A stretch of 64,000 nucleotides of DNA from Buttiauxella agrestis ATCC 33320. Its GTDB lineage: Bacteria; Pseudomonadota; Gammaproteobacteria; Enterobacterales; Enterobacteriaceae. Location: the NCBI RefSeq assembly GCF_000735355.1, contig NZ_JMPI01000050.1, forward strand, positions 1 through 64,000, written 5' to 3'. The first letter of the stretch is position 1, and every line of letters begins with the position of its first letter. Below are positions 1 to 64,000 of this stretch, in pieces. Below the pieces are notes generated by a model, which worked only from the letters and a program-made list of their open reading frames with translations, was not told the origin of the DNA and did not search any database. Both the position numbers and the translations under genes were made by a program.

Positions 1-682
1 TATCGTCGTCGTTCGGTTTACCGCCGCTCAGTGCTTCGTCGAAGTAATGTTTTGGCACCGTATAACGCAGGTGATCCAGCGCAATCTGAATACTGCGGTC
101 ATCAATGGCGTGACCTAAATCGTCAAGCACGTCCAGCGTCACATCTCCACCCAACTGCGTTAATGCTTCTGATGCATCAAACGCGTGTTTCACATCAATC
201 ACTCTATCATCATCACCATGAATCAAATGAATAGTGGTTGCGGTAGAGGCTGCCTGAGGAAGCTGCGCATATCGGCCATTAAATGCCACCACGCGCGAAG
301 CCAGCTCAGCTTCAGCTTTCACGCCCTCAAGTGCCATGATGGCTCCTTGTGAGAAACCAATCAGTGCTGTGGCATTCGCGGGTACACCGCTGTGTTTTTG
401 CCAGTAACGCACGACTTCGACAAACGTTGGCATGATAGCGTTGACACGCTGCTGCCGGTTTTCTTCCGTCACGCCAGCCACTGAAAACCATTCACGCCCC
501 TGATACGGGCCGCTTGATGCCGGGCCGCCGATGCTGACGACCAGAGCATCCGGGAAATGCGGCGCAAACCAACTGCCGATTTGCCCCATCGCAACCGGGT
601 TATCGCCCACGCCATGAAACAGCAACAACAGTTGTTTTGCAGGTGTCGCCGGGCTTTGGACAACAAAGTGTTCGTGTTTCAT
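1..682 (-). CDS. ypfH: YpfH-like serine esterase (C-terminal end cut by window edge)
   Basis: Alpha/beta-hydrolase esterase of the YpfH family, a cytoplasmic carboxylesterase of unknown natural substrate. The reading frame opens at an ATG (682-680) behind a good ribosome site and gives a protein starting MKHEHFVVQSP. The oxyanion-region motif LLLFHGVGDN and the nucleophile elbow GFSQGA are visible, followed by HGDDDRVI (acid) and a late DLGHAID (histidine), so the catalytic triad is complete. About 227 residues are inside the window. The E. coli protein is about 232, so only a few C-terminal residues are missing. It is transcribed in the same direction as tmcA upstream. Confidence 0.93.
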   Translation of the reverse strand, partial: MKHEHFVVQSPATPAKQLLLLFHGVGDNPVAMGQIGSWFAPHFPDALVVSIGGPASSGPYQGREWFSVAGVTEENRQQRVNAIMPTFVEVVRYWQKHSGVPANATALIGFSQGAIMALEGVKAEAELASRVVAFNGRYAQLPQAASTATTIHLIHGDDDRVIDVKHAFDASEALTQLGGDVTLDVLDDLGHAIDDRSIQIALDHLRYTVPKHYFDEALSGGKPNDDD

Positions 683-756
683 GGTTTTCTCCTTAAGTTT
701 CTGGAGTTGACTATACGCTGACTACTTTTGATGACCATGCCATTTGACTGAACGAC

Positions 757-2790
757 TTAGTGGAAAAATTGCAATTGCAAAAGCGAGGTTTTCAGGGCAA
801 TGCACTGTTGCTCATCGAGTTTTTCCAACGCTTTTTGGACCTCCTGGCGCATGACATTGAGCAAGCCCTTACGACCCGAAATCTGTAATTGTTGGCAAAT
901 GGTGTCCACATTTGATTGCTGTTGCACTCGCGCACGCAGCGCATTGAGCGGCAAATCGCTGGCAAGTAACAGGCGATTAAGTGAACCCAGGCAGGCTTCA
1001 AGCGGACGATGCCCAAATGCAAAACCGGTCAGTTCCAGCCAATCATCATTGTTTAGCGCCCGATCTTCGACGGAAATCACTGGCAGGGGTTCGTCAATCC
1101 ACGGTTGCAGCCAGCAGATATCGCGCTGTAGCCGGGTTTGTTCGTGTTCAGTCAGCGCTTTGCCTTGCCCCGTCAGTGGCAATAATGCCATCGCGGTGTA
1201 GCAGCCGCTGCTGGCCTCACGGTGGCTGCCGACACGCACTAACTCAAATCCACAACATTGCCAGAAGCGCCATAGCTCATCGGTGAAACCGAAGCTGACC
1301 GAAAGATAATCAATATCCTGCGGCGCATGCTCCTTCGCCCAGGCAATCATCTGCTGGCCGATTTGCTGACGTTGACGCAGCGGATGCACCGCAATACGGC
1401 TGACGCGTAATCCCTTAAGCGTTGCGGCAAGCGGGCTGCCCCCATGCGCGGCCAGCGACTGTGCCACTAAATTGCCGCGAGGACGGCGAAAGCCCGCCCA
1501 CACAGCGCGACTCAGATGCTCATCCAGCCCCCCCTCTTCGACAAGCCAGGTAGCACCTACCGTTTCATCATCGCTGATAGCGGCAATAAAATGCTGACCA
1601 GGGGCATCGAGCATACGACGCCAGTCCAGAGGGCTGGTTCGATAATGCGCCCCAGATAGCAGGCGGTACATCCCTTGCCACTGTTCAGAGGGTTGCAATT
1701 CGCTGCTACGTTCAATGGTTTGCAGAGAAACCCCGCCTTGTGGTGCCGTCGTCACGTCAGGTTCATCAAACAGCAAAATGGTGTCGATAAGTTGTTCCAA
1801 CGGATCGTTTACCGCCCAGCGGATGGGTGTCGAGAGGGTGTAACGCGTGAGAGCATCAAGGCTTGCACAGAATTTGAGAACAAACCCGCGCCCGGTGCCT
1901 TCATAGCCCTGAACGGTGGTAGTCAGTAAAACTCGCGGAAAATGGGCAATGAGTTCGCGTAACTGTGGCGCGGGAAGTGCCGCCGCTTCATCAATGATCA
2001 GCCAGTCGGCCTGAAAAGCTGCGGTATTCGCCAGCAATGCATCAGGGGCGACAAAACTAAAACGATCGCCCGCATGCTCTGCCATCACGTCCGTCGCGGC
2101 TTTACCGGGTGCGGTGACTAACGCTTTACCGGCAATCATGCGTAATAACATGCCCGCCAGCGCGGATTTCCCCCGGCCCCGCGGGGCGGTCACTACCGCG
2201 ACACCTGGCGGCATTTTCACAAGCTCGTTGAGAATGGCTGCCTGCTCCTCGAAAGGAGCACCCTGGGCGGCGTGCCACATAGGACGTGATGCAAATTCGG
2301 GGAAACTTAGCGCCTGATTCTGCTGCCAGAGCACGCACTCGCTATCGGCATCAATGCAGTGTTGCAGGTGAGCGACAAAATGAGGGGTAGGAATCGCTTC
2401 CGGTTGTTCACTCCAGCGGTTTGAATCGCAGTCCGGTCGCATCGGCCAGTCGTTCCACAGCGGCGCCAGAAGCACTAACCAGCTTCCCGCTTTCAGCGTT
2501 CCAGCCAGAGCGGCGAGCGCTTCAGCATCCAGCCCATTGCGGGCATCAAAAACCGCGTGGAGAAATTCGCGACCCAGCAAGGTGCGCATGGCTGAAGTTG
2601 CACAGTGCAGCGGCAATTCCGGCGCAGCGCCCACCCACAACCAGTCGCCGGGTAATTGCCGGGCGAGCGCCTGAACATGCTGGCTGCTCCACGCACTCTC
2701 GCCCGCCAGAATCATCATCCGGCGAATACCGGCATCAGCCATAATGGCAGTTGCGTGCCTTAGCTGTTCCATAGCATCAATCCTTGCCAC
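757..2790 (-). CDS. tmcA: tRNA(Met) cytidine acetyltransferase TmcA
   Basis: Makes N4-acetylcytidine at the wobble position of elongator tRNA-Met, using acetyl-CoA and ATP. The 677-residue protein has an N-terminal RecD-like helicase module with Walker A TAPRGRGKSA (201-210) and a DEAAALPAP Walker B box, then a GNAT acetyltransferase domain (VSRIAVHPLRQRQQIG) and a C-terminal tRNA-binding tail. Length matches E. coli TmcA (671). The ATG at 2790 lies seven bases after the ypfJ stop, suggesting coupling. An internal Met six codons later is an alternative start. Confidence 0.96.
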   Translation of the reverse strand: MARIDAMEQLRHATAIMADAGIRRMMILAGESAWSSQHVQALARQLPGDWLWVGAAPELPLHCATSAMRTLLGREFLHAVFDARNGLDAEALAALAGTLKAGSWLVLLAPLWNDWPMRPDCDSNRWSEQPEAIPTPHFVAHLQHCIDADSECVLWQQNQALSFPEFASRPMWHAAQGAPFEEQAAILNELVKMPPGVAVVTAPRGRGKSALAGMLLRMIAGKALVTAPGKAATDVMAEHAGDRFSFVAPDALLANTAAFQADWLIIDEAAALPAPQLRELIAHFPRVLLTTTVQGYEGTGRGFVLKFCASLDALTRYTLSTPIRWAVNDPLEQLIDTILLFDEPDVTTAPQGGVSLQTIERSSELQPSEQWQGMYRLLSGAHYRTSPLDWRRMLDAPGQHFIAAISDDETVGATWLVEEGGLDEHLSRAVWAGFRRPRGNLVAQSLAAHGGSPLAATLKGLRVSRIAVHPLRQRQQIGQQMIAWAKEHAPQDIDYLSVSFGFTDELWRFWQCCGFELVRVGSHREASSGCYTAMALLPLTGQGKALTEHEQTRLQRDICWLQPWIDEPLPVISVEDRALNNDDWLELTGFAFGHRPLEACLGSLNRLLLASDLPLNALRARVQQQSNVDTICQQLQISGRKGLLNVMRQEVQKALEKLDEQQCIALKTSLLQLQFFH

Positions 2791-2796
2791 ATCTCG

Positions 2797-3672
2797 TTAT
2801 TTGACGGTATTACCGAAGGTATTGCATTGTGCTGGGTCGCCGCTGTCAAACCCACGTTTAAACCAGGTGTAACGCTGCTCTGAAGTCCCATGAGTGAAGC
2901 TGTCTGGCACTACGCGTCCTTGCCCTTGCTGTTGCAGACGGTCATCGCCAATGGCTTCCGCCGCGTTCAGCGCTTCCTGCAAATCTCCGGCATCCAGCAC
3001 TTCTTGTTTTTGCATGCTGTTGCCCCAGACACCTGCGAAGCAATCAGCCTGTAATTCCATTTTTACGGACAGGCGATTGCCTTCAGCCTGGCTTGCGCTT
3101 TGCTGAAGCTGACGTACTTTCGGCTCAATGCCGAGCAATTTCTGCACATGGTGCCCGACTTCATGAGCAATAACATAGCCCTGAGCAAAATCGCCATCAG
3201 CGCCCAGTTTGCTTTTCATGTCATCGTAGAACGAAAGGTCGATGTACACGGTGCTGTCTGCCGGGCAGTAGAATGGCCCCATCACTGATTGACCCGTTCC
3301 GCATCCCGTGCGCGTCGCGCCACGGTACATCACCAATTTTGGCTGCTGATAGGTACGACCCATTTTCTGGAAAATCTGCCCCCAGGTGTCTTCTGTGGTT
3401 GCCAGAATAACCGAGGTGAATTTAGCCGCTTCGTCATCGTTAGGGCTGATAGAACGTTGCGCAGATTGCTGCTGCGGAACCGGTTGGCCACCAAGCATTG
3501 AAGTGAGATCGACGCCGTAATAACTCGCTACGACCACAACGATGAGTAAAATGATGCCGCCTTTCCCACCGGGCAAGCGGAACCCGCCGCCTCCCCCACC
3601 AAAGCTTGGGCCGGAAGAGTTATTTCTTCTGTCTTCAACATTGTCGCTTTCGCGACGACCTTGCCAGCGCAT
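2797..3672 (-). CDS. ypfJ: YpfJ putative neutral zinc metallopeptidase
   Basis: Membrane-anchored protein of the neutral zinc metallopeptidase family. A glycine-rich N-terminus precedes one membrane helix ([17 protein letters not shown]). The zincin motif HEVGHH lies near residues 169-174, and a downstream ELQADCFAG segment supplies the third ligand. It has 291 residues against 287 in E. coli. The true substrate is unknown in the family. It is followed within seven bases by tmcA on the same strand. Confidence 0.93.
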
Positions 3673-3749
3673 AGGCGGCCTCTTTTAATATTTTGTAATA
3701 GATAGATCGTAGGTGGTTAATTCCAGAATTACCATAAGAAACAAGACGT

Positions 3750-3780
3750 GAAAAAGCCGAATGTGAGAACACATTCGGCT
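3750..3780 (-). terminator. Rho-independent terminator after purC
   Basis: An 11-bp perfect stem (AGCCGAATGTG / CACATTCGGCT) with a four-base loop. On the minus strand it is followed by a run of U (A run at 3751-3755 on the plus strand). It lies 21 bases past the purC stop. Confidence 0.9.
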
Positions 3781-3801
3781 TCATAAGAATCGTGCGAGAT
3801 T

Positions 3802-4515
3802 TTAGTCTAATTTAACGCCAATACGCTTCGCGACTTCTTCGTAGGCTTCAATCAGTCCACCCAGGCTTTGGCGGAAACGATCTTTGTCCATTTTATCGAG
3901 AGTTTCTTTGTCCCACAGGCGGCTACCGTCTGGGGAAAACTCATCACCCAGTACAACCTCACCGTTGAACAGACCGAACTCCAGCTTGAAATCGACCAGG
4001 ATCAGGCCCGCGTCGTCAAAGATTTTGCTCAGGACATCGTTAGCTTTGTAGCTGAGCTCACGCATACGCGCCAGATTCTCTTTGCTCACCCAACCAAAGG
4101 TTTCGCAGTAAGACTCGTTGACCATCGGGTCATGCATCGCATCGTTTTTCAGGAACAGGTCAAACAGCGGCGGGTTGAGCACAATACCTTCTTCAATACC
4201 CAGACGCTTCACCAGAGAACCTGCCGCGCGGTTACGAATGACGCACTCAACCGGCACCATATCGAGCTTTTTCACCAGCACTTCGTTGTCGGAGAGCAGA
4301 GCTTCCATTTGCGTAGGAATGCCCGCTTCTTCCAGTTTAGCCATAATGAAATGGTTGAACTTATTGTTCACCATGCCTTTACGGTCAAACTGTTCGATGC
4401 GCGCACCGTCTCCTGCTGACGTATCATTGCGGAATTCGAGCACCAACAGATCCGGGTTCTCCGTGCTGTATACGGTCTTCGCTTTTCCACGATACAACTC
4501 AGCTTGCTTTTGCAT
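3802..4515 (-). CDS. purC: Phosphoribosylaminoimidazole-succinocarboxamide (SAICAR) synthase
   Basis: Joins aspartate to CAIR with ATP in de novo purine synthesis. The 237 residues equal the E. coli length. The N-terminus [16 protein letters not shown] and the ATP-grasp-like signature segments ([39 protein letters not shown]) are intact. It is preceded by a PurR-type operator at 4566-4581 and followed by its own terminator, so it is probably a single-gene purine-repressed unit. Confidence 0.98.
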
Positions 4516-4565
4516 CTTTCTTACTCCAGGTGTGATTTAACTAAAAAATTCCGCTATCTGTGGCT

Positions 4566-4581
4566 ACGCACACGTTTGCGT
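4566..4581. promoter_or_regulatory. PurR operator upstream of purC
   Basis: ACGCACACGTTTGCGT matches the PurR consensus ACGCAAACGTTTGCGT at 15 of 16 positions. It lies about 50 bases upstream of the purC start, the location known in E. coli. Repression by PurR with hypoxanthine or guanine is inferred from the family. Confidence 0.85.
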
Positions 4582-4591
4582 AGCCTATCAG

Positions 4592-4617
4592 AAAAAAGGC
4601 CAGATTGCTCTGGCCTC
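4592..4617 (-). terminator. Terminator of the dapA-bamC operon
   Basis: An 8-bp perfect stem (AGGCCAGA / TCTGGCCT) with a four-base loop, followed on the minus strand by a U run (A run 4592-4597 on plus). It sits directly after the bamC stop. Confidence 0.9.
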
Positions 4618-4623
4618 TAAATG

Positions 4624-5658
4624 TTACTTGCTGAAAGCTGCCTGGAATGCGGCTACCAGTGCATCATTCTGCGACTGCGTTAGCGTGTGACCTTTAGGGT
4701 CGATGAACTGCAAACTACTGCGGTTATCGAGGTCGCCAACTTGCAGTTTATAGTCGCCACTGGACAGACCTGGGTCTTTCGCCCCTAAATCCTGCCATGC
4801 GCTATCAGACAATGGTTTGTACGTCACCGCCACGCTGCCGGTTGAACGCGTTGAGTCGGTAACTTTCATGCCCACTTTTTCAAGCGTTGCAGGTAAACGG
4901 CTCCACACCACGTTGTACGGACCACGCACCACCAACATTGGTAAACCAGTGTCATCCGCAGCACTTTGTACATCAAGCTGCGTTGCTACACGGCTGTCTT
5001 TGGCGTTTTGCAGGTCAGTCTGGGTTTTGTCCAGACCCGCGCTGATGCTGTTCAGCATTTCTGCGCTGTAACGCTGCATAGAGGCTGCATCTGAAACCGG
5101 CTTGCCCGCCTGCTCCAGGTTCAGCAATTTAACCACCACGGCTTGTTGATAGCCCTGTGGTTTCACACTGATTTGATAGCGGCCACGATACTGGTCATCT
5201 TCATCAGCACGGTTCCATTGCACCCAGTCAGTCGTCAGGGTTTGTGTCGCGTCATCACGTTTATCGATGCCGTAGTTCTTCGCCTGGATGACACTAACAA
5301 CCTGCGGCCAAAGCGTTGCGCTACGCGAACTTTCAACCATCAGTGTTGCGGTATCACCCGTAAACTGAGTTCGTGCGCCACTGACTAATGCCAGAGGTTG
5401 AGCTGGCGGACGAATATCCAGCCCTTTGCCTACTGCGCCGCTGCCGTTGGTGACCGGAATGTCATATTGGCCATTCTGCACCGGCAGGATCATCCCGGTC
5501 GGTGCGTGAATTTCCGCGAGGGGTGCAGCATCCAGATAGGATTCGTCACCACTAACCTGGCGCTTATAACGCTGGTCGGTGCTGCATGCTGCTAACAGCA
5601 TTGCAAGCGATACCACTGCAACTTTCGCCACCGTCGACTTCTGTACTGAGTAAGCCAT
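4624..5658 (-). CDS. bamC: Outer membrane protein assembly factor BamC (lipoprotein)
   Basis: Lipoprotein subunit of the BAM beta-barrel insertion complex. The ATG at 5658 has GGGAGA five bases upstream; the in-frame TTG just before it is not favoured. A lipoprotein signal ends in LLAAC, followed by the conserved unstructured segment ([18 protein letters not shown]) that contacts BamD, then two helix-grip domains. About 344 residues, as in E. coli. It lies 16 bases after dapA and is probably co-transcribed with it, as in E. coli. Confidence 0.97.
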
Positions 5659-5674
5659 CAAATCTCCCTAAACT

Positions 5675-6553
5675 TTACAGCAAACCGGCATGCTTGAGCG
5701 CGCTAATAATCACCGGACGACTGGCTTCAGTCAGCGGTGTCATTGGCAGGCGCAAGGTATCGGTTGCCACAAGTCCCAACTCCCTACAAGCCCATTTGAC
5801 TGGGATAGGGTTGGGTTCTACAAATAATTTATTGTGCAGCGGCATCAAACGTTCGTTGATAACGCGCGCTTGCGCATATTGCCCATTGGCGGCCAGTTTA
5901 CACACTTCTGCCATTTCACGCGCGGCTACGTTTGCCGTCACAGAAATCACACCGTGACCACCCAATTGCATGAAATCGAGCGCACTGGCGTCATCGCCGC
6001 TGACCAGGATGAAGTCATCTTCAACCAGCTCTTTGATCTGGTTTACTCGTGTTAAGTTCCCGGTTGCTTCTTTGATACCAATAATATTTTTTATCTTCGC
6101 CAGACGGCCTACGGTTTCAGGCAGCATGTCGCAACCGGTACGAGATGGCACATTGTACAGCATCTGCGGCAGGTCGGTGCTTCCAGCGATTGCTTTGAAG
6201 TGCTGATACAACCCTTCCTGAGTTGGGCGGTTGTAATATGGCGTGACTGTCAGGCAGCCCACCACTCCGCTGTTTTCAAAACGCTTTGTCAGGGAGATAG
6301 CTTCAGAGGTGGCGTTGGCGCCAGTCCCTGCGATAACAGGAATACGGCCATCGGCCAGTTCCAGAGTCATCAGTACCACATCACCGTGCTCGTCGTGACT
6401 CAACGTAGCAGACTCTCCGGTAGTGCCTACCGATACAATCGCCGATGTTCCGCTGGCGACATGGTAATCAATCAGTTTTTTCAGGCTTGACCGGCAGACA
6501 TTACCTTTCTCATCCATCGGCGTCACAAGCGCGACAATACTTCCAGTGAACAT
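5675..6553 (-). CDS. dapA: 4-hydroxy-tetrahydrodipicolinate synthase
   Basis: Condenses pyruvate with aspartate semialdehyde, the first committed step of lysine and diaminopimelate synthesis. The 292-residue TIM barrel has the GTTGES pyruvate loop, the YNVPSRTG motif with catalytic tyrosine, and the Schiff-base lysine in IIGIKEATG. Length and sequence match the E. coli enzyme. It is divergent from gcvR. Confidence 0.98.
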
Positions 6554-6698
6554 TGGCCATCCTCTGTGCTAACAAGTGTCTCAATGGTACGTTTGGTGCA
6601 GGATCAAAAGCAAGTCACCAAGTGATGCCATACGGTTGTACGCAAGTTTTTTTTATGCTTTCCTTATGTTAACTCACCGATTCACAGGAAGAATACGT

Positions 6699-7256
6699 TT
6701 GACTCCCTCACCACACCATTATTTGGTCATCACGGCCCTTGGGGCTGACCGGCCGGGTATTGTAAATACCATCACCCGCCATGTGAGCAGTTGCGGCTGT
6801 AATATTGAAGACAGTCGCCTCGCTATGCTCGGTGAAGAGTTCACGTTTATTATGCTGCTGTCGGGTACCTGGAATGCGATAACCCTGATTGAATCAACGT
6901 TACCGCTAAAAGGCGCCGAGCTTGATTTGCTGATTGTTATGAAGCGAACCGCCGCGCAAGAGCGCCCGGCGATGCCTGCGACGGTATGGGTTCAGGTCGA
7001 AGTCACTGATTCGCCTCATTTAATTGAGCGCTTTACCAATCTGTTTGATATTCACCACATGAATATCGCGGAGCTTAGCTCACGGACACAACCCGCGCAG
7101 GATGGCAATCCGGCACAGCTATACATTCAGATTACGGCGCATAGTCCGGCATCTCAGGATGCGAGCGTTATCGAAGATGCGTTCAAGGCCCTCTGTACAG
7201 AACTCAAAGCACAGGGCAGTATTAACGTTGTGAATTATCCACAGCAAGATGATTAA
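6699..7256 (+). CDS. gcvR: Glycine cleavage system repressor GcvR
   Basis: ACT-domain regulator that binds GcvA and represses the gcvTHP operon when glycine is scarce. The longest open frame begins at 6576, but similarity to E. coli GcvR starts at TPSPHHYLVITALGADRPG, immediately after a TTG at 6699 that has AGGAAG upstream, so I chose this rare start. Two ACT domains are present (about residues 8-80 and 95-170). About 185 residues against 190 in E. coli. It is followed after 14 bases by bcp on the same strand. Confidence 0.92.
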   Translation: MTPSPHHYLVITALGADRPGIVNTITRHVSSCGCNIEDSRLAMLGEEFTFIMLLSGTWNAITLIESTLPLKGAELDLLIVMKRTAAQERPAMPATVWVQVEVTDSPHLIERFTNLFDIHHMNIAELSSRTQPAQDGNPAQLYIQITAHSPASQDASVIEDAFKALCTELKAQGSINVVNYPQQDD

Positions 7257-7270
7257 GACGGAGAGTTGTA

Positions 7271-7741
7271 ATGAGCCCACTGAAAGCCGGTGATAGCGCA
7301 CCGAAATTTAGCTTGCCCGATCAAGACGGCGAGCAAATAAATTTAACCGACTTCCAGGGACAGCGCGTTCTGGTTTATTTCTATCCTAAAGCGATGACGC
7401 CAGGCTGTACCGTGCAAGCGTGTGGTTTGCGTGACAACATGGACGAGTTGAAAAAGAAAGGTGTGGAAGTGCTGGGCATCAGCACCGACAAACCCGAAAA
7501 ACTTTCACGTTTTGCCGAAAAAGAGTTACTCAACTTCACGCTGCTTTCTGACGAAGACCATCAAGTCTGCGAGCAATTTGGCGTCTGGGGTGAGAAATCG
7601 TTTATGGGTAAAACCTACGATGGTATCCATCGCATCAGCTTCCTGCTGGATGGCGAAGGAAAAGTTGAGAAAGTGTTTGATGATTTCAAAACCAGCAACC
7701 ATCACGATATCGTGGTGAACTGGCTGAAAGAAAACGCTTAA
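7271..7741 (+). CDS. bcp: Thioredoxin-dependent thiol peroxidase Bcp
   Basis: Peroxiredoxin of the BCP/PrxQ class that reduces hydrogen peroxide and organic hydroperoxides using thioredoxin. The peroxidatic Cys46 lies in TPGCTVQAC and the resolving Cys51 is five residues on, the atypical two-Cys arrangement. It has 156 residues, the usual length. It follows gcvR closely and ends at a bidirectional terminator shared with perM. Confidence 0.97.
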   Translation: MSPLKAGDSAPKFSLPDQDGEQINLTDFQGQRVLVYFYPKAMTPGCTVQACGLRDNMDELKKKGVEVLGISTDKPEKLSRFAEKELLNFTLLSDEDHQVCEQFGVWGEKSFMGKTYDGIHRISFLLDGEGKVEKVFDDFKTSNHHDIVVNWLKENA

Positions 7742-7761
7742 ATATCGCAGGAACAATATTA

Positions 7762-7788
7762 AAAAAGCCGACTTCACGTCGGCTTTTT
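7762..7788. terminator. Bidirectional terminator between bcp and perM
   Basis: AAAAAGCCGAC, a five-base loop, then GTCGGCTTTTT. The stem has an A run on one side and a T run on the other, so it can act on both convergent genes. Confidence 0.92.
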
Positions 7789-7795
7789 ACTGTCT

Positions 7796-8866
7796 CTAAT
7801 TCGTCTTGTCGTCTATCAGTAAGCTATCCGGCCAGGCATGAACCACCGCTTTGATAAGCGTAGCGAGTGGAATAGCGAAGAACACGCCCCAGAATCCCCA
7901 CAAACCACCAAATATCACGACCGAAAGAATAATCACCAATGGATGCAAATTCACCGCTTCAGAGAATAACACCGGCACCAGCAAGTTGCCGTCCAGCGCC
8001 TGAATGATGAGATACACGGCGAAAAGCGTCCAGAATTCGGGGCCAATGCCAAACTGGAACAGCGCCACGCAGACCACTGGAATAGTCACGACAAACGCGC
8101 CTATGTAAGGAATCAACACCGAGAACCCCACCAGCACGGCAAGCAGCAGTGAATAGTTCAGCCCAAAAACCACAAAACCGATATACGTCACCACGCCCAC
8201 GACCAGCATTTCTAATACTTTGCCGCGAATATAGTTAGTGATTTGCTGGTTCATCTCCAGCCAGACCTGCCCTGCCAGCCCGCGATTTCGCGGCAAGACT
8301 CGGCGCACTGCATTGAGCATTTGCTCTTTGTCTTTGACCAGGAAGAACACCATCAGCGGAACCAGCACCAGGTAAATCGCCAGCGTGAGTAGACCCACCA
8401 ACGAAGCCAGCGAGTATTTCACAACCTGGTCACCCATCCCCATCATGCGGCCACGCATATTCTCGGCGATGGCATCAATAATGCCCGCATCAACCAGCGC
8501 CGGATAACGTCTTGGGAGTGTGGCGGCATATTCAGAAAGTTTATTCAGCATTCCTGGCATATCGCGAATCAGATAGATGCCTTGCTGCCAGGCCACGGGT
8601 GCGACGACCAATACCATCAACAGCAAAATGCCAACGAAAAGCACCAGAATAATCGTCGTCGCCCAGGTTCGGGAACACCCGACACGTTGAAGTCGCGCGG
8701 TTGGCCACTCCAGCAAATAAGCCAGAACTATCGCCACCAGCAGCGGCGCTAAAAGCCCGTGGAAGAAGAACAGGATGACAAAACCTGCAACCAGAATAAC
8801 CAGTAGCGCGATAGCTTCTGGATCGCTAAACCGTCGTCGATACCATTGCAACAACATTTCGAGCAT
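7796..8866 (-). CDS. perM: PerM, AI-2E family membrane permease
   Basis: Polytopic inner-membrane protein of the AI-2 exporter (AI-2E) superfamily; the substrate of PerM is not established. I chose the ATG at 8866 (MLEMLLQWYRRRFSDPEAI) because it aligns with the E. coli start and has AGGGAAGGG upstream; an in-frame ATG seven codons earlier gives a longer form. At least seven hydrophobic segments are visible, with the conserved PLMVFFLVKD and LIPYIGAF motifs. It is convergent with bcp and divergent from bepA. Confidence 0.93.
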   Translation of the reverse strand: MLEMLLQWYRRRFSDPEAIALLVILVAGFVILFFFHGLLAPLLVAIVLAYLLEWPTARLQRVGCSRTWATTIILVLFVGILLLMVLVVAPVAWQQGIYLIRDMPGMLNKLSEYAATLPRRYPALVDAGIIDAIAENMRGRMMGMGDQVVKYSLASLVGLLTLAIYLVLVPLMVFFLVKDKEQMLNAVRRVLPRNRGLAGQVWLEMNQQITNYIRGKVLEMLVVGVVTYIGFVVFGLNYSLLLAVLVGFSVLIPYIGAFVVTIPVVCVALFQFGIGPEFWTLFAVYLIIQALDGNLLVPVLFSEAVNLHPLVIILSVVIFGGLWGFWGVFFAIPLATLIKAVVHAWPDSLLIDDKTN

Positions 8867-9077
8867 ACAACCCTTCCCTGACAGCATTGAGCGAAAAGAG
8901 ATTGTATCTAAATGTCACTGTAAAGACTTCGCTTTTTATCTCTGTTCAATAGCAGTTTAAAATTGCCACGGCTAAGATAGGTTTCAATCACGGTGTGGGC
9001 TAAAGTTCATCAAGGCTGGCGAACAAAACCACCTAATACGTGTCGAAGATTAACTTTGATTAAACAGGACAGGACGT

Positions 9078-10541
9078 ATGTTCAAGCAGTTGAAAAAATC
9101 GCTGGTTGCAACTCTGATGGCCGCTCTACTCGCCGGCCCGGCAACACCCGCCTTTGCAGATGTTACCGATCAACTGCCTGATATGGGCACGTCTGCGGGA
9201 AGCACTCTGTCGATAGGCCAGGAATTGCAGATGGGCGACTATTATGTTCGTCAGTTGCGAGGCAGTGCTCCTTTAATCAATGATCCTTTGCTCGTACAGT
9301 ATATTAACCAGCTCGGTATGCGTTTAGTTAGCCATGCCAACTCCGTCAAGACACCGTTCCATTTCTTCTTGATCAACAACGATGAAATCAACGCCTTTGC
9401 TTTCTTTGGCGGCAACGTGGTGCTGCACTCAGCACTATTCCGTTATGCCGATAATGAAAGCCAGCTTGCATCGGTTATGGCGCACGAAATCTCCCACGTC
9501 ACGCAACGCCATTTGGCACGCGCTATGGAAGATCAGAAAAAGAACGCCCCACTCACCTGGGTTGGCGCTTTAGGGTCTATTTTACTGGCAATGGCCAGCC
9601 CGCAGGCCGGGATGGCGGCATTAAGCGGCACCCTTGCGGGAACGCAGCAAGGCATGATCAGCTTCACGCAGCAAAACGAACAGGAAGCAGACCGCATTGG
9701 TATTCAGGTGTTGCAGCGTTCAGGTTTTGATCCGCAAGCGATGCCAACCTTCCTTGAAAAGCTGCTCGATCAATCGCGCTATTCATCGCGTCCGCCGGAA
9801 ATCCTACTGACTCACCCATTGCCGGAAAGCCGTTTGTCGGATGCCCGTAACCGCGCCAACCAAATGCGCCCGGTCGTCGTGCAATCTTCCGAAGATTTTT
9901 ACATGGCGAAAGCGCGTACGCTTGGCATGTATAATTCTGGCCGTAACCAGTTAACCAGCGATATATTAGATAGTTGGGCGAAGGGTAATATCCGTGAACA
10001 GTATGCCTCTGCCTATGGCCGCGCACTTCAGGCGATGGGTAACGATAAATGGGATGAAGCTCGCAAGCTGTTGCAACCGCTGCTGGTCGCACAGCCTGCC
10101 AATACCTGGTATCTCGACTTAGCGACGGATATCGATCTTGGGCAGAATAAAACGGCAGATGCGGTAAACCGCCTGAAAAACGCCCCGGATCTGAAGCAAA
10201 ACCCGGTGTTGCAACTTAACCTTGCCAACGCTTACGTTCAGGCAAAACAACCCGCTCAGGCCGCAGCCATTCTGAATCGTTATACGTTTAGCCATCCTGA
10301 TGACAGCAACGGCTGGGATTTGTTAGCGCAAGCCGAGGCGGCATTAGGCAACCGTGACCAGGAACTGGCGGCTCGTGCAGAAGTCATGGCGCTTGTCGGC
10401 AAACTCGATCAGGCTATCACGCTGCTCAGTAGCGCCAGTTCACAAGTGAAACTTGGCAGCTTGCAGCAGGCACGTTATGACGCGAGAATCGATCAGTTCC
10501 GCGAATTGCAAAAACGCTTCCTTCAGTATTCTAAGATGTAA
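9078..10541 (+). CDS. bepA: Beta-barrel assembly-enhancing protease BepA
   Basis: Periplasmic M48 metalloprotease and chaperone that helps LptD assembly and degrades stalled outer-membrane proteins. The 487 residues match E. coli BepA. A signal peptide ends near AFA-D (about residue 27). The zinc motif HEISH starts at about residue 136 and the third ligand is in EQEADRIG. The C-terminal half is TPR repeats. It is followed after 11 bases by yfgD on the same strand. Confidence 0.97.
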
Positions 10542-10552
10542 CAGGAGTTACG

Positions 10553-10906
10553 ATGTCCACCGTTTCTATTTATCACAATCCGCGCTGCTCTAAGAGCCGT
10601 GAAACGTTAAGCCTTCTGAAAGCGAATGGTGTAGAACCTGAAGTTGTGCTGTATCTGGAAACCCCGCCAGATGCCGCAACGCTCAAATCGTTATTAAGCA
10701 AGTTAGGCTTTGCCAGCGCGCGCGATTTGATGCGTCAGAAAGAGGATTTGTACAAGGAGTTAAATCTGGCTGATTCCGCGTTAAGCGAAGATCAGTTAAT
10801 TCAGGCGATGATAGAAAATCCTAAATTGATTGAGCGCCCGATTGTGCTGGCAAATGGTGAAGCAAGAATTGGTCGCCCGCCGGAGTCGGTGCTTGAGATT
10901 TTGTGA
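10553..10906 (+). CDS. yfgD: ArsC-family protein YfgD
   Basis: Small thioredoxin-fold protein of the ArsC/Spx family, 117 residues. The active-site Cys12 is in HNPRCSKSRE as in glutaredoxin-dependent arsenate reductases, and RPIVLANGEARIGRPPE carries the usual conserved arginines. The E. coli orthologue is annotated as a putative arsenate reductase without proven activity. It is next to bepA and probably co-transcribed with it. No ars regulator is nearby, so a role in arsenic resistance is not supported by context. Confidence 0.92.
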   Translation: MSTVSIYHNPRCSKSRETLSLLKANGVEPEVVLYLETPPDAATLKSLLSKLGFASARDLMRQKEDLYKELNLADSALSEDQLIQAMIENPKLIERPIVLANGEARIGRPPESVLEIL

Positions 10907-10913
10907 TTTAACG

Positions 10914-10990
10914 CCCTCACCCTAACCCTCTGCCCCTGGAGAGGGAATTGGTTTTCTCTTTCGCCCTCAGGGAGAAGGCCGGGATGAGGG
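10914..10990. repeat. Imperfect palindromic intergenic repeat
   Basis: The segment begins CCCTCACCCTAACCCTCT and ends with GATGAGGG, with an inner GAGAGGG and CCCTCAGGGAGAA, so the ends pair and the unit can fold into a long cruciform. It resembles the dispersed intergenic palindromes common in enterobacteria. It fills the gap between the convergent yfgD and hda genes and may act as a transcript end. Confidence 0.7.
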
Positions 10991-10995
10991 TGGTT

Positions 10996-11697
10996 TTACA
11001 GCCCTAAAATATCTTTCACAAACGGGATCGTCAGTTTTCTCTGTGCCGTAATCGACGCATGATCAAGCTGATCGAGCGTCATAAACAGTGTGCGCATTTC
11101 CCGGTCCAGACGCTTTAACAGGAAACGGCCCACGTCTTCTGGCAATTCAAAACCACGCTGCTTCGCACGCAATTGCAGGGCCTGGAGTTTATCGTCATCC
11201 GATAATGGCTGTAGCTTGTAGATTTGCCCCCAATCCAGGCGCGATGCAAGGTCGGGTAATTGCAGATTCAGCTGGCGCGGCGGGCGATCGCCGGTGATCA
11301 GCAAGCGGGTTTTCCCAGATTCCAGAATGCGGTTATAGAGATTAAAAATCGCCATTTCCCACAGTTCGTCGCCCGCCACGCACTCGATATTATCGATGCA
11401 CACCAACGAAAGTTGTTCCATGCCATCAAGCACTTCCGGGACAAACCAGGTGCGTTTATCAAGCGGCACATAGCCGACAGCTTCGCCACGTTGGGATAGT
11501 TCCGCACAGGCGGCATGCAGCAGATGGCTGCGCCCTCCTCCTTCTCGCGACCAGAAATAAATATAGCCGCTATGATCCTGGCGGAGCACAGACTGGAGTG
11601 CAGCGAGTAAAGCAGGGTTATCACCCGGCCAGAAACTCGCAAAAGTTTCGTCATCAGGTAAATAGAGTGGCAGTGATAGCTGTGCCGGCGTATTCAG
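10996..11697 (-). CDS. hda: DnaA regulatory inactivator Hda
   Basis: AAA+ protein that, with the DNA-loaded beta clamp, stimulates ATP hydrolysis by DnaA and prevents re-initiation. The clamp-binding motif QLSLPL is at the N-terminus, with an arginine finger-type region (LASRLDWG) downstream. The E. coli gene is thought to start at a CUG giving (M)[10 protein letters not shown]. Here the same CTG (11697) has GAGGT four bases upstream, so I use it. The ATG at 11712 would place that GAGGT inside the coding sequence. About 233 residues with this start. Confidence 0.93.
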
Positions 11698-11799
11698 AAT
11701 TACCTCAACCATAACAGGCAGAAAAACGCAGAGAGTCTATCACAGAAATGAGGATCAGGAGAACCGGGCGAGCACGCCGCCCGGCTTTAAGCTAAATGG

Positions 11800-13083
11800 C
11801 TATTTTACGTCGTTTTCTTCGGCATCCAGCACCACTTCTTCCGGGCGCAAGACGCTGATCAATTTGAAGATAAGGCTCAGGCCCACACCCACGATCGTCG
11901 CCAGCGCCATGCCTTTCAATTCTGCTGCGCCGATGTGCACTTTCGCGCCACTCACGCCGATGATCAGAATCACTGAAGTCAGGATCAGATTTTGCGTTTT
12001 GTTGTAATCGACTTTTGATTCGATCAACACGCGAATACCGGACGCGCCAATCACGCCGTACAGCAGCAGTGAAACACCACCGATGACCGGAACCGGGATG
12101 ACTTGAATCGCCGCCGCCAGTTTGCCAATGCAAGAAAGCAGAATGGCCAGAATCGCCGCTCCGCCAATAACCCAGGTGGAATACACGCGGGTAATCGCCA
12201 TGACGCCGATGTTTTCGCCGTAAGTCGTATTCGGCGTAGAGCCGAAGAAACCTGAGAAAATAGTCGAAATGCCGTTGGCAAACATGGAACGATGCAGACC
12301 AGGGTCGCGAATCAAATCTTTCTTCACGATGTTTGCCGTCACGACAAGGTGACCCACATGCTCGGCAATCACCACCAGCGCCGCTGGCAAAATGGTGAGA
12401 ATGGCGAACCATTCAAAGCGCGGAGTATAGAAGGTTGGCAATGCAAACCAATGCGCTTCGATAATTGGCGTGATGTCTACCACACCCATGGCGAAGGAGA
12501 GTGCATAACCCGCCAGCACGCCGATAAGAATCGGAATGATGGCCAGGAAACCACGGAACAACACAGAGCCAAAGATAGTCACGGCAAGCGTAACCAGAGA
12601 AATGATGATGGTCGTTGAATCTGGTGAAGTGCCATCAGCAGGCAGTAAACCCGCCATATTTGCCGCCACACCCGCCAATTCAAGGCCGATAACCGCCACG
12701 ATTGCGCCCATCGCCGCAGGTGGGAACATCACATCCAGCCAGCCAGTACCGGCTTTTTTCACAATTAGCGCCACAATACAGAACAGCACGCCGCACATGA
12801 TAAAACCGCCCAGAGCAACTTCATAACCCAACGGCAGGAGCAGGAGCACTGGCGAAATAAACGCAAAGCTCGAACCGAGATAAGCCGGGATTTTACCTTT
12901 ACAGATAAAGAGGTACAGCAGCGTCCCAATCCCGTTAAACAGCAGCACAGTCGCCGGGTTGATGTGGAACAAAATAGGCACCAGAACGGTGGCACCAAAC
13001 ATCGCGAACAGATGTTGCAAACTTAACGGTATCGTTTGCAGCAGGGGTGGTCTTTCGCTCACTCCAATGGCGCGGCGTGTCAT
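11800..13083 (-). CDS. uraA: Uracil:proton symporter UraA
   Basis: Nucleobase-cation symporter of the NAT/NCS2 family, inner membrane. The start is MTRRAIGVSERPPLLQ at 13083, with GAGGAAAAC upstream; the open frame extends 17 codons further without a good ribosome site. 427 residues with about 14 membrane segments. The signature AEHVGHLVVT contains the substrate-contacting glutamate, and GFFGSTPNTTYGENIG matches the NAT motif region. It lies downstream of upp on the same strand, as in E. coli, where the two genes form a uracil-salvage operon. Confidence 0.97.
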   Translation of the reverse strand: MTRRAIGVSERPPLLQTIPLSLQHLFAMFGATVLVPILFHINPATVLLFNGIGTLLYLFICKGKIPAYLGSSFAFISPVLLLLPLGYEVALGGFIMCGVLFCIVALIVKKAGTGWLDVMFPPAAMGAIVAVIGLELAGVAANMAGLLPADGTSPDSTTIIISLVTLAVTIFGSVLFRGFLAIIPILIGVLAGYALSFAMGVVDITPIIEAHWFALPTFYTPRFEWFAILTILPAALVVIAEHVGHLVVTANIVKKDLIRDPGLHRSMFANGISTIFSGFFGSTPNTTYGENIGVMAITRVYSTWVIGGAAILAILLSCIGKLAAAIQVIPVPVIGGVSLLLYGVIGASGIRVLIESKVDYNKTQNLILTSVILIIGVSGAKVHIGAAELKGMALATIVGVGLSLIFKLISVLRPEEVVLDAEENDVK

Positions 13084-13132
13084 TGTGTTTTCCTCTGAGT
13101 ATTGTTTTTTGAAATAACGGCTCGAACAAATC

Positions 13133-13159
13133 AAAAAAAAGCCGACTTTCGAAGTCGGC
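13133..13159 (-). terminator. Terminator or attenuator between upp and uraA
   Basis: Stem GCCGACTT / AAGTCGGC with a three-base loop, followed on the minus strand by eight U (A run 13133-13140 on plus). It lies eight bases past the upp stop and before uraA, so it probably lowers rather than abolishes uraA transcription. Confidence 0.85.
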
Positions 13160-13166
13160 TCAATTT

Positions 13167-13793
13167 TTACTTAGTACCAAATATTTTGTCCCCGGCATCG
13201 CCGAGGCCCGGAATAATGTATCCGTGCTCGTTCAGACCCTGATCGATAGAAGCCGTGAACAGCTCTACGTCCGGGTGCGCTTTTTCCAGCGCGGCGATAC
13301 CTTCAGGTGCTGCCACCAGAACCAGCACTTTGATGCTGGTACAACCGGCGTTTTTCAGCAGGTCGATGGTTGCGATCATAGAACCGCCGGTTGCCAGCAT
13401 AGGGTCAACCACCAGCGCCATACGTTCTTCAATGTTAGAAACCAGTTTCTGGAAGTAAGGGACTGGCTCCAGGGTTTCTTCGTTACGGTAGATACCCACA
13501 ACGCTGATGCGCGCGCTTGGAACGTTTTCCAGCACACCTTCCATCATGCCCAGGCCTGCACGCAGGATTGGCACAACGGTAATTTTCTTGCCTTTAATCT
13601 GATCGATCTCTACCGGGCCGTTCCAGCCTTCGATAGTGACTTTTTCAGTTTCCAGATCCGCCGTAGCTTCGTAAGTCAGCAAGCTGCCAACTTCTGAGGC
13701 GAGTTCACGAAAGCGTTTGGTGCTAATGTCGTTCTCACGCATCAGGCCCAGCTTGTGTTTGACGAGTGGGTGTTTGACTTCCACGATCTTCAT
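13167..13793 (-). CDS. upp: Uracil phosphoribosyltransferase
   Basis: Converts uracil and PRPP to UMP in pyrimidine salvage. The 208 residues equal the E. coli enzyme. The PRPP-binding loop [16 protein letters not shown] and the C-terminal uracil-binding region [19 protein letters not shown] are intact. It is first in the upp-uraA pair and divergent from purM. Confidence 0.98.
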
Positions 13794-13936
13794 ACTCTTT
13801 CTCCCCGAGATAGTTGGCCACCATAAAAAAAATCGCCGGATTATACCGCTTTTTTAACACCGCGCCACCGCTTCGAGATCAAACTGGGTGAAATCAGTAT
13901 AGAACGATAATAATTACATCCCGCTGAACAAGAGGC

Positions 13937-13952
13937 TCGCAAACGTTTGCCT
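13937..13952. promoter_or_regulatory. PurR operator upstream of purMN
   Basis: TCGCAAACGTTTGCCT matches the PurR consensus at 14 of 16 positions. It lies in the upp-purM divergent region, 56 bases before the purM GTG start, consistent with purine repression of purMN. Confidence 0.85.
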
Positions 13953-13986
13953 CCACTGTTAGAATTGCGGCGTTTTTTATTTCTAA

Positions 13987-15044
<1,058 letters not shown>

Positions 15045-15045
<1 letters not shown>

Positions 15046-15686
15046 TGAAACGCATTGTGGTGCTGGTTTCCGGTAACGGAAGCAATCTTCAGGCGATTAT
15101 TGATGCCTGCAAGCATAAAAAAATTAATGGCACCGTTGCGGCTGTATTCAGCAATAAAACCGATGCTTTTGGGCTTGAGCGGGCGCGTGAAACAGAAATT
15201 CCTGCGCACGCATTAACGGCCAGCCAGTTCGCCGATCGCGCAGCGTTCGATCGTGAATTGATGCTTGAGATTGACGCCTACGCGCCCGATCTGGTGGTTC
15301 TGGCAGGTTACATGCGCATTCTAAGCCCGGAGTTTGTCGGGCACTATGCGGGCCGCCTGATTAACATTCATCCTTCTTTGTTGCCTAAATATCCAGGCCT
15401 GAACACACATCGTCAGGTTCTGGAAAATGGCGATGAAGTCCACGGAACGTCGGTGCATTTTGTGACTGATGAACTGGATGGCGGCCCGGTCATTCTTCAG
15501 GCTACGGTTCCCGTGTTTGAAGGTGATGATGAAGAAGACATCACCGCGCGCGTGCAAACTCAAGAACACGCTATTTATCCGCTGGTTGTTTCCTGGTTTA
15601 TCGACGGGAGACTAGAGATGCGCGATAACAGCGCATGGCTTGATGGCACTCAACTGCCACCGCAAGGTTATGCCGCAGACGAATAA
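15045..15686 (+). CDS. purN: Phosphoribosylglycinamide formyltransferase PurN
   Basis: Transfers a formyl group from 10-formyl-THF to GAR in purine synthesis. 213 residues. The N-terminal VLVSGNGSNLQAI binding loop, the catalytic Asn/His segment in INIHPSLLPKYPG and the HGTSVHFVTDELDGGPVI motif are intact. It is translated from the overlapping TAATG with purM and followed immediately by a strong terminator. Confidence 0.98.
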
Positions 15687-15690
15687 AATT

Positions 15691-15711
15691 AAGGGGCTTT
15701 TGCCCCTTTTT
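15691..15711 (+). terminator. Terminator of purMN
   Basis: AAGGGGC, a four-T loop, GCCCCTT, then a T run to 15711. It starts five bases after the purN stop. Confidence 0.92.
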
Positions 15712-15868
15712 CATTTCTCCGACCTACGACGCTTACTTAACGTAAATCACATCTTAAATCGCGTTTTGTCATACTTTACGGCCAGCGTTGGACATTCCCC
15801 GCCAAAGCTCGCCATAATGACAGACGTGACGGCATTTTAACGTCCACGAAAACGGAGTGTGAGGGCTA

Positions 15869-17929
15869 ATGGGCCAGGATAAGCTGTACATCGAAAAAGA
15901 ACTGAGTTGGTTGAATTTTAACGAACGCGTGCTCCAGGAAGCGGCGGATAAAATTAACCCGCTGATCGAGAGAATGCGTTTTCTCGGCATCTATTCGAAT
16001 AACCTTGATGAATTCTACAAGGTCCGTTTCGCCGAACTTAAACGGCGCATTCTGATCAGTGAAGAACAAGGTACGGCACCTAATTCGCGCCATTTACTCA
16101 ATAAAATTCAGGCGCGCGTGCTAAAGGCCGACCAGGAATTTGATGGGTTGTATAACGATTTGCTGTTGGAAATGGCGCGTAATCAGATCTTCTTGATCAA
16201 CGAACGCCAGCTTTCGCCAAATCAGCAAAACTGGCTGCGTCATTACTTCAAACACTATTTGCGCCAGCACATCACACCGATCCTCATCAATAACGAAACC
16301 GATCTGGTGCAGTTCCTTAAAGATGATTACACCTATCTGGCGGTTGAGATTATTCAGGGCAGCGATATTCGTTACGCCCTGCTAGAAATCCCGTCCGATA
16401 AAGTGCCTCGTTTCGTGAATTTGCCGCCGGAAGCACCGCGTCGCCGCAAGCCAATGATCCTGCTCGATAACATTCTGCGTTATTGCCTGGATGACATTTT
16501 CAAAGGGTTCTTCGATTACGATTCGTTGAACGCTTACTCAATGAAAATGACCCGCGACGCAGAATACGACCTGGTGACAGAAATGGAGTCCAGCCTGCTG
16601 GAACTGATGTCATCAAGCTTAAAACAGCGCCTCACCGCCGAGCCGGTGCGTTTTGTTTACCAGCGCGATATGCCTGATGCGATGGTCGAAATGCTACGGA
16701 ATAAGCTGACTATCACTAATTACGACTCCATTATTCCCGGTGGCCGTTACCACAATTTTAAAGATTTCATTAACTTCCCAAATGTTGGCAAAGCCAATTT
16801 AATCAACAAACCTCTGCCGCGGCTGCGCCATATCTGGTTCGATAAATTCCGTAACGGATTTGATGCGATTCGTAACCGTGACGTGCTGCTTTATTATCCG
16901 TACCACACTTTTGAACACGTGCTGGAATTGCTGCGTCAGGCCTCGTTCGACCCGAGCGTACTGGCGATTAAAATCAATATTTACCGCGTCGCGAAAGACT
17001 CGCGCATTATTGAGTCGATGATTCATGCCGCGCACAATGGCAAGAAAGTCACCGTGGTGGTTGAGCTGCAGGCGCGTTTTGACGAAGAAGCCAATATTCA
17101 TTGGGCGAAGCGCCTGACCGAAGCCGGGGTGCACGTCATTTTCTCGGCACCGGGTCTGAAGATCCACGCAAAATTATTCCTGATTTCGCGTAAAGAAGGT
17201 GAAGAAGTGGTGCGTTATGCCCACATCGGCACCGGTAACTTTAACGAGAAAACCGCCCGTCTTTATACCGACTATTCCTTGTTGACCTGCGATGCACGCA
17301 TCACCAATGAAGTGCGCCGGGTATTCAACTTTATCGAAAACCCGTATCGCCCGGTGACGTTTGAACATCTGATGGTTTCGCCGCAGAACTCACGCCGCCT
17401 GCTTTACGATTTGGTCGATAAAGAAATTGCGAATGCGCAAAACGGCGAACCGTCTGGCATTACTCTGAAACTCAATAACCTGGTCGATAAAGGGCTGGTA
17501 GACAGGCTGTATGCTGCGTCAAGCTCGGGTGTGAAGGTGAATTTGCTGGTGCGCGGTATGTGCTCGCTTATCCCAAATCTGGAGGGGATCAGCGATAACA
17601 TTCGGGTTATCAGTATCGTAGACCGTTATCTGGAACACGACCGGGTCTATATATTTGAAAATGGTGGCGATAAGAAAGTGTATCTTTCGTCTGCCGACTG
17701 GATGACGCGCAACATTGATTACCGTATCGAAGTTGCGGTTGCCATCCTCGATCCGCGCCTGAAACAACGGGTGCTGGATATTATTGAAATCTTGTTCAGT
17801 GACACGGTGAAAGCCCGCTATCTCGACAAAGAGTTGAGCAACCGCTATGTTCCGCGCGGTAATCGCCGCAAGGTGCGCTCACAGCTGGCGATTTACGATT
17901 ACATCAAGTCTCTGGAACAACCTGAATAA
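15869..17929 (+). CDS. ppk: Polyphosphate kinase
   Basis: Makes inorganic polyphosphate reversibly from ATP at the membrane. 686 residues (E. coli 688). The start [25 protein letters not shown] matches the family. The autophosphorylated histidine region [11 protein letters not shown] and the second HKD-like block ([14 protein letters not shown]) are present. The stop lies 23 bases before ppx, giving the usual ppk-ppx operon. The 182-base gap after purN holds its promoter; I could not identify a convincing two-half Pho box there. Confidence 0.98.
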
Positions 17930-17952
17930 CGCATCATGCTGACTATAAAATC

Positions 17953-19494
17953 ATGCCAATAAAAAAACATGCTCCACGACCGCAAGAATTCGCTGCGGTA
18001 GATCTTGGCTCGAACAGCTTCCACATGGTTATTGCCCGTGTGGTTGACGGCGCGATGCAAATCATCGGACGCCTGAAACAACGTGTTCATTTGGCTGATG
18101 GCCTGAATGCCGACAACGAGTTAAGCGAAGAGGCGATGGAACGTGGGCTGTCATGCCTTGCGTTATTTGCTGAACGTTTGCAGGGTTTCTCGGCCGATAA
18201 CGTCTGCATCGTCGGCACGCACAGTTTGCGTCAGGCAGTGAACGCCGAAGAGTTCCTCAAACGTGCCGAGCAGGTTATCCCCTACCCGATTGAGATTATT
18301 TCCGGTAATGAAGAAGCGCGCCTGATTTTCATGGGTGTGGAACATACCCAACCTGAAAAAGGCCGCAAACTGGTGATTGATATCGGTGGCGGTTCGACCG
18401 AGTTAGTCATCGGCGAAGATTTCGAGCCGATGCTGGTCGAAAGCCGCCGTATGGGCTGTGTGAGCTTTGCGCAAAACTTTTTCCCACGGGGTGCTATTAC
18501 CGCCGAAAACTTCAAACGCGCGCGGCTTGCTGCGGTACAAAAGCTGGAGAATCTTTCCTGGCAGTACCGTTTACAAGGCTGGAATGTGGCGATGGGCGCT
18601 TCTGGCACCATCAAAGCGGCCCACGAAGTGCTGGTCAGCATGGGTGAAAAAGACGGCATTATTACGCCTGAGCGCCTGGAAATGCTGCGCGATGAAGTGT
18701 TGAAGTACAAAAGTTTCAGCGCAATGAGCCTGCCGGGTTTATCCGAAGAACGCAAAGCGGTGTTTGTGCCGGGGCTGGCGATTCTGTGCGGCGTGTTTGA
18801 CTCATTGGCTATCCGCGAACTGCGTTTGTCTGACGGGGCGTTGCGTGAAGGCGTGCTGTATGAAATGGAAGGCCGTTTCCGCCATCAGGACATACGCATC
18901 CGTACTGCGCAAAGTCTGGCTGACCAATATCATATCGACAGCGATCAGGCCAAGCGCGTGCTGGCGACAACCGAACATATTTATCAGCAGTGGGAAGTGC
19001 AAAACCCGAAACAGGCAAATCCGCAAATGTCCGCGCTGTTGAAATGGTCAGCCATGCTGCATGAGGTCGGGCTGAATATTAACCACAGCGGGCTTCATCG
19101 CCATTCGGCTTATATTCTGCAACACAGCAACCTGCCTGGATTTAACCAGGAACAGCAGACGCTCATTGCATCGTTAGTGCGTTATCACCGTAAAGGGGTG
19201 AAAATTGACGATCTGCCGCGCTTCACGCTGTTTAAGAAAAAGCAGTTCTTGCCGTTAATCCAGATTCTGCGCCTGGCTGTGTTACTCAACAATCAACGCC
19301 AGGCGACAACCACGCCACCAACGCTGGTGCTGGAAACGGACGAGCATCAGTGGACGCTGCGTTTCCCCTATGACTGGTTCAGCCAGAACACACTGGTGTT
19401 GCTGGACTTAGAGCGGGAACAGCAATACTGGGATAATACGCCAGGCTGGAAACTTAAAATTGAAGAAGAAGCCAGCCCAAACATCGCGGCGTGA
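17953..19494 (+). CDS. ppx: Exopolyphosphatase
   Basis: Removes terminal phosphates from long polyphosphate chains and can also act on pppGpp. 513 residues, as in E. coli. The ASKHA-fold phosphate loops [12 protein letters not shown] and [15 protein letters not shown] are intact, as is the C-terminal HD-like helical part ([19 protein letters not shown]). The second gene of the ppk-ppx operon, convergent with yfgF. Confidence 0.97.
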
Positions 19495-19508
19495 TGATTA
19501 ACAAATTT

Positions 19509-19535
19509 AAGCGCCCAAACGGGCGCTTAGTTTTT
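19509..19535 (+). terminator. Terminator of ppk-ppx
   Basis: AAGCGCCC, AAAC loop, GGGCGCTT, then AGTTTTT. It overlaps the last codons of the convergent yfgF gene. Confidence 0.9.
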
Positions 19536-21773
19536 CACCTGTAAGCGCTGTTTAATGAGAAGTGATTCAAGTAACCGCGGACGCCCAATTAAATATCCCT
19601 GAATGTAATCAATCCCCAGGCTTTGTACTGCCGCTTTCACCGCTTCATTTTCGACATACTCGGCAACTAACTGCATCTTTTTCATGCGCGCTAACTGGCA
19701 GATGGACTCAACAATCTGGTAATCCAGACTGCTGGTCAGTATGTTGCGAATAAAACTGCCGTCGATTTTTAGGATGTCGGCACTAATGTCTTTCAGACGC
19801 GCATAACTGGCATAACCTGTGCCGAAATCATCGATTGCCACGCGGCATCCCATGTTTTGCAATGTGGTCAGCGTCATATTGGCCTGCTCAAGATTGGTTA
19901 ATGAGTTACTTTCGGTCACTTCAAAAATGAGCTGCCAGGGCTGAATTTTATACTGCGCCAGCAGGCATTTGACTTCACTGGCAAACTGCAAGCGCCCGAC
20001 CGAAGCCGGTGTCAGGTTAATCGAAAAACGGCTGCCGGGGAGTTGTTCACGGTGTGCGTCCATGAATTTTAGCGTTGCTTCAATCACCCATTTATCGATT
20101 TTAGATGACAAGCCAAACTCATGCGCCACTGGCAAAAAGGTATCAGGCATAAACAAATTATCGCCTTCATTATCCCCTTTCATGCGCAACAAAATCTCAT
20201 GGTAATGGTCGCCTCGAATCCCTTCGATTCGCTGCGCCATCAAAACGAAATCCCCAGAATCAATGGCACTTTGCACACGATTCATCATGGCGACTTTATT
20301 TTTTATCGCATTCTGCACAGGGTTTGTGCCCTGCTGCTGCAAGTTCTCAGGCTTAGACGTCGCGAGCGACAAATCCGCCATCGTACTGAGCTCGCCTAAC
20401 AAGAAATAAATATGAGTCACCGGTTGGCGAATGTAGCAATAACTCATGCCCACTTGCGGCTGCATTGCCATTCCATCCCACATAAAACGGAATTGTTTGA
20501 CGCGCTGGTCGATAGCTTCAATACGCTCATGGTAATCATCATAATTTACCCGCACTGCCAGTTCATGCCCCGACAAGTGATACACCTTTTCTCTATCCTC
20601 GAGCACCGGCTGCAAGTAATCATTTAGCTGCTGCTTATATTGAATGCGAAGCTGCACGCCATAGTTGCGACCCAGAAGTTCAAGCTCAGGTATGCGTAAA
20701 AAAGCCAGAGCCGAATATGGGTGACGGGATAAATCTCGGTTAAGCGCCCGCAGATTTGGCATCTGTACCACGGGGTCGATAAAAGCAACGCGTCGCGCTT
20801 TGTTGTGCAAAAAACGCTGGCGCGTGGTGACGACCGCCATCAAATAAATGGTAATAGAAAAAACCGCATAACAAGATGAGGCAATTGCCAGGTGAAGCTG
20901 GAAGCCCATATACGGTGGCAAGTAGTTTTGAAAACCGCTACACAAGATAGTGAGAATCACCATCCAGATCGTGGTGATAAACAGAAAACCAAAGCGCATC
21001 GCGCCCCACAACATCAGCGGCAGAATCAGCGTTAAGGTGTAATCGGTCGTGAAAATGCTACTGACATCGTCAATCGGTACTAATAACAAACTCATTAGCA
21101 CCACAACAATGACGGCCCATATCCCAATCTCGCCTTTAGTCACGCCCGATTGCATTTGGGCTTTCATCCGCGACAAAAACGAAAAAATAAAACGCGGGTT
21201 TCGGCACATGCGAATGATGGAATAGAAAAATGGCATTCCCGTCAGGCAGCCAACAAGCACAGCCTGGAAATTAATCAATGTACGGGCGTGAAACGGGTTT
21301 TCCGCGACCGTTGAGTTGACGCCGTCATACCAGCCGAAGAAAAGCCCAAGCTGATAGATAATCAAAAAAATAAATGAGTTGACGATGACCAGCCACAGCA
21401 TGCGTTGCGCCGTTAATTTGATGATGCCAAACATCACTGAACTGCGCCGGGGCACGAATATACGGTAGCCTCCCCAGCTAACCGCAATGGGGAGCAGAAA
21501 ATGAATCACCGACAATAACGCGGTAATTTCCCCTTTCATAGGAACGTAACGGATTAACAACGCGAGAATAATGCCAGGGAAAGCGGCCCAACCGAAAAGC
21601 AGTGTGAAAGCCGTCATCAGACCAAGCGGCATATAGACGAGGAAAACGCGGCTCCCTTCCATCACGGTATTAGCATTACACCAAACAGCAATGGGAAGCA
21701 GCAGACTCGGCAGCACCAGAGGTAGCGCCCACCATTTGTTCTTATTGTTCTTGTACCAGCTTGCCAGAGACAT
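19527..21773 (-). CDS. pdeF: Cyclic-di-GMP phosphodiesterase PdeF (YfgF)
   Basis: Membrane-bound EAL phosphodiesterase that breaks down c-di-GMP. 748 residues against 747 in E. coli. An N-terminal MASE1-like region carries about eight membrane helices (residues 15-310). A degenerate GGDEF domain follows, where the motif reads SGHEL, so cyclase activity is unlikely. The C-terminal EAL domain keeps EVTES, IDDFGTGYAS and KIDGSFI. The first EAL triplet reads EIL. The ATG at 21773 begins MSLASWYKNNKNKWW. Confidence 0.95.
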   Translation of the reverse strand: MSLASWYKNNKNKWWALPLVLPSLLLPIAVWCNANTVMEGSRVFLVYMPLGLMTAFTLLFGWAAFPGIILALLIRYVPMKGEITALLSVIHFLLPIAVSWGGYRIFVPRRSSVMFGIIKLTAQRMLWLVIVNSFIFLIIYQLGLFFGWYDGVNSTVAENPFHARTLINFQAVLVGCLTGMPFFYSIIRMCRNPRFIFSFLSRMKAQMQSGVTKGEIGIWAVIVVVLMSLLLVPIDDVSSIFTTDYTLTLILPLMLWGAMRFGFLFITTIWMVILTILCSGFQNYLPPYMGFQLHLAIASSCYAVFSITIYLMAVVTTRQRFLHNKARRVAFIDPVVQMPNLRALNRDLSRHPYSALAFLRIPELELLGRNYGVQLRIQYKQQLNDYLQPVLEDREKVYHLSGHELAVRVNYDDYHERIEAIDQRVKQFRFMWDGMAMQPQVGMSYCYIRQPVTHIYFLLGELSTMADLSLATSKPENLQQQGTNPVQNAIKNKVAMMNRVQSAIDSGDFVLMAQRIEGIRGDHYHEILLRMKGDNEGDNLFMPDTFLPVAHEFGLSSKIDKWVIEATLKFMDAHREQLPGSRFSINLTPASVGRLQFASEVKCLLAQYKIQPWQLIFEVTESNSLTNLEQANMTLTTLQNMGCRVAIDDFGTGYASYARLKDISADILKIDGSFIRNILTSSLDYQIVESICQLARMKKMQLVAEYVENEAVKAAVQSLGIDYIQGYLIGRPRLLESLLIKQRLQVKN

Positions 21774-22121
21774 TGAAATTCGCCAGGAACCCTATCATCC
21801 AGCTCGGGTAAGTTTCGAACAGGTATCCAACCCGGACGTTATGCCCATATTGCTATGGGATAGAGTGCAGATTTTAGTTAGGGATTACGTTATGAATATG
21901 ATCTAAATCAATTTCCTTAATGAGTATGTTCTTTATTTACGATTTATTCAAAAAAGTAACTGGAGATATACTGATCAACTAATATTAAGAAATGTTTATA
22001 TAACAAGGAGAAATGATTTCGCGTTCATTTCCAGGAAGAACAGGATTTGACCTTCAGGCATCACTATGCCTAAATATTGCTGTCGCCCGCGGTTGACGGG
22101 TAAACATCAAGGATCATTTGC
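21774..22121. other. Intergenic region between yfgF and yfgG
   Basis: 348 bases of AT-rich DNA between two divergent genes, expected to hold both promoters. It contains a 27-codon frame (22013-22096) beginning MISRSF directly behind AAGGAG, but the spacing is only two bases, so translation is doubtful. Nothing else recognisable is seen. Confidence 0.5.
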
Positions 22122-22310
22122 GTGACACAGGTTACGAGTATGCGAAGACGACATAAATTTAATAATCGTATGACCCGCATTATTCTGCTCATCAGTTTTC
22201 TCTTCCTTTTTGGCCGTTTTGTCTATTCTGCCATCGGTGCCTGGTACCATCATCAGGACAAAGTAGAAGCACAGCAAAGTAGCCTGTCCGTGGACAATAC
22301 TAGCCGGTAA
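22122..22310 (+). CDS. yfgG: YfgG, small membrane protein
   Basis: 62-residue protein similar to E. coli YfgG (63). A GTG start gives MTQVTSMRRRHKFNNRMTR, followed by one membrane helix (IILLISFLFLFGRFVYSAIGAW) and a short hydrophilic tail. YfgG has been linked to nickel and cobalt stress in E. coli. An alternative ATG seven codons in gives MRRRHK. It is divergent from yfgF. Confidence 0.88.
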   Translation: MTQVTSMRRRHKFNNRMTRIILLISFLFLFGRFVYSAIGAWYHHQDKVEAQQSSLSVDNTSR

Positions 22311-22460
22311 GGCCTCACTTCAAGACATTGATATTCTAACCGCCAAACAGGTGGTCGATGCCTCACGCCTGAAGGTTGTGAAATGAGCGCGGATGGCATC
22401 CTATACTCTAACGACACGCAGTGAAGTGCACAGAATAAATTTGTGACAAGGAGAGAGTAG

Positions 22461-23351
22461 ATGATACATGTCTTTGGCCATCTAAATCCCGATAGCGGTA
22501 CCGTCTGCACAGCGTACATGGCTGCACGCTGGCTGACGATTAAAGGGCGTAATGCCCAGGCGTTTCGTCTCGGTGAGTTAAACAGAGAAACAAACTATAT
22601 ATTCCGCCATGCGGGCCTGACGCCTCCGCCGCTGCTTGATGATTCCCTTGCTGGCAAAGATGTCTGGCTGGTTGATTTCACCGAACCCGCGCAAGGGCCA
22701 GCCTCGCTGAATGAAAGCAATGTTGTCGGGATTATCGACCATCACCGTCTTGGCGGCCTGATCACTCAGCTCCCTCCTGAAGTGTGGATAAAACCTGTCG
22801 GCAGCAGTGCGACATTGTTATGGCAACTGATGACTCCGACCATTCGCCATGAGATTTCCCCCAGCGAAGCCATTTTGCTTTTGGGAGCGGCGTTGAGTGA
22901 TACCGTCGCACTTCGCTCGCCGACGACCACTGATGAAGACCGCCAGGCTGTAGATGAGCTTTGCTCTCTCGCCAAAGTGGATCGTGAAGATTTCATTCGT
23001 AATTTGCTGACCGCCAAGACAGATATTGTCGGTTTGAACGCAGACGAACTGTTGAATAAAGACAGTAAAATGTTTGATATTTCAGGGAATAAAGTACTGG
23101 TCGCACAGCTCGAATTGTATTCTCTGGACCAGGCAGAACCGCTTATCGATGAGCTTAAATCAGCGATGGAACAGCGGGTCACAACTTCAGGAGCTGGCCT
23201 GGTGGTTTTGATGCTGACCGATATCAGCGCTGAGTGCTCAAGGCTCTACTTTGCTGGCCCCGCACTTACCGATAACGCTCCCTGCACCATCGCCGGGATG
23301 TTAAGTCGCAAAAAACAATTACTTCCCTGGCTGCATGCGCGGCTCGGTTAA
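22461..23351 (+). CDS. DHH-family phosphoesterase, family II pyrophosphatase-like
   Basis: 296-residue protein with the layout of family II (manganese) inorganic pyrophosphatases: N-terminal GHLNPDSG (6-13), VDFTE (71-75), IIDHHRLGG with the DHH triad (93-95), PVGSSATLLWQL, and a C-terminal domain ending in SRKKQLLPWL. The classical metal ligands are altered: the usual NPDTD reads NPDSG and the usual VDHNE reads VDFTE. It may therefore have weak pyrophosphatase activity or another phosphate substrate. Strong ribosome site (AAGGAGAGAG). No E. coli K-12 counterpart is known to me at this spot. Confidence 0.82.
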   Translation: MIHVFGHLNPDSGTVCTAYMAARWLTIKGRNAQAFRLGELNRETNYIFRHAGLTPPPLLDDSLAGKDVWLVDFTEPAQGPASLNESNVVGIIDHHRLGGLITQLPPEVWIKPVGSSATLLWQLMTPTIRHEISPSEAILLLGAALSDTVALRSPTTTDEDRQAVDELCSLAKVDREDFIRNLLTAKTDIVGLNADELLNKDSKMFDISGNKVLVAQLELYSLDQAEPLIDELKSAMEQRVTTSGAGLVVLMLTDISAECSRLYFAGPALTDNAPCTIAGMLSRKKQLLPWLHARLG

Positions 23352-23361
23352 ATTGCACTAT

Positions 23362-23388
23362 AAAAAAAGCCCATTAAAAAATGGGCTT
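23362..23388 (-). terminator. Hairpin terminator, probably the original guaBA terminator
   Basis: AGCCCAT, a six-base loop, ATGGGCT, with seven A on the left, which reads as a U run on the minus strand. It lies about 50 bases beyond the displaced guaA end (23437-23449) in the guaA direction, so I infer it served guaA before the element inserted. It can also serve the convergent DHH gene, though the T run on that side is weak. Confidence 0.75.
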
Positions 23389-23436
23389 CGATTTAACTGA
23401 CTACGAGATAGTGACAGTTATGCCTGACGGCTCGTT

Positions 23437-23449
23437 ATTCCCACTCGAT
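23437..23449. repeat. attachment site copy, distal end of the element
   Basis: ATTCCCACTCGAT, identical to 45320-45332. Read on the minus strand it continues as ATCGAGTGGGAATAA, the original end of guaA (IEWE-stop) left behind by integration. Confidence 0.88.
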
Positions 23450-23639
23450 GATCAACGCCACCTGAAAACACTATAAAATCAACATTATATCATTTTATTT
23501 GCATGTCGATACCACACAAAATACCATGATAAGAAAACCTGGGAGCTGTACTGATCGCGTCGCCCGACACAAAACGCTTTTAGACTGACAACTTGCACTT
23601 CGCAAGGGATATTCGTCCAAAAGCGGTTATTCAAAGAAA

Positions 23640-25592
23640 TCAACGCCCCGGGTAGGATCTTCCGCTTGCCTCCACCAGACTTACATCATCACGAAGCAAT
23701 GTCACCATCTCTTCATGATGTGCTGTTATCTGCTGATCGTTCCAGCCTGTATTTCGAGTGATTTCCGCCATTCTCTTGAGCTTGGGACTTTGAAGTTCAA
23801 TCGTATCCTTGAAGTTTTCGGCCTTCGCTCTGGGAAGACTATTGCTGAATTTTGAGTTCGCGCTGACGCTTACGAGCGCGAGGTTGCCAAGCAGGTTAAG
23901 GCTAGAACCTGAAACAACCGCGCCCGACTGTTCTTTGTCCGGATGCTGTGGATAAAAGTGCTCAATGGAAGTTCTGAACTGAAATTTGAAATCTCGTTTT
24001 GAGGAATCGCTCAACAGAAGATAGTCGAGATACGAAAAGACTATACGGCTGATACCAAACCCTTGTGGTTGCTGATCTTCCTCAAAGGGGAATGTCTCTT
24101 TAACCTTGCTACGGGCATACCCCTTCAACAAATCGGCAAGATCCGCATGTTTCGCGTCTTGAGGGGCTTTAACGGATAGCCAGCGAAGAACTTTGGTAAT
24201 CCAGTGCATCGTTCGCGGAGAAGTGTAGGTAATCCGAAGCATGGACTGGAGCAGCAATACATCTCGGGTATGTGGGTCAGCACCGCTGTCCTCCTCTAAG
24301 TTTCCATTGCTGGCCGAGAAAACATGGATGTACGTCGGGGTTGGCTTCTTGTCCGCGCCGCCTTTCTTCAATCGCTGGAGAGACCAATCACCATCGTCAC
24401 CGATGTTCGCCGTGAATTGACGCTTCAAGATGAAGCCATCGAAGAGATTGCGGCACTTGAGAAGCATGAATGCAAAGCTACGCACCCAATCTGCTTTAGC
24501 ATCGGGTACATTATTTACGGCGTCGTCAAATGACTTGATGAGGCGCTTGTCGTCAAGCTGGCCTTCGTCTTCGACCTCATCGCCTTTCATAATTCTTAGA
24601 ACGTGTAGCAGAAAGGCCGGAAACTCAATAGTCGAACGAAACCGCTCGTTGCCCTCGTCTTCAGTGGAATTTGACTCGATCTCTTTAGCGTATTTTGACA
24701 ACGCCTCATCCAAGGACAACGATACCCCTTCGGAGGATTGCCTTGATGAATTGATGCCGGATTGCGGACGACTTTCCGTTAGCGACGCGAAGCTGGTCAC
24801 CTCCAGCCAGGACCATTCATCGCCAAATATTTTGTTTCGCAAACTGGTGTCACCACGGGTCAGAGACATCTGGACATAAGAATCCATATCAGCACAGGCA
24901 TCCCAAACCCACGCGAAGCATTCGCGTTCATATTGATTGGGCAGCTTGCTCATCAGGCGAGCCTTAACAATATCAACCTGCTTGAGTTGCTGCCCACGAG
25001 TGTTCATGATCTCGAAGTAGCGATTGAGGTCGGTATTGGGTGGCAGCGAGGCACGGACGACAGTAACCTTCGTTAGCAAGAAATCGGAGAATTTTTCGCG
25101 TGAGCGATTAAGGGTTTCATTTTGTTTGAAGAACTGATTGATGATGCTGTAGCCTTCATGGATGCCAGCATCTGCATTACTCGTGGAACCCTGCGGTCGG
25201 ACTTTCCCCTTAGCTGCCTCCTGTGCTACTCGCCGCAGGGCTTCCGTTGCCCGTGCACGCGACTCATATTGCAAGTGGCCTGCATGACCAACCGACGGCT
25301 TCTCACCCTCACCGTCTTGCTCCAGGAAGGTCAGAAGCAGATAGAGGGTTGTAAGTCGTTGTTGTCCATCTATGACCTCGAACTCGTCCTCTCTACCCCG
25401 CTTGATTACAACAAGGTTCCCAAGAAAATAGCCGTCCTGGCCCCCAGCCACCGAGTCTTGAATATCGCTGATAAGTTGCTCAATCTGTTCGGCCCGCCAA
25501 GCATAGTTCCGTTGATAAATAGGAATCAGATAATTGTCCGTGAATAGCTTGCCTACTGTTAGCAGTTCGGGTTTCAACTCCTTCTTGCTCAT
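23640..25592 (-). CDS. DUF262-DUF1524 protein (GmrSD-like restriction candidate)
   Basis: 650 residues. The N-terminal DUF262 (GmrS/ParB-like NTPase) domain shows IPIYQRNYAW (23-32) and the DGQQR motif (75-79). The C-terminal DUF1524 (GmrD-like His-Me nuclease) domain shows IEHFYPQHPD near residue 545 and a late NLLGNLAL block. Known GmrSD enzymes are NTP-dependent type IV restriction enzymes that cut modified phage DNA; that activity here is inferred from family. The start overlaps the stop of the upstream DUF262 gene by four bases (ATGA), so the two are translated together. No methyltransferase is in this pair. Confidence 0.85.
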   Translation of the reverse strand: MSKKELKPELLTVGKLFTDNYLIPIYQRNYAWRAEQIEQLISDIQDSVAGGQDGYFLGNLVVIKRGREDEFEVIDGQQRLTTLYLLLTFLEQDGEGEKPSVGHAGHLQYESRARATEALRRVAQEAAKGKVRPQGSTSNADAGIHEGYSIINQFFKQNETLNRSREKFSDFLLTKVTVVRASLPPNTDLNRYFEIMNTRGQQLKQVDIVKARLMSKLPNQYERECFAWVWDACADMDSYVQMSLTRGDTSLRNKIFGDEWSWLEVTSFASLTESRPQSGINSSRQSSEGVSLSLDEALSKYAKEIESNSTEDEGNERFRSTIEFPAFLLHVLRIMKGDEVEDEGQLDDKRLIKSFDDAVNNVPDAKADWVRSFAFMLLKCRNLFDGFILKRQFTANIGDDGDWSLQRLKKGGADKKPTPTYIHVFSASNGNLEEDSGADPHTRDVLLLQSMLRITYTSPRTMHWITKVLRWLSVKAPQDAKHADLADLLKGYARSKVKETFPFEEDQQPQGFGISRIVFSYLDYLLLSDSSKRDFKFQFRTSIEHFYPQHPDKEQSGAVVSGSSLNLLGNLALVSVSANSKFSNSLPRAKAENFKDTIELQSPKLKRMAEITRNTGWNDQQITAHHEEMVTLLRDDVSLVEASGRSYPGR

Positions 25593-26869
25593 TGCAGCCC
25601 CTTGATAAAAGCAACGAGTTCCTTTTCGTGGTTATCGTCGTATGGCTGACTTGCTATTGGAAGTTTACGGACAACACTTCCAGTCATCGCGTTGCGTAGC
25701 AAAACAAAAGGCGATTTATTTGCATCGTTTTTACCTCGCGCTCGGTTGTCAGCAGATACAAATTGCACACGAAGTAACTCGACCCGCAAGGCATATGCCC
25801 ATGCGAATAACCTATTTCGCACTTCATCCACATCTTCATCGCCAAACTTGTTTGTATAGCAAAGCAGCGCGGCAATGAACAATTCGTAAACGTAGCGGTA
25901 GCGACTTTGAGATGGGCCAAAGTTTTTGAAACCTCTGTCGATAACCTCTTTTTCCAGTATCTTCAATTCGTCCAGCATGAATGTCACCATCTCGAAAAAT
26001 GAGCGCCCAGCGATTATCGGGGCATCAAGCTGAAAGCGGCTGCGTCCGGCATTTCGTGCATCATGTGTAGAGGACATCGCCCATGCACTTAGAAGTGGCA
26101 TAGCGGCTTGTGCTGCAAGGTGATATCGCAGATTTGGCGAAAATGATCTGTGGGATCGTGATGAAATTCCCTTGAACATGCCGATGTCCCGAATAGCAAA
26201 TTCGAGCGAGCTTTCGCCTCGTGACCATTTGGATATCCGGTATAAAAAAGTAGAAAAAAGCCTGTCCAGATCCTCATCATTTACGGCTTCCCAAGCCTCA
26301 ACGACAGCCACTTTCATAGCAGCGGACTCATCGTGCATTTCGCGCAGGTGGTGTGCTTTGAGCAAGTCGTGAGGGGCAAGCGGTTTGCCGCGATAGTTCT
26401 GGGAATCAAAGACACGAAATGCCTCATCAATATCGTCCGTCACAATACGCACCAACTGACATTTGTGACAGATAAAATCCAAAAATTCTTCTTTATCTTC
26501 CAACTGCGACAGGCGCCTTTGAAGCTCCATCCAAACCAGGGAGACAGGGGTTTCGCTGTTACCAGACACCGAAATCTGATGATTTATCGGATCTAAGGCC
26601 GCAAGAATCATTCGCAAAGTCAGCAGACGTTGCTGTCCGTCGACTACATTGAGATACTCACCATCATCGTGAATAATGATTGCACCCAAAACATAGGGAA
26701 TATCTTTTCGTTCGGTATCTCGAAGAGCTTCGCTGAGATCATCCACCAGTTGTAGAGCGGTCGATACTTCCCAACTATATGGGCGTTGATAGTTCGGTAT
26801 CCGAAGGCCTTGCTTGAGTAGTTCATCTACGGTGACTGCACTAACACCGTCCTCTCCGTTAATCGCCAT
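25589..26869 (-). CDS. DUF262 protein (GmrS-like), first gene of the pair
   Basis: 426 residues. DUF262 domain with RIPNYQRPYSW (23-33) and VDGQQRLLTL (76-85), the NTPase-type signature shared with the downstream partner. I see no IEH-type DUF1524 nuclease motif, so this copy probably binds or senses while the partner cuts. It overlaps the partner by four bases. Tandem DUF262 genes occur in bacterial defence islands; the division of labour is not established. Upstream lies an 827-base region without a recognisable gene. Confidence 0.82.
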   Translation of the reverse strand: MAINGEDGVSAVTVDELLKQGLRIPNYQRPYSWEVSTALQLVDDLSEALRDTERKDIPYVLGAIIIHDDGEYLNVVDGQQRLLTLRMILAALDPINHQISVSGNSETPVSLVWMELQRRLSQLEDKEEFLDFICHKCQLVRIVTDDIDEAFRVFDSQNYRGKPLAPHDLLKAHHLREMHDESAAMKVAVVEAWEAVNDEDLDRLFSTFLYRISKWSRGESSLEFAIRDIGMFKGISSRSHRSFSPNLRYHLAAQAAMPLLSAWAMSSTHDARNAGRSRFQLDAPIIAGRSFFEMVTFMLDELKILEKEVIDRGFKNFGPSQSRYRYVYELFIAALLCYTNKFGDEDVDEVRNRLFAWAYALRVELLRVQFVSADNRARGKNDANKSPFVLLRNAMTGSVVRKLPIASQPYDDNHEKELVAFIKGLQ

Positions 26870-27696
26870 TGCTATGTCCCGTCATTGAAGCTTTTCTATT
26901 TTCTCAGCGTGTTTTCCGCAAACTTTATTCACCCATATGGAGACTTCGATTCCGAGCGGCGGCTGTCTTGTTTCACAATTTCGATCACGAGGTGCTCCTC
27001 TGGCTCATTTTTAACGATCTGGAGACTTGGGTCGAGAGAGCGGTTCTGACCAAAAGCGGGCATCGATGGCATCAGCACAGCGCTGCAATGCACCCGGTTG
27101 TCAATACCATGGCATTTGCTGATACGGTCACATGGTATTTGCTATATCTTCGATTCAGCGTCGGTCTTATACCATGAAAAATGCCATTGATAATGCAGTC
27201 AATATCATCAATGGCACTAACTAAATCAAATAAAACAATAGGTTAAATAATAACTCACTCCACTCTATTATAAACAAACTTATTAAGTTATTAGGAAACA
27301 TATACTTAATATACTCCACAACCGAAAAGCCATGAAAAGTGCCATGCATAGTAAAAACATTTAAGAATGTCGGATTAACCTCTATCATGGCAAAGGCTGC
27401 CAATTGCTGCCTCTCCAAGATGACCAACTCACCCACATAAGCTGACGAGCAATCTCAGCCAGCAGCTCCACAGCATAAGAAAATCGGCCTTGAAAAGCTC
27501 TTCCATTGCCTCATCGTGACAACAGTCTTCATCAATCGCCCTAGCCCGTAGATGCCCTCATGCCTAAAATAACCTGCTTAGGCCACTACATGGCCGCCCG
27601 TTTCTGCCCGCCACCACATGTCACGATTGACAGAAACCGGCCAAAAGCCTTCATCATTTAGCAACCGATGTTGAACCGATTCAACGATGCAACCGA
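26870..27696. other. 827-base gap without a recognisable gene
   Basis: It separates the gajB-like gene from the DUF262 pair. Two short open frames (26869-27177 plus, 27221-27436 minus) have no family resemblance or ribosome site that I can support. The left half presumably contains the promoter of the DUF262 pair. AT-rich around 27220-27330. It may include decayed coding sequence. Confidence 0.5.
27177..27216 (-). terminator. Candidate terminator downstream of the Gabija-like pair
   Basis: TGCCATTGAT and ATCAATGGCA form a 10-bp perfect stem with a 15-base loop. On the minus strand it is followed by five U (A run 27177-27181). It lies about 480 bases beyond the gajB-like stop. Confidence 0.5.
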
Positions 27697-28728
27697 CTAT
27701 TTCCTCTGTTTAAACGCTCTCAATAGCTTCTCGGGCATGAAATACAGGTCACCCCGCGCCCTAGTGCAGGCAACGTACATCTTGTTGCGAGTTTGCGGGT
27801 TTGCCTGGTGTAGCCTTTCTGCCAAATAGTCTTTCCAGATACCCGGGCCCATCACAACGCAAACATCGTTAAAGTGATCCATGCCCTTACTCGCCCCCCA
27901 ATTTTCTGAGTAGCATCCGTAATGGTAGTGTTCGCTCAAAAACAGCTTCACGATGGTTGGATCAGCATGCAACATGTTCGCTTGGGCTCGATCATCAACC
28001 GTAATGATCTGGCTGACCCTTTCCTCATGAGCCCCCATCGGAATTTGTAACTTTGCACTAATGAAATCGCAGACCATTTTTGTGCATCGCCAGCTACGGC
28101 TCAGGGTTTCCTTGTCTACCGTGATGCCGGCATCACGAAAGCGTTTCTCATAACGGACGACATCGTCGTGAAGGTTTTTGTTTATCGCGCCATCTCTACT
28201 GGTATCAAAGGTATGTTGGTAGAAGTCACCGACGAACCTTATGCCAATATTCGCTTGTGAAACCTCCAGTAGCAGGTTGAAGTCGTGGCCCGCAAAATCC
28301 TGCACCTCGTCAACGTAGAGGTAGTCGTAAAAGCGCTCTAGGCGGGCACGCACATCTGGTATAGCCCCCATGACCTGTAGCAGTTTGGCGAGGCGGCAGT
28401 GATAGAGCCTACCGCCGCCATCGCGATACCGATTGAGATCGTCCAAGCGGAACTGTCTATTGGGCGGACGCCTGAAATTTATGCCTCTGGTCCCTAGCTT
28501 CAATTGCATCAAGGGCCTATAACAGAACCCATGCAGAAACGAGAAGTACGTCGTGAGGGTGATGCTGGGTGGGATCATCCCAAATTTCTGGATGATCCTG
28601 TTGCGCAGGTGCAGGTGATTGTTCTCCGTGTAAGTGATGATCAATGCTCGCTGATCAAGGCTGAGCCCCTCAATGATCAGGCTGGTTTTTCCAGACCCTG
28701 CGACGGAAAAAATTACGCTCTTATCCAC
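27697..28728 (-). CDS. UvrD-like SF1 helicase, GajB-like
   Basis: 343 residues with helicase motif I SVAGSGKTS (8-16), motif II YVDEVQDF (138-145) and motif VI VACTRARGDLYF (319-330). It starts at a GTG (28728) inside the end of the OLD-type gene, overlapping by 16 bases, the gene order and coupling of Gabija (gajA then gajB). The type GajB is near 494 residues, so this one is compact; the region between motifs II and VI is short, suggesting a reduced 1B/2B part. In Gabija, GajB senses DNA ends and activates the GajA nuclease. Role here is inferred. Confidence 0.78.
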   Translation of the reverse strand: MDKSVIFSVAGSGKTSLIIEGLSLDQRALIITYTENNHLHLRNRIIQKFGMIPPSITLTTYFSFLHGFCYRPLMQLKLGTRGINFRRPPNRQFRLDDLNRYRDGGGRLYHCRLAKLLQVMGAIPDVRARLERFYDYLYVDEVQDFAGHDFNLLLEVSQANIGIRFVGDFYQHTFDTSRDGAINKNLHDDVVRYEKRFRDAGITVDKETLSRSWRCTKMVCDFISAKLQIPMGAHEERVSQIITVDDRAQANMLHADPTIVKLFLSEHYHYGCYSENWGASKGMDHFNDVCVVMGPGIWKDYLAERLHQANPQTRNKMYVACTRARGDLYFMPEKLLRAFKQRK

Positions 28729-30275
28729 TCGATCGCATCCTGTATGTATTTCGGGGCGATCAGCTCAGCGGCCTTCTTGGTCAACAGCTCGAAAGCGACA
28801 TCCGCTTTATTTTTCAACATGTACTCTTGAACGGTCAGTTTTTTTCGACCTGCAGCAAAAAGATCATCGCAGGTTTGCTGGTTGTCGCTGTAGAGACCAA
28901 TTTCAAAAGTGCTTCGATCAGGATTTGTATCGGCAAAAATCTTGGCCGACGCGTACAGGTAGCCTTCGTAGTTCGCTACACAGTTCTGTTGGTAATCGCC
29001 GTCGTTATCCCGAATTGCGGCGATCCTGATACTCAGGAGCTTTCCGAGTTCCAAGTAGCGTTTGAAGCTCGTTCCACCGATCGAGATGATGTGCACGGCA
29101 TCAGCCTGAGGAGGATGGCCTGCCAGTTGCTTGTAGAAATGCTCCATAAGGATAAATTCTGCATCTCCCTCGACCAATATGACTCGCTTGGAGAGAGCAA
29201 GCTCAAGGACGTTGTTATCGGGCGCTTTCATGAAGAAGTTTGCAGTGGGCTCCGACAGGTCTTTCAAGCGTCCCGCACGGCCTGATCCAAGCAGTAACGC
29301 GTGGCGTAGATCGAGCCGAGCACAGATATGGCTACTGTGCGTCGTAATGAACAACTGAGTGCCCGTCGTATCCGCCAGTCTTTCAACTAAGCGTTTCATA
29401 TTCGTGTGGCTCAGATGGTTTTCGGGCTCCTCTAGCAGAAGCACATTCAGGCTCCCTTTTTCCTCGTATTTCTGCAGGGCGAAATTGGTCTTGATGAAGC
29501 ACTGCTCACCTTTGCCACGATTCTCAATAGGGATACCGTCTTTGGTGATCACCAAGTCGGTTTCAAGATTGGCGCGAGAGCTTGTTCGCAAGGCAAACTG
29601 ATAATCACCAAGCGCATTGTTCAAGTCCCTCAGACTCTCTCGACCAAAAGCTTCTTTGCCTTGCCGATAGCGATTTTCGAGGCGGTAGCGATCCGGCACA
29701 TTGGCATGGAATCCGAACACCGCTCGAGTGTATTCACGAGCAGCGTATTCGCTGTCGATACGAGAACTGTCAATCATCAGGTGTTTGACCGGACGCCGGT
29801 AGCTGACGTGAGGTGCCCCGGAGAACGTTGAGAACTTGACGCTGTAATACTCGAAAGGAAAGCTGTCTTTGTTTGCTTTGAGAAGATCGACAATTGTCTG
29901 GCCGAACTCTTCAATCAAGGGGACAATCGCCATGCGCAGGCCATCTGTCTGTGTTCCTAGAACGTTTTGGGTACCGTAAAAACCTTGGTCATCGCCCTCT
30001 TCCAGGAAAACATCCACGATAACTTCGGGAAGCAAATCCAGTCTCGCTGGCCCTGCCAAGAAATTCTGCACCGCACTCTGATTTAGCAGGGCTTCATAGC
30101 CTATGTTTTCAACTCGGCTGCGACTTGCGCTAAGTGTCAGATCTAATGCCAATAGCACGCTGCTCTTACCCGTTTCGTTGTCACCAATCAATACGTTCTT
30201 GCCTGCGTCGAACTCAAGGGTCAGGTCGGCGATGCTTTTGAAATTCTTGATCACGATTTTTTTTATTACCGGCAT
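28713..30275 (-). CDS. OLD-family ATP-dependent nuclease, GajA-like
   Basis: 520 residues. ABC-type ATPase with Walker A GDNETGKSS (31-39), signature-like region RGKGEQCFIKTN, Walker B VLLLEEPENHLSH (278-290) and TTHSSH. The C-terminal TOPRIM domain shows LVEGDAE (367-373) and RDNDGD (422-427). ATPase plus TOPRIM in one chain, followed by a UvrD-like helicase, is the Gabija arrangement. GajA is known as a sequence-specific endonuclease held off by nucleotides. The ATG at 30275 has AAGGAG five bases upstream; a GTG two codons earlier is less likely. A 292-base gap separates it from the GIY-YIG gene. Confidence 0.85.
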   Translation of the reverse strand: MPVIKKIVIKNFKSIADLTLEFDAGKNVLIGDNETGKSSVLLALDLTLSASRSRVENIGYEALLNQSAVQNFLAGPARLDLLPEVIVDVFLEEGDDQGFYGTQNVLGTQTDGLRMAIVPLIEEFGQTIVDLLKANKDSFPFEYYSVKFSTFSGAPHVSYRRPVKHLMIDSSRIDSEYAAREYTRAVFGFHANVPDRYRLENRYRQGKEAFGRESLRDLNNALGDYQFALRTSSRANLETDLVITKDGIPIENRGKGEQCFIKTNFALQKYEEKGSLNVLLLEEPENHLSHTNMKRLVERLADTTGTQLFITTHSSHICARLDLRHALLLGSGRAGRLKDLSEPTANFFMKAPDNNVLELALSKRVILVEGDAEFILMEHFYKQLAGHPPQADAVHIISIGGTSFKRYLELGKLLSIRIAAIRDNDGDYQQNCVANYEGYLYASAKIFADTNPDRSTFEIGLYSDNQQTCDDLFAAGRKKLTVQEYMLKNKADVAFELLTKKAAELIAPKYIQDAIEWIRA

Positions 30276-30573
30276 ATTCACTCCTTAGCCTACACGGTGT
30301 CAGATAAAGCACGTACTTTGTCCGATATTGACTGTCCTTTTCAACCGGCTTCAAAACTGGACAGCCCCTATGCCAATACCCTCTAACACATCACGCAGAC
30401 ACCTCATCCAAGCAATGAAACGAGTAACTCCTCCAACTCTCAGCCGCTCGTCGATCATTTCGGCCGTAGCTTAAACGTTAATGAAAAAACTATTCGGCCC
30501 AGGTCATCCTGAGCATTGTCATGCCTTTCTTTTTCCGGCAACACCTGGCCTACAAGTCAACATTTTCGCTGCC

Positions 30574-31752
30574 CTATGCCTTCACCAGCTTCGCAGACAT
30601 GGGGTCATAGACATACCCAATGATGCTACCATCCTTGATACGTGCAACAGCCTCATCGATGACGAATAACGGAACGAGAAACCATTCTTCGGGCTGCACA
30701 GGATGGCCGAAACGGTCATAAATGGTGATGTTAAGCCGAGCGGGTGCGAACAACCTGTGAAACAGGTTTTCCATCCGGGTGCGGCTGATGCCTGCGAGCT
30801 TGTATGAAGCTACCACCTCGACCTTCGCCAATAGATAGGTGGAATCGTGTTCAGCATTGGCAATACGAGTCTCTACCTTGCCGCCAGTCACACCAATCTT
30901 GTGAATGACATCACGATGTTCAGCCACATAAGGGTTATCAGATAGCGAACGCAATACATAAATGGTGCCACTTTCTAGATCGCTCTCTTCTAGAGCATCG
31001 CTGAATAAAGGTCCCATGTCTGGATCGGTAATTCGCCGTGCTGTTTCGTCTTTATACAAAGCACGAACCAATGACAGCCGAAGTAGGTTGCTTTCCGTAC
31101 CATTCGAGTAAATAACACGCAGCCGAGCATCTTTCTTCCCCTGTGGTGAATCGAACTCTTCACCTTCATCAGCCACATAAGCCGTTTGACCATCCAGGAT
31201 GAACCAATGGCCCACTTCAATCGTTGCATACTGCCCAAAAGGTCGAGTCACTCTTAAGCCTGAACTTAGATCACTGCGCACCTGCTCAAATAGCGGTTTA
31301 AACACATCAAAATCTTCGCACGGTTTGCGATCCGCGATACCTTGTACAGTACGCTTTTCGGCGCTAGCACGAACATGACGCAAGACTGTGATATCGTCCT
31401 CGCTGGTAACATCAGCCAGTTCGGCAGCCAAATTATCGATATCGATAATTTCTTCCGCTGACTCCGCTACCTCCCCCCCTACGGCTAATAAGCCCTGATG
31501 ATCCAGCAGTTCAAGTAAGGCACGGCAGCCTGGGAGGCTGCGTAGACGGTCGAGCCGCACTGCATAGAGGCGCTCGAAGATCTCACGATTTTCACCGTGT
31601 TGCGGCGCACGTCCATGTTGGTCAGTGAAGCGCTGAATTTCCTCAAAACCTGCTATGATGCGTTCCTCACTGGCAGGACGTCCTTTTTTCTTCTCAGGTG
31701 GTGCAAACTCGGCAAGTTCATCAGCCAAAGCGTCTAAATCATTTTTACTCAT
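30574..31752 (-). CDS. GIY-YIG nuclease-family protein of the methylase-helicase module
   Basis: About 392 residues from MSKNDLDALADELAEF, whose ATG (31752) overlaps the helicase stop by eight bases; a longer frame to 31818 is less likely. The N-terminal half is acidic and unrecognised, the middle (about 165-250) is a basic/beta segment, and residues about 262-345 form a GIY-YIG fold of the T5orf172/MUG113 type (GTIYVLRSLSD, HKIGVTGGKVETRIANAE, RTRMENLFHRLF). The IYV and IGVT elements and the glutamate in MENLFH are consistent with an active nuclease. I infer it is the cutting subunit of the three-gene module. Confidence 0.78.
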   Translation of the reverse strand: MSKNDLDALADELAEFAPPEKKKGRPASEERIIAGFEEIQRFTDQHGRAPQHGENREIFERLYAVRLDRLRSLPGCRALLELLDHQGLLAVGGEVAESAEEIIDIDNLAAELADVTSEDDITVLRHVRASAEKRTVQGIADRKPCEDFDVFKPLFEQVRSDLSSGLRVTRPFGQYATIEVGHWFILDGQTAYVADEGEEFDSPQGKKDARLRVIYSNGTESNLLRLSLVRALYKDETARRITDPDMGPLFSDALEESDLESGTIYVLRSLSDNPYVAEHRDVIHKIGVTGGKVETRIANAEHDSTYLLAKVEVVASYKLAGISRTRMENLFHRLFAPARLNITIYDRFGHPVQPEEWFLVPLFVIDEAVARIKDGSIIGYVYDPMSAKLVKA

Positions 31753-33790
31753 AACGCCCCTCCGCCCTAAAACGCATAAACGCGGCTGCACCTTCAGCGA
31801 GGTGTTTTTCCCAAGCATCGGGCGAAGTTAACGATGGGAGGCGCCCACGTTCACGTTTGAATTCAGCGGCACGCTTGGCGATCACTTTGGCATCTTCAGG
31901 CGTGATCGAGGTACGCTTGGCCGAGATGGCGGCCGCGACCTGCTTCAAGCTATCTTCGCTCATCGTCTTAGCAAGGATAGCGTAAGCCTCACCAAAGGGG
32001 TTGATGCGGTCGATAAGGTCTATGTCTAAATCGCGCACGTCCATCGCAAAGCGACGCACTCCGTCAATAAGAGCAGTATTGAGCGTCCCATCGTTCTCGC
32101 CAGTGGCAAGACGCTTGGCCTGCTGCGTGAGGTTAAGGGCGGCGATAGCATGCTGACGTACAGCCTCCTGATCTTCAGCATCAAGTTCAGGATACTTTTC
32201 TTTGATGATCTTACCCATACGAACCTGTGTTAACTCTTCAGGGAGCAGCTCTTCATCGAACAGACCTCGTTCGATGGCGGGCTTATCCTGCACAAAGGCC
32301 GCGATCACTTCGTTTAAATCTTCCTGGCAGATGCGTGCCGCTTCTTTGCTCTTGGGCTCGGCAAGTCCCTTAATCTCGATTTGATACGTTCCTGTCTGTT
32401 CATTAACACCAAAATTGCAGCTATCCGGGTCATACCCTCCATCACCATAATCAAAACCTGGAGTCGGACCGCTTTCTGGATTCTTGGGCTTGAACTCGAA
32501 GCGCGGAGCCAGTACCTGCTCCATCAACAAGCTCGCCGCGATAGCTTTCAAGGTATCGTTGACTGCCTCAGTGACTGCGCCCTCTACAGCGTCCGGCTCG
32601 GCGATCAAGTTAGTAAATCTCGCGCGAGTTTTACCCGGCGCGTCGCGAGTGGCGCGGCCGATAATCTGCACGATCTCAGTTAGGCTGGCACGGTAGCCAA
32701 CGGTCAGCGCATGTTCGCACCAGATCCAGTCGAAACCTTCCTTCGCCATACCAAGTGCAATAATGATGTCCACATAATCACGGTCTGTCTTCATTTCTAC
32801 AGCACGAAGGCTTTCCTGAATCTTGCCTTGGCTAGTTGGGTCCACCAAATCAGCGATACGCAACATTCGGCCATCGCGGCATTTGACTAGCTGGAAACCT
32901 GTCGCCGGATCCGCACCTTGCCAATCACCAAGCTCGCCAAGAATATGCTCCACTTCCTTAATTTTATCCTTCGTGCTCTCTCGCGAATTGACGTTGGGTA
33001 TATGGATAATGGTCTTCTTGTCAGGATCGAGGACATTAAGGATGTCATCGACGTAGGAGCCACTGTAGAAGAAGTAGCCGATGTCGAGTTGCTTGAGGTA
33101 TTCGTAACCGTTGAGCTGTTCGTAGTAGGTGTAGGTGACAGTATCGAACCTGGACTCATCCTGAGGAGCCAAAACGGCTTCCGCATCACCCCGGAAGTAG
33201 GAGCCGGTCATGGCAACGATGTGTGTCTTGTCACGAGCGATGAACTGCCCCAGATGCTGACCAAGCTTGTTATCCGGGTTAGCTGACACATGGTGGAATT
33301 CATCGACCGCGATCAGGCGATCGTCAAACGCTTCTACGCCGTAGGCATCGACCGCGAAGCGAAAGGTTGCGTGTGTGCAAACAAGCACCTTGTCGCTACT
33401 TTCAAGAAAAGAGCCGAAAGATCTTACCTTGCCACCGTTGTCGTTACCGGGCGCGTTGCACAGGTTCCACTTAGGTTCGACATGCCAATCAGCCCAAAAT
33501 CCAAACTGCGATAGTAGTTCATCGTTGAAGCTTGCACCGATGGATTTCTCTGGAACAACAATGATGGCCTGTTTGATTCCCTGATTTTCGAGTTTGTCGA
33601 GTGCAATGAACATCAGAGCACGACTCTTACCGGAGGCGGGTGGCGACTTGATGAGAAGATATTGTTCTCCGCGCTTCTCGTAGGCCATTTCTTGCATAGG
33701 CCGCATTCCAAGGGCATTGGCCTTGGTCGAAATTCCGTTGCGTGAGTAGGTAACGGAAACGGACGGTACTGATTTAATCTTATTGCTCAT
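31745..33790 (-). CDS. DEAD/DEAH-family helicase (restriction-type translocase)
   Basis: 681 residues. SF2 helicase with motif I KSPPASGKSRA (48-58), motif II VDEFHHVSA (162-170), motif III MTGSYFRGD and motif VI QIIGRATRD. This is the arrangement of restriction-type translocases. No nuclease motif is apparent in the C-terminal part. It overlaps the methyltransferase stop by four bases and the GIY-YIG start by eight, so all three are a translationally coupled operon. The fusion-free layout differs from type I or III R subunits, which carry their own nuclease. Confidence 0.85.
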   Translation of the reverse strand: MSNKIKSVPSVSVTYSRNGISTKANALGMRPMQEMAYEKRGEQYLLIKSPPASGKSRALMFIALDKLENQGIKQAIIVVPEKSIGASFNDELLSQFGFWADWHVEPKWNLCNAPGNDNGGKVRSFGSFLESSDKVLVCTHATFRFAVDAYGVEAFDDRLIAVDEFHHVSANPDNKLGQHLGQFIARDKTHIVAMTGSYFRGDAEAVLAPQDESRFDTVTYTYYEQLNGYEYLKQLDIGYFFYSGSYVDDILNVLDPDKKTIIHIPNVNSRESTKDKIKEVEHILGELGDWQGADPATGFQLVKCRDGRMLRIADLVDPTSQGKIQESLRAVEMKTDRDYVDIIIALGMAKEGFDWIWCEHALTVGYRASLTEIVQIIGRATRDAPGKTRARFTNLIAEPDAVEGAVTEAVNDTLKAIAASLLMEQVLAPRFEFKPKNPESGPTPGFDYGDGGYDPDSCNFGVNEQTGTYQIEIKGLAEPKSKEAARICQEDLNEVIAAFVQDKPAIERGLFDEELLPEELTQVRMGKIIKEKYPELDAEDQEAVRQHAIAALNLTQQAKRLATGENDGTLNTALIDGVRRFAMDVRDLDIDLIDRINPFGEAYAILAKTMSEDSLKQVAAAISAKRTSITPEDAKVIAKRAAEFKRERGRLPSLTSPDAWEKHLAEGAAAFMRFRAEGRYE

Positions 33791-36570
33791 GCATTGGTTC
33801 CCACTTTACGCTTCTTGCTTTTAGCCGGTGCGGTTGAAGCGGCTATCTTAGTATAGAGCTCGAACAACTTCTCAAGCCGCTCTGTGTCATTCTTAAAGCG
33901 GCGGCCAATGTAAATGCGCTCAAGCACTTCGTCATTACGCTCGTGCGCCCCCCGTAGATCGGCAGGCATGTTCGCGGGATCGTATAGTTGTGCGATGGTT
34001 GCAGGAAAATGATGCTCACGCGCCAGAAGTATGTCCTCTGCGCAGCGCGTGAGGTCAGCCTTATTTTTCTCGGTGAGAGTGGGTACTGGGAACGTATTCC
34101 AACCCAAAGTATTGGAGTACCGAAAATCTGTTTTCAGCTTGCCGCAGACGGTGGCAATCCAGACCAAATGCAAACGAGATGCAATGAGCGCAAGGTTCCA
34201 AAGCGGGGCGTCGTAGAGAGCAAAGGCGAGGTTGCTAACTACCGAATGATTATCAATCAGTCCAACAGGAAGATACTCGCGCCCTTCCGATGAAACACCC
34301 GGCAGAATTAGCGTGTGCTTGCCACCATGATACATCTCGCGAAACTGATGAGCCCGTGATGCCAACTCATTCGTACCAGCATCTTTACTTTTGAGCCGCA
34401 TTTCCCGAACGCCATCAATGCGAACCCGAATAGACGCAATCTCCAAAGCTTGCGGCAATTTTACATCAGGAATCCAGAGGCACTTACGTACAACTCCTCG
34501 AATAAACTCGGCAGAGCCATAGATACGCCGAAGAAATGTTTCTTCATCCTGCTTGCTCAAACCGAGCGAAGCTGCGTCATCCGCCGATAACAAAAGATTT
34601 CCTCCATCGACAGGCATGTTGCCGAAAGACATATCGGGCAGACCTGATATGCTCTTGCGCTGGCCTTCGACTACAACATCCTCACCAACACTCAGATAGG
34701 GTGTGATGTTTGTCGCCTCGCGCACCGTAGTTTGGCCATTGCGGTCCAAGTCGTAAAGTAGCCTCGTCTTACTCACCTCCGTAGAAAGACCAACGATAGC
34801 GACTGTTACACCCGCGTTGTGTGCAGCAAGGTTCGTCCATTTGAAGCTGGAGTGCGCGAAGCGAATGTGGGAACCACATTTGAAAATTGCTGGCCACAGG
34901 ATAGGAACAATTCGGCCTTGGCAGATAGAGTTAGTGCTAACAAAAGCCGAATCCGTCGGTGTGACTTGCGCGTAGGCAGCGGCTTTCATGAACCAACCAC
35001 CAACATAATCGATTTGCTTGGACGAAATACCATAAGGTTCAAATACCGAAGCCAAATCCTCCTTCTGCTCTTTAGTCTGCGTTTGGCTACCTTTGTAAGG
35101 CGGGTTGCCACAGATGTATGTCTCCCCACCTTCGTTCTGAAAGTCAATCTCTGCTTGACCGAGAGGCGTCTCAAAGAGCTTATCTGCCTGCAACTTCACG
35201 CCAATTCCGGACGGAGGGCAAACGCTCAACCAATCAATCCGCAGTGCATTGCCACATGTAATCCAATTATCATTACGCAAAGGAAGAAACTCGGCCAGCG
35301 CAAGTTTTAGTCCTCGGTACACCACATCGCACTGATACTCAGCGATAACTAGCGCGAGACGGGCAATCTCCGCTGGAAAGTCTCGTATTTCGATCCCGCG
35401 AAAGTTGGTAAGAGGGATGTCAGAGGCATTATCCACCTCGCCACGTCGTCGATTAATCTCGGCCTCGATGGCGCGCATTTCCTTGTACGCAATGACTAAG
35501 AAGTTCCCAGATCCGCATGCTGGGTCAAATACGCGGATTCGCGCCATGCGCTTGCGCAGATTGAGCAGCATGCGCGGATTTTCACCGGCTTCATCCAGTT
35601 TCGCCCGCAGTTCGTCGAGGAATAGTGGGTTAAGCACCTTGAGTATATTGGGGACACTAGTGTAATGCATGCCCAACTCACCACGCTCTTCGTCTTCGGT
35701 AATGGCCTGAATCATCGAGCCGAATATGTCCGGGTTGATTTTGGTCCAATCCAAATTGCCAACGTGTAGCAGGTAGGAGCGCGCGATGCGGCTAAAACGC
35801 GGCACCTCGACACTCCCCGAGAACAAAGCACCATTAACGTAAGGAAACTCGGTAGCCCAGCGTGGAATACCAACTGCAGTTCGCTCATCTCGAGGGGTGT
35901 TCATAGCACGAAACAGTGTGGCGATGACCTCATGCATATTAGAAGCATCGCGCTCACTCATTTGTGCAATGGTGTCAGTAAAGCGTCCCTTGCCTATAAA
36001 TATCTCAGTGTCTTCGGCGAAAAAACAGAATATTAGACGCGCCATGAACTTATTCATGTCATGACGACGCTCCGCAGTACCCCATTCAGGGTTGTCTTTC
36101 AGCAGTTCAACATAAAGGCGGTTCAGGCGGCTGGTAGCCCGGATGTCAAAGGCGTCTTCGCTGATCTGCCGAACAGTGCTGATACCTGCCAGTGGCAAAA
36201 AGAAACCGAAGTGATCGGGAAAGTCTTTAAAGGCACAAGCGACAGTCTGGCCGCTGATGAGGTCTTCAGCTTCGAAGTCTTTTCCATCTGTGGCGAGGAT
36301 GAATTTGGCCTTGGTCTTGCCTGTTGCCGGGCTGGCCTTGAGTGAAGCCAGCATTTGTGTTACTTGCCCTTCTTCACTAGCCAAAATGTGAATGTTATTG
36401 GTCTGAAGAACGCCGCCCAAATCGGACTTATTCGATGCTCCGGCGCGCAAGCGTTTGATAGTCGTTTCCTTGTTACCAAAGGCTTCAAGGAAAGCATAAG
36501 GAAACTCTATGGGATCAAAGGGTTGCTCTGCAAGATCCGTGATGGCTTGTTCAATTTCTACGGCGTTCAT
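33787..36570 (-). CDS. MmeI-like DNA adenine methyltransferase without a visible nuclease domain
   Basis: About 927 residues from MNAVEIEQAITDL (ATG 36570, GGAGAG nine bases upstream; frames to 36594 are less likely). Order: short N-terminal region, a helical spacer of the MmeI type (FFLPLAGIS ... LLKDNPEW ... RLIFCFFAEDTEIF), SAM motif I FDPACGSGNFLV (near 348), catalytic NPPY (near 490), target-recognition region, and an MmeI-type C-terminus. Type IIG relatives carry a PD-(D/E)XK nuclease at the N-terminus; I see none here. It heads an operon with a helicase and a GIY-YIG protein. Probably an N6-adenine methylase. Confidence 0.87.
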   Translation of the reverse strand: MNAVEIEQAITDLAEQPFDPIEFPYAFLEAFGNKETTIKRLRAGASNKSDLGGVLQTNNIHILASEEGQVTQMLASLKASPATGKTKAKFILATDGKDFEAEDLISGQTVACAFKDFPDHFGFFLPLAGISTVRQISEDAFDIRATSRLNRLYVELLKDNPEWGTAERRHDMNKFMARLIFCFFAEDTEIFIGKGRFTDTIAQMSERDASNMHEVIATLFRAMNTPRDERTAVGIPRWATEFPYVNGALFSGSVEVPRFSRIARSYLLHVGNLDWTKINPDIFGSMIQAITEDEERGELGMHYTSVPNILKVLNPLFLDELRAKLDEAGENPRMLLNLRKRMARIRVFDPACGSGNFLVIAYKEMRAIEAEINRRRGEVDNASDIPLTNFRGIEIRDFPAEIARLALVIAEYQCDVVYRGLKLALAEFLPLRNDNWITCGNALRIDWLSVCPPSGIGVKLQADKLFETPLGQAEIDFQNEGGETYICGNPPYKGSQTQTKEQKEDLASVFEPYGISSKQIDYVGGWFMKAAAYAQVTPTDSAFVSTNSICQGRIVPILWPAIFKCGSHIRFAHSSFKWTNLAAHNAGVTVAIVGLSTEVSKTRLLYDLDRNGQTTVREATNITPYLSVGEDVVVEGQRKSISGLPDMSFGNMPVDGGNLLLSADDAASLGLSKQDEETFLRRIYGSAEFIRGVVRKCLWIPDVKLPQALEIASIRVRIDGVREMRLKSKDAGTNELASRAHQFREMYHGGKHTLILPGVSSEGREYLPVGLIDNHSVVSNLAFALYDAPLWNLALIASRLHLVWIATVCGKLKTDFRYSNTLGWNTFPVPTLTEKNKADLTRCAEDILLAREHHFPATIAQLYDPANMPADLRGAHERNDEVLERIYIGRRFKNDTERLEKLFELYTKIAASTAPAKSKKRKVGTNA

Positions 36571-36850
36571 TTGCGTACAGCTCTCCATTGGCATGTGACC
36601 GCCCTGCTGCTACTGGTGTGCAGTGAACTCATGTCAAATCCTAGGTTTTCTTGGAAATTTTTGGCAGCAAGTTTAACAGATGAGAACCCGGCTCTGTAGC
36701 GGATTCAGCCTCCTACTCAGCGTTTCGCAAAGCACTGTTACCTGTTTAGAGCGAGAATTGTAGCTTCGGGAAAACAGCAAGCTCATGTTGAAACTTTCAT
36801 GACACTTGAAGGGCGGCTGTATCATAACATATGAGGTAGTAGCGGATTGA

Positions 36851-37285
36851 TTATGTCTGTCGTTGTTCCTGATAACCTTGCAACGTCTCAAGATTACTCC
36901 AAAAATCCTCATCAGTACCAAATATGGCAGCAAGAACGCGAGCCTCATCATCCGTGACACGACGCAAACCGCAGATAATATCTTCAATATCCTGTTTGCA
37001 AATACCCATAGCTTCCGCCAGTTCATCATGAGACATGTTCAGCGGTTTTAAAAATTCCTCTACCAGCATCTCTCCCACTGTCACAGGCCCGTCAGTATCT
37101 GCTTTTGTGTAGTATGCAAGAATCTCTGAACGTCCCTGCTCATACGTCAGCTCACCTGAAATAATACGTGTCTTAATGGACTCGTACAGTGGCGTACCAC
37201 TGGGGTCCATTCCTTCAAGTCTAAGGGAAGCCTCTGCTTTGCGGAAGCCCTCGATGCGTAACCGTGAATAGGGAGTCTTGGACAT
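36851..37285 (-). CDS. HigA-like antitoxin with a VbhA-like N-terminal segment
   Basis: 144 residues. The C-terminal part (about 68-130) is a HigA/XRE helix-turn-helix domain (PVTVGEMLVEEFLKPLNMSHDELAEAMG, with FWSNLETLQ after it). Residues about 33-60 (YESIKTRIISGELTYEQGRSEILAYY) resemble the VbhA-type antitoxin fold that neutralises Fic toxins. Neither a HigB/RelE-like nor a Fic toxin is adjacent. It lies 82 bases after trbL on the same strand and may be an orphan antitoxin or a regulator of the transfer genes. Confidence 0.7.
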   Translation of the reverse strand: MSKTPYSRLRIEGFRKAEASLRLEGMDPSGTPLYESIKTRIISGELTYEQGRSEILAYYTKADTDGPVTVGEMLVEEFLKPLNMSHDELAEAMGICKQDIEDIICGLRRVTDDEARVLAAIFGTDEDFWSNLETLQGYQEQRQT

Positions 37286-37367
37286 GGTTTTTCCTTTGAA
37301 TTGCAGGAGTAAAGTTCGCTCAGTGAAAGCGTCAGTTCACGCTACCTCGTTAACTGACGCGCGCGAT

Positions 37368-38711
37368 TCAAGATTTATCATTGCCGGATAAGCTATCTCC
37401 GGCAAAATCACTATGTTCGCGGTTATCCCGACGAGTAGCTGTTTGTTTACGTATCTGAGTCGCCAACTCCCCTCCAATAGTATGTTGGACACGAGAATAA
37501 TTGCCACTTCGCTTCATTGTCTGGTACTCAGCAGCCCCGTTAGCTATAGTGCTTCCCATATGGCTTGCCATGCGGCCAGCTCGCGAGAAGGATGCAGCAA
37601 AACCTTTGCTTCCCCCACTGGAGCTACCTTTACCAGATGGTTGCTCTCCCGACGTGTCTACAGAACCGGTATCTTCACCACCAATTACGCCACCGGAACC
37701 CGACTCTTCGGCCATGGCAGCTTGCGCAGACTCGAACGCTGCTTTTAATGCAGAGGCTCCGCCGCTGACTTGAGCTGATGCACCCATTGCCATTGCCCCA
37801 GCACCGCTGATGGCAGTAGCGGCAGCGCCGGTAATCATACCCGCCCCAAATCCACCAATCCCTTGTAAAGAAGCCCCTCCTACAACACCTGATAACAATA
37901 GTGGTAGCTTATTCGTTAATACTAGCAGGATAATTGACGCCAGAAGCAGAATGATAAGACTATTAAGATCAGGAACATCATCTTTAATAAGAGAAAAATA
38001 TTGATCTATAAATGATTGTCCAATCCCAATAATTAATGTCATCGTGAATAATTGAATGCCAATCGATAAAACAGTTCGTAAGTAATTAATTGCTATATCA
38101 GAGGTCCATTTCGAACCACCAAACCCCAGCAATATAACTCCTGCATAACATAACACCCATGCAGAAACCAACATGATTAGCATATTTGTCGCTATAAGGG
38201 ACATCACTACCAAAACGATTATCGCGACTGTTATCATAATGGTGGATATCATTGGCGACCAAATTGATGCGGCTGAACTGACCTTTGTTAATATCGCAAA
38301 CGCCATATCAACTATGCTTGAGGGAGAAATACCAGTACTTATTCCTAACGCGTTTGCTGCAAGTTGTCTCATTGAATTAATTATGGATTGCGATATGGAT
38401 GGGCCGTTGATTAAAAGATAATAAAAAAAACCAATGACGGCAAAAAAGCGAACTATTTCAGCGAGTACACCTGTCAACCCTTCCCCTTGCATCGCCATCA
38501 TACCAAATGTCCAAACCATACTTATTAATACCAGCCCCCAGAAGAGCCAATTTGCATAGTCTGCAATTACTGCTGTCCATGTACTGGCTACTTGTTGAAA
38601 CTTATCTAATAAAGTATCAAGTAGCCCGCTACTATCTAATTGACCAGCATAGGCATTTATAGAAAAGAAAAGTATGATACCTAAAAAGGTGAGCTTACTT
38701 ACTATTTTCAT
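37368..38711 (-). CDS. trbL: TrbL/VirB6-like conjugal transfer membrane protein
   Basis: About 447 residues from MKIVSKLTFLGIILFF. A signal-like N-terminus is followed by six or more membrane helices up to residue about 310, then a Gly/Ser-rich hydrophilic C-terminus, the usual TrbL/VirB6 plan. In IncP-1 and Ti systems this protein lines the inner-membrane channel of the type IV secretion apparatus. It follows trbK by two bases, the IncP order trbJ-trbK-trbL. The other mating-pair genes are absent from the window. The in-frame ATG at 38720 has no spaced ribosome site. Confidence 0.85.
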   Translation of the reverse strand: MKIVSKLTFLGIILFFSINAYAGQLDSSGLLDTLLDKFQQVASTWTAVIADYANWLFWGLVLISMVWTFGMMAMQGEGLTGVLAEIVRFFAVIGFFYYLLINGPSISQSIINSMRQLAANALGISTGISPSSIVDMAFAILTKVSSAASIWSPMISTIMITVAIIVLVVMSLIATNMLIMLVSAWVLCYAGVILLGFGGSKWTSDIAINYLRTVLSIGIQLFTMTLIIGIGQSFIDQYFSLIKDDVPDLNSLIILLLASIILLVLTNKLPLLLSGVVGGASLQGIGGFGAGMITGAAATAISGAGAMAMGASAQVSGGASALKAAFESAQAAMAEESGSGGVIGGEDTGSVDTSGEQPSGKGSSSGGSKGFAASFSRAGRMASHMGSTIANGAAEYQTMKRSGNYSRVQHTIGGELATQIRKQTATRRDNREHSDFAGDSLSGNDKS

Positions 38712-38713
38712 GA

Positions 38714-38887
38714 TTACCATTCTCGTTTAGGGCTTGGTTTATTATTACTCCGTAGAGCACATTTATCGTATTTATGTTCATCAAATTTATTATCTGGCGT
38801 CGATAAACAATCTTTATCATTTTTATCGCAAGAACATATGGCCAATAAACTGATCAGAATAAATACAATCAAAAGATTATCTTTCAT
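38714..38887 (-). CDS. trbK: TrbK-like small lipoprotein (entry exclusion candidate)
   Basis: 57 residues from MKDNLLIVFILISLLAICSC. A short hydrophobic signal ends in a Cys-containing lipobox-like stretch, followed by a charged, cysteine-bearing tail ending PSPKREW. Position between trbJ and trbL, size and lipoprotein character match TrbK, the entry exclusion protein of IncP-1 plasmids, which blocks uptake of a second related plasmid. The sequence itself is too short for a firm family call. The last residues repeat the C-terminal motif of the neighbouring TrbJ. Confidence 0.65.
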   Translation of the reverse strand: MKDNLLIVFILISLLAICSCDKNDKDCLSTPDNKFDEHKYDKCALRSNNKPSPKREW

Positions 38888-38898
38888 TCTGCGTTTCC

Positions 38899-39693
38899 TC
38901 ACCAAATTCGCTTCGGGCTTGGTGTATTTTCTCCAGCTAACGCTTTTTCATCAGCGGCTATCTGTTGTGATTCTTTATCTGCCTGAGCCTGTGCCAGTGT
39001 TGCTGCAGCGTTTTGTTGGACTACCAGAAGTGAGCGGATTTGCAGTAACTGATTTGTCTGTGCACTGGCAAGCTGGTTTGCCGCCTGAATAGCTTCCATT
39101 TGCCCTTGTGCGCCGCTTGCCTGAGTTTGTAATTCGGCAAGATTATCAGCATCGCTCTGCAGGGTGTTCTGCTGCTCGTCAATTACCTTAAATACTGCGT
39201 CATTGGCCTTTTTACGCGCCCCTGAGCTGTTCTGTTCAGCTTCACGCAGTGCACTAATTTCAGACGCGGTACATTCAACATTGCTGTTAAAGCAAGGTGA
39301 TGTCCTGTAGTAGTTAACATCCTGATATCGTTTCAGGTACGCATCGAGACTCCCGGCCTGATTCTTGTAGTAATTAAGGGTATCCTGCACCTGCAACAAT
39401 TTATTAATTGTTGAATTTGCCTGGTCCCAGATATAGGCCGCAGGTGCTACGGTGTTCTGCAGCATGTTTTCATACTGCTGCAACTGCATCTGGTACTGCT
39501 GGATTTGTTTAGTCACAGCCTGAACGTTGTTAACTGCGCTGATTGTGGTCTGAACCACATTAGTGCCATCAATAACTGGAATTCCGGCCTTCACCGGTAA
39601 TGCCATGACGGACGCCACGAAAGAAACTATTAAAGCTTTTTTAGCGGCTAAAACCCTTCTTTGTGATGAAACTACTCGGAACATTAAATTCAT
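38899..39693 (-). CDS. trbJ: TrbJ/VirB5-like conjugal transfer protein
   Basis: 264 residues. Signal peptide (VSFVASVMALPVKA-G, cleavage near residue 36), then a long helical, glutamine-rich body with coiled-coil stretches (QIQQYQMQLQQYENML; QLASAQTNQLLQIRSLL) typical of P-type TrbJ/VirB5, a minor pilus-tip component. In RP1/RK2 trbJ and trbK both affect surface exclusion. The ATG at 39693 has GAGGTG upstream. A KorB-type operator (39640-39652) lies inside its first 20 codons. It ends PSPKRIW, echoing TrbK. Confidence 0.85.
   Translation of the reverse strand: MNLMFRVVSSQRRVLAAKKALIVSFVASVMALPVKAGIPVIDGTNVVQTTISAVNNVQAVTKQIQQYQMQLQQYENMLQNTVAPAAYIWDQANSTINKLLQVQDTLNYYKNQAGSLDAYLKRYQDVNYYRTSPCFNSNVECTASEISALREAEQNSSGARKKANDAVFKVIDEQQNTLQSDADNLAELQTQASGAQGQMEAIQAANQLASAQTNQLLQIRSLLVVQQNAAATLAQAQADKESQQIAADEKALAGENTPSPKRIW
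39640..39652. promoter_or_regulatory. KorB-type operator inside trbJ
   Basis: TTTAGCGGCTAAA, a perfect match to the IncP-1 KorB operator TTTAGCSGCTAAA. It falls within the trbJ signal-peptide codons. Confidence 0.8.
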
Positions 39694-39774
39694 TTGCTCA
39701 CCTCTTTTTCAACAGATTAGTAATATTTAACACTCTGTCTGTTAACAGACGCAGGGATATAGGAAACCACACAT

Positions 39775-40127
39775 TTATTTATCCAAGATTTTATCCATAA
39801 TGTTCCTTAGTTCTTGCCGAGTTGATTCTATTTTTGCAAGCAAGGTTCTTATCAGTGTGGGTGAAAAATCAACTGTTCGAGGATCATTTGCGAGCCATAA
39901 TTTAAGTAATCCGCCAAGTCTTCCAAGATCAGCGTTTACTCGGCTAAGTTCATTAACCTGTTTTATATCTACGATAGAATCAACCTGATAACCCATTGCA
40001 ACTCTACGAACAAAACAGGCAACACTTAATCCAGATTCTTCTGCATTTTCTTGGATGAGAATTTTTCTTCGGGTAAACAATAAACTTTTATTGGCGTACT
40101 ATTTTTTCTAGTCTGAGTAACTTTCAT
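39775..40127 (-). pseudogene. traJ: traJ-like relaxosome gene with a one-base frameshift
   Basis: From an ATG at 40127 (GGAGAG upstream) the frame reads MKVTQTRKNSTPIKVYCLPEE, matching the TraJ N-terminus of RP4, then runs out of frame. The continuation (LIQENAEESGLSVACFVRR ... LGRLGGLLKLWLANDPRT) is in the next frame. The shift falls at a run of five A (minus strand, about 40066); six A would restore one 117-residue TraJ. RP4 TraJ binds the oriT inverted repeat and recruits TraI relaxase. It is either a broken gene, a sequencing error in a homopolymer, or a site of -1 slippage on AAA. Confidence 0.85.
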
Positions 40128-40155
40128 ATAGCTCTCCATACAGGCGGTAGCCTGG

Positions 40156-40256
40156 CAGCCTCGCAGAGCAGGACGCCCTTGAGCCGCGATGCGGCGAATA
40201 GGGAGTGGTAAAGTTGGAACACCGTAGCGGTGGGCCTACTTTACATGTCCTGCCCT
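40156..40256. other. RP4/RK2-type origin of transfer (oriT)
   Basis: From memory, this segment follows the RP4 oriT closely: CAGCCTCGCAGAGCAGGA at the left, GAATAGGGAG, then the TraJ-binding inverted repeat with arms GTAAAGT (40208-40214) and ACTTTAC (40238-40244) enclosing GGAACACCG and CGGTGGGCCT, then the nick region TGTCCTGCCC (40246-40255), against TATCCTGCCC in RP4. Cutting is expected between G and C of CTG/C. As in RP4, the inverted repeat lies between nic and traJ, which is transcribed away. No traK-like gene is seen on the other side. Confidence 0.9.
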
Positions 40257-40448
40257 CCAGTAGCCGTAGTATATCTGTGCACATCAATGTGTATTTCAGT
40301 GTACAGGATGTGTTTTCTTAGCGTATTAATGCAGGATTACTCGGGTAAAATTCTTCGGTATATCGTGAGTCTCGATCCCGTCTCACTGGTGATAAACTCA
40401 GCCATAATTGATTTCATCGCACCTAACTCACAGGGAAATTTATCGGAT

Positions 40449-40461
40449 TTTAGCGGCTAAA
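40449..40461. promoter_or_regulatory. KorB-type operator between oriT and the origin region
   Basis: TTTAGCGGCTAAA, perfect match to the IncP-1 KorB operator. It lies upstream of the traJ-trbJKL genes, about 320 bases from the traJ start. Confidence 0.82.
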
Positions 40462-40602
40462 AATTTTAAAGCCTCCAAATCACAGCTAACCAATTATTTT
40501 ATATGCTAAAAAAACAATCTACCTCATGTGTCAACAATACAAATACAAGCTATGAATGCTTACAGAACCAATCGTATCCAAAAGAAACAGATAACATTTA
40601 AA

Positions 40603-40630
40603 AATGTATGTTTAGCTAAACAAATCTCAA
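40603..40630 (-). promoter_or_regulatory. Candidate promoter with KorA-type operator in its spacer
   Basis: GTTTAGCTAAAC at 40610-40621 is a perfect match to the IncP-1 KorA operator. On the minus strand a -35-like TTGAGA (40630-40625) and a weak -10-like TACATT (40608-40603) flank it with a 16-base spacer, so KorA-type binding would block this promoter. It points towards oriT, traJ and trbJKL. The operator match is direct; the promoter is inference. Confidence 0.68.
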
Positions 40631-40693
40631 TAAAAAATTAACATTAAAAAATCGAATAGTGATAATCAGGAATGTAATTTGCCCCCATCGAGC

Positions 40694-40905
40694 TTATCCA
40701 CAGTATCTATCCTTTAACTACAGGTTAATTTTTATATAGGTTAAACCTACAGGAAAACACTACAGGGTGCTCTATAACCCTTTGTTATAAACTGACTTTA
40801 CAGCGTTCCAAGAGACAGAACATGCGCATACCGAGACAAAACATGCGTAAACTGAGACAGAACATGCGCAGAATACTTTCTTTAAAGCGTGACAGAATAT
40901 GCGTG
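40694..40905. other. Iteron-type replication origin region
   Basis: A perfect DnaA box TTATCCACA (40694-40702) beside AT-rich DNA is followed by four repeats of a 17-bp unit: GAGACAGAACATGCGCA at 40812 and 40854, GAGACAAAACATGCGTA at 40833 and GTGACAGAATATGCGTG at 40889. The first three are spaced 21 bp apart, about two helical turns. A near-palindrome TAGGTTAAACCTA (40737-40749) and ACTACAGG repeats lie between. The repA gene adjoins, so this is probably the origin bound by RepA. Confidence 0.75.
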
Positions 40906-40973
40906 GATAACTTTCTTCATCCCCAAGCTTATACACACTGGTAAAGTGTAAGTTGATAGAGGTTCATCACGCT

Positions 40974-41963
40974 TCAATATCCCTCAGTTCTGTATTTTTT
41001 CCTTCGAGGTACTTGAGGAGCACCTGGTTTTATAAGAAGTCCTTTGTCGGTTGGTGTAGCGTCTAGCCCTGGCCATGCCCGCTGTACCTTTTCAAGCCCA
41101 TCGTTAAACCGTCGTCTAAAGTCTTTGACATCGGCATAATTTGATCCCATTTGCTCCATCAAACCTAGCCAAGGGATAATTGTGACTCGCTTTAAATAAC
41201 TCACACGATACGTCGCCCAGCAATATATATCTAAGGCCATCGGAGAGCGCTTAATCAAACGCAATACTCTCATATCCAATGGGACAGGTTTATCTGTTAT
41301 CAGTTGAAAAAATTTAGGTGACAACTCAACCCAAGATTCCCATGAAAAATCTTGTTCTGGTTGTTTTGCACTCCATAAAATATGGGAAATATCAGCTACT
41401 CTGGCTCCCATTTCATCCTCACAAATATATCCACTTTCCTCATTTAACTCTGCAAACGTAACACTAATCGTAGTTTTAAATAATCGCCGCATCTGTTCTC
41501 GAAATGGGTTTATAGAACCATTTTTTCCACCGGTTGAGCGAAGACCTAAGTCCTCCATGAAACGCCGTTGGGAGCGACCCAATTCAAGCTTACGTGCTTC
41601 CTGTTCTGTAATAAATCCTTTATCCAGCTTTGACTTATTTCTAACTGCTTGAGAACTAACCCAAACTAATAGTAATCGAGCATAGCAACCGAAAGGCAAA
41701 CCTACTGCTGATGGTGCCATCATATGCATGGTTAAATTACCATTTTTACGGCACCACTCATTCAATCTTGGGTTGCTGTGTGGTAGAGTTGCTTGAATTA
41801 AGAACCGAGCAATAAAACCTATTTCATTGGCCTCCAGAGCACTACACTCCTGGATTGCCAAAAGTTTATCTATATATCTCGTATTTCTCTTTACTTTCAC
41901 GGCCCCTTTTTTGTTTTGAGTCGGTCCCCTAGATGGAACATCCATTACATATTTAATCGTCAT
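40974..41963 (-). CDS. repA: RepA-type plasmid replication initiator
   Basis: About 329 residues from MTIKYVMDVPSRG (a GTG four codons earlier is possible). The C-terminal half carries the hallmark of the plasmid-encoded RepA family: DMRVLRLIKRSPMALDIYCWATYRVSYL, then a winged-helix-like region (WLGLMEQMGSNYADVKDFRRRF). It should bind the adjacent iterons and open the origin after excision, giving the element a plasmid-like replicating phase. The AlpA-like gene lies immediately upstream on the same strand. Confidence 0.85.
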   Translation of the reverse strand: MTIKYVMDVPSRGPTQNKKGAVKVKRNTRYIDKLLAIQECSALEANEIGFIARFLIQATLPHSNPRLNEWCRKNGNLTMHMMAPSAVGLPFGCYARLLLVWVSSQAVRNKSKLDKGFITEQEARKLELGRSQRRFMEDLGLRSTGGKNGSINPFREQMRRLFKTTISVTFAELNEESGYICEDEMGARVADISHILWSAKQPEQDFSWESWVELSPKFFQLITDKPVPLDMRVLRLIKRSPMALDIYCWATYRVSYLKRVTIIPWLGLMEQMGSNYADVKDFRRRFNDGLEKVQRAWPGLDATPTDKGLLIKPGAPQVPRRKKYRTEGY

Positions 41964-41975
41964 GATGACTCGCAC

Positions 41976-42203
41976 TTACCAAAAAAAACCAGGTCTTGCT
42001 GCCTTTAAAGCAGATCTGCGCTTTTCTTCAATCCAGTTTTCAACCTCAGCTAAATCCCAAGCAACACTTCGGCTAGTCAAGACAATACGCTTAGGAAACT
42101 CACCACGCTGTTCCAAGTTATAGATTGTTCGATCAGACAAAGGAATCATCTTGAGTAATGTTCTGCGATTAATCAGCATTTTATTAGTCATTGACGAATT
42201 CAT
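41976..42203 (-). CDS. AlpA-family DNA-binding regulator
   Basis: 75 residues from MNSSMTNKMLINRRTLLKMI (ATG 42203, AAGGAG seven bases upstream). MerR/excisionase-like winged helix: RRTLLKMIPLSDRTIYNLEQRGEFPKRI, then the SRSVAWDLAEVENWIEEKR motif of the AlpA family. Such proteins activate integrase genes or act as excisionases in P4-type islands. It is followed by repA after only 12 bases, so it may also control replication. Confidence 0.85.
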   Translation of the reverse strand: MNSSMTNKMLINRRTLLKMIPLSDRTIYNLEQRGEFPKRIVLTSRSVAWDLAEVENWIEEKRRSALKAARPGFFW

Positions 42204-42216
42204 ACCATATCTCCTT

Positions 42217-42236
42217 ATCCACACTGTTTAGTGGAT
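42217..42236. promoter_or_regulatory. Inverted repeat in the divergent alpA/unknown-gene region
   Basis: ATCCAC, eight bases, GTGGAT, lying just beyond the alpA ribosome site, between two divergent genes. A plausible operator for AlpA or for the divergent HTH protein. Not tested. Confidence 0.4.
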
Positions 42237-42290
42237 ATTGCCTGAAATTTCTTGTATCTTAGTGGTATCAATTGGACAAATAGGTTGGAC

Positions 42291-43325
42291 ATGAAAATAT
42301 TTGAAACGGAAGAAAATGCGCAAAAAAGACTAGGGCTGTATTACATCCCTGTTTGGGAACATACTGATGAAACGGTAGTGCATGCCATCCGCATCTTTAG
42401 GGAAAAATGGCATTCATATTCTGATAAATCTAAACGGTATAACATCATAAAATTGATCAAAGAGTTGATTGATCCATCTGTATCGGAATATTTAAGTCGA
42501 CTTCCAAATCATTATTTATCTTTTTGCCCTGCCTCAATAAAAAATTGTAACTATAGCGATCTTGTTAAACTCAGAGGCTTTTCTTACACGGCCGATCAAA
42601 TTCACTTTCATCTGAGAAATTTTGTTAACCATAGTTCTCATACAGAGCAAGACATGTTTTTCATATCCACTCAGGACATGCTCAAATCATTTTTTATGTA
42701 TTGTGAAGGAAACAGACCAAAAAATTCAAAGTTAGCCCCCGATCTATATGTAAATATGGAAAGAAAAACGCGAATTTGTGCCTTATGTGGAAACCCGACT
42801 GAATTTTCATCATTTATTAGATCATGGAAAGAGAATGGAGTTATTGAAGGTGAAGAAAACGAAGATAATGAGAAATCTGGAAAAAAAAAGAGACCAGACT
42901 TCAGTCAAACATACTGTCTAAATCACCGACCGAAACTGCACGATGGTTCTTGGAACGCGACCTATAAACAGGCAAAACGTTCTACAAAGCAATTTGAGCA
43001 AGAAGTCTTGAGGCTACGGAGACAAATTGCCCATCCAGATCGCTACAATGCAAAATCTGGAGATAATTTAGTTGATGAGTACTTTTATCATTACCTCTTT
43101 GATTCTTCACTAGATCCAACTAATGTGCCTGAACTGCGCAACTTAGCACGCAGAATGGTAGATTCGCGACTGACTGACAACAAAAAGCGAATACTGGTTC
43201 TTCATAAGCAAGGGCTTTCCAATCGCGAAATTGGTATAAAATTAGGGGGCTTAACAGGTAGTGTACTAACAAATCAAGCTATTTCTAAAGCCTTAGGAAC
43301 GATTCGTGATGAGTTCATCTTATAA
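42291..43325 (+). CDS. Unknown protein with a CxxC...CxxxH site and C-terminal helix-turn-helix
   Basis: 344 residues from MKIFETEENAQKRLG (a TTG 13 codons earlier is possible). No family recognised. Visible: a possible zinc site CALCGNP (about 163-169) with CLNHRP (about 208-213), an acidic/lysine linker between them (EGEENEDNEKSGKKKRPD), a basic helical stretch (KRSTKQFEQEVLRLRRQIAH), and a LuxR/sigma-4-type helix-turn-helix near the end (KRILVLHKQGLSNREIGIKLGG). It is divergent from alpA, AT-rich in composition, and followed after 20 bases by a KorB operator. Probably a DNA-binding regulator of the element. Confidence 0.7.
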   Translation: MKIFETEENAQKRLGLYYIPVWEHTDETVVHAIRIFREKWHSYSDKSKRYNIIKLIKELIDPSVSEYLSRLPNHYLSFCPASIKNCNYSDLVKLRGFSYTADQIHFHLRNFVNHSSHTEQDMFFISTQDMLKSFFMYCEGNRPKNSKLAPDLYVNMERKTRICALCGNPTEFSSFIRSWKENGVIEGEENEDNEKSGKKKRPDFSQTYCLNHRPKLHDGSWNATYKQAKRSTKQFEQEVLRLRRQIAHPDRYNAKSGDNLVDEYFYHYLFDSSLDPTNVPELRNLARRMVDSRLTDNKKRILVLHKQGLSNREIGIKLGGLTGSVLTNQAISKALGTIRDEFIL

Positions 43326-43345
43326 AATTCCATTTCTGGCAAAAT

Positions 43346-43358
43346 TTTAGCGGCTAAA
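43346..43358. promoter_or_regulatory. KorB-type operator downstream of the unknown HTH gene
   Basis: TTTAGCGGCTAAA, perfect match to the IncP-1 KorB operator, flanked by further A/T pairs that extend the symmetry (AAATTTTAGC...GCTAAAAT). Confidence 0.82.
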
Positions 43359-43757
43359 ATCTCACTCAGAAAAACTAAACACATAATACATTTTAATATT
43401 ATCATCAACCAATTATGTAAAATCTTCCGCGATTAAACGGTATTAAGATGATGGCTCATGGTGTTATGATTTATCATTTGTAGCGCAGCTGTAAGCGATT
43501 ATGAAAAATGGATCTCTGTGATATTACCTCACCAGTAAACCACAGAAGCTGGTCTGTAATGACATAGGGCTGATCAATTCTATGGTTATGCAATGGCTAA
43601 TCACCTTACTTGCCTCTGATCATGAAAGGCATTAGTTTTCCTGCGAGTAAGTCTAAGTCAAAGGGTCGTTTACAGTTGCCCTTCCCTCTGCTCAATAGGT
43701 ACTAACTTACTTACTGAATCATAGAGATGGCATTTAGAGACATAGATGCCTCCATAT

Positions 43758-43770
43758 TTTAGCGGCTAAA
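43758..43770. promoter_or_regulatory. KorB-type operator near the integrase 3' end
   Basis: TTTAGCGGCTAAA, perfect match to the IncP-1 KorB operator, 48 bases beyond the integrase stop. Confidence 0.82.
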
Positions 43771-43818
43771 ATTTTCCTTCTGTCGCCAGAAAAAGATTGA
43801 TTACAATTTAATTTATTA

Positions 43819-45009
43819 TCAATTACATACCCATTCATCAATCATATTCGCCCAATCTTGCAGCATCTCTGATCTCTGCTCGCGGTACTCGGCTTTATTA
43901 TAAACAGCCCGTACCCCTTTCTGTTCATGCGCAAGGCACTTCTCAATCCAGTCAGTATTGTACCCGGCCTCGTGTAGTAAGGTGCTAGCTGTACGCCGTA
44001 AATCATGGGGGCCAAACTTGGGCAATGACTGCCCTTCTTTCTGTGCCAGACGATACGTCAGTGTCAAAACCCGGTTTAAAGTAGCGCTACTCATTGGCGC
44101 ATCGGAATCGTAGCGCGAAGGAAGGATAAAATCAGAACTACCGGCAAAGGTTTTGAGAGCAATCAAAATATCCATTGCCTGTCGGGGAAGAAAAACCAAA
44201 TGTGGATTACGTCGTTTCATCCTCTCCTTTGGTATCGTCCATACTGCTTCACTAAAATTGATCTCGTTCCAGGTCGCGTTAGTAAGCTCACTTTTACGTA
44301 CCATCGTTAACAGCAAAAGTTTAACCACTGCTCTGATTGATGGCGTCGTTCCTATCCGTTCCATATAACGATACATCAGACCGATTTCAATTGGCGTCAA
44401 TGCCCTGTCACGAGGCTCAAATTTCGCTATGCTTGCAGGCCGTACCAAATCAGCTGGATTATCCACCTTCTGACCGCGCTCAATAGCCCAGCGATAGACT
44501 TGCAATACAATCTCTCTGGCGTGCACAGCTGTCGCCGGTGCCCCTCTCTCGACAATGTTATCGGTTAATGCTCGTAAGTCTTCATGTGTAATCTCGGTCA
44601 ATTTCTGCTGCGCAAATTTTGACTTCAACTCCCTTTGATATACCGAACGCCTCATATCACGCGTCGATTCAGCCATTTGATAACCGCGTAACCATTTCTC
44701 AGCCCACGCACCAAAAGTCTCCGCATCTTTGATACGCGCTTTATCTCTGGCTTTTTCCCTAGCAGGCGATCTTCCACTGGCAACCATTTTTTTGGCTTCA
44801 TTGAGCCGTTCACGCGCTTCTGCAAGCGTGATCCCTCCAACACCATAGCGGCCAAAAGTAACGGTCTCCTGTCTTCCGTTTATTAAATAGTTATAACGAA
44901 ATGAGATCGTTCCTGCCGGAGTGACCGCAACATACAGACCATCACGGTCATTAACTTTATAGAGTTTCTCCTTCGGCTTAAGGTGACGCAGCCTGGTGTC
45001 AGTCAACAT
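43819..45009 (-). CDS. int: P4-type tyrosine integrase
   Basis: 396 residues. N-terminal DUF4102-type arm-binding domain (MLTDTRLRHLKPKEKLYKVNDRDGLY), core-binding domain, and C-terminal catalytic domain with Arg238 (MVRKSELTN), HDLRR (335-339), His361 (LAHEQ) and Tyr370 (AVYNKAEY). Complete, so probably active. It lies about 310 bases from the guaA end and should recombine at the 13-bp guaA core. The 300-base stretch to the guaA end probably carries arm-type binding sites. Confidence 0.95.
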   Translation of the reverse strand: MLTDTRLRHLKPKEKLYKVNDRDGLYVAVTPAGTISFRYNYLINGRQETVTFGRYGVGGITLAEARERLNEAKKMVASGRSPAREKARDKARIKDAETFGAWAEKWLRGYQMAESTRDMRRSVYQRELKSKFAQQKLTEITHEDLRALTDNIVERGAPATAVHAREIVLQVYRWAIERGQKVDNPADLVRPASIAKFEPRDRALTPIEIGLMYRYMERIGTTPSIRAVVKLLLLTMVRKSELTNATWNEINFSEAVWTIPKERMKRRNPHLVFLPRQAMDILIALKTFAGSSDFILPSRYDSDAPMSSATLNRVLTLTYRLAQKEGQSLPKFGPHDLRRTASTLLHEAGYNTDWIEKCLAHEQKGVRAVYNKAEYREQRSEMLQDWANMIDEWVCN

Positions 45010-45243
45010 GGTTTATTGTTTTCCTTTAATCAAAAAATACCATGTTGTAAAAAATTCAGAAAAGCTATTTAACTCTCTGTTTTTAATTGATTTATAAAAA
45101 ACAAATACCATAACTCAACCGAAATTTATCACATGGTACTTTTTCAAACCTGAATTCGAAACCAGAGAGTACCATCAAAAATTCCATTGAAAAAACCGTG
45201 CTTCCCGTTGCTAACAGCTGCCAGAAAGTGCCAGACACAAAAA

Positions 45244-45271
45244 CAAAAAAGCCCGCAGTTACGCAGGCTTA
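45244..45271 (-). terminator. Element-borne terminator now serving guaA
   Basis: On the minus strand AGCCTGC pairs with GCGGGCT (one G-U pair) and is followed by a U run (A run 45244-45250 on plus). It lies about 50 bases past the guaA stop and would replace the displaced chromosomal terminator. Confidence 0.7.
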
Positions 45272-45317
45272 GAGGTACTTTACTGCTTTTACGTGCAGGC
45301 TGTTGCCAGACGTTAAA

Positions 45318-46895
45318 TCATTCCCACTCGATAGTCGCTGGCGGTTTGCCAGAAATATCGTAAACCACACGGGAAATACCGTTAACTTCGTTGATAATGC
45401 GGTTGGAAACACGGCCAAGGAAATCGTATGGCAGGTGCGCCCAATGCGCGGTCATAAAGTCGATGGTTTCAACTGCACGCAGTGAGACAACCCAATCGTA
45501 TTTACGGCCATCGCCCATCACGCCAACAGAGCGTACCGGCAAGAACACGGTAAATGCCTGGCTGACTTTGTTGTAGAGATCCGCTTTATGCAGTTCTTCA
45601 ATAAAGATCGCATCAGCACGACGCAGCAGGTCGCAATACTCTTTCTTCACTTCACCCAGCACGCGCACGCCTAAACCTGGCCCCGGGAACGGGTGGCGGT
45701 AAAGCATGTCGTATGGCAGGCCCAGTTCCAGGCCAATTTTGCGCACTTCATCTTTGAACAGCTCACGCAGCGGCTCAACCAGACCCATCTTCATCTCTTT
45801 CGGCAAGCCGCCCACGTTGTGGTGAGATTTGATGACGTGTGCTTTACCGGTCGCAGAAGCAGCAGATTCGATAACGTCAGGATAAATGGTACCCTGAGCC
45901 AACCACTTCACGTCTTCTAGTTTCAGTGCTTCTTCATCGAACACTTCAACAAACACGCGGCCAATGATTTTACGTTTTGCTTCCGGATCGTTCTCACCCG
46001 CCAACGCGGACAGGAAACGTTCTTCGCCTTTAACGTGAATGATGTTCAGACCGAAGTGATCGCCAAACATATCCATCACTTGTTCAGCTTCGTTCAAACG
46101 CAGCAGGCCGTTATCAACGAATACACAAGTCAGACGGTCGCCAATCGCGCGGTGCAGCAGCATTGCGGTAACGGAAGAATCCACGCCACCTGACAAGCCC
46201 AGAATCACTTTGTCATTGCCCACTTGTTCACGCAGGCGAACAATCGCATCTTCGATGATTTTTGCCGGAGTCCACAGTGCTTCGCAGCCGCAGATATCCA
46301 GAACAAAACGTTCCAGCAAACGCTGGCCCTGACGGGTATGGGTCACTTCCGGGTGGAACTGCACACCATAGAAACGTTTTTCTTCGTTCGCCATAATCGC
46401 GAACGGGCATGTTTCGGTGCTGGCAACGGTCACGAAGTCTGAAGGGATCGCGGTGACTTTATCGCCGTGGCTCATCCAGACATCGAGAAGCGGTTTGCCA
46501 TCTGCACTCAGGGAATCTTCGATACCGCGAACCAGTGCGCTGTCTGTTTTAACTTCGACCTGTGCGTAACCAAATTCACGTTCGTTAGAACCCTCAACGT
46601 GGCCGCCAAGCTGCATCGCCATGGTCTGCATGCCGTAGCACACGCCAAATACTGGCACACCTGCGGTGAAGACATATTCAGGCGCACGTGGGCTGTTATG
46701 TTCAGTGGTACTTTCCGGGCCACCAGAAAGGATGATACCGCTTGGGTTGAAATCACGAATCTGTGCTTCAGTGACATCCCATGCCCACAGCTCACAGTAA
46801 ACGCCCAATTCACGCACACGGCGCGCAACGAGTTGAGTGTACTGAGAACCGAAATCAAGGATAAGTATGCGATGTTTATGGATATTTTCCGTCAT
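45318..46895 (-). CDS. guaA: GMP synthase (glutamine-hydrolysing)
   Basis: Converts XMP to GMP with ATP and glutamine. 525 residues, the E. coli length. The class I glutamine amidotransferase domain has the nucleophile in GVCYGMQ and a HPEVTH motif; the ATP-pyrophosphatase loop is LSGGVDSS; the C-terminal dimer domain ends PPATIEWE. The last codons are the element attachment site, so integration rebuilt the 3' end without changing the protein. It is 66 bases downstream of guaB on the same strand (guaBA operon). Confidence 0.98.
45320..45332. repeat. attachment site copy, guaA-proximal end of the element
   Basis: ATTCCCACTCGAT inside the last codons and stop of guaA, identical to 23437-23449. 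The bases beyond differ between the two copies, so the repeat is 13 bp. Confidence 0.88.
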
Positions 46896-46961
46896 TGAGG
46901 CTAATTCCGAGGCAAGTGAAACAAAATAAAAACACCCGGCATAAAGCCGGGCGCAGAAATT

Positions 46962-48428
46962 TTAAGAACCCATACGGTAGTTCGGGGACTCTTTAGTAAT
47001 CGTCACATCGTGAACGTGACTTTCCTGAATGCCCGCACCGCTGATGCGTACAAATTCCGCTTTGGTACGCAGCTCGTCGATAGTACCACAGCCGGTCAGA
47101 CCCATGCAGGAGCGCAGGCCACCCATTTGCTGGTGAACGATCTCTTTCAGGTGGCCTTTGTAAGCCACGCGGCCTTCGATACCTTCCGGCACCAGTTTGT
47201 CCGCTGCGTTGTCAGTCTGGAAGTAACGGTCTGAAGAACCTTTAGACATCGCGCCCAGGGAACCCATACCGCGGTAGGATTTGAAAGAACGGCCCTGGTA
47301 AAGTTCGATTTCACCTGGAGATTCTTCAGTCCCTGCCAACATACCGCCAACCATCACCGCAGAAGCGCCTGCTGCGATAGCTTTCGCAATATCGCCGGAG
47401 AAGCGGATACCACCGTCAGCAATAACCGGGATGCCGGTACCTTCCAGCGCTTCAACTGCGTCAGCAACCGCAGTGATTTGTGGAACGCCCACGCCAGTAA
47501 CGATACGAGTGGTACAGATGGAGCCAGGACCGATACCGACTTTAACCGCACTCACACCAGCGTCAGCCAGCGCGCGAGCGCCGTTCGCCGTAGCCACGTT
47601 GCCGCCAATGATTTGCAGGTCAGGATATTTAGCGCGAGTTTCACGAATACGTTGCAGAACGCCTTCGGAGTGACCGTGAGAGGAGTCAATCAGCAAAACA
47701 TCGACACCAGCGGCTACCAGAGCGTCGATACGCTCTTCGTTGCCCGCACCTGCGCCAACGGCAGCCCCAACACGCAGACGGCCCTGGTCGTCTTTACAGG
47801 CGTTAGGTTTACGTTCTGCTTTCTGGAAGTCTTTTACGGTAATCATGCCCTGCAGGTGGAAGTTGCCATCGACAACCAATGCCTTCTCAACGCGTTTTTC
47901 GTGCATTTTAGACAGCACAACATCACGCGCTTCGCCTTCTTTCACGGTAACCAGACGCTCTTTCGGGGTCATGTACACGCTGACAGGCTGGTTTAAGTCA
48001 GTGACGAAGCGAACGTCACGACCGGTGATAATACCGACCAGTTCGTTGGCTTCGGTGACAACAGGATAACCCGCGAAACCATTACGTGCGGTGAGTTCTT
48101 TAACTTCGTGCAGAGTGGTTGTCGGCAGCACGGTCTGTGGGTCAGTCACAACGCCACTTTCGTGTTTTTTCACGCGTTTGACTTCTTCAGCCTGGCGCTC
48201 AATCGACATATTTTTGTGGATGAAACCAAGTCCACCTTCCTGAGCCAAAGAAATGGCCAGACGGGCTTCCGTTACGGTATCCATGGCTGCGGACAGCATA
48301 GGGATATTCAAACGAATAGTTTTGGTCAACTGGGTGCTGAGATCGGCCGTGTTAGGCAGAACTGTAGAGTGAGCTGGAACGAGGAGAACGTCATCAAACG
48401 TCAGTGCTTCTTTAGCGATTCGTAGCAT
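46962..48428 (-). CDS. guaB: Inosine-5'-monophosphate dehydrogenase
   Basis: Oxidises IMP to XMP with NAD, the first committed step to GMP. 488 residues, as in E. coli. The TIM barrel is interrupted by two CBS domains (about 95-200). The catalytic cysteine loop GPGSICTTR, the [11 protein letters not shown] phosphate site and the mobile flap ([20 protein letters not shown]) are intact. First gene of guaBA. Confidence 0.98.
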
Positions 48429-48479
48429 GGCAATATCTCAACCTGGGGTGAATGAGAACAGATAAAATATTGCCGCGGC

Positions 48480-48505
48480 ATTATACAGAGCGGAATCGAT
48501 TGCAT
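48480..48505 (-). promoter_or_regulatory. guaBA promoter -10 and PurR-like site
   Basis: On the minus strand a perfect -10 TATAAT (48485-48480) is followed by a GC-rich discriminator (GCCGCGG), as expected for a growth-rate and stringent-controlled promoter. Just upstream, TGCAATCGATTCCGCT resembles the PurR site known at E. coli guaB. The -35 is weak. Confidence 0.6.
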
Positions 48506-48597
48506 CCACACTTTTTTAAGAAAACTCCTTGCCTAGGAGAATACGAAAGGTACTATTGACCGAATAACTTGCTGATTTAGAATTTGATCCAGGTCAC

Positions 48598-49980
48598 ATG
48601 CCAACGATAAATACTCCATCAATTTTTACCGTCAGCCGTCTGAATCAGACGGTTAGAATGCTGCTGGAACAAGAGATGGGGCAAGTCTGGATCAGCGGTG
48701 AAATTTCCAACTTCACCCAACCGGCTTCCGGTCACTGGTACTTCACGCTCAAAGACGATACCGCACAAATTCGTGGTGCGATGTTCCGTAACAGCAATCG
48801 TCGCGTCACCTTCCGTCCGCAACATGGGCAGCAGGTTTTGGTGCGTGCGACTCTGACTCTGTACGAGCCACGCGGTGATTATCAGATTATCGTTGAAAGC
48901 ATGCAACCGGCGGGCGAAGGTTTGTTACAGCAGCAATACGAAGAGCTGAAACAACGCCTCACCGCTGAAGGTTTGTTTGAACAAATCCATAAGCAACAAC
49001 TGCCGACGCCTGCGCATCAGGTCGGCGTGATTACTTCAAAAACTGGTGCCGCGCTGCATGACATTTTGCACGTGCTCAAACGCCGCGACCCTTCTCTGCC
49101 GGTAATTATTTATCCGACCGCTGTTCAGGGCGCTGATGCGCCGATGCAAATCATACGCGCTATTGAGCTGGCAAACGTGCGCAAAGAGTGTGACGTGCTG
49201 ATTGTCGGGCGCGGCGGCGGCTCGCTGGAAGATTTATGGAGCTTTAACGATGAGCGCGTTGTCAGGGCTATCTTCGCAAGCAAGATCCCGATCGTTAGTG
49301 CCGTAGGGCATGAAACTGACGTCACGATCGCCGATTTTGTCGCAGATGTCCGCGCGCCAACGCCTTCAGCCGCAGCGGAAATTGTCAGCCGTAATCAGCT
49401 CGAATTACTGCGTCAGTTGCAATCGTCGCAGCAGCGTATGGAAATGGCGATGGATTATTATCTCGCCCAGCGCACGCAGCGCTTCACGCGCTTACAACAT
49501 CGCCTGCAACAACAACATCCGCAACTGCGCCTGGCTCGCCAACAAACGACGCTTGAGCGTTTACAGCAGCGTTTGACCGTGGCAATGGACGCAAAACTGC
49601 GCCGCAGTTCGCAACAGCAGCAGCGCCTGATGCAGCGTTTGAACCAGCAACAACCACAAGCTCGAATTCATCGCGCCCAGACTCGTTTACAGCAGTTGGA
49701 ATATCGTTTATCGCAGGTGGTCACGGCGCGTCTTAGCCAGACTCGCCAACGCTTCGGCACGGCTATCGCACAGCTTGAAGCGGTCAGTCCGCTGGCGACC
49801 CTGGCGCGTGGTTATAGCGTCACAACGGCGACAGATGGCAAAGTGCTGAAGAAAACCAAACAGGTCAATTCTGGGGATACGCTAACAACGCGTCTGGAAG
49901 ATGGCTGGGTGGAAAGCCAGGTCACCGGCATTACACCGGTGAAGCCTGTACGCAAGCGTAAAACGGCGGCGAAAAGCTAA
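48598..49980 (+). CDS. xseA: Exodeoxyribonuclease VII large subunit
   Basis: Large subunit of the ExoVII single-strand exonuclease. 460 residues (E. coli 456). An N-terminal OB fold ([30 protein letters not shown]), the catalytic domain motif [16 protein letters not shown] with [15 protein letters not shown], a long coiled coil rich in Q and R (about 275-385), and a C-terminal segment (LARGYSVTT). It is divergent from guaB and convergent with yfgJ, four bases from its end. Confidence 0.97.
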
Positions 49981-49983
49981 AAC

Positions 49984-50205
49984 TTATTCGACAACAGGCA
50001 CGAACTCGACGCGTTTCTTCGAGATCAAACCATGTCCATTCTGGCAAAAATAATCCACCGCACCGCAGGCTTTTAAAACTTCCAGCGGCTTGTGGCAATC
50101 CGGGCAGCGAGCCTCAAGACGAAAATCCTGTTTGCAGGCTTCACATTGCGCGCCTGTATCGGTTGGCTGGAGCGGGTTTTCACACACCGGGCATTTCGTT
50201 TCCAT
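49984..50205 (-). CDS. yfgJ: YfgJ zinc-ribbon protein
   Basis: 73 residues from METKCPVCENPLQ (ATG 50205, AAGGAGT upstream; the longer frame to 50238 lacks a ribosome site). Three metal-type pairs, CPVC, CEAC and CPDC, plus a late CQNGH, indicate a zinc-ribbon fold. E. coli YfgJ is 71 residues, function unknown. In E. coli it adjoins der; here the fructoside locus separates them. The gap from here to cscR (170 bases) shows nothing recognisable. Confidence 0.88.
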   Translation of the reverse strand: METKCPVCENPLQPTDTGAQCEACKQDFRLEARCPDCHKPLEVLKACGAVDYFCQNGHGLISKKRVEFVPVVE

Positions 50206-50375
50206 AATTACTCCTTTCAGTTCTGCAACTCTATTCATCTTTTGTTGTACCCAGATGGAAACCTAAGCGCAAACCGATGGAATCGGAACACAACTGCATT
50301 TTTATTATTCGCCGGGAAGGTTTATTCCAAATATCGTCATTCGCATGCTGAGAATTATAGTTCCTCAATGCTTTC

Positions 50376-51371
50376 TCAAAATGATTCTCGCAACAGCCAG
50401 GGACTATCGACCAGCACTTTCTCTCGGTGGCTGTCGCCGTTGATGATGTGCAATGTACTTAAGCGCCCAATCTCATAGTGCGGTAGCTGGACAGTGGATA
50501 GCGGGGGGATAAACAAATTCCCGATCCCTACGAGGTTATCGTACCCAAGAACAGCAATATCCTGTGGGATTCGGATCCCTTGTGTCAACAGCGTCTGATA
50601 TACCATAAATGCAATACGGTCATTGCCACAGATCACCGAATCAAATTGCGGTTGCCCCTGATAGATATGCGCCAGCAGAATGTCCGGAATATCACGGTAG
50701 TGCTCGTCACCATATTGCATATAGCAGTGCTCAAGCGTATCGGGATTGATATTGGCTTCACGGCAAGCGCGATCAAGCCCCCGACAGCGGCGAAGCGTCG
50801 CCAGATGGTTGGCAGGTAAATGCAAGCAGAGAGGGCGACGATACCCCGCCGCTAATAGCGCCTGCACTGCGGTATACTGCCCTTGTTCATCGTTAGGAAT
50901 ATAGCTGGCAACCAGTTCTCCCTTGTTCTCGCAATTGGCGAGTACAAGGGGATGCTTCAGCAACCTGGGGGAGATACTCACTTCGCGCAGCCCCATGGTG
51001 GTGAAAATAATCCCCCCAGGCCGGTGCGCGAGTAGCAGATCGACAATATCGTCAGGATTGTCATCAGCAAACATGTTAACCACGAAGCTATTCCAGCCAT
51101 ACGCCCGTGCGGTTTCTTCGATAGACAGCGTAATTTCGACTGAAAAAGGGGTAGTGACTGTATCCAGAGCAAGCACGCCAATTGTTTTATTCCTGGAGCC
51201 AACACGACGCACCTGGCGGGCAGACAGATCCGGCACATAGTTGAGCTGTAAGATAGCCTCCTGCACCCGTGAAAGGGTTTCAGGTTTCACGCGTTTCGGA
51301 TCATTCAGCACCCGCGACACGGTCATTAGAGATACATTGGCCAGTCTGGCCACATCTTTTAAAGACGCCAT
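50376..51371 (-). CDS. cscR: LacI-family repressor of the fructoside locus (CscR-like)
   Basis: 331 residues, the length of E. coli CscR. N-terminal helix-turn-helix SLKDVARLANVSLMTVSRVL and hinge (YVPDLSARQVR), then a periplasmic-binding-type sensor domain. The similarity to CscR runs the whole length (PFSVEITLSIEETA, WNSFVVNMF, DDIVDLLLAHRPGGII, FDSVICGNDRIAFMVYQ). It is divergent from the transport and hydrolase genes and should bind the two GTTAACGTTAAC-type operators between them. The likely inducer is fructose or a fructoside. Confidence 0.9.
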   Translation of the reverse strand: MASLKDVARLANVSLMTVSRVLNDPKRVKPETLSRVQEAILQLNYVPDLSARQVRRVGSRNKTIGVLALDTVTTPFSVEITLSIEETARAYGWNSFVVNMFADDNPDDIVDLLLAHRPGGIIFTTMGLREVSISPRLLKHPLVLANCENKGELVASYIPNDEQGQYTAVQALLAAGYRRPLCLHLPANHLATLRRCRGLDRACREANINPDTLEHCYMQYGDEHYRDIPDILLAHIYQGQPQFDSVICGNDRIAFMVYQTLLTQGIRIPQDIAVLGYDNLVGIGNLFIPPLSTVQLPHYEIGRLSTLHIINGDSHREKVLVDSPWLLRESF

Positions 51372-51528
51372 AACCTTCCATTAAAAAACTAACGATCCAA
51401 TCCTGGTTTTGCACTCGATCCAGCGATTTAAGGGTTGTGATCAAACGCGAATTCCCTATTTTAAGCATCGAACCCCAAGGCTATGCAAACCACGATAAAA
51501 AATTTGATCTTGATCGCAACATATTAAT

Positions 51529-51540
51529 GTTAACGTTAAC
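51529..51540. promoter_or_regulatory. LacI-family operator, distal
   Basis: GTTAACGTTAAC, a perfect palindrome with the central CG typical of LacI-family operators. It lies in the divergent cscR-cscB region, 63 bases from a second copy. A looser TTAAC-ATCG-GTTAA repeat lies between (51549-51562). Confidence 0.8.
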
Positions 51541-51591
51541 TTTTGTGATTAACATCGGTTAACAAGCCAAAATTAAGTGTATATCAAAAAT

Positions 51592-51603
51592 GTTAACGTT
51601 ACC
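51592..51603. promoter_or_regulatory. LacI-family operator, proximal to the symporter gene
   Basis: GTTAACGTTACC, matching the distal operator at 11 of 12 positions, 33 bases before the symporter start. Two operators this far apart could allow DNA looping by the repressor. Confidence 0.78.
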
Positions 51604-51635
51604 ATTTTTGCATACCCTCTTATGAGATTACATAA

Positions 51636-52874
51636 ATGAAAAAACGGCCTTCACGCAGCTACCTGCTGCTCAGCGCTCTGCTGTTCTTTTTCTTTGTGAC
51701 TTGGTCCTCGTCAAGTTCACTTCTCTCCATTTGGCTTAACCAGGAAGTGGGGCTAAAAACATCGGAAACCGGCATTATCTTTTCCGTATTATCCGTTTCC
51801 GCGCTCTTCGCTCAGGTTTGTTATGGCTTTATCCAGGATCGACTTGGCCTGCGCAAACATCTGTTATGGTTCATCACCGCCCTGCTGATCCTCTCCGGCC
51901 CCGCTTATCTGCTGTTTAGCTATTTGCTGAGCATCAACATTCTGTTGGGGAGCGCGTTCGGTGGTTTATTTATCGGGCTGACATTTAATGGTGGTATCGG
52001 CGTTCTGGAGTCTTATACCGAGCGCGTTGCGCGTCAGAGTACCTTTGAGTTTGGACGGGCCCGCATGTGGGGGTCTCTGGGCTGGGCTGTCGCCACGTTT
52101 TTTGCCGGGTTACTGTTTAATATCAACCCTGACCTTAACTTCCTGGTGGCCTCTTGCTCAGGGATAATCTTCTTCTGCCTGCTGCTCCGCTTAAAAGTCG
52201 CGGCTCCGGCAAGCATGGAGAAACTCGAAATAGGCGCTAAAAAAGTCTCCCTGACAGATGCCCTGCGCTTGCTCACCTTACCGCACTTCTGGGCACTTAT
52301 CTTCTTTGTGGTCGGAACCTGCATTTACGGCGTATACGACCAGCAATTCCCGGTCTATTTCTCTTCACAGTTCCCGACATTAAGAGAAGGGAACGCGATG
52401 TTTGGCTATTTAAACTCCTTCCAGGTCTTTCTAGAGGCAGCAGGCATGTTTTGTGCACCGTGGCTGGTTAACCGCATTGGCGCTAAAAATGGTCTGATAT
52501 TCGCAGGGATGGTAATGGCGCTGCGCATGATTGCTTCCGGTCTGGTGGAAGGACCCCTGCTGATTTCAATTACCAAACTGCTTCACGCTGTTGAACTGCC
52601 GATACTGTTAGTCGCCATTTTTAAATACAACAGTCTAAATTTCGATAAACGCCTGTCCTCCACGATTTATCTGGTGGGATTCGCCTGCACCAGCTCGATT
52701 ATTGGCTCCGTGTTATCCCCGCTGGCGGGCTTTAGCTATGAGAAATTCGGCTTCGCTCAGTCCTATCTGATCATGGGCATTACGGTGTTCTGCACCACGT
52801 TTATTTCCATTTTCCTTTTGCGCTCAAATCAACCCTCATCTGAGCCATCCTTTCTGCAGCAAAACGCTGTTTAA
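51636..52874 (+). CDS. cscB: Oligosaccharide:proton symporter (CscB/RafB/LacY type)
   Basis: 412 residues, 12 membrane helices, MFS oligosaccharide:H+ symporter family. Family marks: FGRARMWGSLGWA, the YDQQFPVYF loop, FGYLNSFQVFLEA, and LLHAVELPILLVAIFKY carrying the His/Glu pair of LacY-type symporters, then FDKRLSSTIYLVGF. It resembles both CscB (sucrose) and RafB (raffinose), so the symbol is tentative; with the GH32 genes beside it, sucrose or short fructo-oligosaccharides are the likely cargo. First gene of the operon. Confidence 0.85.
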   Translation: MKKRPSRSYLLLSALLFFFFVTWSSSSSLLSIWLNQEVGLKTSETGIIFSVLSVSALFAQVCYGFIQDRLGLRKHLLWFITALLILSGPAYLLFSYLLSINILLGSAFGGLFIGLTFNGGIGVLESYTERVARQSTFEFGRARMWGSLGWAVATFFAGLLFNINPDLNFLVASCSGIIFFCLLLRLKVAAPASMEKLEIGAKKVSLTDALRLLTLPHFWALIFFVVGTCIYGVYDQQFPVYFSSQFPTLREGNAMFGYLNSFQVFLEAAGMFCAPWLVNRIGAKNGLIFAGMVMALRMIASGLVEGPLLISITKLLHAVELPILLVAIFKYNSLNFDKRLSSTIYLVGFACTSSIIGSVLSPLAGFSYEKFGFAQSYLIMGITVFCTTFISIFLLRSNQPSSEPSFLQQNAV

Positions 52875-52893
52875 TGTACTGAGAGTAAAGACA

Positions 52894-54330
52894 ATGACAT
52901 CCTTATTAGAACAGGCTGAACAGACGCTGGAAAAAGCACAATCCGCTATCAATCCACGCTGGTATCCGCGGTATCACCTTGCCGCTCGCGCAGGCTGGAT
53001 GAATGATCCTAACGGCCTGGTGTGGTTTGATGGTTGGTATCACGCGTTTTATCAACATCACCCCTATTCCCCTCAATGGGGTCCGATGCACTGGGGGCAC
53101 GCCCGCAGCAAAGATCTGGTGCACTGGGAACATCTACCGGTTGCGCTGGCCCCGGAAGGCCCGGCGGATAAAGACGGCTGTTTCTCCGGCTCCGCCGTGG
53201 TGGACGGCGATACGCTGGCGCTGATTTATACCGGACATAAATTTCACGGTTCGGCAGACACCGACGACAATCTCTACCAGGTGCAGTGCCTGGCAAGCAG
53301 CTGTGACGGCATCCATTTTGAACGGCATGGCATGGTGATTGATACACCGCCAGGACTGCATCATTTTCGCGATCCGAAGGTGTGGCGCGAAGGTGAGTTC
53401 TGGTACATGGTTGTCGGTTCCCGCGTGGAGAATACTGGCCAGGTGCGCCTGTACCGCTCCACCGATCTCCGTGAGTGGCACGACAAAGGTATTTTCGCCG
53501 AGGCTGACGAAGGCATGGGTTTTATGTGGGAATGCCCGGATTTCTTTACCCTGGGAGATAAGCGCGTCCTGATGTTCTCCCCACAAGGGATGGCGGCGGA
53601 AGGTTATCATCATCGCAACCTCTTCCAGAGTGGCTATTTGCTCGGGGAATGGCAGCCAGGACAACCGTTCACCCATAATGGAGAATTTATTGAGCTGGAC
53701 CATGGACACGACTTTTATGCTCCGCAAAGTTTCCTGACCCCGGATAACCGCCGCATTGTCATCGGCTGGCTGGCTATGTGGGAATCGCCGATGCCCGAAC
53801 AGCAGGATGGATGGGCCGGTATGCTCTCTCTCCCGCGTGAATTAAGCCTTGATGACAATCATCGTGTGAAGATGAAACCCGCTGACGAAGTCACCGCACT
53901 GCGCGGCAGCTATTATCCCGCGCCCGTTCGCGACCTGAATAATCAGAAAGTCCTTGTCACGGCAAATGCCGAAGCGGTCGAGGTGCAGCTGGCATGGGAT
54001 CTGAGCGCGTCTACGGCTGAACAGTTTGGCATGGCGTTAGGCGACGGGCTGAGAATATACGTCGACAATCAGGCCCAGCGTCTGGTGGTGGAGCGTAGCT
54101 ATCCGAAATATTCACTTGAAGGGACGCGCAGCATTCCGCTGCCCGCAAACAGCTTACTGTCACTGCGAATATTTATTGATCGCTCATCAGTGGAAGTATT
54201 TGTTAACGATGGCGACGCTTGCTTAAGCAGCCGAATTTATCCGCAGCCGGATCAACGCGATATTTCACTGTTTGCGAATCACGGTATTGCCTCATTACAA
54301 GATGCCGGATACTGGTCTTTGGATAAATAA
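52894..54330 (+). CDS. cscA: GH32 sucrose hydrolase (CscA-like), cytoplasmic
   Basis: 478 residues (E. coli CscA 477), no signal peptide. The five-bladed propeller shows the nucleophile Asp38 in WMNDPNG, the transition-state stabiliser in FRDPK (near 159) and the acid/base Glu213 in WECPDFF. The C-terminal beta-sandwich ends in the IFIDRSSVEVFVNDG motif. Splits sucrose, and probably short fructosides, to fructose. It starts 19 bases after the symporter stop. Confidence 0.95.
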   Translation: MTSLLEQAEQTLEKAQSAINPRWYPRYHLAARAGWMNDPNGLVWFDGWYHAFYQHHPYSPQWGPMHWGHARSKDLVHWEHLPVALAPEGPADKDGCFSGSAVVDGDTLALIYTGHKFHGSADTDDNLYQVQCLASSCDGIHFERHGMVIDTPPGLHHFRDPKVWREGEFWYMVVGSRVENTGQVRLYRSTDLREWHDKGIFAEADEGMGFMWECPDFFTLGDKRVLMFSPQGMAAEGYHHRNLFQSGYLLGEWQPGQPFTHNGEFIELDHGHDFYAPQSFLTPDNRRIVIGWLAMWESPMPEQQDGWAGMLSLPRELSLDDNHRVKMKPADEVTALRGSYYPAPVRDLNNQKVLVTANAEAVEVQLAWDLSASTAEQFGMALGDGLRIYVDNQAQRLVVERSYPKYSLEGTRSIPLPANSLLSLRIFIDRSSVEVFVNDGDACLSSRIYPQPDQRDISLFANHGIASLQDAGYWSLDK

Positions 54331-54426
54331 TCCCACTCAGTTTCGACGTGTTTCTTACATTGAAAGCTTTTTATTTCTGCCAGTCTCTGGCTGGCATATT
54401 ACTGTCTGGAATAATGAGATAGCAAA

Positions 54427-55701
54427 ATGGATGAAATATTAGCACCTCAGCATCGCATTAGAGCGATAAATAAAAAAATATTCGTTTCAAGAAAACAGAC
54501 ACTGGCATTGATACTGTCATTGGTTACATATCCTGCCATTGCTGAAGAAACAACAGAACAGGCAGTAGATTATACAGGAAGCTATGAAAGCTATTTTCAA
54601 GATGAATCTGAAACCAAAACAACGAGTACATCACTGGCAAAAAAAGAAAATAAGCAATCATCACTTAGCGTTGTTACTGCGGGTAAAGAATCTGAACCCA
54701 CGGCATCGTCAGTGCCAGTAACATTATCAGCATCAACTGATAATAAAACAGCTGAAGTGAAAAAAAATAATAACGTAGATAACCCGGAAGATGTCAGCCT
54801 ATTGCGTTTAAGACAGGAAGACCCGCCGGTTCACTGGAACAGTATCGGTCGCAACATGGAAGTCGGCGGCCTGCACGGAAACATCGGGACTCAGGTAGAA
54901 ATTGATGATGTTCGCTGGAGTAATAATAAGAAAGACAGCGGAAAATTCAAACTCGCCACCATCCAGGCTTTTTTAAGGCACGATGAATTACCAAACTGGT
55001 ATTTTGGTTTCTGGAATGCCAGGGAAGATAGTTATAAAGGCCAGTTTAGCAATCAGGACTACAATGGAACCAATACCATCAATGAGATTTTTGTTGGTCA
55101 TATTGTTGAAACCTGGCGAGGTAATATCGGTACGGAAGTCATGGTCGGTTCCGAAACAGCAACTAAACGCTGGAAGAATAGGTTCAAAGTCTGGCAGGAC
55201 CTGCGACTGAGCAACAAATGGAGCCTTGCCGGATATGCTTATGGTGAATATCAGCCGCAGGGTAATGAGCCAGGAAATGGCGATCTTGATCAGTATATAT
55301 TTGAAATTGAACCTGCCATTCAATACCGCGTGAGCCCGGATCTTGGTTTGTATCTTCGACCTTATTATTACTATAACCGTCAGGAGCGTGAAAGCTGGGG
55401 CGACATTATTGAAGAAGAATGGAAAGTCACGGCTGGACTCTGGCGAAATTGGTACCCTCTATTAACCTCGCTGTATTTTGGATTCGGTCAGGACAAAATA
55501 GATAATGCCAGCAATGCCAAAGAAGTTTTTTATGATGGCCGATATAAATTTATTGGCGGCACCATCAGCTATCCGGTTGTTGGTGAAGTGAGATTATATG
55601 GTGAATTCAAAGCGCAATTTACCAAAGAAACCGGACTCTGGACATCTACCGGTCACTCATGGAATCCATTTACCGTGGTTGGCGTGAATTATAACTTCTG
55701 A
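54427..55701 (+). CDS. OmpG/KdgM-like outer-membrane porin with N-terminal extension
   Basis: 424 residues. A long-n-region signal peptide ends near AIA-EE (residue 39). Residues about 40-130 are a low-complexity Ser/Thr/Lys/Glu segment, then a beta-barrel (from VHWNSIGRNMEVGG) with alternating aromatic strands ending FTVVGVNYNF, the terminal Phe recognised by BAM. It is a paralogue of the porin at 57222 (shared RHDELPNWYFGF/RHDALPGWYLAF, WGDI, WRNW). The extension recalls the periplasmic N-terminus of the sucrose porin ScrY. Likely entry route for fructosides. Confidence 0.82.
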   Translation: MDEILAPQHRIRAINKKIFVSRKQTLALILSLVTYPAIAEETTEQAVDYTGSYESYFQDESETKTTSTSLAKKENKQSSLSVVTAGKESEPTASSVPVTLSASTDNKTAEVKKNNNVDNPEDVSLLRLRQEDPPVHWNSIGRNMEVGGLHGNIGTQVEIDDVRWSNNKKDSGKFKLATIQAFLRHDELPNWYFGFWNAREDSYKGQFSNQDYNGTNTINEIFVGHIVETWRGNIGTEVMVGSETATKRWKNRFKVWQDLRLSNKWSLAGYAYGEYQPQGNEPGNGDLDQYIFEIEPAIQYRVSPDLGLYLRPYYYYNRQERESWGDIIEEEWKVTAGLWRNWYPLLTSLYFGFGQDKIDNASNAKEVFYDGRYKFIGGTISYPVVGEVRLYGEFKAQFTKETGLWTSTGHSWNPFTVVGVNYNF

Positions 55702-55715
55702 CATTCAGGTATAGC

Positions 55716-57209
55716 ATGAAAAAATCAACGTTGGTGGCATTCGTCGCTCTGCTGGCGCTTTCTGTTGGAAATACGACAGCCTGGTCGCAGCCATCTAAAG
55801 AAACATTACATAATAAAAGCATTAGTCATATTAATAACTTTTTCCCACGAGTGGAGGGTTCATTTATTGGTGACCCGATGCCTGTTTATAGCGATGGCAA
55901 ATTTGATATTTTTTATCTTAATGATGTACGCGGTGGTAGCGATGTAGGAGTACACGCAATTCATCTGCTGTCGAGTGCCAACTTATATGATTATCAGAAC
56001 CATTCGGAAGTGATTCCCTACGTTAACGACGTTGACGATCCTGAACTGCTATTGGGAACCGGCTCGATTATTAAAGTCGGCAATATCTGGCATGCCTGGT
56101 ACACCGCACATAATGAAAATGTGTTCCCGGTGGAGTCCATTATGCACGCGACCAGTGAAGACCGTCTTCACTGGGTGAAACACCCTCAGGATACGATTCT
56201 GCCAGGCGGTAACTATCGGGGTAATGACTTCCGCGATCCCCATATTGTCTGGATTGAAGAAAAGAAAGAATACTGGATGTTAATTACTACCCGCAGCAAT
56301 GGTCGTGGTGTTATTGCCCGGTACAGCTCAACCGATTTAAAGAACTGGGAAGACCGTGGGGTATTTTTTAATAACGATACTATTACCAGCAACGCAAACC
56401 TCGAATGCCCGACGCTTGTGTTCTTCAACGGACGTTGGTATCTCAGCTTTAGCGACCAATGGCCGCTACGCCTGACACAATATCGGGTCGCGGAGAATCC
56501 GGACGGGCCGTGGCGGAAAATGGACAATTATGTGGTCGATGGGTCGGGTTTATACGCAGGCAAACTGGCTCTCAAAAACGACCGCTTGTTTGTTTTCGGT
56601 TGGATCCCGACCAAAGCGGGAAACCGCGACAGCGGCAACATTGACTGGGCAGGAAATCTGGTAGTTCATGAGCTGACCGCAGATGACAAAGGCCAGCTCA
56701 ATAGCATCCTCCCCCATGAGCTACTGACGGTCATCAATGACAACCCAGGTCCAGTTACCACCTTAACGAGCAGTAAAACGCTAAAAACGGCAACGCAGTT
56801 CGGCTTGTTACAGTCCTCTGTGTACCCACCCCTGCCCAAACGAGGTGAATTAAGCGCAACGGTAGATGTTCCCTCTGCGGGAATGGTCATGAGCTTTGGG
56901 CTGACTGACGACAGAGTCAGTGATGCGACGCTCAACGTTGTGTTCAATAAGAGCAAAGGGAAAGTCTACTTTTTTAACGCTCCGCTCGCGTCGATTCATC
57001 AGGCCAACGCTGAATCCTGGGTGAATGTTCCGCTCGATGACAAAGTTGAGTTACGTGTTCTGGTTCAAAACTCAATTGCTGTTTTTTACATAAACAATAA
57101 AGCGGCATTCAGCACCCGGATGTATTCCATGCAGGAGAAACCATGGAGTATCAGTCTGCCTCAAAACGATAATTTTCACGCAATGCTGAAAATAAAAGAA
57201 ATGATTTAA
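55716..57209 (+). CDS. Exported GH32-like enzyme (levanase or fructan hydrolase candidate)
   Basis: 497 residues with a signal peptide (about 1-25). Divergent GH32/GH-J enzyme: the nucleophile motif reads IGDPMP (Asp53) instead of NDPNG, RDPH lies near residue 174 and the acid/base Glu230 in LECPTL, so the three catalytic acids are kept. A C-terminal sandwich has a degenerate VEVF-type end (AVFYINNKAAFSTRMY). Set between two porins 15 and 13 bases away. I infer a periplasmic enzyme trimming fructans before uptake. Levan, inulin or other fructosides are all possible. Confidence 0.8.
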   Translation: MKKSTLVAFVALLALSVGNTTAWSQPSKETLHNKSISHINNFFPRVEGSFIGDPMPVYSDGKFDIFYLNDVRGGSDVGVHAIHLLSSANLYDYQNHSEVIPYVNDVDDPELLLGTGSIIKVGNIWHAWYTAHNENVFPVESIMHATSEDRLHWVKHPQDTILPGGNYRGNDFRDPHIVWIEEKKEYWMLITTRSNGRGVIARYSSTDLKNWEDRGVFFNNDTITSNANLECPTLVFFNGRWYLSFSDQWPLRLTQYRVAENPDGPWRKMDNYVVDGSGLYAGKLALKNDRLFVFGWIPTKAGNRDSGNIDWAGNLVVHELTADDKGQLNSILPHELLTVINDNPGPVTTLTSSKTLKTATQFGLLQSSVYPPLPKRGELSATVDVPSAGMVMSFGLTDDRVSDATLNVVFNKSKGKVYFFNAPLASIHQANAESWVNVPLDDKVELRVLVQNSIAVFYINNKAAFSTRMYSMQEKPWSISLPQNDNFHAMLKIKEMI

Positions 57210-57221
57210 CGGGATATTATT

Positions 57222-58235
57222 ATGAAAAACCATCATGCCCTGTCTGTTATTTTTGTTCTTCTTTTTCCAGCGCTGGCGAATGCGAGTATGAGCATCATGA
57301 AGGATTCATCGGGAAAGGTTATTGCCGTGGATCCGTGGTCATATCTGGATGAGGATGTCATGTGGACCTCAACTCGCTCCTCCAATCCTGCCGGTGGTCG
57401 CGTTCACGGCCAGCTTAAAATGAAATATGCCATTGAGGATAATAACTGGCGTAACAGCCATTTCCACAGCGGGAATGATTCACTGACGTTTGTACAAGGG
57501 GTAATGCGTCATGATGCATTACCCGGTTGGTATCTGGCGTTCTCTGATGGCAGAACCACCAACTATAACGGCACGTGGGAGAACCAGACTTACATCAGCC
57601 AGAATCAGTGGACTCAGTTGATTATCGGCCACGAATATTTCTATAAGCGCCTTCGTTATGGCTGGGATGTTATGGGCGGGAGTGCGTCAATCGACGATCG
57701 TTGGCAAGGACGCGCCAAGTTCTTTACCGATTTGCGTGTTACGGACAATTTATCCTTCTTTAACTACCTGTATCAGCAGATTGACCATCGCCGCAGCGGT
57801 GGTTCACAAAATGACCGTGACGTACGTTCATTTCAGATTGAACCAGGGGTGCAATATATTATCAACAACACCACCGGAGTCTGGTTCCGCCAGCAATTTG
57901 CTTCTGCCATTTTAGACAGAGCGCAGTGGGGCGATATCGACGAAAAAAGCTGGACCGCTTCATTCGGCGTCTGGCGCAACTGGGGGAAATTATCCACAAC
58001 ACTGAGCGGCGGTTATGGGCATTATAAGAAAAACAATGCACAGCCTGAAGATGGCGAAGTATTCCAAAATACCCGTAATCGCTTCCTGAAGGTGTCGGTG
58101 AATTATCCTTTGACCTCTCGTTTCACAGCATCTGGGGAAGTTACCGGTTCGTTGATAAACCAGAGCGGAAGCTGGGTCACTAATGGCGATGCCCTCACCA
58201 CCGATTATAAGTTGATGCTGGATTATAACTTTTAA
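57222..58235 (+). CDS. OmpG/KdgM-like outer-membrane porin
   Basis: 337 residues. Signal peptide ending ALANA-S (near 22), then a beta-barrel with many aromatic girdle residues and a C-terminal LMLDYNF. It shares strand motifs with the porin at 54427 but lacks its N-terminal extension. The size suits a monomeric 14-strand channel. It is 13 bases after the exported GH32 gene and co-transcribed with it. Two paralogous channels in one operon suggest different substrate sizes or conditions. Confidence 0.82.
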   Translation: MKNHHALSVIFVLLFPALANASMSIMKDSSGKVIAVDPWSYLDEDVMWTSTRSSNPAGGRVHGQLKMKYAIEDNNWRNSHFHSGNDSLTFVQGVMRHDALPGWYLAFSDGRTTNYNGTWENQTYISQNQWTQLIIGHEYFYKRLRYGWDVMGGSASIDDRWQGRAKFFTDLRVTDNLSFFNYLYQQIDHRRSGGSQNDRDVRSFQIEPGVQYIINNTTGVWFRQQFASAILDRAQWGDIDEKSWTASFGVWRNWGKLSTTLSGGYGHYKKNNAQPEDGEVFQNTRNRFLKVSVNYPLTSRFTASGEVTGSLINQSGSWVTNGDALTTDYKLMLDYNF

Positions 58236-58281
58236 AAAATACGTTTGAATAAAATGAGTTAATTATCATTAAGGAAATATC

Positions 58282-59250
58282 ATGAATATCTGGACTCTTG
58301 GCGATGCGGTGGTCGATCTTTTACCGCTTTCAGAGATGCAGTATCAAGCCTGCGCAGGAGGAGCCCCATTCAATGTTGCGGTCGGTGCTGCACGTTTACA
58401 CAGCCAGAGTGGCTTTATTGGCCGGGTTGGTGATGACGACTTTGGTCATTTTCTAAAAAAAACGCTGTCTGACTCAGGCGTCTCAACCGCATGCCTTCAA
58501 CTGGATAACCAGCACAAAACCAGTACGGTGCTGGTCTCTCTGAATAGTGGCGGAGAGCGCGAGTTTACGTTTTTAACCACCCCCTCCGCCGATCAATTTT
58601 TAACGTCCGATGCCCTTCCAGAATTTAGCAACGATATTCTGCACTTCTGCTCTCTGGCAATGGTCACCGACGTTTGCCGTAATACATTGGTTGCCGCCAT
58701 CAGCAATGTTAAACAACGCGGGGGATTGCTGAGTTTCGATGTGAACTTACGGGAGCAAATGTGGCTCGACAAGCATGAAATGCTCGAGACGGTGCGCCAT
58801 TTTTCCTCTCAGGCCGACATTCTTAAACTCTCGGAAGAAGAATGGTACTGGATGACAGGTACCCACAATTTTACCCTGGCGCTTGAAGGTCTTAAGGCGC
58901 TACCTGCACAACTGAAAGTAGTGACCTACGGTTCGCAAGGCGCCATGGTGTTATGGCGCGACAGCGTCATCCATTTCAATGGCTATACCGTCGATAGTGT
59001 CGATACAACCGGGGCTGGCGACGCTTTCGTCGCCGGTTTGTTGGCCTGGATTGCACATAATGGGATGCCCGAGAGCTTTGAACAGATCCATCAGGCCATT
59101 GCTCAGGCTGGTGCCTGTGGTGCCCTCGCGACAACCCGCAAAGGTGCATTGTCTGCCCTGCCGGATACCAAAGCGCTCAATGCCTTTATCAGCCAATTTT
59201 CTCTACCGGACTATGAGATAAAAAACCAAACGGGTTCTCGCCTTCCTTGA
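58282..59250 (+). CDS. cscK: Fructokinase (CscK/ScrK-like, PfkB family)
   Basis: 322 residues. PfkB-family sugar kinase: N-terminal GDAVVDLLP and [25 protein letters not shown], and the anion hole/catalytic base [12 protein letters not shown] (about 241-252). Phosphorylates the fructose released by the hydrolase. Last gene of the operon. Its final codons (from about 59228) run into a stray antisense fragment of der, so the C-terminal tail KNQTGSRLP is probably foreign to the family. Confidence 0.92.
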
Positions 59251-59355
59251 ACTGGATACGGATTAGTGTACCCATAACATCCAGCGATTTGCGGAAGTAG
59301 TTCATCAAGTAACGCTTGTAGGAGTCCGGCAGGTCTTTAATCTGGTTGCCTACAC
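59228..59355 (-). pseudogene. Truncated fragment of der (3' part)
   Basis: About 128 bases closely resemble the 3' portion of der in this window (about 60312-60438), in the same orientation: GATTTGCGGAAGTAGTTCAT and GTCCGGCAGGTCTTTAA are shared, with roughly one base in ten different. It encodes the segment corresponding to [20 protein letters not shown]. It begins inside the fructokinase ORF. A remnant of a second der gene, probably left by the event that brought in the fructoside locus. Confidence 0.87.
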
Positions 59356-59524
59356 CGCTGCCGCGCTTAAAGTTGCATGGCTCCTGGAATAAGCCTTCTT
59401 GCGCCGGTTAACCGGGGTGAAGCTGAAAGATGACAGTGATAATCCAGCCTTACATGAGCGTGTTAAATTCCCTGGCATAACGCATACTGAAGCCAGTACG
59501 CAAATTTCGACCTAAGGGTTCATC

Positions 59525-60148
59525 ATGAAAAATATCGTTCTCATTGCGTTAGTTTTATTTCCGCTCGCTTCGCAAGCGTCGACTGAAAAGACGACACCTC
59601 CGCAGGCGTTCAATTTTAGCTGTGGGAAAACGGGCGGAACTTACAGTGACGGTAAAGGTGGCGTGTGGGTAAATGGTCAAAAAGCGACGATTAAACAGAG
59701 CAGCCCGACCTATTGGGAAGCGACCAGCGGTAAAACGGTGATCAGCATTGTGCGTTCAACAGACGGTAATCCTGAGATCTCTTTTACCGGCCCCAATCGT
59801 ACTCACGGCGTCTGTTTGCCTGAAGATGAAGTAAGCTTCGCGCCCACTGAAAATAAAAAATCGCAGCAGCAAACAGGCCCATCGTTTTCTTGCTCAGGCG
59901 TAAATAAAGGCAGCATGGAAGACCTCATTTGCCAAAGCAAAACCCTTTCTGCTCAGGATCTAAAACTTACCGAGACGTACAAGCAAGCGCTGGCTAAATC
60001 CAAAAATAATCCGACGCTTAAAGCTGAACAACGAGGCTGGATTAAAGGGCGCAATGAGTGCTGGAAAGAGGACGATAAAAACGCGTGCCTGGCAGACTCA
60101 TATCAGCAACGCATCAGTGAGTTGCAAAGCAAATATGGCGTGAAATGA
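59525..60148 (+). CDS. Exported DUF1311 (LprI-like) protein
   Basis: 207 residues with a signal peptide (LFPLASQA-S, near 19). The C-terminal half (about 117-205) is a DUF1311/LprI-type domain: FSCSGVNKGSMEDLICQSKTLSAQD, EQRGWIKGRNECWK, and CLADSYQQRISELQ, with four cysteines likely in disulfides. The N-terminal half has a cysteine pair and no recognised family. LprI-type proteins are proposed lysozyme inhibitors; this one is unproven. It ends at the terminator shared with der. Confidence 0.8.
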   Translation: MKNIVLIALVLFPLASQASTEKTTPPQAFNFSCGKTGGTYSDGKGGVWVNGQKATIKQSSPTYWEATSGKTVISIVRSTDGNPEISFTGPNRTHGVCLPEDEVSFAPTENKKSQQQTGPSFSCSGVNKGSMEDLICQSKTLSAQDLKLTETYKQALAKSKNNPTLKAEQRGWIKGRNECWKEDDKNACLADSYQQRISELQSKYGVK

Positions 60149-60172
60149 AGATTAATTGCGAAATTTAAAGAT

Positions 60173-60201
60173 AAAAAAACCCGGTTAAACCGGGTTTTTT
60201 T
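60173..60201. terminator. Bidirectional terminator between the DUF1311 gene and der
   Basis: AAAAAAACCCGGTT followed directly by AAACCGGGTTTTTTT: a strong GC stem with A and T runs on the two sides, serving both convergent genes. Confidence 0.93.
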
Positions 60202-60228
60202 ATGGCCAGGATGACTCCTCGCTACGAA

Positions 60229-61734
60229 TTATTTGCTTTTCTTGATGTGTTTGATCAAACGCTTACGTTTACGCATCTGGTTCGGTGTCAGGGTGTTACG
60301 TTTGTTGGCAAACGGGTTCTCCCCTTCTTTAAACTGAATACGGATTGGCGTACCCATCACATCCAGCGATTTGCGGAAGTAGTTCATCAAATAGCGCTTG
60401 TAGGAATCCGGCAGGTCTTTAACCTGGTTGCCGTGAATCACAACGATTGGTGGGTTATAACCACCGGCATGCGCATATTTCAGCTTAACGCGACGACCAC
60501 GAACTAACGGCGGCTGGTGATCTTCTGCAGCCATAGTCATGATGCGAGTCAGTAACGCAGTGCTTACGCGACGCGTTGAGCTGTCATAAGCTTCACGCAC
60601 AGATTCGAACAAGTTACCCACGCCACTGCCATGCAGTGCGGAGATAAAGTGCACGCGAGCAAAGTCGATAAAGCCAAGACGATAATCCAGGGTCTCTTTA
60701 ACTTGCTCTCTGACTTCGTTGCTCAGGCCATCCCACTTGTTGACGACAATCACCAGTGAGCGCCCACTATTCAGGATAAAGCCGAGCAGAGACAAATCCT
60801 GGTCGGAAATACCTTCGCGAGCATCAATCACCAACATAACAACGTTAGCGTCTTCAATCGCTTGCAGGGTTTTGATTACCGAGAATTTCTCAACGGTTTC
60901 AGTGATTTTGCCGCGCTTACGCACACCAGCGGTGTCGATAAGAATATATTCACGCTCATCACGTTCCATCGGGATATAGATGCTGTCACGCGTGGTGCCA
61001 GGCATGTCATAAACCACTACACGATCTTCACCCAAAATACGGTTGGTAAGCGTTGACTTACCTACGTTTGGACGGCCAACGATAGCCAGTTTGATAGGCA
61101 AATCGATAGGATTGAAGGCTTCTTCTTCTTCCTCTTCGATTTCTTCTTCACCTTCAGGAACAATGCCATGCTTAGCATTAAATGCCGCCCAATAGGCTGC
61201 ATCTTCATCAATTTCTTCTTCTGGTTCGCGCGGGTTTTTATCGTCGATAAACGGAATCAGCACGTGTTCCAGCAAGGTTGTCACACCGCGACCGTGAGAG
61301 GCAGCGATTGGGTGAATTTCACCTAAACCCAGGGAGTAAAAATCAATTACCGCCTGATCGGGGTCCATACCGTCTGTTTTGTTCGCCACCAGGAAGGTTG
61401 GCTTCTGACGTGAACGCAAATGCTTAGCGATAGCTTCATCTGCAGGCATCAAGCCTGCACGCGCATCAACCATAAATAGCACGACATCAGCTTCTTCAAT
61501 CGCTAAAAGCGACTGCGCAGCCATATGTGTTTCAACGCCATCTTCAGTGCCATCAATACCACCGGTATCAATAGCAATAAACTCGCGACCTTCCACTTCA
61601 GCACGACCATACTTGCGGTCGCGAGTCAGCCCCGGGAAATCCGCGACCAGCGCATCTCGGGTACGCGTCAAGCGGTTAAACAACGTGGATTTTCCGACAT
61701 TAGGGCGCCCGACGAGCGCAACCACAGGTACCAT
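60229..61734 (-). CDS. der: Ribosome biogenesis GTPase Der (EngA)
   Basis: Tandem-GTPase needed for 50S subunit maturation. About 501 residues from [22 protein letters not shown] (ATG 61734, the E. coli start; a longer frame to 61755 is less likely). G1 motifs GRPNVGKST occur twice (about 9-17 and 215-223), with DTGG/DTAG G3 and NKTD/NKWD G4 motifs for each domain, an acidic linker ([11 protein letters not shown]) and a C-terminal KH-like domain. It is downstream of bamB on the same strand. Confidence 0.97.
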
Positions 61735-61766
61735 GATAAAAGCCTCATTACTCAAAATTCATCATA

Positions 61767-61790
61767 AAACGACGTCAATTCACGTCGTTT
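61767..61790 (-). promoter_or_regulatory. Hairpin in the bamB-der gap, der-proximal
   Basis: AAACGACGT, six bases, ACGTCGTTT: a 9-bp perfect stem 33 bases before the der start. On the minus strand it is followed by TTTTATG, so it could be a weak terminator or attenuator between bamB and der. Confidence 0.5.
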
Positions 61791-61800
61791 CTAAAAACAG

Positions 61801-61831
61801 GAAACGGCTCCCGGACTACGGGAACCGTTTC
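61801..61831 (-). promoter_or_regulatory. Hairpin in the bamB-der gap, bamB-proximal
   Basis: GAAACGG-C-TCCCG, five bases, CGGGA-A-CCGTTTC: two stacked stems with one mismatch, no U run. It lies between the bamB stop and the first hairpin, possibly an mRNA-stability or processing structure. Confidence 0.45.
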
Positions 61832-61856
61832 GCTCATGCTATTACGTCAGGTAAGT

Positions 61857-63038
61857 TTAACGCTTGATAGCGTACAACGTACCATCTTTCGCCTGAATCA
61901 ACAGTTTGTCGCTGGCAACAACGGGCTCAGTCTGGAACCCAGAGCTGTCCACTTTCTGTTGAGCAACAAAGCGACCATCGTCGGCATTGATCCAGTGCAT
62001 ATAGCCTTCGCTGTCGGCTACAACCAAATAACCGTTGTACAAAACAGGAGAGGTCAAATTACGGTGCAGCAAATCGCTTTGCGTCCACAGAGTCACGCCG
62101 CCATCAGCGTTTAATGCCACAACGCGGTCATTCTGATCGACGAGGAAAATGCGGTTCGCATCCACGATGAAATCGTTCACTGAACCCAGTTCACGTTTCC
62201 ACATGACCTGACCCGAACGTAAGTCCAGCGCAGTCAGGTTGCCGTTATATGCCAATGCATATACAACACCATTCACGATAACTGGCGTGGTATCAACATC
62301 GCTCAGACGGTCGATTTCAGTCGCACCAGTTGCCTGAGAAATACGTTGCTGCCAAATCAGCTGACCTTGTTTCATCAAAACAGCGCTGACACGTCCGTTA
62401 TCGCCACCGACAATAGCTGCACCAAACGCTACTGCTGGAGCTGATTCGCCGCGCAGGGAAAGCGCTGGCATATCCAGGTTTACGGTCCATTTCACCGCAC
62501 CGTCAGCTTCATCAAATGCCTGGAGCTGGCCGTTGCTGGTGTGAACCAGAACTAAACCGTCGCTCACAACCGGGCGAGAAAGGACTTCGCCAGCCGCTTT
62601 GCTTTGCCACGCAATACTACCATCAGAGGTATTAAGCGCATAAACCTGTGCTTTTTCACTGCCGACGTAAACGTGCGCCCCCTCAACCGTTACGCCACCA
62701 GAAAGCAGTGCCGGAAGGTTGCTGGAATAGAAATTCGTTTTTTCAGAGAGATCGACGGACCAGACTTCTTTACCGTCGTCCGCGTTTACGGCTTTAACGG
62801 TGCCACGGCGGTCAGCGGCATAAACGTTGCCGTCCTGCCACGCTGGGTGCAGATTGGAATAAAAATCACCAATGCCGCTACCAACAGAAGTGCTCCATGT
62901 TTTTTCAGGTTCAAACTGGTTTTCAACTGTCGGCAGTGGAGACATTTTAACCACGTCTTCTTCACCGCTAAACAGTGAACAACCGCTGAGCAGCGTCAGA
63001 GAAATCAGCCCTGGTACAAGTAGTTTACGCAATTGCAT
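61857..63038 (-). CDS. bamB: Outer membrane protein assembly factor BamB (lipoprotein)
   Basis: Scaffold lipoprotein of the BAM complex. 393 residues (E. coli 392). The lipoprotein signal ends LLSGC, followed by an eight-bladed PQQ-type beta-propeller with repeated blade motifs (VYALNTSDGSIAW, LTALDLRSGQVMW, VVALNADGGVTLW). It lies ten bases after yfgM and upstream of der on the same strand, the E. coli order. Confidence 0.97.
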   Translation of the reverse strand: MQLRKLLVPGLISLTLLSGCSLFSGEEDVVKMSPLPTVENQFEPEKTWSTSVGSGIGDFYSNLHPAWQDGNVYAADRRGTVKAVNADDGKEVWSVDLSEKTNFYSSNLPALLSGGVTVEGAHVYVGSEKAQVYALNTSDGSIAWQSKAAGEVLSRPVVSDGLVLVHTSNGQLQAFDEADGAVKWTVNLDMPALSLRGESAPAVAFGAAIVGGDNGRVSAVLMKQGQLIWQQRISQATGATEIDRLSDVDTTPVIVNGVVYALAYNGNLTALDLRSGQVMWKRELGSVNDFIVDANRIFLVDQNDRVVALNADGGVTLWTQSDLLHRNLTSPVLYNGYLVVADSEGYMHWINADDGRFVAQQKVDSSGFQTEPVVASDKLLIQAKDGTLYAIKR

Positions 63039-63048
63039 CGGGTCCCTC

Positions 63049-63669
63049 TTAGCTCGACAAATTATTAATTTTCATCTGCATCATTTCACGCAGGGCTGGA
63101 GAAGCATCAGTGTTTGAGCCTTTGCTCCACGCATCGCGCGCACCTTGCTTATCCCCTTTGCTGAGCAGCGCTTCACCGCGCAAATCAGCAACAATCGCTA
63201 CCCAACCTTCACCTTTAATGCTGTCGAGGGTTTTCAGCGCCGCATCAGATTGCTTCTGTTGAATTTGAACACGCGCCAGTCGTGCGTTAATCAACGCCTG
63301 CAGGTTTTCATCAGTTGTGTTGGCAAGACCTTGCTGCAACTGAGCTGCCGCTTTCGCAAGGTCATTGTTATCAGCATACTTCTGCGCTAATTCCAGTGCT
63401 GCCAGAGCACCATAAGTATTTTTTGTGCCGGCTGCGAATTTCTCAGCGGCAGCCAGTGTGGCAGGATTATCTGCGCGCACAGCATCTGTCACTGTTTGGT
63501 ATTCAAGAGAAGAAGCCATTACGCTTTCAGCTTGATGGCTGTTCCAGTAACGCCAGCCAACCAGTGCGCCAATACCCAGTACGACACCCACAACCAGCGC
63601 TTTGCCATTTTCAGCAAAGAAGCGTTTTACCGCATCAACCTGTTCGTTATCGTTTTCGTAAATTTCCAC
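63049..63669 (-). CDS. yfgM: YfgM, SecYEG-associated periplasmic TPR protein
   Basis: 206 residues, as in E. coli. A GTG start gives MEIYENDNEQVDAVKRFFAENGK, a single membrane helix (ALVVGVVLGIGALVGW), then TPR-like helices in the periplasm. The family associates with PpiD at the Sec translocon and has been linked to control of RcsB. It is between hisS and bamB in one run of genes on the same strand. Confidence 0.95.
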   Translation of the reverse strand: MEIYENDNEQVDAVKRFFAENGKALVVGVVLGIGALVGWRYWNSHQAESVMASSLEYQTVTDAVRADNPATLAAAEKFAAGTKNTYGALAALELAQKYADNNDLAKAAAQLQQGLANTTDENLQALINARLARVQIQQKQSDAALKTLDSIKGEGWVAIVADLRGEALLSKGDKQGARDAWSKGSNTDASPALREMMQMKINNLSS

Positions 63670-63705
63670 GCAGTCCTTCTCCTTAACGATTAATCACTGG
63701 GGAAA

Positions 63706-64000
63706 TTAACCCAGTAGCGCCTGCAAATGAGCCACCGCGTTGGTTTGTTCAACGGTAGTTTGCTCACCTGTGCGCAGATCCTTCACGACCACCTGACCAT
63801 TTGCGACTTCCGTTTCACCCAGCACCAGAGCCGCACGAGCGCCCCACTTATCTGCACGGACGAACTGTTTCTTGAAGTTGCCACCGCCATAGTTGGTCAT
63901 CAGTTTGATAGCTGGGACCTGGTCACGCAATTGCTCGGCGAATAACATTGCCGCAGCTTGCGTTCCCTGACCTGACGATATCAGGTAAATATCGACAACA
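63706..64000 (-). CDS. hisS: Histidyl-tRNA synthetase, C-terminal part (continues past the window)
   Basis: About 98 residues of the anticodon-binding domain are inside the window: [50 protein letters not shown] and VAHLQALLG at the end. The frame is open to the window edge. Start and catalytic domain lie beyond position 64000. It is 37 bases upstream of yfgM, as in E. coli. Confidence 0.96.

Follow-up and report, generated by a model that had tools for sequence, protein, structure and literature searches.

The first 64,000 nucleotides of contig NZ_JMPI01000050.1 of Buttiauxella agrestis ATCC 33320 (the 64 kb window) contain an integrative mobilizable element of 21.9 kb, inserted at guaA and akin to GIsul2 and the IncP islands, that carries four exact KorB operators and one KorA operator. 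We lean slightly towards the view that this element lives as a satellite of IncP-1-type plasmids: its traJ-trbJKL operon would be switched by the KorA and KorB of a helper, and its excised circle may be replicated and partitioned by the helper's TrfA and KorB/IncC. IncP-1 plasmids move resistance among distant bacteria, and the KorA/KorB pair is a textbook case of global repression. If the proposal is true, the Kor regulon extends past the plasmid into the chromosomes of many hosts, and plasmid entry would start or silence a second suite of transfer genes, moving phage-defence cargo. The timing of mobilization in helper-dependent guaA islands then becomes testable, and the system would be an IncP counterpart of SGI1/IncC that is built on repressors rather than on an activator.

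The element shares a guaA-type integrase, AlpA, a replication gene and the trbJ-trbK-trbL cassette with GIsul2 and the IncP islands (PMC5704250, PMC9376610). A tyrosine integrase gene lies next to the guaA 3' end where the island is integrated (Table 1), and a copy of this end with one mismatch is the probable far end, 1.78 matches at up to three mismatches being expected by chance. Exact guaA-end repeats of at least 14 bases were not found in the window. The four direct repeats beside the RepA_C gene are probably iterons of the element's own RepA. The 357-aa ORF gave no match in Pfam and NCBIfam searches. GIsul2 has no relaxase, and an IncP helper has been proposed for it (PMC5704250, PMC9376610); the window likewise has no match to the relaxase TraI of RP4 or of pJJ1886_4. 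For ICERspD18B, a relative that bears trbJKL, both transfer to E. coli and insertion at guaA have been shown (PMC7775301). The present element differs from GIsul2 in its cargo and in having RepA_C instead of the IncQ-like RepA/RepC, and is thus a relative of GIsul2 and not GIsul2 itself. It also has the full set of Kor sites, whereas the GIsul2-like locus L101 keeps only the operator in trbJ. In the accessible text of the GIsul2/IncP-island literature, 'Kor' is absent from PMC9376610 and 'KorB' from PMC5704250.

Table 1. Features of the guaA island, with positions in the window.
Feature	Position	Strand	Remark
Probable far end	23435..23449	+	guaA 3'-end copy, 1 mismatch
Gabija GajB-like helicase (cargo)	27700..28728	-	PADLOC E 7.8e-49
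Gabija GajA-like ATPase/nuclease (cargo)	28713..30281	-	PADLOC E 9.1e-111
Type IIG restriction enzyme-methyltransferase, MmeI-like (cargo)	33787..36594	-	Pfam and PADLOC
trbL, mating-pore protein, VirB6-like	37368..38720	-	TIGR02783 E 4.1e-81
trbK-like small lipoprotein gene	38714..38905	-	between trbJ and trbL; named by position and lipoprotein-like start
trbJ, mating-pore protein, VirB5-like	38899..39693	-	NF010452 E 1.6e-114
KorB operator 1	39640..39652	.	exact; within trbJ 5' end
traJ, relaxosome protein	39775..40139	-	two tblastn pieces; NikA-like domain
oriT, IncP type, with nic region	40143..40273	.	
KorB operator 2	40449..40461	.	exact; upstream of oriT and traJ
TrfA-type iteron	40519..40534	-	core as in pJJ1886_4 and RP4 repeats
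Promoter-like pair TTGAGA-16-TACATT	40603..40630	-	spans KorA operator; reads toward traJ-trbJKL; consensus match only
KorA operator	40610..40621	.	exact
Four direct repeats, about 17 nt	40812..40905	+	differ from TrfA motif
RepA_C replication initiator	40974..41975	-	PF04796 E 4.4e-33
AlpA-like excision regulator	41976..42224	-	PF05930 E 5.3e-13
357-aa ORF	42252..43325	+	common to guaA-type islands; homologues in 19/27 loci
KorB operator 3	43346..43358	.	exact; just 3' of 357-aa ORF
KorB operator 4	43758..43770	.	exact; just 3' of int
Tyrosine integrase (int), guaA type	43819..45009	-	PF00589 E 6.3e-23
Near attachment site	45318..45332	+	guaA 3' end

The 13-bp palindrome TTTAGCSGCTAAA, the consensus of the KorB operator, occurs in four exact copies. 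It fits the wording '13-bp palindromic operator' used in PMC10954446. A motif search verified the positions of all five sites that a preliminary description of this DNA had listed, and the window holds no further copy of TTTAGCGGCTAAA even at one mismatch. The expectation for the window is 0.10, none of 100 shuffles reached four copies, and the Markov expectation for the 21.9 kb element is 0.001 exact KorB and 0.0013 exact KorA operators. In the whole genome (4,725,816 bases, 93 contigs) these four are the only exact KorB operators, ordinary chromosome having none, and the reversed control pattern is absent. A chance origin of the KorB operators is ruled out by the shuffles, the genome count and the Markov expectation. 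The lone KorA operator, GTTTAGCTAAAC, is a weak signal, because at up to one mismatch, where 0.12 matches are expected in the window, 11 of the 100 shuffles had at least one. The promoter match around it is also weak evidence; the region has fewer promoter-like sites (8) than its shuffles (16.3).

The operators had been described as those of the IncP-1 plasmids RK2/RP4. Indeed, the same KorB 13-mer recurs within both RP4 and pJJ1886_4, but pJJ1886_4, an IncP-1 relative, is the nearer of these two plasmids, its TrbJ being 85% identical to that of the island and RP4 TrbJ 56%. TrbL is 54% identical to pJJ1886_4 TrbL across 477 aa, and the trbK-like ORF has a 98% match to an ORF in the same place in an E. 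coli island. The traJ frame is intact in most of the fetched relatives and is interrupted in the present assembly, so this copy may itself be impaired; traJ in locus L122 is likewise annotated as broken. The oriT aligns locally with that of RP4 at a score of 125 (100 shuffles at most 34) and with that of pJJ1886_4 at 117 (shuffles at most 32). A single iteron, TTGACACATGAGGTAG, is probably insufficient for an origin. It has the TGACANNTGAGG core of IncP-1 oriV iterons (consensus in PMC9499019), and is the only match to TGACANNTGAGGKRS in the whole genome.

That the element encodes neither regulator was borne out by tblastn with the RP4 and pJJ1886_4 proteins: at E<=1, neither the window nor any of 26 further island loci has a match to KorA, KorB or TrfA of either plasmid or to IncC of pJJ1886_4. 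A korB gene elsewhere on the element can thereby be discarded. With neither trfA, korA-incC-korB nor relaxase matched at E<=1 in the window, the element is unlike RP4/RK2 and pJJ1886_4, with which it shares the 13-mer operators, the trbJ site, iterons, oriT and TrbJ/TrbL; it sits at guaA with an integrase. Matches to TraI are present in five Vibrio/Salinivibrio islands. The remaining genome gave one ParB-like match to KorB (31%, E 7.6e-5), but no KorB orthologue and no TraI match that would indicate a resident IncP helper, a search that had no positive control and shows little.

The sites were compared across 27 islands, of which 24 had been found through a resemblance to RepA, to TraJ or to the stretch from trbJ to repA. 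The other three (L106, L107 and L123) were found via operator clusters, i.e., the pattern itself, and numbers without them are given below. Excluded were L108 and L095, judged to be the same place as L009, and L104, L105 and L109-L113, which are plasmid, relaxase-bearing or phage stretches or duplicates of other loci; the automatic operator assignment was corrected by hand for L009 (operators 3 and 4) and L106 (operators 1, 3 and 4). Conservation, which the preliminary description had made a condition of its proposal, holds throughout for operator 1, and several islands lack operators 2, 3 or 4. Operator 1 lies within the start of trbJ in 27/27 islands (24/24 without the three), exact in 22 and with only the central base changed in five. 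Operator 2 is found upstream of traJ/trbJ in 20/27 (17/24), the exceptions being the five Vibrio/Salinivibrio islands, L007 and L101. Operator 3 lies at most 40 bases from the end of the 357-aa ORF in 11 of 19 loci and 435-572 bases from it in three, and operator 4 lies 43-65 bases 3' of the int stop in nine of the 17 loci that hold int. Both are confined to guaA-type islands, almost all of which have a recognised replication gene; tRNA-Ser-type islands, which have no recognised replication gene, have neither. The KorA operator is exact in 11/27 islands and has one mismatch in three more. The TrfA-type iteron core is present in 27/27 (24/24) islands and in only 1/51 distant loci of RepA relatives, and its tail subtype tracks the TrbJ lineage (8/8 and 19/19). 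No KorB operator with up to one mismatch was found in those 51 loci, so the operators are not a general trait of RepA relatives.

The operator sites look maintained. In 19 trbJ genes (two plasmids and 17 islands, the other ten being incomplete or fetched later), 89 amino-acid columns are invariant and seven of these use a single codon; three of the seven are the TTA, GCT and AAA of the operator, and the intervening Ala codon differs among the genes at the operator's central base and nowhere else. The same gene-relative sites recur in islands that differ in integrases and replication genes, with exact 13-mers in flanks that do not align. This flank comparison only illustrates the point, since the sites were chosen by motif match; more weight falls on the codon usage in trbJ and on the counts of islands that have each site. 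Operator 1 could have come along with trbJ, since the trbJ genes of pJJ1886_4 and RP4 hold a KorB operator at the same place. Operators 3 and 4 follow island genes, and copying of the trb operon from a plasmid thus does not explain them.

The recurrent sites, the sites at island genes and the lineage-matched iterons support the earlier suggestion of an element that reads an IncP-type helper through that helper's Kor proteins. Sites at control points had also been proposed; operators 1 and 2 do lie in trbJ and upstream of traJ, but in this copy operators 3 and 4 are at no evident control point or promoter. They flank the gap between int and the 357-aa ORF, whose 3' ends converge. The element carries cis sites of the helper: an IncP-type oriT, KorB operators, a KorA operator and a TrfA-type iteron. 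As long as no helper is present, nothing would repress the promoter region of traJ-trbJKL. Once an IncP plasmid enters, the relaxosome and mating pore then being built could draw on TraJ, TrbJ, TrbK and TrbL of the island, and TraI from the helper would nick the island oriT. As helper KorA and KorB build up, both would close the operon, KorA from within the promoter spacer and KorB after loading at operators 1 and 2, so that the island's supply of pore parts stays matched to the trb operon of the helper, itself under Kor control. KorA and KorB being repressors, an established helper should shut the operon off rather than switch it on. The excised circle may further be replicated with the help of TrfA on the iteron and partitioned with that of KorB/IncC at the four operators. 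KorB-KorA silencing acts over distance in RK2 (PMC11790492), and Kor-controlled operons of RP4 are transiently induced in new transconjugants (PMC7314908).

SGI1 and its IncC helpers offer a similar case of a satellite with its own pore subunits, a replication gene and sites for regulatory and partition proteins of the helper (PMC10954446, PMC7826253). While activation by AcaCD turns SGI1 on, the helper proteins here are repressors, and the TrfA-type iterons and the IncP-type oriT set the island apart; the likeness implies no sequence relation. Candidate sites for a helper ParB, as in the parS mimics of SGI1, are present on the element. The KorB operators may be centromere-like in the first place, the excised and replicating island using helper KorB/IncC and perhaps displacing the helper, which by analogy with SGI1 is a serious but rather unlikely account. 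KorB is a ParB, and the distribution of operators 3 and 4, outside the transfer operon and tied to islands with a replication gene, speaks for it. Operators 1 and 2 and KorA operators, however, also occur in islands without a recognised replication gene, and to our knowledge KorA has no role in RK2 partition. In the SGI1 case, two parS mimics to which the ParB of the helper binds make SGI1 more stable and the helper less so (PMC10954446), but RK2 partition requires a particular operator, OB3, and others can destabilise, according to a study title in the references of the same paper.

Chiu and Thomas (2004) are cited in PMC7314908 and PMC11952213 for a site in the P. putida KT2440 chromosome that RP4 KorB binds and for IncP oriT remnants in the chromosomes of P. 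aeruginosa and S. flexneri, regarded as traces of past integration. The sites could similarly be leftovers of an IncP ancestor without present use. The common position of the trbJ operator in RP4 and pJJ1886_4 agrees with this, and decay does occur, as seen in the interrupted traJ here and in L122 and its absence from L106, L107 and L123. It is nevertheless improbable, as the synonymous codons in the trbJ operator are invariant, exact sites stand amid unrelated flanks and adjoin island genes, and L123, having lost traJ, retains four exact operators and the iteron, which can also be read as lag. In contrast to those traces, there are here multiple sites at conserved positions on a mobile element, together with iterons. 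Operators on a multicopy excised circle might instead titrate KorB and KorA and derepress the transfer and replication genes of the helper. With up to four operators and a replication gene per element this is conceivable, but RP4 has eight exact operators in 49.6 kb and pJJ1886_4 has 14 in 50 kb, so that a high copy number would be needed and the idea seems very improbable. Least credible is that the palindromes serve as weak hairpin terminators or as a site for a host protein. In its favour are the convergent 3' gene ends at operators 3 and 4 and the AT-richness of the extended palindrome; the genome has no further exact copy, however, and the centre varies with no compensating changes seen between the arms, the reverse of what a hairpin predicts, which disfavours a terminator.

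If control by helper KorA and KorB is accepted, a broader and doubtful, though conceivable, generalisation follows its lines. The islands would be 'cis-only' satellites of at least three architectures, differing in integrases or replication genes, that carry a TraI oriT and KorB, KorA and TrfA sites and are regulated, replicated and partitioned by IncP-1 proteins; the tRNA-Ser-type islands, with their two or three iterons, would have TrfA as their sole initiator, and some filamentous phages may read KorB. In a survey of E. coli genomes that finds only close DNA, the korA-incC-korB stretch of pJJ1886_4 was present at high identity in 63 of 5426 genomes, and all 68 places were on plasmids.

The mobile island at guaA encodes a guaA-type tyrosine integrase, AlpA, a RepA_C initiator, traJ, trbJ, a trbK-like gene and trbL. 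A segment upstream of traJ aligns with the oriT of the IncP-1-type plasmids RP4 (score 125; best of 100 shuffles 34) and pJJ1886_4 (score 117; shuffles at most 32). The far end is probably a one-mismatch copy of the guaA end, giving a size of about 21.9 kb, and the element is an integrative mobilizable element of the GIsul2/IncP-island kind. According to a proposal in a review, islands like these rely on IncP helpers and reshape their mating pore (PMC5704250). In the window assembly traJ is interrupted by a frame change, possibly an assembly error; the gene is uninterrupted in most relatives compared, broken in L122, and was looked for and not found in L106, L107 and L123. The cargo is for phage defence and includes Gabija-like GajA/GajB and a type IIG restriction enzyme-methyltransferase; the cargo of relatives is annotated as retron, ABC-three-component, MAD1 and type III restriction genes.

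The window was compared with 26 related loci, giving a set of 27 islands. Eight share the RepA_C initiator and the guaA-type backbone (the window, L005, L008, L009, L096, L097, L122, and L123), with E. coli, Citrobacter, and Erwinia among the hosts. Six have the guaA-type backbone and, where a replication gene is recognised, an IncQ-like one (L098, L102, L106, L107, L117, and the GIsul2-like L101), and five are Vibrio/Salinivibrio islands with their own TraI (L010-L013 and L015). One Vibrio plasmid record contains guaA pieces (L007). This V. alginolyticus 'plasmid' pL29 (L007:1-27092) has numerous broken genes beside a guaA-type island; it may be a piece of chromosome, or else an excised island, in an assembly of low quality. 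The remaining seven (L099, L100, L103, and L118-L121) have an unrelated integrase and share the traJ-trbJ-trbK-trbL cassette; no replication gene was recognised in them, and the integrase adjoins a tRNA-Ser gene in L099 and L100, the two in which this was annotated. Among 5426 E. coli genomes, 77 cover at least 80% of window positions 38890-42240 at one place, and 338 have some match when plasmids and short matches are counted. The commensal E. coli HS also has an island of this kind, broken up by insertion sequences.

The preliminary description had reported four exact KorB operators and one exact KorA operator in an element encoding neither regulator. The sites lie where it placed them, and searches with KorA, KorB, IncC, and TrfA gave no matches at E<=1 in this element or in the 26 other island loci. 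The four KorB operators are also the only exact copies in the 4.73 Mb genome, where a reversed control pattern has none. At least one copy of the KorB 13-mer is found in 90 of 392 genomes of the same family, by hand count one copy in 60 and two or more in 30. Seven genomes encode a TraJ with 54% or more identity to that of the island, and all seven are within these 30, compared with 23 of the 385 other genomes having two or more sites; G301, one of the seven, has its two sites on separate contigs. Thirteen genomes, again by hand count, have three or more sites. In six of them (G000, G096, G151, G292, G293, and G350) three or four sites are in an island of this kind, in G001 they are on a korB plasmid, as is probably the case in G383 given its TraJ and how many sites it has, in G290 three are on a filamentous phage genome, and in four (G128, G141, G154, and G180) they are scattered.

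Features of the element and conservation of its operators among the 27 islands
Feature	Position in window (strand)	Location	Present in	Absent from
KorB operator 1	39640	start of trbJ	27/27: 22 exact, 5 (L099, L118-L121) with the central base alone changed	
KorB operator 2	40449	upstream of traJ or trbJ	20/27	L010-L013, L015, L007, L101
KorB operator 3	43346	past the 357-aa ORF	14/19 loci having the ORF	L012, L096, L097, L106, L107
KorB operator 4	43758	43-65 bases past the int stop	9/17 loci with int	L096, L097, L011-L013, L015, L007, L101
KorA operator	40610		exact in 11/27: window, L008, L009, L122, seven tRNA-Ser-type loci (two each)	
TrfA-type iteron TTGACACATGAGGTAG	40519-40534 (minus)			
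Promoter-like pair TTGAGA-16-TACATT	40630-40603 (minus)	spans the KorA operator		
oriT-like segment	40143-40273			
traJ	39775-40139			
Phage defence cargo	27700-36594			
guaA-end copy, one mismatch	23435	far end (probable)		

Ten of the 14 copies of operator 3 are exact and four have an altered central base; 11 lie at most 40 bases from the end of the ORF and three (L098, L102, and L117) at 435-572 bases. A KorA operator with one mismatch is found in three further islands (L005, L097, and L123). At operators 2, 3, and 4 the 13-mer is kept although the flanks diverge between island types, a comparison that is only an illustration, as the sites were chosen by motif match. The site in trbJ gives a fairer test of maintenance. 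In 19 trbJ sequences (17 islands, RP4, and pJJ1886_4), which share kinship and hence are not 19 independent trials, 89 invariant amino-acid columns have synonymous codons, and a single codon is used in seven. Three of these seven are the TTA, GCT, and AAA of operator 1, the others being Gln, Gln, Glu, and Tyr, and none of the remaining invariant Leu, Ala, and Lys columns in trbJ has a single codon. The Ala codon flanked by TTA and GCT varies (GCC 11, GCG 7, and GCA 1), and only at the central base of the operator.

The IncP-1 TrfA iteron core TGACANNTGAGG is found in all 27 islands, against one of 51 distant RepA-relative loci. The longer iteron pattern has a single match in the genome, and since we estimate about one chance match per genome, its weight comes from where it lies and from its conservation. 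In pJJ1886_4 iteron repeats of this kind adjoin trfA, and those of RP4 are of the TGAGGGGC kind; the RK2 iteron has been described together with a plasmid that has thymine, adenine, and guanine at positions 13-15 instead (PMC9499019). The iteron subtype follows the TrbJ lineage: the eight islands with TrbJ nearer RP4 have GGC tails only, and a TAG or TAC tail occurs at least once in each of the 19 with TrbJ nearer pJJ1886_4, in some of them together with GGC. In the RepA_C islands the KorA operator, if there is one, is followed by the iteron and operator 2, then by oriT and traJ if these are present, and finally by operator 1 within trbJ. The tRNA-Ser-type islands place their two or three iterons between a KorA operator pair and operator 2, and most of them repeat operator 2 at a distance of 15 bp, at times in degenerate form. 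In these islands two to three of the KorA-operator/iteron sites precede a HigA-like gene. Distant from oriT, a further iteron with an RK2-type tail is found beside a HigA-like gene in L096 (9902-9941, accompanied by a TAG-type copy), L097 (9868), and L122 (2874).

The sites are real and conserved, and their best interpretation is as control sites for a helper plasmid, carried by a plasmid satellite. On RK2, KorB slides after loading at its operator and is locked by KorA at the KorA operator (PMC11790492), and new transconjugants briefly induce the Kor-controlled operons of RP4 (PMC7314908). Based on these two properties traJ-trbJKL would be open in the absence of a helper, active when a helper enters, and shut as the Kor proteins accumulate. 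The promoter-like pair is directed toward traJ-trbJKL, and a similar pair is present in L005, L008, L096 (which has no KorA operator), and L097; it was not found in L009, which lacks part of the region. Because promoter-like sites are less numerous in this region than in its shuffles (8 vs. 16.3), the pair is only a lead.

Alternatively, the KorB operators might serve partition by way of the helper, a use with a direct precedent in SGI1 (PMC10954446). Only guaA-type islands have operators outside the transfer operon, and a replication gene was recognised in nearly all of these islands; this speaks for some role of operators 3 and 4 in partition. Partition is compatible with control of traJ-trbJKL, and both can hold. 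Since operators 3 and 4 adjoin island genes, copying of a plasmid trb operon does not explain them. The slot between these two operators may be a Kor-flanked cargo site; the window has no ORFs of annotated size there. In E. coli 1223 (L005:26092-27332) it holds two genes, one of which encodes an EexN-family lipoprotein (entry exclusion).

In the open literature, covered as titles and abstract openings plus passages of the papers named here, we found no report that places KorB/KorA operators or TrfA iterons within islands at guaA. Chiu and Thomas (2004) are cited for binding of RP4 KorB to a chromosomal operator of P. putida, and for IncP remnants with oriT in the P. aeruginosa and S. flexneri chromosomes (PMC7314908; PMC11952213); these are prior hints of Kor sites and IncP traces in chromosomes.

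KorB operators are also found in viral sequences. Three public viral contigs have two exact extended-form operators each (L135:3162-3315, L139:5526-5608, and L160:7765-8544); none of the searched IncP and island-set proteins matched L135 or L139, and in L160 the only match was a weak TrbA-like one. The G290 phage (contig C70; L105:1-9278) is a circular filamentous phage genome encoding a G2P replication protein, a secretin, and a pI/Zot-family assembly ATPase, and it has three exact KorB operators plus a near match. Three are found in L132 too, whose G2P is identical. Ten of 29 further phage relatives (L161-L189) have one exact operator each, intergenic or within the secretin gene, in which case coding could account for it, and phage I2-2 (G2P 57% identical) has no operator with up to one mismatch. 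I2-2-like phages use conjugative pili, and these filamentous phages may be another kind of Kor reader.
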